A DNA stretch of 23,166 bases from Saccoglossus kowalevskii. Taxonomy: Eukaryota; Hemichordata; Enteropneusta; Harrimaniidae. This document shows, one piece after another, positions 1 through 23,166 of this stretch. Every line of letters begins with the position of its first letter. Within the stretch, counting starts at the first letter, position 1. The stretch covers positions 385,927 to 409,092 of the forward strand of contig NW_003135352.1 of assembly GCF_000003605.2 (NCBI RefSeq), given 5' to 3'. The translations under genes were made by a program, and so were the position numbers. The notes under the pieces were generated by a model that was given only the letters and a program-made list of their open reading frames with translations, had not been told where the DNA came from and searched no databases.

Positions 1-22
1 CACCCCCCACCCCCACCCCCCA
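1..22. repeat. C-rich simple repeat at window edge
   Basis: An impure run of C blocks separated by single A residues opens the window. It is low-complexity sequence, cut by the left edge, so its true length is unknown. Confidence 0.8.
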
Positions 23-207
23 TAGTAATAGATAGTGCTTATAGTAATTTTGAGCAATGATTTTATCATTTTTTATCACATGAATGAAACAATTTGATTT
101 TCAACGTAATGTAATTTAGAACACTTATCGGCGAAGTAAGCGAGAATATTATTACAGAGCAAGTATGCAGCACAAAACCTTGGTTCTGTTGTCGTGCTTC
201 CTCAGAC

Positions 208-241
208 CACAGTCCCTCCATCCCGGGTTAGAGGGACTGTG
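208..241. repeat. Hairpin motif, copy A
   Basis: Perfect inverted repeat: CACAGTCCCTC at 208-218 and GAGGGACTGTG at 231-241, with a 12-base loop. The 14-base string GACCACAGTCCCTC that includes the left arm recurs exactly at 6069-6082, again as the left arm of a hairpin. It may be a fragment of a dispersed palindromic repeat; function unknown. Confidence 0.6.
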
Positions 242-740
242 TTCAGACTAATAAAGAGTAGTAGTATTCCGAGGTGCTACGTAGTAAATCACATTCTTAT
301 TTGCGCCCTTTGCCGTCAACTGTTCAGTTACTTGTGTTTTTCTGAAATACACACGCGGGAACAGGATGGGAATATATCATCGCCAAGTTTCCACAATACT
401 AGTGTAACATATTCGAAAATATTGTAAAATACTACTAAAGTTATCAAAATTGTACAAACAATATTGGTTGTTTCACGTCATCGTAATATAATTGACATAA
501 ACATTTCATTCAGAAAAAAACTACCATTTCATTAATATAACCATGATAAAACGTTTCCAACAAGAAAAATGCCGATGCGATCGTGCGTTTGACGACACGT
601 GTACAATTCTGTTTGCAAATACGATCGCTTCTACCACTAGTAGGTTATTTATTTACCTAATACATTTCTGGTGAAATGATGAACGTATGTTTTTCAAAGT
701 ATTGAATTAAAACATATTACAATTATCACTTTGAAAAAGT

Positions 741-780
741 CACAGTAACTCCCGGATGTTCTCAGTACACTGTGGTACGA
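741..780. repeat. Hairpin motif, degenerate copy C
   Basis: CACAGT at 741-746 pairs with ACTGTG at 769-774. The right side continues as CTGTGGTACGA (770-780), an 11-base string also found at 6100-6110 at the right end of hairpin B. The short arms make this copy uncertain by itself; the shared flank is the argument for relating it to B. Confidence 0.35.
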
Positions 781-2799
781 GGTCAAATGATAACTATCCC
801 CAGCGAAGAAAAAAACAATTATAATAATGCAAACAGAAATTTTTAAGCATGTATCAGTTTATGGCGTCGAAAATTTACGGAAACCTATTTTAAAATGACT
901 TTTGGCATTTGTGTGGCAAAATCACCCCCACCGATGCCGTGAGTTTAGGTCGACTGACCAATCTTAGTCAACTTGAAGATGCGAGAGCACCTTCGATCGT
1001 TGTCTGACAATTTTCTCGCCACAGACACTTATTCTAATCTGTCAGAAATTCACATCGGAATCCGACGAAGCGTGTGCAAGGGGCGTGTAGAAACGAAGCT
1101 CATAGCGTTAATGAACTTACTATTTTAATATAAAATTACAGTGACACGAAATGGTCGGATCATTAGTAAACGCCGTTGTACTGTGTGCATTTTTGTAAGA
1201 CGTTTCCGCACTGGCAGGCGGGGACGACCGCGATCAGTTCGTGATTTGCTATTCAAAAGAATAAAAGCGAACAATGGATATAATAAAAGTGCCCAAGGGG
1301 TTGGCAATGAATTTGACCGTATTCGTGCGACATGCGTGCATGGTGCCGCTTCTTGATCATGTTCACTTGGGACCTGTATTATTGAATTTCCCCTCATTTT
1401 AGTCAGTAGAACAGATTCACTCGGTAAATCGGGAAAAAGGATGTTTTTGAACTGAATACAAATAATGAAACTGTTTTAGTTCTAGTTGAATTGACGTGCT
1501 CTAACGCGGACGATGTGAGGTGAATACGCGTGTCTTCACATTTCTGTGCTAGCTACAATCTAGCTACGATCACAGATGACTTGTTTGTGGAAACTCTCCT
1601 ATTTTCCGGCAGAAAGATGACAATTCGTGTTGACTATATAAAAATCTCATGAAATACGAATGACACGGGAAAGTGTAAAGTTGTATTTCTCTTAGTGTCA
1701 CGGTCAGTGAAAATAACGATTGTTTGTTTGAGAATCTAACGGATCTCTTATAGGTACATTGTACTATCACTAACATTCTACATCAATGTCGTCATAAAAT
1801 GCCCGGATGTTACGTCACGGCAAAATAGTGATGCTTAGTCACGGAGTTTGTTTCAGACATGTTGATGAAGAAATGCATGAAATCTCAATTTAATGCATGT
1901 GTGGTTGGATGGTTGGTCGGAAAAGTTCCAACAATTAAAACAAAATGTGTTGTTGGATAGAAAAATTCAGACAGCGACGTCAAGCCATCGGTCAAATCGC
2001 AAGCATTTATGTCTACGACTGTCATGGTGTCTATTTATATTAATAAAACCTGAAAAAATACAAACAGTTTTGTAAAATAACGCTGTAAATATATAAAGAC
2101 AGACATTTGTTTGCGGTGCGTGTGAGTAAATGAAAGAATGATAAAATCCATGAGTTGCCAAATTGAAATATTTGATCGTCACTAGCGATATGATTGAACG
2201 CAACTATACGGCAACAAGTTAATCACAGCATACTCCTGACATGACAATCATTCCGTGTTTTTTTCATCCTCTGAGACTTGATACCGATAGCGACGGCGTC
2301 GGAACGAATCTGCTTAGGGCAAGTATTAATCAGCCACTAAGACAAACTACCGTGACTATTGGTGAGTTTTTGGCATCTTTTTATAAGCTAGGGAGATTGT
2401 CGGAGAAAACAGGATTTAAAGAATGAACAAATCGATGGACAGATATGAAGTAATGAATGAGATTATGTGATCGGAATTCGACTCTAAGCCAGATTGTGGA
2501 CGAGATATACACGTGTTAAATGAAATCTCACACACTGGCGCCACACTCCGAGAAGCCTGATGCATTTCTGTGTGTATTTCGACCAAGCATGGCGCGCCGG
2601 CAAACACACCTCCCCAATGCCATTGGGTCTCGGTCTCAGGCGTAGAGCCGAGGTCATGTAGAAATTGAGTTGTCAAAATCAATTGACCACGATAAAATAA
2701 CTTGTAAATTACTTGAGAGATGTGAAACGTCGATCGAGGAAGCACGGTGTGAACTGTCAAAGAGGGGTGTTATTGCGAACCCCAGGGGCTGAAAATACA

Positions 2800-2817
2800 C
2801 GGTCGCCAGAGGGCGCA
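2800..2817 (+). promoter_or_regulatory. CTCF-like site 1
   Basis: The sequence CGGTCGCCAGAGGGCGCA closely resembles the bilaterian CTCF core. Against CCASYAGRKGGCRS I count 12 of 14 positions matching, with the AGRKGGCRS half intact. CTCF is a zinc-finger insulator protein that anchors chromatin loops. A second CTCF-type core in the same orientation lies about 110 bp downstream. Binding is inferred from sequence only. Confidence 0.45.
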
Positions 2818-2849
2818 ATTTTTAGTTCTGAGTTACCAGCTTTGAGCGA

Positions 2850-2875
2850 CTGAAGCCGAGGAGCGTCTTCAGCTG
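2850..2875. promoter_or_regulatory. Inverted repeat and CAGCTG E-box
   Basis: CTGAAG at 2850-2855 and CTTCAG at 2867-2872 form a short inverted repeat. The right arm runs into CAGCTG (2870-2875), the E-box type used by myogenic and proneural bHLH factors. It sits between the CTCF-like site at 2800 and the CArG box at 2917. Confidence 0.3.
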
Positions 2876-2916
2876 CCGTTACACATCATAGCAACGCGGA
2901 CAATAGAGATATCTTT

Positions 2917-2926
2917 CCATATAAGG
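2917..2926. promoter_or_regulatory. Consensus CArG box (SRF/MEF2-type)
   Basis: CCATATAAGG fits the serum response factor consensus CC(A/T)6GG exactly. With the E-box 42 bp upstream it resembles the CArG plus E-box pairing of muscle and cytoskeletal control regions. The ATATAAG core could also act as a TATA element, but the nearest Inr-like sequence (TCAGTT around 2965-2970) is more than 40 bp away, so I do not call a core promoter. Confidence 0.4.
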
Positions 2927-2936
2927 TAGGTGGCGC
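2923..2936 (+). promoter_or_regulatory. CTCF-like site 2
   Basis: AAGGTAGGTGGCGC matches the ten core positions YAGRKGGCRS of the CTCF motif completely and also resembles the fly CTCF core AGGTGGCGC. It directly abuts, and slightly overlaps, the CArG box. Same orientation as site 1. Confidence 0.4.
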
Positions 2937-2939
2937 GAT

Positions 2940-4150
2940 GTGCCGCCTTTAACTCTTCTTTCAGTCAGTTTCCTCGATGTTCCAGATAACGAAATATGTT
3001 TCTTTCTTTTTGCGTTACGGCTGTTTTCATGCGCCCTTTCTCACCGCAAGCTAGTTTTCACACATCCGCGTTAATGTGCGGTTTCCCCAAAGTACATGGT
3101 GACAGCTTAAATTTCGATCGAGCGAGGTATTGCGTGACTTTGTAAAGAACAACCTCAAAACGATCTCTTTTGGCGGGAAGGGATGTTCAGTGAAACGTTC
3201 AGGCCTGTGTAACGTGCGGGATCGATTAGAACTTTGAAATCGCCGGGAATGGGTACTAGTTTATAGAAACCGCCGGTTAAAATGGGTATGTTAAGACGAA
3301 ACTGTGGTCGCCACATTTTTCGATTCTCCCCTCTTCATCACTATGTATTTCTCTTTCTCCATCGTGCTTTACTCACTTCTTTTGCTGCTTCACTCGAAAA
3401 AGCATCATCATGAAGGAAACATACACAGTCAAGTCGTGGTCTATTTCAGAATCCTGTAAACCTTCCGAAATTTAACATTGGTGTAAACAAAACATCCTGT
3501 TTTTTTCCTTATTCGTAAGACGTAAACAAAACATTCTGCTTTTTTCTTGTACATAATAAATAATATCTGATTATAAAAAATGACATTTTGAGTTTGCAAC
3601 TGTCCGTATGGCAGTAACGTCTCTGTGTGGTTTCTACAGAAACATCAACCTCGTTGCCGACGAGTTCGCCTTAATATATTATATCGTCATAACCAATCAA
3701 ACGCAGCATTTCTCTGGTATCAGTTTGAAACTTGAAAATATACAATCAACTTATATACTTGTATTTCGATATATATAACTTATATATTGAAATAGATGCA
3801 ACAAACAAATCTACAAACCTTACACTTATTCGTATTGTCTGTCAATTGCCACATTCCGGCGGATAGTTTACTGTTAAATTTCCAACAACAGCAACAACAA
3901 CAAAAATAAGAATTCAAGAATTGTCCCCGTTATTTTGCAGTTTATTTATTCCAGAATTATAATTATCGCAATGTCCAACTTGAAAGTTTGCTGCGCGACA
4001 AATAAATAGAACTAGCGTCACGGTGTTTCCGCGCGTTCACAAGAACATGATTGGAATGTTCGTGTTAATTACCCGCCGCAATTAATCACTTATTAATATT
4101 TAAAAAAAATACAATAATGGTCGCATGTTATAGTGTGCGTATCGATTGTA
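2940..4150. other. Non-coding stretch
   Basis: No gene, RNA or repeat of note. The first 350 bp are relatively CpG-rich; from about 3480 the sequence becomes AT-rich with short homopolymers, a CAA-rich patch near 3888-3904 and AT runs near 3760-3790. I see nothing else. Confidence 0.5.
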
Positions 4151-4157
4151 AATATGC

Positions 4158-4224
4158 GTCACGTGACAACTTACTAGTATACAAATTAGGTATTAATTTA
4201 CTACTTCGATTTGAAACACGTGAC
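4158..4224. promoter_or_regulatory. Paired CACGTG E-boxes, one a perfect GTCACGTGAC
   Basis: GTCACGTGAC at 4158-4167 is a full palindrome and the optimal core for USF/MITF/TFE-type bHLH-zip factors. A second CACGTGAC lies at 4217-4224, 57 bp away. These are two of ten CACGTG hexamers counted in the upstream 14 kb. Confidence 0.35.
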
Positions 4225-4575
4225 TGCGTTAGTTCTGAAAATCCACGAGCAATAAATTGACGCGGGGCACCATATTGATGTTTGTAATAGATATATCCGC
4301 GTCCTACAGAATCGTTAGAATTGTGTCGTCGAGTTCGAGTCTGTGTTTACAGAATGCCGCTTTCCACGGAAATGTTAATTTACCGAAATCTTCAATATTT
4401 TTAAAATCAGAAACTGCAATCAACGGCAGGTTCGGTCTGCTTGGTCCGAAATTATCGTTGAGCATCAAGAGAAACCGGAACCGAGTTGCATTGAAATGTC
4501 GGCGGTAAAATCCGCCTGCCAAGAAAGTGGGTACGGGCGGGGGACTCGGCTGTATTTGCGAGCCGATCGGTGTAG

Positions 4576-4602
4576 CCATGGACGTCTCTAGTACGTCCAT
4601 GG
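4576..4602. repeat. Inverted repeat with 10-bp perfect arms
   Basis: CCATGGACGT at 4576-4585 and ACGTCCATGG at 4593-4602 flank a 7-base loop. It lies in a locally GC-rich patch (about 4500-4670). No bounded terminator or known RNA is recognisable. Confidence 0.55.
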
Positions 4603-4669
4603 TGTAACTAACTGTGATATCATCAAACACGGTGCACCCCGGGCCTTCCAACTTCGTTCACTCGATCCC

Positions 4670-5930
4670 GCTTTCTTAACAGGCATACAGTCTCTTTGAT
4701 TCGCTCATAAAAAAAGTAAAATATGGATAATAACAAAATTGCTGCAAGTAATGTAGAATGGAATTAGTCGAGTTTTCACATCATTGACAATATAAATACG
4801 GGTGGAGGGGGAGAACAGGATAGGGAGACAAGTCGTGGCTTGATAAGTATAAACAAACACTGATATGGTACAAAAGAAACGATAGATGTTTTTTTTTTTT
4901 TTTTTGTATTTTTCACTGTAATGCACACAAACGGTGAACCGCGCTCGGTTTTATGTAGACATTTCTCGCTTTTACGCTTTGGGTTGGTGTTTGCTTATCT
5001 GTAGAAAGCTTTGCATCGAAATTTTAAAATGCGTGTTGCATCTTGTACCGGATAGCGTCCTTCCATCGGGGAAAGTCTTTTGGTTATAATCGCAATTAAC
5101 GTAAATATCATTGTGTCCACCTTGTTTACATACAATAATAGTTCCGCTCTCGGGCTGTGTCCTAAGATCTCTTATATTGGTGACGTTTATAATAAGAGTT
5201 TACACACCTTGCATCCGGACTGGGCATAATTTCTTTTTATTATAACTATTGTTAATTTAAGGTTGTAGTGAATTTTATATCATTATAAAACAGCAATTAG
5301 TGACTAAGTCAACATTCAAAACCCCACCCTCTCTCTCTCTCTTCATGAATAAAGTCGAAAATAAAAGCTCAGGCTACGAATACGTTTTATCTTTGGCAAT
5401 TAGTTTCCTAGAAATTTCTCCTGCTACATTTTTGAAATCAGTTCACATAAAATCAAACATACGAGACTGTTCCCAGTCCATGACGATCGGAAAAAAAATG
5501 CTAGATGATGTCACCGCACCGGTACTTAATTTCTCTGTTTTAAGTATTTGATTATTGTCACTGAGTTGCAAATTCGTTCGTAATGTAGAGTATGATAACA
5601 TCTTTACAAAAACATAATTATTATTGGTGGGCGACTGCAAATCAAAACGATAGCGAATTACGTCATGAAATGTGGAGGCTCACCGGATTTTTTTTTCGAA
5701 AACGATTAGCATTGATGATTATTATAGGTAGAGATTATGTTCATTGTCATTTGCTGAATAAGTCAAAAGGTAATTTTCACGTATGTAATTTTTGTCACAT
5801 TTCCAAATTGTCATTCGATTTGGCGGCTTAAATTTGGATGTTATTTCCCATAATGCATTATACAATTCTCTCATTGGATGCGAAGCTGGATGATTCGGTT
5901 TAAATTCCATAAAAAAAGATGAATAACCCC
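4670..5930. other. Non-coding stretch
   Basis: AT-rich sequence with a T17 run near 4889-4905 and a short CT-repeat near 5327-5342. Open frames of 60-83 codons occur here on both strands but resemble no protein I know. Nothing else supported. Confidence 0.5.
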
Positions 5931-5932
5931 AA

Positions 5933-5953
5933 AAGTGTGATGAGATCTCACAT
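5933..5953. promoter_or_regulatory. Inverted T-box-like half-sites
   Basis: AAGTGTGA and TCACATT are arranged head to head around a 10-bp palindrome, TGAGATCTCA (5941-5950), resembling a degenerate Brachyury-type palindrome. A TGACGTAA bZIP half-site follows at 5963-5970. Weak, motif-only evidence. Confidence 0.2.
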
Positions 5954-6023
5954 TCTTCGGGATGACGTAACCCTGGTCTTGATGGTCACTCACCGGGCCT
6001 TCTCGGAGTCTCAAGATTTAGAA

Positions 6024-6031
6024 TGACGTCA
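6024..6031. promoter_or_regulatory. Palindromic CRE (TGACGTCA)
   Basis: Exact CREB/ATF full site. It sits 46 bp upstream of hairpin B and 54 bp downstream of a TGACGTAA half-site. A perfect 14-bp palindrome, GTATACTAGTATAC, lies just downstream. Confidence 0.35.
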
Positions 6032-6069
6032 TTGATGTATACTAGTATACCACATTCGGCGTTAGTACG

Positions 6070-6106
6070 ACCACAGTCCCTCTATAGACTATACAGAGAC
6101 TGTGGT
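6070..6106. repeat. Hairpin motif, copy B (near-perfect 37-bp palindrome)
   Basis: Two 18-base arms (6070-6087 and 6089-6106) around a single central base, with only two mismatched pairs. The outer left arm, ACCACAGTCCCTC, is shared with hairpin A at 206-218; the right flank CTGTGGTACGA is shared with the degenerate copy C at 770-780. This is the most symmetrical copy of the set. Confidence 0.65.
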
Positions 6107-6109
6107 ACG

Positions 6110-8900
6110 AACATGGAGGTAAAAGACAGAGCGTGGTTTTGTGATAATCGCGATAATTTGATAATTTTGTTATACATTCAAATATTCGCTTATATATTAG
6201 TAAATACAGAAAGCCTACTTATCAACAGATAACAAAAGGTGACATAACATAACAGTGACTGACAAGACATTGTTCACGGATGGCTTTTCCTTCTCTGCCC
6301 TCGAATCGATTTCGGTTTTCAAGGAAATCTTGAAATATTCTTATTCAAGAGATCATTATGAATATGGCATACAATCAGTACTGTGATATTAATTAAATGC
6401 CAAGAAATAGACGAGTTTTCGATCTCGTACCAGTGAGATATGTAGGTTGTCCGTACATCGCATCAGAGACGATGTATTGTACGCTGATTAGAGACATCGT
6501 TCGTTGTTAGTCGGAATAGGCGTTGCGCCTCAAATTGAGTGTGATCAGAAAAATAATATGTCGGTCTGTACGGGGTTCTGCAAACTTCAGAGCGTCAACA
6601 CAGACGTTAGTACCTTCCATGGTACGACAAGTGTTATATGCGGCGACGAGAGTAGATGCCTTCCCATCGCAAATACTATGCGTGGTTTCCGATGATTGTT
6701 TGGTTGGTGAAACCATAGACCTCTTTTTCTTTCTAAGGTCTATAGCGACACCAACTCGCCTAACAATTTTGGAAATTTTCGAAAATTAAACTAAAATATT
6801 TTCGTAAAATTGTACTCGGGTAGTTTCCAGAAGGCATAGATGTCGACATGTAGGCCCACATGTGAGACGGGGGAATTGGGGCACGGGCTATTTAGTCATC
6901 ATTAGAGCGTCCCAAATTTCTATTGTATTTGGTATACCGAGAAAACCGAAATCTGGTTCTTGAATACTATTAGTACTCAATATGTGCCAAGCGTGTTTGG
7001 TCTCGCCATAAAATGATACATTATTGGCTGGGGACAGATTCAATGCATATAGCACAAACCTTACAATGCGAAATTACACGAACAATACACACGTCACGCG
7101 TATTCCAAGAAAGTCTTCTTTGAAATTCCGTTCCCTTTCCACTTCCTGAATTATAGTTGTATTGAAGCATTTTCCTTTCGCTTCCCTCTTCCGATCCACC
7201 GCCCTTCTTTTGTTTGTTTGTTAACAGTGTTTTTTTTTCTGTCTTCCGATGTAACTAAAAACACCTTAGTTCCATGGTCTCCCTAAGAGATCATTTTAAA
7301 CCCCAAACAACCATTGTACAATCTCCCCACCCCACCCTGACATCATTTTTAGAGGTGGTCACGTAACTTGTCGACGTTGAGGGCAGTTGAATACTAATCA
7401 TCACCTGCACGACATTTCTTTACTGTGACATCCCGTTGTGACGTTTCTTCCCGAATTCTACTGTTTGTTTGGAACCGTCTTCGACAAGATATAACGCATA
7501 TGATAACAGACAGCCCCGAGAAGTGACGTAACAGTTCCCAATGAAAGTTACGCCGCTATGAGTATTTATAAGTCAGAAACAGAGAATAATATGATTTTTC
7601 ATCAACGGCAAAAATTAGATTCACTCAAAATCTCATATTTTTTTGCGAACATAATGTCAATTTATTCTTATCATGGAGGTCAGTACGCAATTTTGGACTG
7701 ACCAGCCTTTGATCAAGGTGGGTAATGTTTTCACCGCCCCATACACTGATACGACCCATCTTTTCGATTGAAATAAAGACACAGCGGTCATTACTCTGCA
7801 CGCACAGTACGTTGCATTTTCATGTGGCACAGGCCTGTGCACTAGTCCTGGCGCGGACTTTTCGGTCACGTGTTGTGAAGAAGGCGCATTTTCGACTTTG
7901 CGTATGTTTTGTATAACACCGATTAATGTTGATACAAGTAGATGAAATGGAACTAAAATTATATAAATATTATACAATCGTTTTCCGATTGAAGAGAAAA
8001 AATATGTCGTGCATGCTTGTTGCAGAAACCAGTTACTAGTATTAGCCGACGCACAGTGCCTTCTTGCTGTGGTGGAGAAAATTAAAATAAATATCATGCT
8101 TAAAACGGACGAATTGTAAGTGTGAATTAGATGAAAAAAGGGACTATCATGTCGTGTCTGTCGTACGAACTCGGTCGCCATGTTTTAAAACATGCGTGTA
8201 GTCGAAAAGTTCGCCTCCTGCAAAACGCGTGACCTAAATGTTCGAACTGAAAACTGAATGCCAGTCGAAATTCTAAGCCCCCTGCTAATGCTCATCCCGC
8301 GTCGAAATATTATAGAATTACCAGCCCCGGCATTAATCGTTTGGATGAACTGCAGTTGTATTTATTATTACTTTATATATTTAGAATATTATTTTTTGAA
8401 ATCTTAAATATATTTCTTTAAATACGCGTTTTGAAATTAATATATTCCGCCTCATTCACTTCGCTCTTCACTCGATTCCGGTCAGTTAACGAGTCTATAC
8501 TATAATTAGCATATCTGAATACTAATCAGTGCCACGTTGGTTAATCTAACCAATGGCAACTGTCACATAGCATACGTCATTACTTTGAAACCTCCGTGTC
8601 CGTATTCAACGTACTGGGATCACTGCCGCCAAGGATGTCGAGGCGATTAACATAATTAGTTAGATGATTACACGTGTATTTATGAATGTAAACAATTTAA
8701 AAGCATGTGTCGTTCTATTGTTTGCGCATGGAGCTTTTTTAACTCCATGGTTTACAAAATTGCTTCATTGAACACGTGTAAAACAAAGCCTTTTGTTGTG
8801 TACTGGCACGCAGTACGTACGTTCGATGTGCACAGATACTTGTCATATATATATAAATGTTGCACCTGTGACGCTTACGGATTGGAAAAAAAATAAGAAA
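6110..8900. other. Non-coding stretch including the window's longest open frame
   Basis: Contains a 174-codon minus-strand frame (7657-8181) and several shorter ones. None shows a recognisable domain, and composition does not change at their ends. Other items are a 16-bp palindrome, CATGTTTTAAAACATG (8179-8194), and CACGTG E-boxes at 7867, 8671 and 8773. I do not call a gene. Confidence 0.5.
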
Positions 8901-8906
8901 ACAAGA

Positions 8907-8946
8907 AATCGATTAATCATTGTTCTTATTGTTTAATCGATTAATC
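8907..8946. promoter_or_regulatory. Duplicated AATCGATTAATC homeodomain-type sites
   Basis: The 12-mer AATCGATTAATC occurs at 8907-8918 and again at 8935-8946. Each copy holds ATCGATTA (Onecut-like) and GATTAATC (a bicoid/Otx-class K50 homeodomain palindrome); the second also forms TAATCGATTA. Tandem duplication of a homeodomain-type element suggests a regulatory site, but no factor can be assigned from sequence. Confidence 0.3.
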
Positions 8947-9030
8947 TACCTATTGTTACGCATTGTATTTTTAATGTGGTTAGAAGATAAACTGAATATA
9001 CATGTAAATACAGTTAACAACTCTGCGTTT

Positions 9031-9117
9031 TAATATATAAATACATAAATATATATATATATTTATATATATATGATTTATAAATATATATATATATATT
9101 CATATATATATATGATA
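9031..9117. repeat. AT microsatellite
   Basis: Long TA-rich tract made of several (AT)n blocks broken by ATTTAT, GATTTATAAA and TCAT. Low-complexity DNA capable of cruciform or unwound structure. Confidence 0.85.
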
Positions 9118-9663
9118 TGTGCTTGTATCCCAGTATTAGTTTTTACCAGATGTGACCACACAGAATCGCTTGGCGACTCAAATAAAATGTGTTAATTATA
9201 AATGAGCTTCAAGTTACTAAACCCAAGTCCCACTGCGCCTATCGGTAATTCGCACAGGTTCAAGGTCATCTTTAAATGTTCACTTTGATTTCTACATGGA
9301 TCCGTAGTGTACCCAATAAATAACCCAACATGAGAAAGGTATCTTCGAGTCCGCATTTCAGTTAGTGCAAAGTAAGGAAGTCTGATTTTTTTAGGGGGGT
9401 TCCTCTGTAAACGAGTTGAGAATTTATTATATTACAAACAAATCTTAAGTTCAAATGATAGTTTCATTACCAACAGCCTGGGAAAGTTCATCAATATGAA
9501 TTATATTTTAACAGAAAACAAAAATTTCAATATTTAACATTTATCTAACATTTATTTTATATTTTTACAGTGTTTGTTTGTTATTTGTTTATAAAGAAAT
9601 GTATATTGGCCATAGATGATGTATTTTCCATTCATTATTTAATAATTTGTGTCAAATAAAATA

Positions 9664-9680
9664 TACTATACTATACTATT
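9664..9680. repeat. Short TACTA tandem repeat
   Basis: About three copies of a 5-bp TACTA-type unit inside AT-rich DNA. Minor simple repeat. Confidence 0.5.
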
Positions 9681-9750
9681 ACCACAAAATTACTGTAAAA
9701 TTATCGGCCCCATTTTCGAAAAGATGGCCACGGTAAATTCGTATATAATC

Positions 9751-9774
9751 GTTTAATCAACGGATTGATTAAAC
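9751..9774. promoter_or_regulatory. Perfect 9-bp inverted repeat with ATCAA/TTGAT cores
   Basis: GTTTAATCA at 9751-9759 and TGATTAAAC at 9766-9774 surround a 6-base centre. The arms hold TAATC and GATTA homeodomain cores, echoing the duplicated element at 8907-8946. An AAGATGGC (YY1-like) string lies 30 bp upstream at 9721. Confidence 0.35.
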
Positions 9775-9779
9775 TGGGG

Positions 9780-12020
9780 GTAAGCTCTTTACATTTCATG
9801 TTTTTTTTTTAGTTTATGCTGGTCTTTCTTGTCTTCAAACTTTTTGGTGCACGACTTCCGCAGTTTACCTTCGCAGTTTCCAATGCTATACGTCAAATTT
9901 TGTCATTTTTCTCAACCCGAAGCCTGCATTTTGTGTGGAAAATGATATTCATAGATAGTGAGTTTGTAACCTCAGAAAGTACCAGGATGTGTGACCTTTT
10001 AGGATCATGCATATGGCATATTTTCTGTCGCATTCAGTTTTGTGACATCATAAAAATACACGCGTTGTAATCACCAAAGTTACACAATGGAACTAGCTCC
10101 ATGGTTCCATTTCGTACTAGCTTTACAATTGTGTTTGATATTCCAGATTCTTTTATTGACTAAAACACTGATTACAATTTACGGTTTTCATGATGAACCT
10201 AGTTCACAACATGACCGTCGGACTTGAAATTATAAATAACTGATCACGTGGTTAACAAATCAACCCTTGACACCCTTGTTTAGCCGTCTGTAGACAAAAT
10301 GCCTATGATTCGCACTACAAGTCTGCGATGAAACTACAAACAGTAAGACATGCTAAATGTAGTAGTTACTATGGTTACTATGCACCTCAAGACGACTGAG
10401 GTTAGCGATGAGTTTAAACAATACCCAAGGTGCCGTGTCGTTGTGGATTCACTGACCGTCCACAAACACGGAGCCTCGTCTGGGTGACGGTAAACCGGCA
10501 TAAATGGGAAAAGGCACCGCTGTTGGGATGATATACAAGTCTTAGTTTCAATTGTATGAGATGATCCCCGCCAATGGGGGTATCAATCAGAATAACTCAT
10601 CGCATCAATGGAGTGTCTATAGTGAGAGACAATAGCTATTCAGCGTCAAAGGGGCTCTGAAAGACTGGAGAAAGGACCGGATCTATGAAGAAAGAAGTGG
10701 AGAGATAAGACGGGCGTGAGATAGGGAGAAATGATAACAAGTAATGAAAGAAACTGTTTCGCCTTCACCCCCCAAGCGGTCAGGCGTAAAAGTAATCCAG
10801 ATCGTAGAAAAACAAGGGCCAGATTACTCCACACAGATACAGTGGACAATTGTTGATGATGCACCCGCAGCGGAGAGTTAAACTAAAAGAAGTGGTGAAC
10901 ACAAAACGTTCTCACTCATGTCATTACGTCACCTTCGGGCTCAAACACGATAGCATATTTGTTGCATCGTGGTCGCACTCAGTACGTGCTTTGCGCAAAG
11001 ACGTATAGCGATTTGTACGAACTCATGCTTGTTTCAAAAGAAATGTACAAGAGAAAATACAACATACAATCGAACAAAACAAACTATCATGTCCCCTTTA
11101 ATTCAGAATTCCAATAACTTAGAAACGAGACGTGTGGTTATGTGTCCAATGTCTATCTAACCGTGAATTAAAATATAATAGAACATATTGATTAAAACAA
11201 TATATCTACCACGCTAACTATAAAAGATAGAACAAAATATTCGAAAAAATGTTTTTTTCTTAAAGTAAAAACAGTACAATACGCGTGCTGGCGCTTATCT
11301 TTATTGGGATTTTAACGACGCTCATCAAGCACTTTTCGCCATTATGAAAGTTCCGCACGCTTTGTAATTGCTACAACGAATTACCGAGGTAAATGAATTC
11401 ATTAAAATAATATTAAATGACGTTATAATATACTAATTTGTCAGTGAAAGAACTACTTCCAAACTGCCCTCCCAAATTAGACAGCACGCCAATTCATACT
11501 GATTTTTATATAGTAGACTGTGCCTTTCGTTCTTTGTTGAATATCAGTTTACTCATCGTTTTGGCACGTCTCTGAAATACGGGTGAATAAGAAAAGTGCT
11601 CGTCGTCATGTTTTGACTCGTTCATAAGGTCAGCGGTAGGTCACGTGATCTAACCTTACTTTTTGTGTTATGGTGGGGGAGTGAGAATTCCTGCAGGCCA
11701 GGATAGAATTAAAAAATGGAAAATCTACAAAACAGAAAAGGGAGCCCTGTATAGACGTTGTATTGTGTATATTTATCGCATTTAGAAATACCGTGTCCCC
11801 AAAATGAAATTCATGCAGCGTTGAGGCTGAAGGGACGACTGAATATCAGGAATAGTGGCCTAACAGGTTGTCCAGTAGACATCATGGTGAAGTATTGTCT
11901 ATGCTACAGTTGTTTATGATGTAATTAATTTCAGAACGACAGGAAGCAAAACTGAAAATAGAGAATAGTATGTTAATGGTTATCTTCGTATATTTCATGT
12001 GGTCGTGACCTCATTGAATC
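9780..12020. other. Non-coding stretch
   Basis: No convincing exon or RNA. Small items only: a direct repeat of GTTACTATG at 10365-10382, a CCCC-GCCAATG-GGGG mini-hairpin near 10566, and CACGTG E-boxes at 10245 and 11642. GC and CpG rise between about 10.4 and 10.95 kb. Confidence 0.5.
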
Positions 12021-12024
12021 ATAA

Positions 12025-12032
12025 TGACGTCA
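12025..12032. promoter_or_regulatory. Palindromic CRE (TGACGTCA)
   Basis: Exact CREB/ATF site embedded in ATAATGACGTCATAATTAG, so a homeodomain TAATTA core overlaps its right end. A CACGTG E-box follows at 12062. Together they form a compact candidate regulatory module about 2 kb upstream of exon 1. Confidence 0.35.
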
Positions 12033-12069
12033 TAATTAGTGAAGTAACCGTTTGGTCGCTACACGTGAC

Positions 12070-13240
12070 AAGAACGACAGTGACGAGGCCCCGGATTTTT
12101 GCTGGGGGAGAAAACAAAACAAAAAACGCGTTGCTGTCTTTGTTGGTATTTAGTCAGCCGTTATTTAAAAGAGCCGGAAATGAATGGTTCATTTGAACAC
12201 TCTATGTGGAAGAACAATGTACACAGTACAAAATTAAATTCACCCGATTATAGTTTTTATTATAGTTATAAGTTGTCAAGAAAGAGAATCTTTTTTTCTC
12301 TCTGCGCATTTTCCAGGACAACATCTCGCACCATTTGAAATGCTGATGCATATACCATGGCTGTTCCGTCGACGACCTCTCTCTGGCGATTTATTAGACT
12401 CCCGTGGATAACACATAGAGACTATTCGAAATGTAATATATTCTTTAAATACAAATATGTTTCGTAAAAGATCGCAATATTTCACGGTGGAGAAAGTGGG
12501 CTTGTGTGTTTCACCAATTACTACCAGGGGCGGCGCGGTCCCGGACAGTCGCCGTATATCCCCGGTTCAAGTTTTATGCTTGCATTTTTCAGTGTTTACT
12601 GCGATACAAAAACGTTTTAATTTGAAGTTGATGGTTCGAGTAGGCATCAATGCAAGCATCTACTTGTTGTTTTGGATTTAGATTTGTATTCATAACGTGC
12701 AATGTTGTGGTGTGTCTATTTCTCCACACACCTACACGACGTCCCAGGACGCCGGTAACGCTACGGCGTTAAAGCAGGGATGAAGCAATGGCAAATAATC
12801 TATTTGCGTCGGGCTTCCACTTTTTTAATTGACTGAGACGCCAATTATGGAGACCACATCAATGTGAAATAAAACATACCGGTGTTTCAAAGCATCGCCA
12901 CGGTTCTTTGTAAAAGTTGCTGTTATCGATATGTTCACAACAATACAACAGCCTCTCCATTTAGTATATGACAGACATTATGTTTTCATATCAACACTGT
13001 CAATTTCCTTTTAAAAAAAAGGAAACACAACAAGAGAGACAAAAACATTGTTGGACAAGTTTAATTAACACATACGGTTATCCAAAACCACACGGCGAAG
13101 TGCATGTTTGTTGGGCTTAGTATATGTAGAGAAACGTGCGTCAATGACACGCGCAAAAGTGATCGGGTAACTATGGGAACGGTTTTGAGAAATGGTTTTG
13201 GTGAAATTGACAAGTGATTTACGGTGAATAAAATATTCAA
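12070..13240. other. Non-coding stretch
   Basis: No gene supported. A short perfect inverted repeat, TTTCCTTTT and AAAAGGAAA (13004-13025), is the only notable structure. CpG density is high throughout. Confidence 0.5.
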
Positions 13241-13246
13241 TAGAGT

Positions 13247-13260
13247 TCGCCATCTAGCGT
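13247..13260 (-). promoter_or_regulatory. CTCF-like site on the minus strand
   Basis: Read on the minus strand this is ACGCTAGATGGCGA, with 11 of 14 positions of CCASYAGRKGGCRS matching and core YAGRKGGCR intact. It points toward the two plus-strand CTCF-like sites near 2.8-2.94 kb, the convergent arrangement associated with loop anchors in vertebrates. It is about 770 bp upstream of the PRDM3/16 start codon. Confidence 0.25.
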
Positions 13261-13944
13261 TCCGGACGATTCCCCAAGTCCATTCCAGGGCCAAGAAAGA
13301 GAGTGCTCAAAAGACAGCTCGCCGCTTTTTGATGAATGACTAACCGGAAAACACCTGTCGGCCTGTTCTAGATGCACTAAGCAAAAAGGAGTAAAACACG
13401 CACGCGCGTCGGTTCGTCCCTGTTGACTTAAGGGTTGGGATGAAAAAGGCTTGCAACATACACAATCCCCTTTAAAACTGTGCGATAATAAATTCTATTT
13501 TTATAGTACGTGCGCTATGCTTTTTTATCGATGAATTTACGGTGTTTTTATGACAGTGGCAAATATGTCGTAGTCGTGTCATCATCGACCACTTCAACAG
13601 AGGAATGATATACAGCGTATTATTTGTGGGTGTGTTTTTTTCTTCTTCAAACCAGTGCGTTTTGTTGAAACTCGGTAAACCAATCCCATATCGGATAGTT
13701 TTGGCTCGCATACTTCCGACGGCTTTTTATCCATGAAATCCGACACGATCGTGGGAAAGACGATCATACACTACGGTGTTATCAATAATTTTGTTGACAT
13801 CGTCATTTTGATGGTATTATTGTAGACAAATATCATAAATGCTTGAAACGTGACCTCCGGTTGGTCGCTAGCCATCTTCAAAAAAGAAAGCGACACTGTC
13901 ATCAGCTTATCTCCACCCCCGAATTTGATACACTTCACTTGCGC

Positions 13945-14013
13945 ATGCGTCAGGTAGCTTTTGGCCATGTTGACAAGACAAGTGAGTTGGATGTGAAGGG
14001 CACTCTGTGGTGA
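13945..14013 (+). other. Upstream ORF 1 (22 codons) in the 5' leader
   Basis: ATG at 13945 opens a 22-codon frame that ends with TGA at 14011-14013, two bases before the PRDM3/16 ATG. If the leader starts upstream of 13945, ribosomes translating this frame would stop almost on top of the main start codon. It does not encode a recognisable peptide. Whether it is in the mRNA depends on the unmapped transcription start. Confidence 0.35.
13967..13996 (+). other. Upstream ORF 2 (9 codons) in the 5' leader
   Basis: ATG at 13967 begins a 9-codon frame, MLTRQVSWM, ending at TGA 13994-13996 and so 19 bases before the main ATG. It is nested within uORF 1 in another frame. Its last codon is itself an ATG directly followed by the stop, a minimal start-stop element. 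Confidence 0.35.
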
Positions 14014-14015
14014 CG

Positions 14016-14052
14016 ATGCGGTCTAAAGGCAAAGCCCGAAAACTCGCCAAAA
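14016..14052 (+). CDS. PRDM3/16: PRDM3/PRDM16 (MECOM family) first coding exon, partial CDS
   Basis: Twelve codons, MRSKGKARKLAK, plus one base. From memory, human MECOM (MDS1-EVI1) starts MRSKGRARKLATN and PRDM16 starts MRSKARARKLAKS, so this is the conserved N-terminal basic motif of the long PR-domain isoform. The exon stops at A|GTAAGT: 37 coding bases and phase 1, the same exon 1 length and phase I recall for vertebrate PRDM16. The start has a good context (A at -3). PRDM3/16 are nuclear zinc-finger proteins with a PR (SET-like) domain linked to H3K9 methylation and two zinc-finger arrays; they act in neural, haematopoietic and other cell-fate decisions. In vertebrates the N-terminal stretch distinguishes the PR-containing from the short isoform. 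Everything downstream of residue 12 is outside the window. A chance match is very unlikely given sequence, donor and phase together. Confidence 0.9.
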
Positions 14053-14058
14053 GTAAGT
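14053..14058 (+). other. Splice donor of PRDM3/16 exon 1 (GTAAGT)
   Basis: AAAA|GTAAGT is a strong U1-complementary donor that splits the thirteenth codon after its first base. Family proteins have S (PRDM16) or N (MECOM) at this codon, both compatible with A in the first position. The matching acceptor is not in the window, so intron 1 exceeds 9.1 kb. Confidence 0.88.
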
Positions 14059-15540
14059 CTGAACTATCATACCCGTTGTATTTACAGCACAATTCCGGGT
14101 GATCCCATCACGCTACGCGCAGCGACCACCGGATTTCTGTTGGGTCGGCGATCTCACTTTTTTTTTTTACCCCGTGAGTGTTTACCGGTTTCGTTGGATA
14201 ATTCATCTTGTCTATAGTTGCACATTGAAATGAAGTCTGATCACAATAACTGGTGGTCGGTAAATATTTCAACGCTTACGTATTGCTTTCGTTGACTTCC
14301 TGCTCCAGGTTAGACCGAGCACCGTTACTGACTCACACCCGAGCATCACATCAACTTGCCCTCGTTTTTATCGTTTTTTAAATAAGGAAGTTGTTTGCAG
14401 TGTGGGACAACTTCTAAAGATTTCCATTTCGAGACATTACTTTGTTCTAGCGTTTTTTTAGAATACCGGTCGATCAGCTATATTACCATTTGAAAGGGGA
14501 GGGATGCCGTGTCCTCAAAAAGGGCGTTTTTTATACTAATTGATCGTTTTCATAGACGTGGGCTCCTTTCATATGGGGGGTTTCCTTGTTGAATTATTAC
14601 CGGTGTTTTTTAGTGTCCCGTGTGCGTTCGGTTTGAATCGCACCCCCCAATTGTCCTTTCATCTTGGCGGGCTGTCTCGCCTCACTCTCGAAATTAGATA
14701 CTTGCTAGTGAGTCGTCTTTTCAGAGTTTTCTTTCTCGGGTGTGTATTTTGATCGCTGGTTAAGCAAATCGAAAATGTGATATTTCAGTGAATGTTTCGC
14801 CCGAATGGAAAGGTCAGATGAGTGCGGTAAATCGAGGTGGACTTCAAAGAGGTCGCGTACCACCTTGTTTGAAGCTATCTAAACAACACCATTTAAACTG
14901 ACTACTTGGAGTTATACCCGTTGCAGTGTCTTTTGTGTCTGCGTTGGTATCTTTTTACCTAAAACTAAAGTCAACAAGTTTCCTGTTTATCGTTCCACAC
15001 CACGAAAATCGTCTAACTGAATAAATGTTGTTACTTGTGTTGTTTTTATTCCCATACATGTGATCACCGCAAAAGCTTGCATGGTGTTATGTTTTTTTTG
15101 AAGATCGCTGGATAGTATTGTCATCGCGTGCAGGGGTACGAAGTTCAGTGTGAGCGTAGTCTGCCACGACTCGACCAAAACACATTGTATCGGTAGTGGG
15201 CTTTTATCAACGTCATTTCGGGTACACCGCATCAATGATGATTGCTATTGTGTCGGGGTCCTCCCATACCACTATTTCTGTACATCATAGCTTGTACCCA
15301 TTCATTAACATTAAAAAGGAGTTTTTGTGAGGTCTCTGTTCTGCGGGGGAAACTTGTTCACGCATCGGTGGCGACTACACCACGGCAGTATGTATTGAGC
15401 AAGGCGAGTGCACTGACATTAAGGGCTTTTGAATGGCTCGCCATCCGTTGCTACCAGCGCAGTGAAACACTAGACATTGCCCAAGATGAATTTCACCCAA
15501 CTTTGTCTGAATGCAAAGAGATCGATGACTGTCCATCAGT
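14059..15540 (+). other. Proximal intron 1, CpG-rich part
   Basis: About 1.5 kb directly after exon 1 keeps the high CpG density of the upstream DNA (roughly 50 per kb by my count). A 107-codon frame at 15242-15565 lies here without any recognisable domain, and I do not call it. No repeats of note. The stretch behaves as part of an unmethylated promoter domain. Confidence 0.55.
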
Positions 15541-15590
15541 GTTAACAGATATACACAGTGGCTAACTGGACAAACACAGTATAATTGTTT

Positions 15591-15616
15591 GTGTGTGTGT
15601 GTGTGGGGGGGGGGGG
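15591..15616. repeat. (GT)n tract running into a G12 run
   Basis: Seven GT units followed by twelve consecutive G residues. GT repeats can form Z-DNA and long G runs can form quadruplexes. The tract lies where CpG density collapses. Confidence 0.85.
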
Positions 15617-15775
15617 TACTGCATGGCGTAAATGCTGTCTGGATCAAGGATTCTGCTCAGTTGAGTTTATAAATTGATAGATGAGTCTCCAATTTATCTT
15701 CCCTCTAAGTTCACTTTTTATTAAAAAAAACAAACAGCTATTCCAAATCAAGTTACTTTCTTCCTAGATCTCCAC

Positions 15776-15822
15776 AGCAACTGCTAACTGTCCTAGCAAC
15801 TGCTAACTGTCCTAGCAACTGC
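15776..15822. repeat. 19-bp tandem repeat with AGCAAC motifs
   Basis: The unit AGCAACTGCTAACTGTCCT is repeated exactly at 15776-15794 and 15795-15813, with a partial third copy to 15822. Each copy begins with AGCAAC, a half-site of the RFX X-box, so three half-sites are spaced by 19 bp. Confidence 0.8.
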
Positions 15823-15935
15823 AGCATCATGAGAGGTATCACCACCTAGCACTGTCATAGAAATCCAAGACAGTCATCAGCCATCATTATCTTACTCAAG
15901 ACATCCTGCATCCTTCAAGGGAAGGAAGATGATAG

Positions 15936-15959
15936 GTTGCTATTAGCAACTAGGTTGCT
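15936..15959. promoter_or_regulatory. RFX X-box (GTTGCT-ATT-AGCAAC) plus extra half-site
   Basis: GTTGCTATTAGCAAC (15936-15950) fits the X-box rule RYYNYY-N(1-3)-RRNRAC with a 3-base spacer and near-perfect dyad symmetry. Another GTTGCT follows at 15954-15959. With the tandem repeat at 15776 there are six RGYAAC-type half-sites in about 185 bp. RFX factors bind such sites and control ciliary and neuronal genes. Confidence 0.45.
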
Positions 15960-15969
15960 ATCTGTCTAG

Positions 15970-17078
15970 TATCCTGGGGAATGTCCTTATCGGGTGCAAA
16001 CATTGTATCTAGTAAAAGTGACCTAATCTCTGGTAGGTTTGAGCCCCCCAAGCATGGCATTGGCGGTTTGACCAAAAGTTATCTCTCCGCACATTCCATT
16101 GTCTATGATTGTTGTACTAATGCTGTCTATTACTGAAGAAAAGCAACGATTTACTTCTTGCCCTCGGTAGATACTTCCATGACCATCTGGTCCTTAAACA
16201 AATTCTCCAAACAGCCACTTGTCCTGGGGCATCACAGTGTATATAATGACAGTGCTAACTTAAATCTACCACCAAAGTAGACTTGGTTTTAAAACCCAAC
16301 AATCTTTTTTATTTTGTGTCTAAAAGCTGCCCTTACAGGTGTATGCTGCATATCTATAATGAAATTCACCCCCAAAAAATATTAGAATAACTAAAAAATA
16401 AAACTTCTGCAGCTGCTTCGGAGAGGTTAATTTTAATTTTATACCAGGTGTATTTCAAATAATAGTTTTAAGAACTTGCTAGGAATACCTACATATGTCA
16501 ATAATAAAAACAAATATACCCATTGTATTATGTTTTTATTCTAAGTTTAAATATTTAATTATCGCTTACGACAGTCACATATGTTCAAAAATTAGCTAAC
16601 CATAATTAATAATTTGCAGATTAATTCACACATATTAACCATTTTGAAGTACAATATGGTTATATTGTCATTATAACTTACCATGAAAAGGCTGCAATTA
16701 ATATTGTGTATGTCGGTTTTATTTGTACACAGCACATTGAACATTTTTTTTTCAAATCATCAAGGCAAAATATTTCACCGTTTTGTAATAAAAAAAAATC
16801 TGCAGTACATTTTCATTTTTTCAAAAATATTTTTTTTGTATATAAACATAATTTTATTATTCTTTATACCTTATTATTTTTTATAATGTTATTTTGAATG
16901 TTTCTTTTATTTTTTCATATATTTACTACAGTATTTTAGTCTGTCATGTCAGCCAATCAAATTTCAGCTAACTCAAATAATATAAAAAGTTCTGAAAGTC
17001 GGAAACAAAATCAAAAAAGGCCTGAAACTAAATGCTAATTGGTATATACACTGCAACTAGTCTGTTGTAATATGTAGT
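15970..17078 (+). other. Intron 1, CpG-poor AT-rich stretch
   Basis: No exon, RNA or large repeat seen. A TCAGCCAATCAA CCAAT box (NF-Y type) lies near 16949-16960. From 16.3 to 17.0 kb the DNA is strongly AT-rich with many A and T homopolymers. Confidence 0.5.
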
Positions 17079-17082
17079 TTAT

Positions 17083-17314
17083 CCTCTTCACCACCAAACT
17101 TTCTCCCCCAAATTTTTCTATACTTTCTTATATTCTATAATATTTCTAGAAATGAACCTTAATTTTGGAGCCAACAAACAAAATTTGAATCAATTTTCGG
17201 TTTTTAAGCACAAAAAAATGCTATCTTTGTTCCAATCCTCTGAAAGAAAGTGCAGACGATAAACAGGACTTTTTTATAATTGGTGATGAAAAGAGGGAAC
17301 TGGTGGTGAAGAGG
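17083..17314. mobile_element. Candidate non-autonomous DNA transposon (MITE), ~232 bp
   Basis: Perfect 14-bp terminal inverted repeats, CCTCTTCACCACCA at 17083-17096 and TGGTGGTGAAGAGG at 17301-17314, are flanked on both sides by TTAT (17079-17082 and 17315-17318), a plausible 4-bp target-site duplication. The interior is AT-rich and non-coding. Next to the right end is a diverged subterminal copy of the terminal motif (GGTGATGAAAAGAGGG, about 17282-17297). The superfamily is not identifiable: the termini are not those I know for hAT or piggyBac. The CpG-poor intronic setting would tolerate an old insertion. Confidence 0.5.
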
Positions 17315-17318
17315 TTAT

Positions 17319-18590
17319 AATCCATTTGTGTTCAATGTTGTATACAAAACTTATAAAATAAACTGTACTCGTCGGCTAACAACAGCAATCTCAAAGTATT
17401 ACTATATTGTAATATAATTTCTAGTAAATACCATAAAAATAATTGGGAAGTGATTCGACACGTTTAAAGCTACGCCCCAAGGATATATATAGAAAAAAAA
17501 GTTCTGTGATTTTGAAAATATGTGACATACAAATAAAAATATTCAAATCAAAAAATGTCATCTCTGTTATGTCATCGAAGTTTCGGATAGAGATCAATTG
17601 ACTTTAATTAGAAAGGTAATTTTGGGGGTGGGGGGTGTCAGGAGCAGTTGACAAACAGTTATCATGGAATCTGTTGTCACTGAAAAGTCTTATCATTAAT
17701 ATTCATGTATTTATAATTTCATTATTTTCATGAACAATTAAAAATCACAAAATAAAAAAGAATCACTGTGTTAGAGTTCTCATTTATGGCTATTGAGGGC
17801 TCGACGAACCAGATAAGTGTCATGCAGGTGGAATTTGTTTTTTGAGAAACATCATTATTAGTTTTGATTTTGATTAGTCTGATTTGAGAATGCAAAATTA
17901 ATTCACATGAAAAAACACCAAATTAAATGATTCTACAGTATTCCATTGATTACTAGTATCTAGTAATTTCTGTTAAGTTATGCAAAAATGAAAGAGAACA
18001 AAAAGTATTGCCAATAAATTTGCTTTTTCCTCCAGTTTAGCAGAATCAGTGTATATAAATAAGTGAGAAATAATAATTGTAAAATTATTATATTGTAGAA
18101 TATTTTATTTTAGTTTGCCTTTTATTTTTCATCTGAAATTCACTTTTATTTGGTGGTTATGAACTTGATTTTAAACCAGTTAAAGCAAAAATTGTAAAAA
18201 TAGATTTCAAGTTAAACCTTCTAGTCAAAGCTCTGCTGAGATAAAAATAAATAAGATTTATACAAGGTATTTTTCAAATCTGAATTTAGTGATTTTTAGA
18301 AAATGGTTAATCCTTGTTTATCGTAAACATAAAAAAAAAAAAAAGATCTCATAACCACTAGTTGCTAATTGCCAGTCATGATTTATTCGGTGAAAACGAT
18401 ATTAATTTATGATGATTTAAAGGTGTATGCTGGGGAGTATGTCTCCCCAGGCAATTGAACAATTCTAATAGCCGTGAAAAAAATTTCTGTAATTAAATAT
18501 ATGTTGATAGTGAACAAAATTACTTTGGATTAATTCATTAAAATGTTCTATGATGATACACAAGAAAACAATTCAGCCCCCTGCTTTTAA
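17319..18590 (+). other. Intron 1, AT-rich stretch
   Basis: Low-complexity AT-rich intron with scattered homopolymers (A14 near 18331). No exon, RNA or tandem repeat recognised. A GGGGGTGGGGGGTG patch lies near 17625. Confidence 0.5.
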
Positions 18591-18599
18591 AAAGTCTTT

Positions 18600-19250
18600 G
18601 TTGGATGCGAAGAAAAGTTGGAAAATTGTGTAATACAAAAGCAAATTGCTTTCAGAGTCAAAAGATTTGCATCAATCACTCTGTTGGAGGCTGAAAGACA
18701 CTTGGCTTGAAAGAGACCATCTCTCGGCGGTAATTCCTAGACAATGGAATCGTGGAAGAGCTATGGAAAAGCATGCCTGAGTCGTTGTGAAGTTGTATTG
18801 TCCCCTAACGGCCCAGTGAGACCCGCTGGAGAACGCTTAAGTGAAAAGTACCATCATGTTAATCAGATGCTCTCTCCGGAGATTCCCTTTCTTTATTCTT
18901 CATTAAACCCGATTTAAAACGTACGAGAGTGTGAATGAAATCAACGCAGCGCTAAGCATGTTCATCGTGTTGTAAAATGTCAGGTGACACTAAAAAAAAA
19001 GTAGCTATGCTTGTGAAAAACGACATGTGGGGGGATTTCATCTAATTACAGTGGACAGTAACCACTTGTCTGCCGTGGCATGCATAAACGTCTGACACCT
19101 TCGTGTTCATCATAAGAGGATTTCACATATTTCAACAATCCAAGGTGAGAAATAAATGCGAGGGTAGAATAAGACAGTTTTCGTTATCATCATTCACGGT
19201 TAGTTAATGCAAGCTGCAGCAGGACATTCCTGCCCTGGTACCACAATAAG
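18600..19250. promoter_or_regulatory. Candidate intronic enhancer 1 (CpG-retaining island)
   Basis: About 650 bp with a CpG density near 30 per kb, against about 9 per kb in flanking intron, and much more balanced composition. Motifs include the octamer ATTTGCAT (18665-18672), a TGTCAGGTGACA dyad around an E-box near 18979, and CTAATTAC near 19043. Two frames stay open across part of it, probably as a by-product of the less AT-rich sequence. A constrained, hypomethylated regulatory element is the simplest reading. Confidence 0.4.
18744..18917 (+). CDS. Possible small ORF (57 codons), unassigned
   Basis: ATG at 18744 sits in a strong start context (A at -3, G at +4), and the frame runs 57 codons to TAA at 18915-18917. 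It begins MESWKSYGKACLSRCEVVLS and shows no signal peptide, membrane segment or domain I know. An in-frame TAG two codons upstream fixes this ATG as the earliest start. It lies in the CpG-retaining island inside intron 1. It could be a chance frame in a conserved non-coding element; I favour that. Confidence 0.15.
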   Translation: MESWKSYGKACLSRCEVVLSPNGPVRPAGERLSEKYHHVNQMLSPEIPFLYSSLNPI

Positions 19251-19370
19251 TGCGTTATGTTAGTAATGTACATAAACATTTCAGAATTATCTTTTTTGTA
19301 ACGCCCCATTTAAATTAAAAAAAAACGCACAACAAAACAGCTTATCTTTTGGCTTTGACTTTGCTTCATC

Positions 19371-19384
19371 ATTTGCATATTAAT
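19371..19384 (+). promoter_or_regulatory. POU octamer with adjoining TAAT (ATTTGCATATTAAT)
   Basis: A perfect octamer, ATTTGCAT, runs directly into ATTAAT, resembling composite POU dimer or POU-homeodomain sites. It is the second exact octamer in this part of the intron (the other is at 18665). Confidence 0.35.
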
Positions 19385-19593
19385 GGTAATGAAGGTGTTG
19401 AATTTGAAAACATTAAGTGGCACCCAACTGGGCATTACACTTGGAATTAACTTTTAATGTGCTAGTAATATCAAGATTGCTTTTGTTGTTGTAATAAATG
19501 GTTGCCAAATTGATGTTAGGTTACATGCTCACACTATAGCGAGGTCTTTTGTTGGTTTATCGCATTCAAGATCTGTGAAAGCATTTTATTATG

Positions 19594-19715
19594 CAGTCAG
19601 TGAAATAGACGATCAGTTTGATGGCACAGGTGACGTCGATGTCAGTCAATAAAATAGATGATCAGTTTGATGATGCCGATGACCATGATGTCAGTCAATG
19701 AAATAGACGACATAA
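19594..19715. repeat. 49-bp tandem repeat, about 2.5 copies
   Basis: Segments containing GTCAATGAAATAGACGA-like cores recur at 49-bp spacing (cores starting at 19596, 19645 and 19694) with several substitutions. Copies one and two also share GATCAGTTTGATG. A TGACGTCG CRE-like string lies between copies. Old minisatellite. Confidence 0.6.
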
Positions 19716-20006
19716 CTGTAAAGACTGAGGGATGACATAAAATATAGGGAGGATGGGCAGCTGTTTAAACAGCGACAAAACAAACTTAGGGATGGGATTG
19801 TGAATCATCCACTTGTCTGGGTTATTGAATGAATGCATTGTTTGAGTATTGGATTAATGGACCCACCCCCTCCTGGCTGTCTTTTGTTACCAGTGTGTGT
19901 CAACCTTCAAAACAGATGAGTAGAATTGATAGACAGTTCAGTGTTAATTACATAAAAAAAAAAAAAAGACAATTACGATGATAATCGTGTGTGCTCATTC
20001 TAATGT

Positions 20007-20020
20007 GTTGCTGTGGTAAC
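20007..20020. promoter_or_regulatory. RFX X-box (GTTGCT-GT-GGTAAC)
   Basis: GTTGCTGTGGTAAC fits the X-box consensus with a 2-base spacer at every defined position and is close to canonical GTTGCCATGGTAAC sites. It is the second strict X-box of intron 1. Confidence 0.5.
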
Positions 20021-20279
20021 AGAGGACACCCAAAGCCCTGGAACGTCTTTAGTATACCGACACACATAATGCTTTCTCAGTCTGAAAAGTGAACAAAAAA
20101 AAAATGCCTTAAACCCTTTTCCAGCCCAAAGTAAGATTTTACTGTAAATGATTAAATTATGCCTATGTCATAGCAATGATTTAATAATACTCGGTTGATC
20201 TCACAAGGTGTAGCTATGTAGCCATGTACAAGAACCACAGGGACATGTTATGCATCGCTCATTTCTCAGACAACATTCT

Positions 20280-20870
20280 TCTTGTGTCTTCTTGAAGCGG
20301 CATAATTTTCCCGCTCAATTTTTGATGCATTATTTTGCAAAATTTTTAGGGTTTTTCAATAATTTCTTTCTTAATATTTGAGTAAATGAACATATTTTTT
20401 CATCAGCTACAGGTCTACATCAAAAGTGACAAAATTTGATTTTAATACTAAAAGCTGCTAAAGGCTTCACAAAAATGACTGAGAGGATGTTTTTAGAACA
20501 TGTGTAAAAAGAAAGACCTTTATTTCTATTTAAAAGCCACTTTTCTGATGCTTTTGTCTGTGTCTCCGTTGCCGAGGCAATGGTTGAATTCTGATGCGGA
20601 GTTAAACTATGTGGACAAGTGCTGAATGATTTGGCAGCATTAAAACGTGAATATACAGGAAAGTGAAAGAGAGAGTCGTGTAGGATAGAACAAGTGGCAA
20701 ATGACTCCAAAGTGATAGTGGTAAAGTGGCCATCTCATGTCTTGTAGGAAGACTTTACATAATCAAAGTCTTTGCCTTTTAAGGGTAAGTGAGTCAGTCG
20801 CGACTTATCAACGAAGGTGACTGTTAATAGATCTTAAACGCTCTGAGAATGATGAAGAGACACATGCATT
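20280..20870. promoter_or_regulatory. Candidate intronic enhancer 2 (CpG-retaining)
   Basis: Composition is more balanced and CpG denser (roughly 22 per kb) than flanking intron. Contains the X-box-like element at 20568-20581 and the 10-bp palindrome AGTCGCGACT (20796-20805). A 96-codon minus-strand frame across part of it shows no domain. Confidence 0.35.
20568..20581. promoter_or_regulatory. RFX X-box-like palindrome (GTTGCC-GA-GGCAAT)
   Basis: Matches the ideal RFX palindrome GTTGCC-NN-GGCAAC except for the final base (T for C). Lies inside candidate enhancer 2 and about 560 bp from the X-box at 20007. Confidence 0.45.
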
Positions 20871-21031
20871 ATTTGATGGCTTTCCGCAAGATATACTGAT
20901 AATGCATTAAAATTGGTTGCCCATGGTTGTTATAAATTATATTATAACCCACTTTTCCATTTAAACCATTTAATCACATAAAGGGAATTTCTCAATCATT
21001 GAAATTGAAGTTACTCAAAAGGTTAATCCTC

Positions 21032-21075
21032 ATTGGCTGATCTATAGGTGTAAACTAGCCAATCAGTGAACACCT
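21032..21075. promoter_or_regulatory. Inverted CCAAT boxes with inverted AGGTGT half-sites
   Basis: ATTGGCTGA (21032-21040) and AGCCAATCAG (21057-21066) are oppositely oriented, full-consensus NF-Y CCAAT boxes 27 bp apart. Interleaved are AGGTGTAA (21046-21053) and ACACCT (21070-21075), an inverted pair of T-box-like half-sites. Interleaved dyads like this suggest a composite element. Confidence 0.35.
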
Positions 21076-21419
21076 TAGTGTGGTTTTCCGGTGAAATATA
21101 TAATACATATGTTTGAAACAGATGGAAAATCAATACAAATGGTATCAGTTATTACAGTGTTAAACACGGGAAAAGACACAAAAATAATGTATGGTACATT
21201 TATGCGTTTATTTACGTGAAAAGTATACGTAAAACCAGCTTGAAAAGTAGATAATAATTTGTCAGATTTTAAATAAAAAATATTTAAAAAAAAACACACA
21301 TCAATTTGTCACAATCCATCACTCAGTATTACATGTGTACTATTTTTCAATGGTAAATATTGGAATTTTACTTAACAAAAAAATTGTGTAAATATGAATA
21401 ATGTCTGTTAAATTTGAGT

Positions 21420-22130
21420 GTGTATTGAAATGCGGTTCTCGTGAAAAACCACATTCATGATACTAATTATCCCTCACGCAGTGCCATCTGATGAAATATA
21501 CATCCATATGTCCACCGCCATTTATCAGGCGTATCCACTTTGCCTTCTGACTTCCTCAGACCGTATATCCTCGCTCCCCATCCTTTTCAGCTCATGTCTA
21601 TCCACCCGATTCATCTCTGCCACTTAACGTAACTTTACTACTGATAGTTGGTGCACCTGGCCATCGCCACGCAAGAGCAGCTGTCTCTGTTTTTCCTGTG
21701 CATCATCATAGCAAACATTTTTTTTTTATGCTTAGGTCTTTTCGAATTGTATCTCGTCATAGCGTCACTATAGAAGGTGTATTGACAAAACATGTCTGCC
21801 GTCAATAAGCGACAGCACTAAGTCACACGCATCAGATTAAAAAAAAATTGAAATTATTTTTTTGTTGTTCGAGAGCTATCACCAAGGGTATTAGCAGAGT
21901 AATATGAGCGGACAGATGTTTGTAGTGTTTGGTCTCTTTTTGTCCCTCACGACAGCACCATGATGAAAAGATGGTCAGGGTAGCGAGCACAAAGCCATCT
22001 TTGTTAGACAATAGATGCAAGCAGATGTCTTGTACCAGTCCGACAATAAACCCAGAGATTAAATGTGTAATCCATGTTTACTTATCTATCCGCTGGCATC
22101 TCGTTTATCCGTTGTCCTTATTTCTTCGTA
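21420..22130. promoter_or_regulatory. Candidate intronic enhancer 3 (CpG-retaining)
   Basis: About 700 bp with roughly 36 CpG per kb, the densest patch in the distal intron. Contains ACTAATTATCC (homeodomain), CACCTG and CAGCTG E-boxes near 21654 and 21679, and an inverted Sox-type pair at 21996-22017. No exon recognised; short frames here look incidental. Confidence 0.4.
21996..22017. promoter_or_regulatory. Inverted Sox-type pair (CTTTGTT / ACAATAG)
   Basis: CTTTGTT and ACAATAG face each other across two bases and are extended by CAT at the left and ATG at the right, giving a near-palindrome of 22 bp. Head-to-head Sox sites with short spacing are the arrangement used by SoxE dimers. Located in candidate enhancer 3. 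Confidence 0.35.
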
Positions 22131-22265
22131 AAATTTCCATCTTTTTTGTGTCAGTCATAATCTGCCCCCTGGTGACCCTTGTCCTCTTTTAGTGTACATG
22201 TTGTGAACACTCTGTGTGTATTTTCACACCAAATCAGAATTCTATTCTAATCTATTCTAATTTTC

Positions 22266-22335
22266 CTATTCTATTCTATTCTATTCTATTCTATTCTATT
22301 CTATTCTATTCTATTCTATTCTATTCTATTCTATT
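22266..22335. repeat. (CTATT)14 pentanucleotide microsatellite, ATTCT class
   Basis: Fourteen uninterrupted CTATT units, flanked by impure TCTAT-rich sequence from 22241 and to about 22343. CTATT is a cyclic form of ATTCT, the repeat expanded in human ATXN10 and known to unwind easily. Copy number is likely polymorphic. Confidence 0.95.
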
Positions 22336-22343
22336 TCATTCTA

Positions 22344-22749
22344 CTAACAGTTACAATTCACGCTGTAGTCTTACTGAGACAGGGCCATCTCAAGTAACAG
22401 ATTGACAGTTGGCAAACAAACAACAAATAAAACTGACATCTTCATTGATGACAAAAGCAGAAATTATGGTTGTATTTTGACCCTAAACGACCTCCAAAAT
22501 TCACTGGTAATGAATAATAATGCGTGTTTGTAAATAGAGATATCCCTGGGTCATCAGAGACAATGATTAACTATTACCGGGGGTAACGGTGTTTTTTTCA
22601 TGTGGTAATTGTAGGGTGTTGATGTGCTATACAATCTGTGTCTACTACTATCGGGGCTTAGTGGATGCTACCACTATAATAAAACTTGTATTATGCCGTA
22701 CGCGCTCTGAATACATATATTTTAGATTGGTTGAAAATTAGTAGTGCTT
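22344..22749 (+). other. Intron 1 stretch between the two satellites
   Basis: No gene, RNA or large repeat. An ATTGGTTG string (CCAAT type on the minus strand) lies near 22727, shortly before the minisatellite. Nothing else seen. Confidence 0.5.
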
Positions 22750-22770
22750 TTGTCAGCTGTGTGAATTATG

Positions 22771-23166
22771 ATTGGCTACTGCTGCTGTGTGAGGCATTGT
22801 GATTGGTTAATGCTGCTGTGTGAGACATTGTGTTTGGTTACTGCTGCTGTGTGAGACATTGTGATTGGTTACTGCTGCTATGTGAGACATTGTGATTGGT
22901 TACTGCTGCTGTGTGAGACATTGTGATTGGTTACTGCTGCTATGTGAGACATTGTGATTGATTACTGCTGCTGTGTGAGACATTGTGATTGGTTACTGCT
23001 GCTGTGTGAGACATTGTGATTGGTTACTGCTGCTGTGTGAGACATTGTGATTGGTTACTGCTGCTGTGTGAGACACTGATTGGTTACTGCTGCTGTGTGA
23101 GACATTGTGATTAGTTACTACTACAGTGTGAGACATTGTGATTTGTTAGTGCTGCAGTGTGAGACA
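22771..23166. repeat. 31-bp minisatellite, 12 full units plus a partial, open at the window end
   Basis: Units start at 22771, 22802, 22833, 22864, 22895, 22926, 22957, 22988, 23019, 23050, 23079, 23110 and 23141; the tenth is 29 bp because of a 2-bp loss, and the thirteenth is cut by the window edge. A diverged partial unit precedes them (about 22751-22770). The typical unit starts ATTGGTTACTGCTGCTG and ends GAGACATTGTG. Nine of thirteen units have ATTGG, giving the NF-Y consensus AACCAATCAC on the minus strand for most. Outer units are more diverged than central ones, as expected from unequal exchange. Confidence 0.95.

Follow-up and report, generated by a model that had tools for sequence, protein, structure and literature searches.

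MECOM and PRDM16 each have a long and a short form, and the two forms are reported to differ in action (PMC7564095, PMC7761934). Human MDS1 contributes 125 codons ahead of EVI1 exon 2 (PMC7564095). In PMC4009873, the human MDS1-EVI1 N terminus is printed as MRSKGRARKL, one human isoform starts ILDEFYNVKF, and the start of short PRDM16 is placed at an internal ATG in exon 9 rather than in intron 2. Among invertebrates, hamlet of Drosophila and egl-43 of Caenorhabditis elegans are described as orthologues of PRDM3/16 that come in both a long and a short isoform (PMC12227202, PMC7117773).

The window analyzed here is a stretch of 23,166 nucleotides (C2733:385927-409092) from a 572-Mb assembly of 4,830 contigs, the genome that was searched. 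We are highly confident that the long isoform (PR-plus, MDS1-EVI1-type) of a PRDM3/16 gene has its first coding exon in a short segment of this window; the animal is presumably an invertebrate, and the gene appears to be single copy among the 150 of 593 candidate places scored. The splicing of the exon and the docking of its peptide are predicted from the DNA. The gene family and its layout are already known, and what this locus adds is an apparently single-copy example in which the layout is kept and a large CpG-rich block lies at the start.

The first coding exon

An ATG at position 14016 on the + strand opens 12 codons that read MRSKGKARKLAK in the letters of the window. The coding part of exon 1 (14016..14052, +) comprises 37 bases, namely these 12 codons and one further base, A at 14052, that begins codon 13; the count covers the coding part and leaves out the 5′ untranslated start. 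Directly 3′ of it lies the splice donor GTAAGT (14053..14058, +), in phase 1. An in-frame stop upstream of the ATG (13983..13985, +) limits the frame on its 5′ side, and without splicing the frame closes at a stop at 14100-14102.

The first-pass annotation had likened these 12 residues to the N termini of vertebrate MECOM and PRDM16, and the comparison bears this out. Against the MECOM/PRDM16 N-terminal pattern, M R S K G/A R A R K L A T/K, the peptide matches at 11 of 12 positions. The best 12-mer in the six frames of the rest of the window scores 7, and in a control of 100 random first-order Markov sequences scored against the same pattern the best score was 5 in 28, 6 in 65, and 7 in the remaining 7. 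The peptide shares MRSKG-ARKL with MECOM and ends in KLAK, as the PRDM16 N terminus presumably does. A peptide of the MRSKxxARKLA type thus sits in a first coding exon of its own at the head of the long isoform. A Xenopus MDS primer printed in PMC3561350 translates to MRCKGRAR.

Other searches for the exon returned little. A degenerate exon-1 pattern had 0 matches in viral contigs, a literature search returned no match to the exact peptide or to c.37+1 together with PRDM16, and the accessible part of PMC2082429 does not mention exon 1. An ATG frame that resembles the MECOM/PRDM16 N terminus by mere chance might be suspected from the shortness of the peptide, just 12 residues, and from a phmmer search with the 22-residue unspliced stretch (P0001), which found no family member among solved structures (chains of at least 20 residues) and one unrelated match (E 0.85). 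With a score of 11 of 12 here and none above 7 in the 100 controls, and with the right gene downstream on the same strand and in a fitting phase, such a coincidence has a very slight probability, and it is the downstream gene that rules it out. The tiny coding piece is very probably the true start of a relative of human MECOM and PRDM16.

Organization of the downstream gene

The right-hand rest of the contig (126 kb) was added to the window, giving a 149-kb stretch in which the window numbering is continued. The first-pass annotation had pointed to a search for the PR domain right of the window; this search, by tblastn with pieces of human PRDM16 and MECOM (PRDM pieces only), returned PR-domain and PRDM3/16-type zinc-finger exons, all on the + strand and in the order of the protein. 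The first half of the PR domain is matched at 39,009-39,266 with the PRDM16 query (+, E 3e-18) and at 39,090-39,269 with the MECOM query (+, E 1e-21), and the second half at 104,897-105,043 (+, E 1e-7), with a further match at 105,442-105,516 (+, E 2e-4). The first zinc finger lies at 106,152-106,256 (+), the fingers of array 1 at 106,763-107,194 (+, 83% identical, E 5e-84), and the last three zinc fingers at 108,605-108,862 (+, 91%, E 8e-55). The gene thus has the PRDM3/16 arrangement, in which a PR domain precedes two zinc-finger arrays, one N-terminal and one C-terminal.

Splice sites were picked by eye and the exons then joined. Exon 2, encoding the first half of the PR domain, spans 38986-39266 (its start is C2733:424912), exon 3 spans 104906-105040, exon 4 spans 105445-105547, and exon 5 spans 106153-106284; exon 6 runs from 106701, and its frame reaches a stop codon at 109,238, which is not a mapped 3′ end (all +). 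The acceptors of exons 2-6 are AG, the donors of exons 1-5 are GT, and the junction phases from exon 1 to exon 6 are 1, 0, 0, 1, and 1. After joining, a single open frame spans exons 1-6, and its passage through exon 6 rules out a broken gene. The junction between exons 1 and 2 falls after codon 12 in phase 1, so that the donor singled out in the earlier annotation meets an acceptor of the same phase 24,933 bases on; this splice position presumably corresponds to the vertebrate exon-1/exon-2 boundary.

The small exon also stands, as had been proposed, ahead of a very long intron: intron 1 extends ~24.9 kb to the phase-1 acceptor of exon 2, its 5′ part (14053..23166, +) filling the rest of the window. 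Beyond it, an assembly gap of 2,363 bases (23167-25529) intervenes before exon 2 begins at 38986, and exon 1 is joined to exon 2 solely by scaffolding over this gap. Intron 2, with 65,639 bases including assembly gaps of 11,898 bases (51662-63559) and 346 bases, is longer than intron 1, and introns 3-5 measure 404, 605, and 416 bases.

A profile search with PF21549 independently matches exon 3, and gave no match to exon 2 at E 0.001. A MECOM C-terminal query found nothing convincing on the 149-kb stretch (best E 0.13, minus strand), and a 16,667-base assembly gap lies 3′ of exon 6. Within the window, Rfam at gathering thresholds and ARAGORN returned nothing, and 10 of the 13 open reading frames of at least 80 aa had no Pfam match.

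The window ends on both sides at assembly gaps, of ~8.1 kb of N upstream and 2,363 N downstream. A tandem array with a 31-base unit (13 copies, 92% matches) occupies 22758-23166 and runs into the downstream gap; smaller tandem repeats lie at 9033-9118 (AT), 15776-15822 (19-base unit), 19594-19710 (49-base unit), and 22239-22343 (ATTCT).

Relation to MECOM and PRDM16

The exon 2/exon 3 junction follows codon 106 in phase 0 (YAWE/IVDEFG, between E106 and I107) and in place and phase alike is the human MDS1-to-EVI1 junction. The 65.6-kb intron 2 thus corresponds to the MDS1-EVI1 interval and, because MDS1 is joined to EVI1 exon 2, EVI1 exon 1 falls within that interval. In terms of shared features, the gene resembles MECOM in that the MDS1 part ends in WE and continues with I-DEF, in the long intron at this junction, and in the presence of PFDLS and PLDLS in exon 6, which we take to be CtBP-type motifs. 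The PR domain of PRDM16 presumably carries an insertion that is absent here, as it is in MECOM. The gene differs from MECOM in that intron 2 measures 65.6 kb, whereas 150-300 kb separate MDS1 from EVI1 according to PMC7564095; in that exon 6 carries five array-1 fingers and all three array-2 fingers, whereas human EVI1 is described as having 16 exons (PMC3561350); and in that a second copy was not found here among the candidates scored.

In alignments with the human proteins, array 1 is identical to MECOM and to PRDM16 at 119 of 142 positions (84% each), and the two human proteins agree with each other at 137/142. Array 2 gives 79/86 to MECOM and 78/86 to PRDM16 (83/86 for the human pair), and the PR domain 65/125 and 62/125, respectively (73/126 for the human pair). 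The alignments suggest that human MECOM and PRDM16 lie at about the same distance from this gene.

A search of the genome with array 1, in which 150 of 593 candidates were scored, returned array 1 itself at 100% and 13 other matches at E ≤ 1e-20 with 34-46% identity; no second PRDM3/16 copy was found among them. Array 1 is closer to human PRDM3/16 (84%) than to any other scored place in its own genome (at most 46%; the same 150 of 593 candidates). PF21549 gives 14 PR-domain matches on nine contigs, indicating several PRDM genes in this genome. A lone copy that lies outside the MECOM/PRDM16 pair is as expected for divergence before the vertebrate duplication. The first-pass annotation had held that the PR-isoform first exon and its long first intron predate the vertebrate PRDM3/PRDM16 split; this would be the natural reading if the host is a non-vertebrate, given one copy among the 150 of 593 candidates scored and a gene outside the pair, and provided that the vertebrate exon-1/exon-2 boundary lies at the corresponding place.

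Array 1 of the gene comprises six fingers, and array 2 three. The second finger of human array 1 has no counterpart in array 1 here (106,153-107,194), and none was seen in intron 5, where the missing finger was looked for. With six fingers in array 1, the gene differs from human MECOM and PRDM16, which have seven; the finger counts that PMC4009873 gives for human EVI1 are seven for array 1 and three for array 2. We read the six-finger array as either a finger loss here or a gain in vertebrates, with membership in PRDM3/16 kept, the rest of the array being 84% identical.

The N-terminal peptide and NuRD

The exon 1 peptide has R2, K4, A7, R8, and K9 in common with the histone H3 tail, 5 of 12 positions. 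These five identities could suggest that the peptide is a histone H3 fragment. Seven positions differ, the PRDM pattern is matched at 11 of 12, and the PRDM3/16 N terminus is itself described as H3-like (PMC7761934). PRDM3/16 exons come after the peptide in phase, and with the frame and these downstream exons ruling out an H3 fragment, its probability is negligible.

According to two sources, the N termini of PRDM3 and PRDM16 bind RBBP4 of NuRD, their first 12 residues resemble histone H3, and the motif depends on the lysine at its third position (PMC11602157, PMC7761934). R2 and K4 of the exon 1 peptide correspond to the first (R) and third (K) positions of that motif (PMC11602157). Counted from R2, the last place of the printed motif, RxKxxxxxK (PMC11602157), is L both here and in human MRSKGRARKL; we take the lysine of that last place, given as the ninth position, to be K9, which is present in the exon 1 peptide. 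FOG1, SALL, and BCL11A likewise dock on RBBP4 through a short basic N-terminal motif, RRKQxxP, but the PRDM3/16 motif is a variant without the proline (PMC11602157).

By analogy with vertebrate PRDM3 and PRDM16, exon 1 most likely adds a NuRD hook to the long isoform. One review assigns activation to MDS1/EVI1 and repression to EVI1 (PMC7564095), and the reported activator role is a poor fit with a NuRD hook that simply represses. Two further reports count against this role: anchor-cell invasion in the worm is described as proceeding without need of the PR domain (PMC7117773), and the short PRDM16 form is placed at an ATG within exon 9 (PMC4009873).

CpG content around exon 1

Within the window, the CpG observed/expected ratio is 1.21 over bases 1-15,000 and 0.56 thereafter. 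The best change point lies at 15,457 (interval 15,171-15,546; log-likelihood gain 44), 1.4 kb 3′ of exon 1, and TpG+CpA climbs from 1.12 to 1.32 across it. A CpG-rich block (1..15457, ratio ~1.2), defined by the change point and by the profile over 149 kb, thus lies around and upstream of exon 1, and because the assembly gap of ~8.1 kb of N before base 1 hides its 5′ limit, its length of 15.4 kb is a minimum.

Ratios of 0.96-1.50 are found in the ten windows of 1.5 kb that cover the bases up to 15,000. To the right of the block, 89 windows of 1.5 kb were laid out, 71 of which have readable bases; 61 of the 71 fall below 0.8, 10 reach at least 0.8, and two reach at least 0.95, those starting at 66,001 (0.96) and 133,501 (1.17). 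The first of these (66,001-67,500) lies in intron 2 and would be a weak pointer to a second promoter there. Taken together, the 133.8 kb after the block, which include 31.3 kb of N, have a ratio of 0.59. For comparison, 22 other loci were used, chosen for SET/PR matches and not at random, one of which (L031) is exon 3 of the PRDM3/16 gene; whole-locus ratios are below 0.8 in 13, above 1.0 in seven on four contigs, and in between in two. CpG-rich stretches therefore also occur near other genes of this class.

The block is perhaps an unmethylated promoter domain, with CpG content serving as the proxy. Vertebrate methylation valleys are described as unmethylated regions no shorter than 5 kb in which developmental genes are enriched (PMC8941758), and by the same CpG proxy the block may be a non-vertebrate counterpart of such a valley. 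It could instead be DNA of the unmethylated kind that is usual in a mosaic-methylated invertebrate genome, or a piece of assembly with an odd composition, as the seven of 22 SET/PR loci above 1.0 would allow; the scarcity of comparable windows further along the contig (two at 0.95 or above, against 0.96-1.50 within the block) and a switch just 1.4 kb after exon 1 argue against this, and we regard it as a real but lesser possibility. The first-pass annotation had seen in the apparent gene desert the control region of a developmental regulator; the CpG profile lends support to that view and falls short of proving it.

The position of exon 1 also bears on its use. A real ancestral exon could have fallen out of use, with transcription only from an internal, EVI1-type promoter, and short isoforms are indeed known in fly and worm (PMC12227202, PMC7117773). 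Decay would be the expected fate of an exon out of use, but frame, donor, and phase are all intact and the exon lies inside the CpG-rich block, so we consider disuse very improbable and retain the reading of exon 1 as the working start of the long isoform.

Implications for the two-isoform arrangement

In the arrangement that we favor, transcription would start within the CpG-rich stretch, and exon 1 would be spliced from 14052 across ~25 kb to exon 2, with the first half of the PR domain, then across ~66 kb to exon 3, which corresponds to EVI1 exon 2, with the zinc-finger exons after it. The N-terminal 12 residues would mimic the H3 tail and probably dock the protein on RBBP4 of NuRD, and promoter choice would decide whether the zinc-finger protein bears the PR domain together with the NuRD hook. 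The elements that we infer are splicing in vivo, RBBP4 binding, the second promoter, the lack of methylation, and a non-vertebrate host. More tentatively, and with more doubt than confidence, the CpG block of at least 15.4 kb as an invertebrate counterpart of a methylation valley, the NuRD-docking micro-exon, and the giant intron 2 might together represent an ancestral MDS1-EVI1 two-promoter switch older than the vertebrate duplication, in which an upstream promoter would give the hook and the PR domain and an internal promoter neither.

The split of the PR domain has a consequence for annotation. Exon 3 alone codes for 45 PR-domain residues, exon 2 lies 66 kb upstream, and gene models without the isolated exons 1 and 2 would make an intact PR domain look degenerate. 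A PRDM16-like protein of the bivalve Mulinia lateralis is described as having a 49-residue PR domain without the conserved residues (PMC10451705); by analogy, this short domain may reflect a gene model that lacks exon 2.

If a single ancestral gene already had the peptide exon, the long intron, the split PR domain, and the giant intron at the MDS1-to-EVI1 junction, the two-isoform switch may be of old standing among animals, and a single-copy species could then serve for its study.
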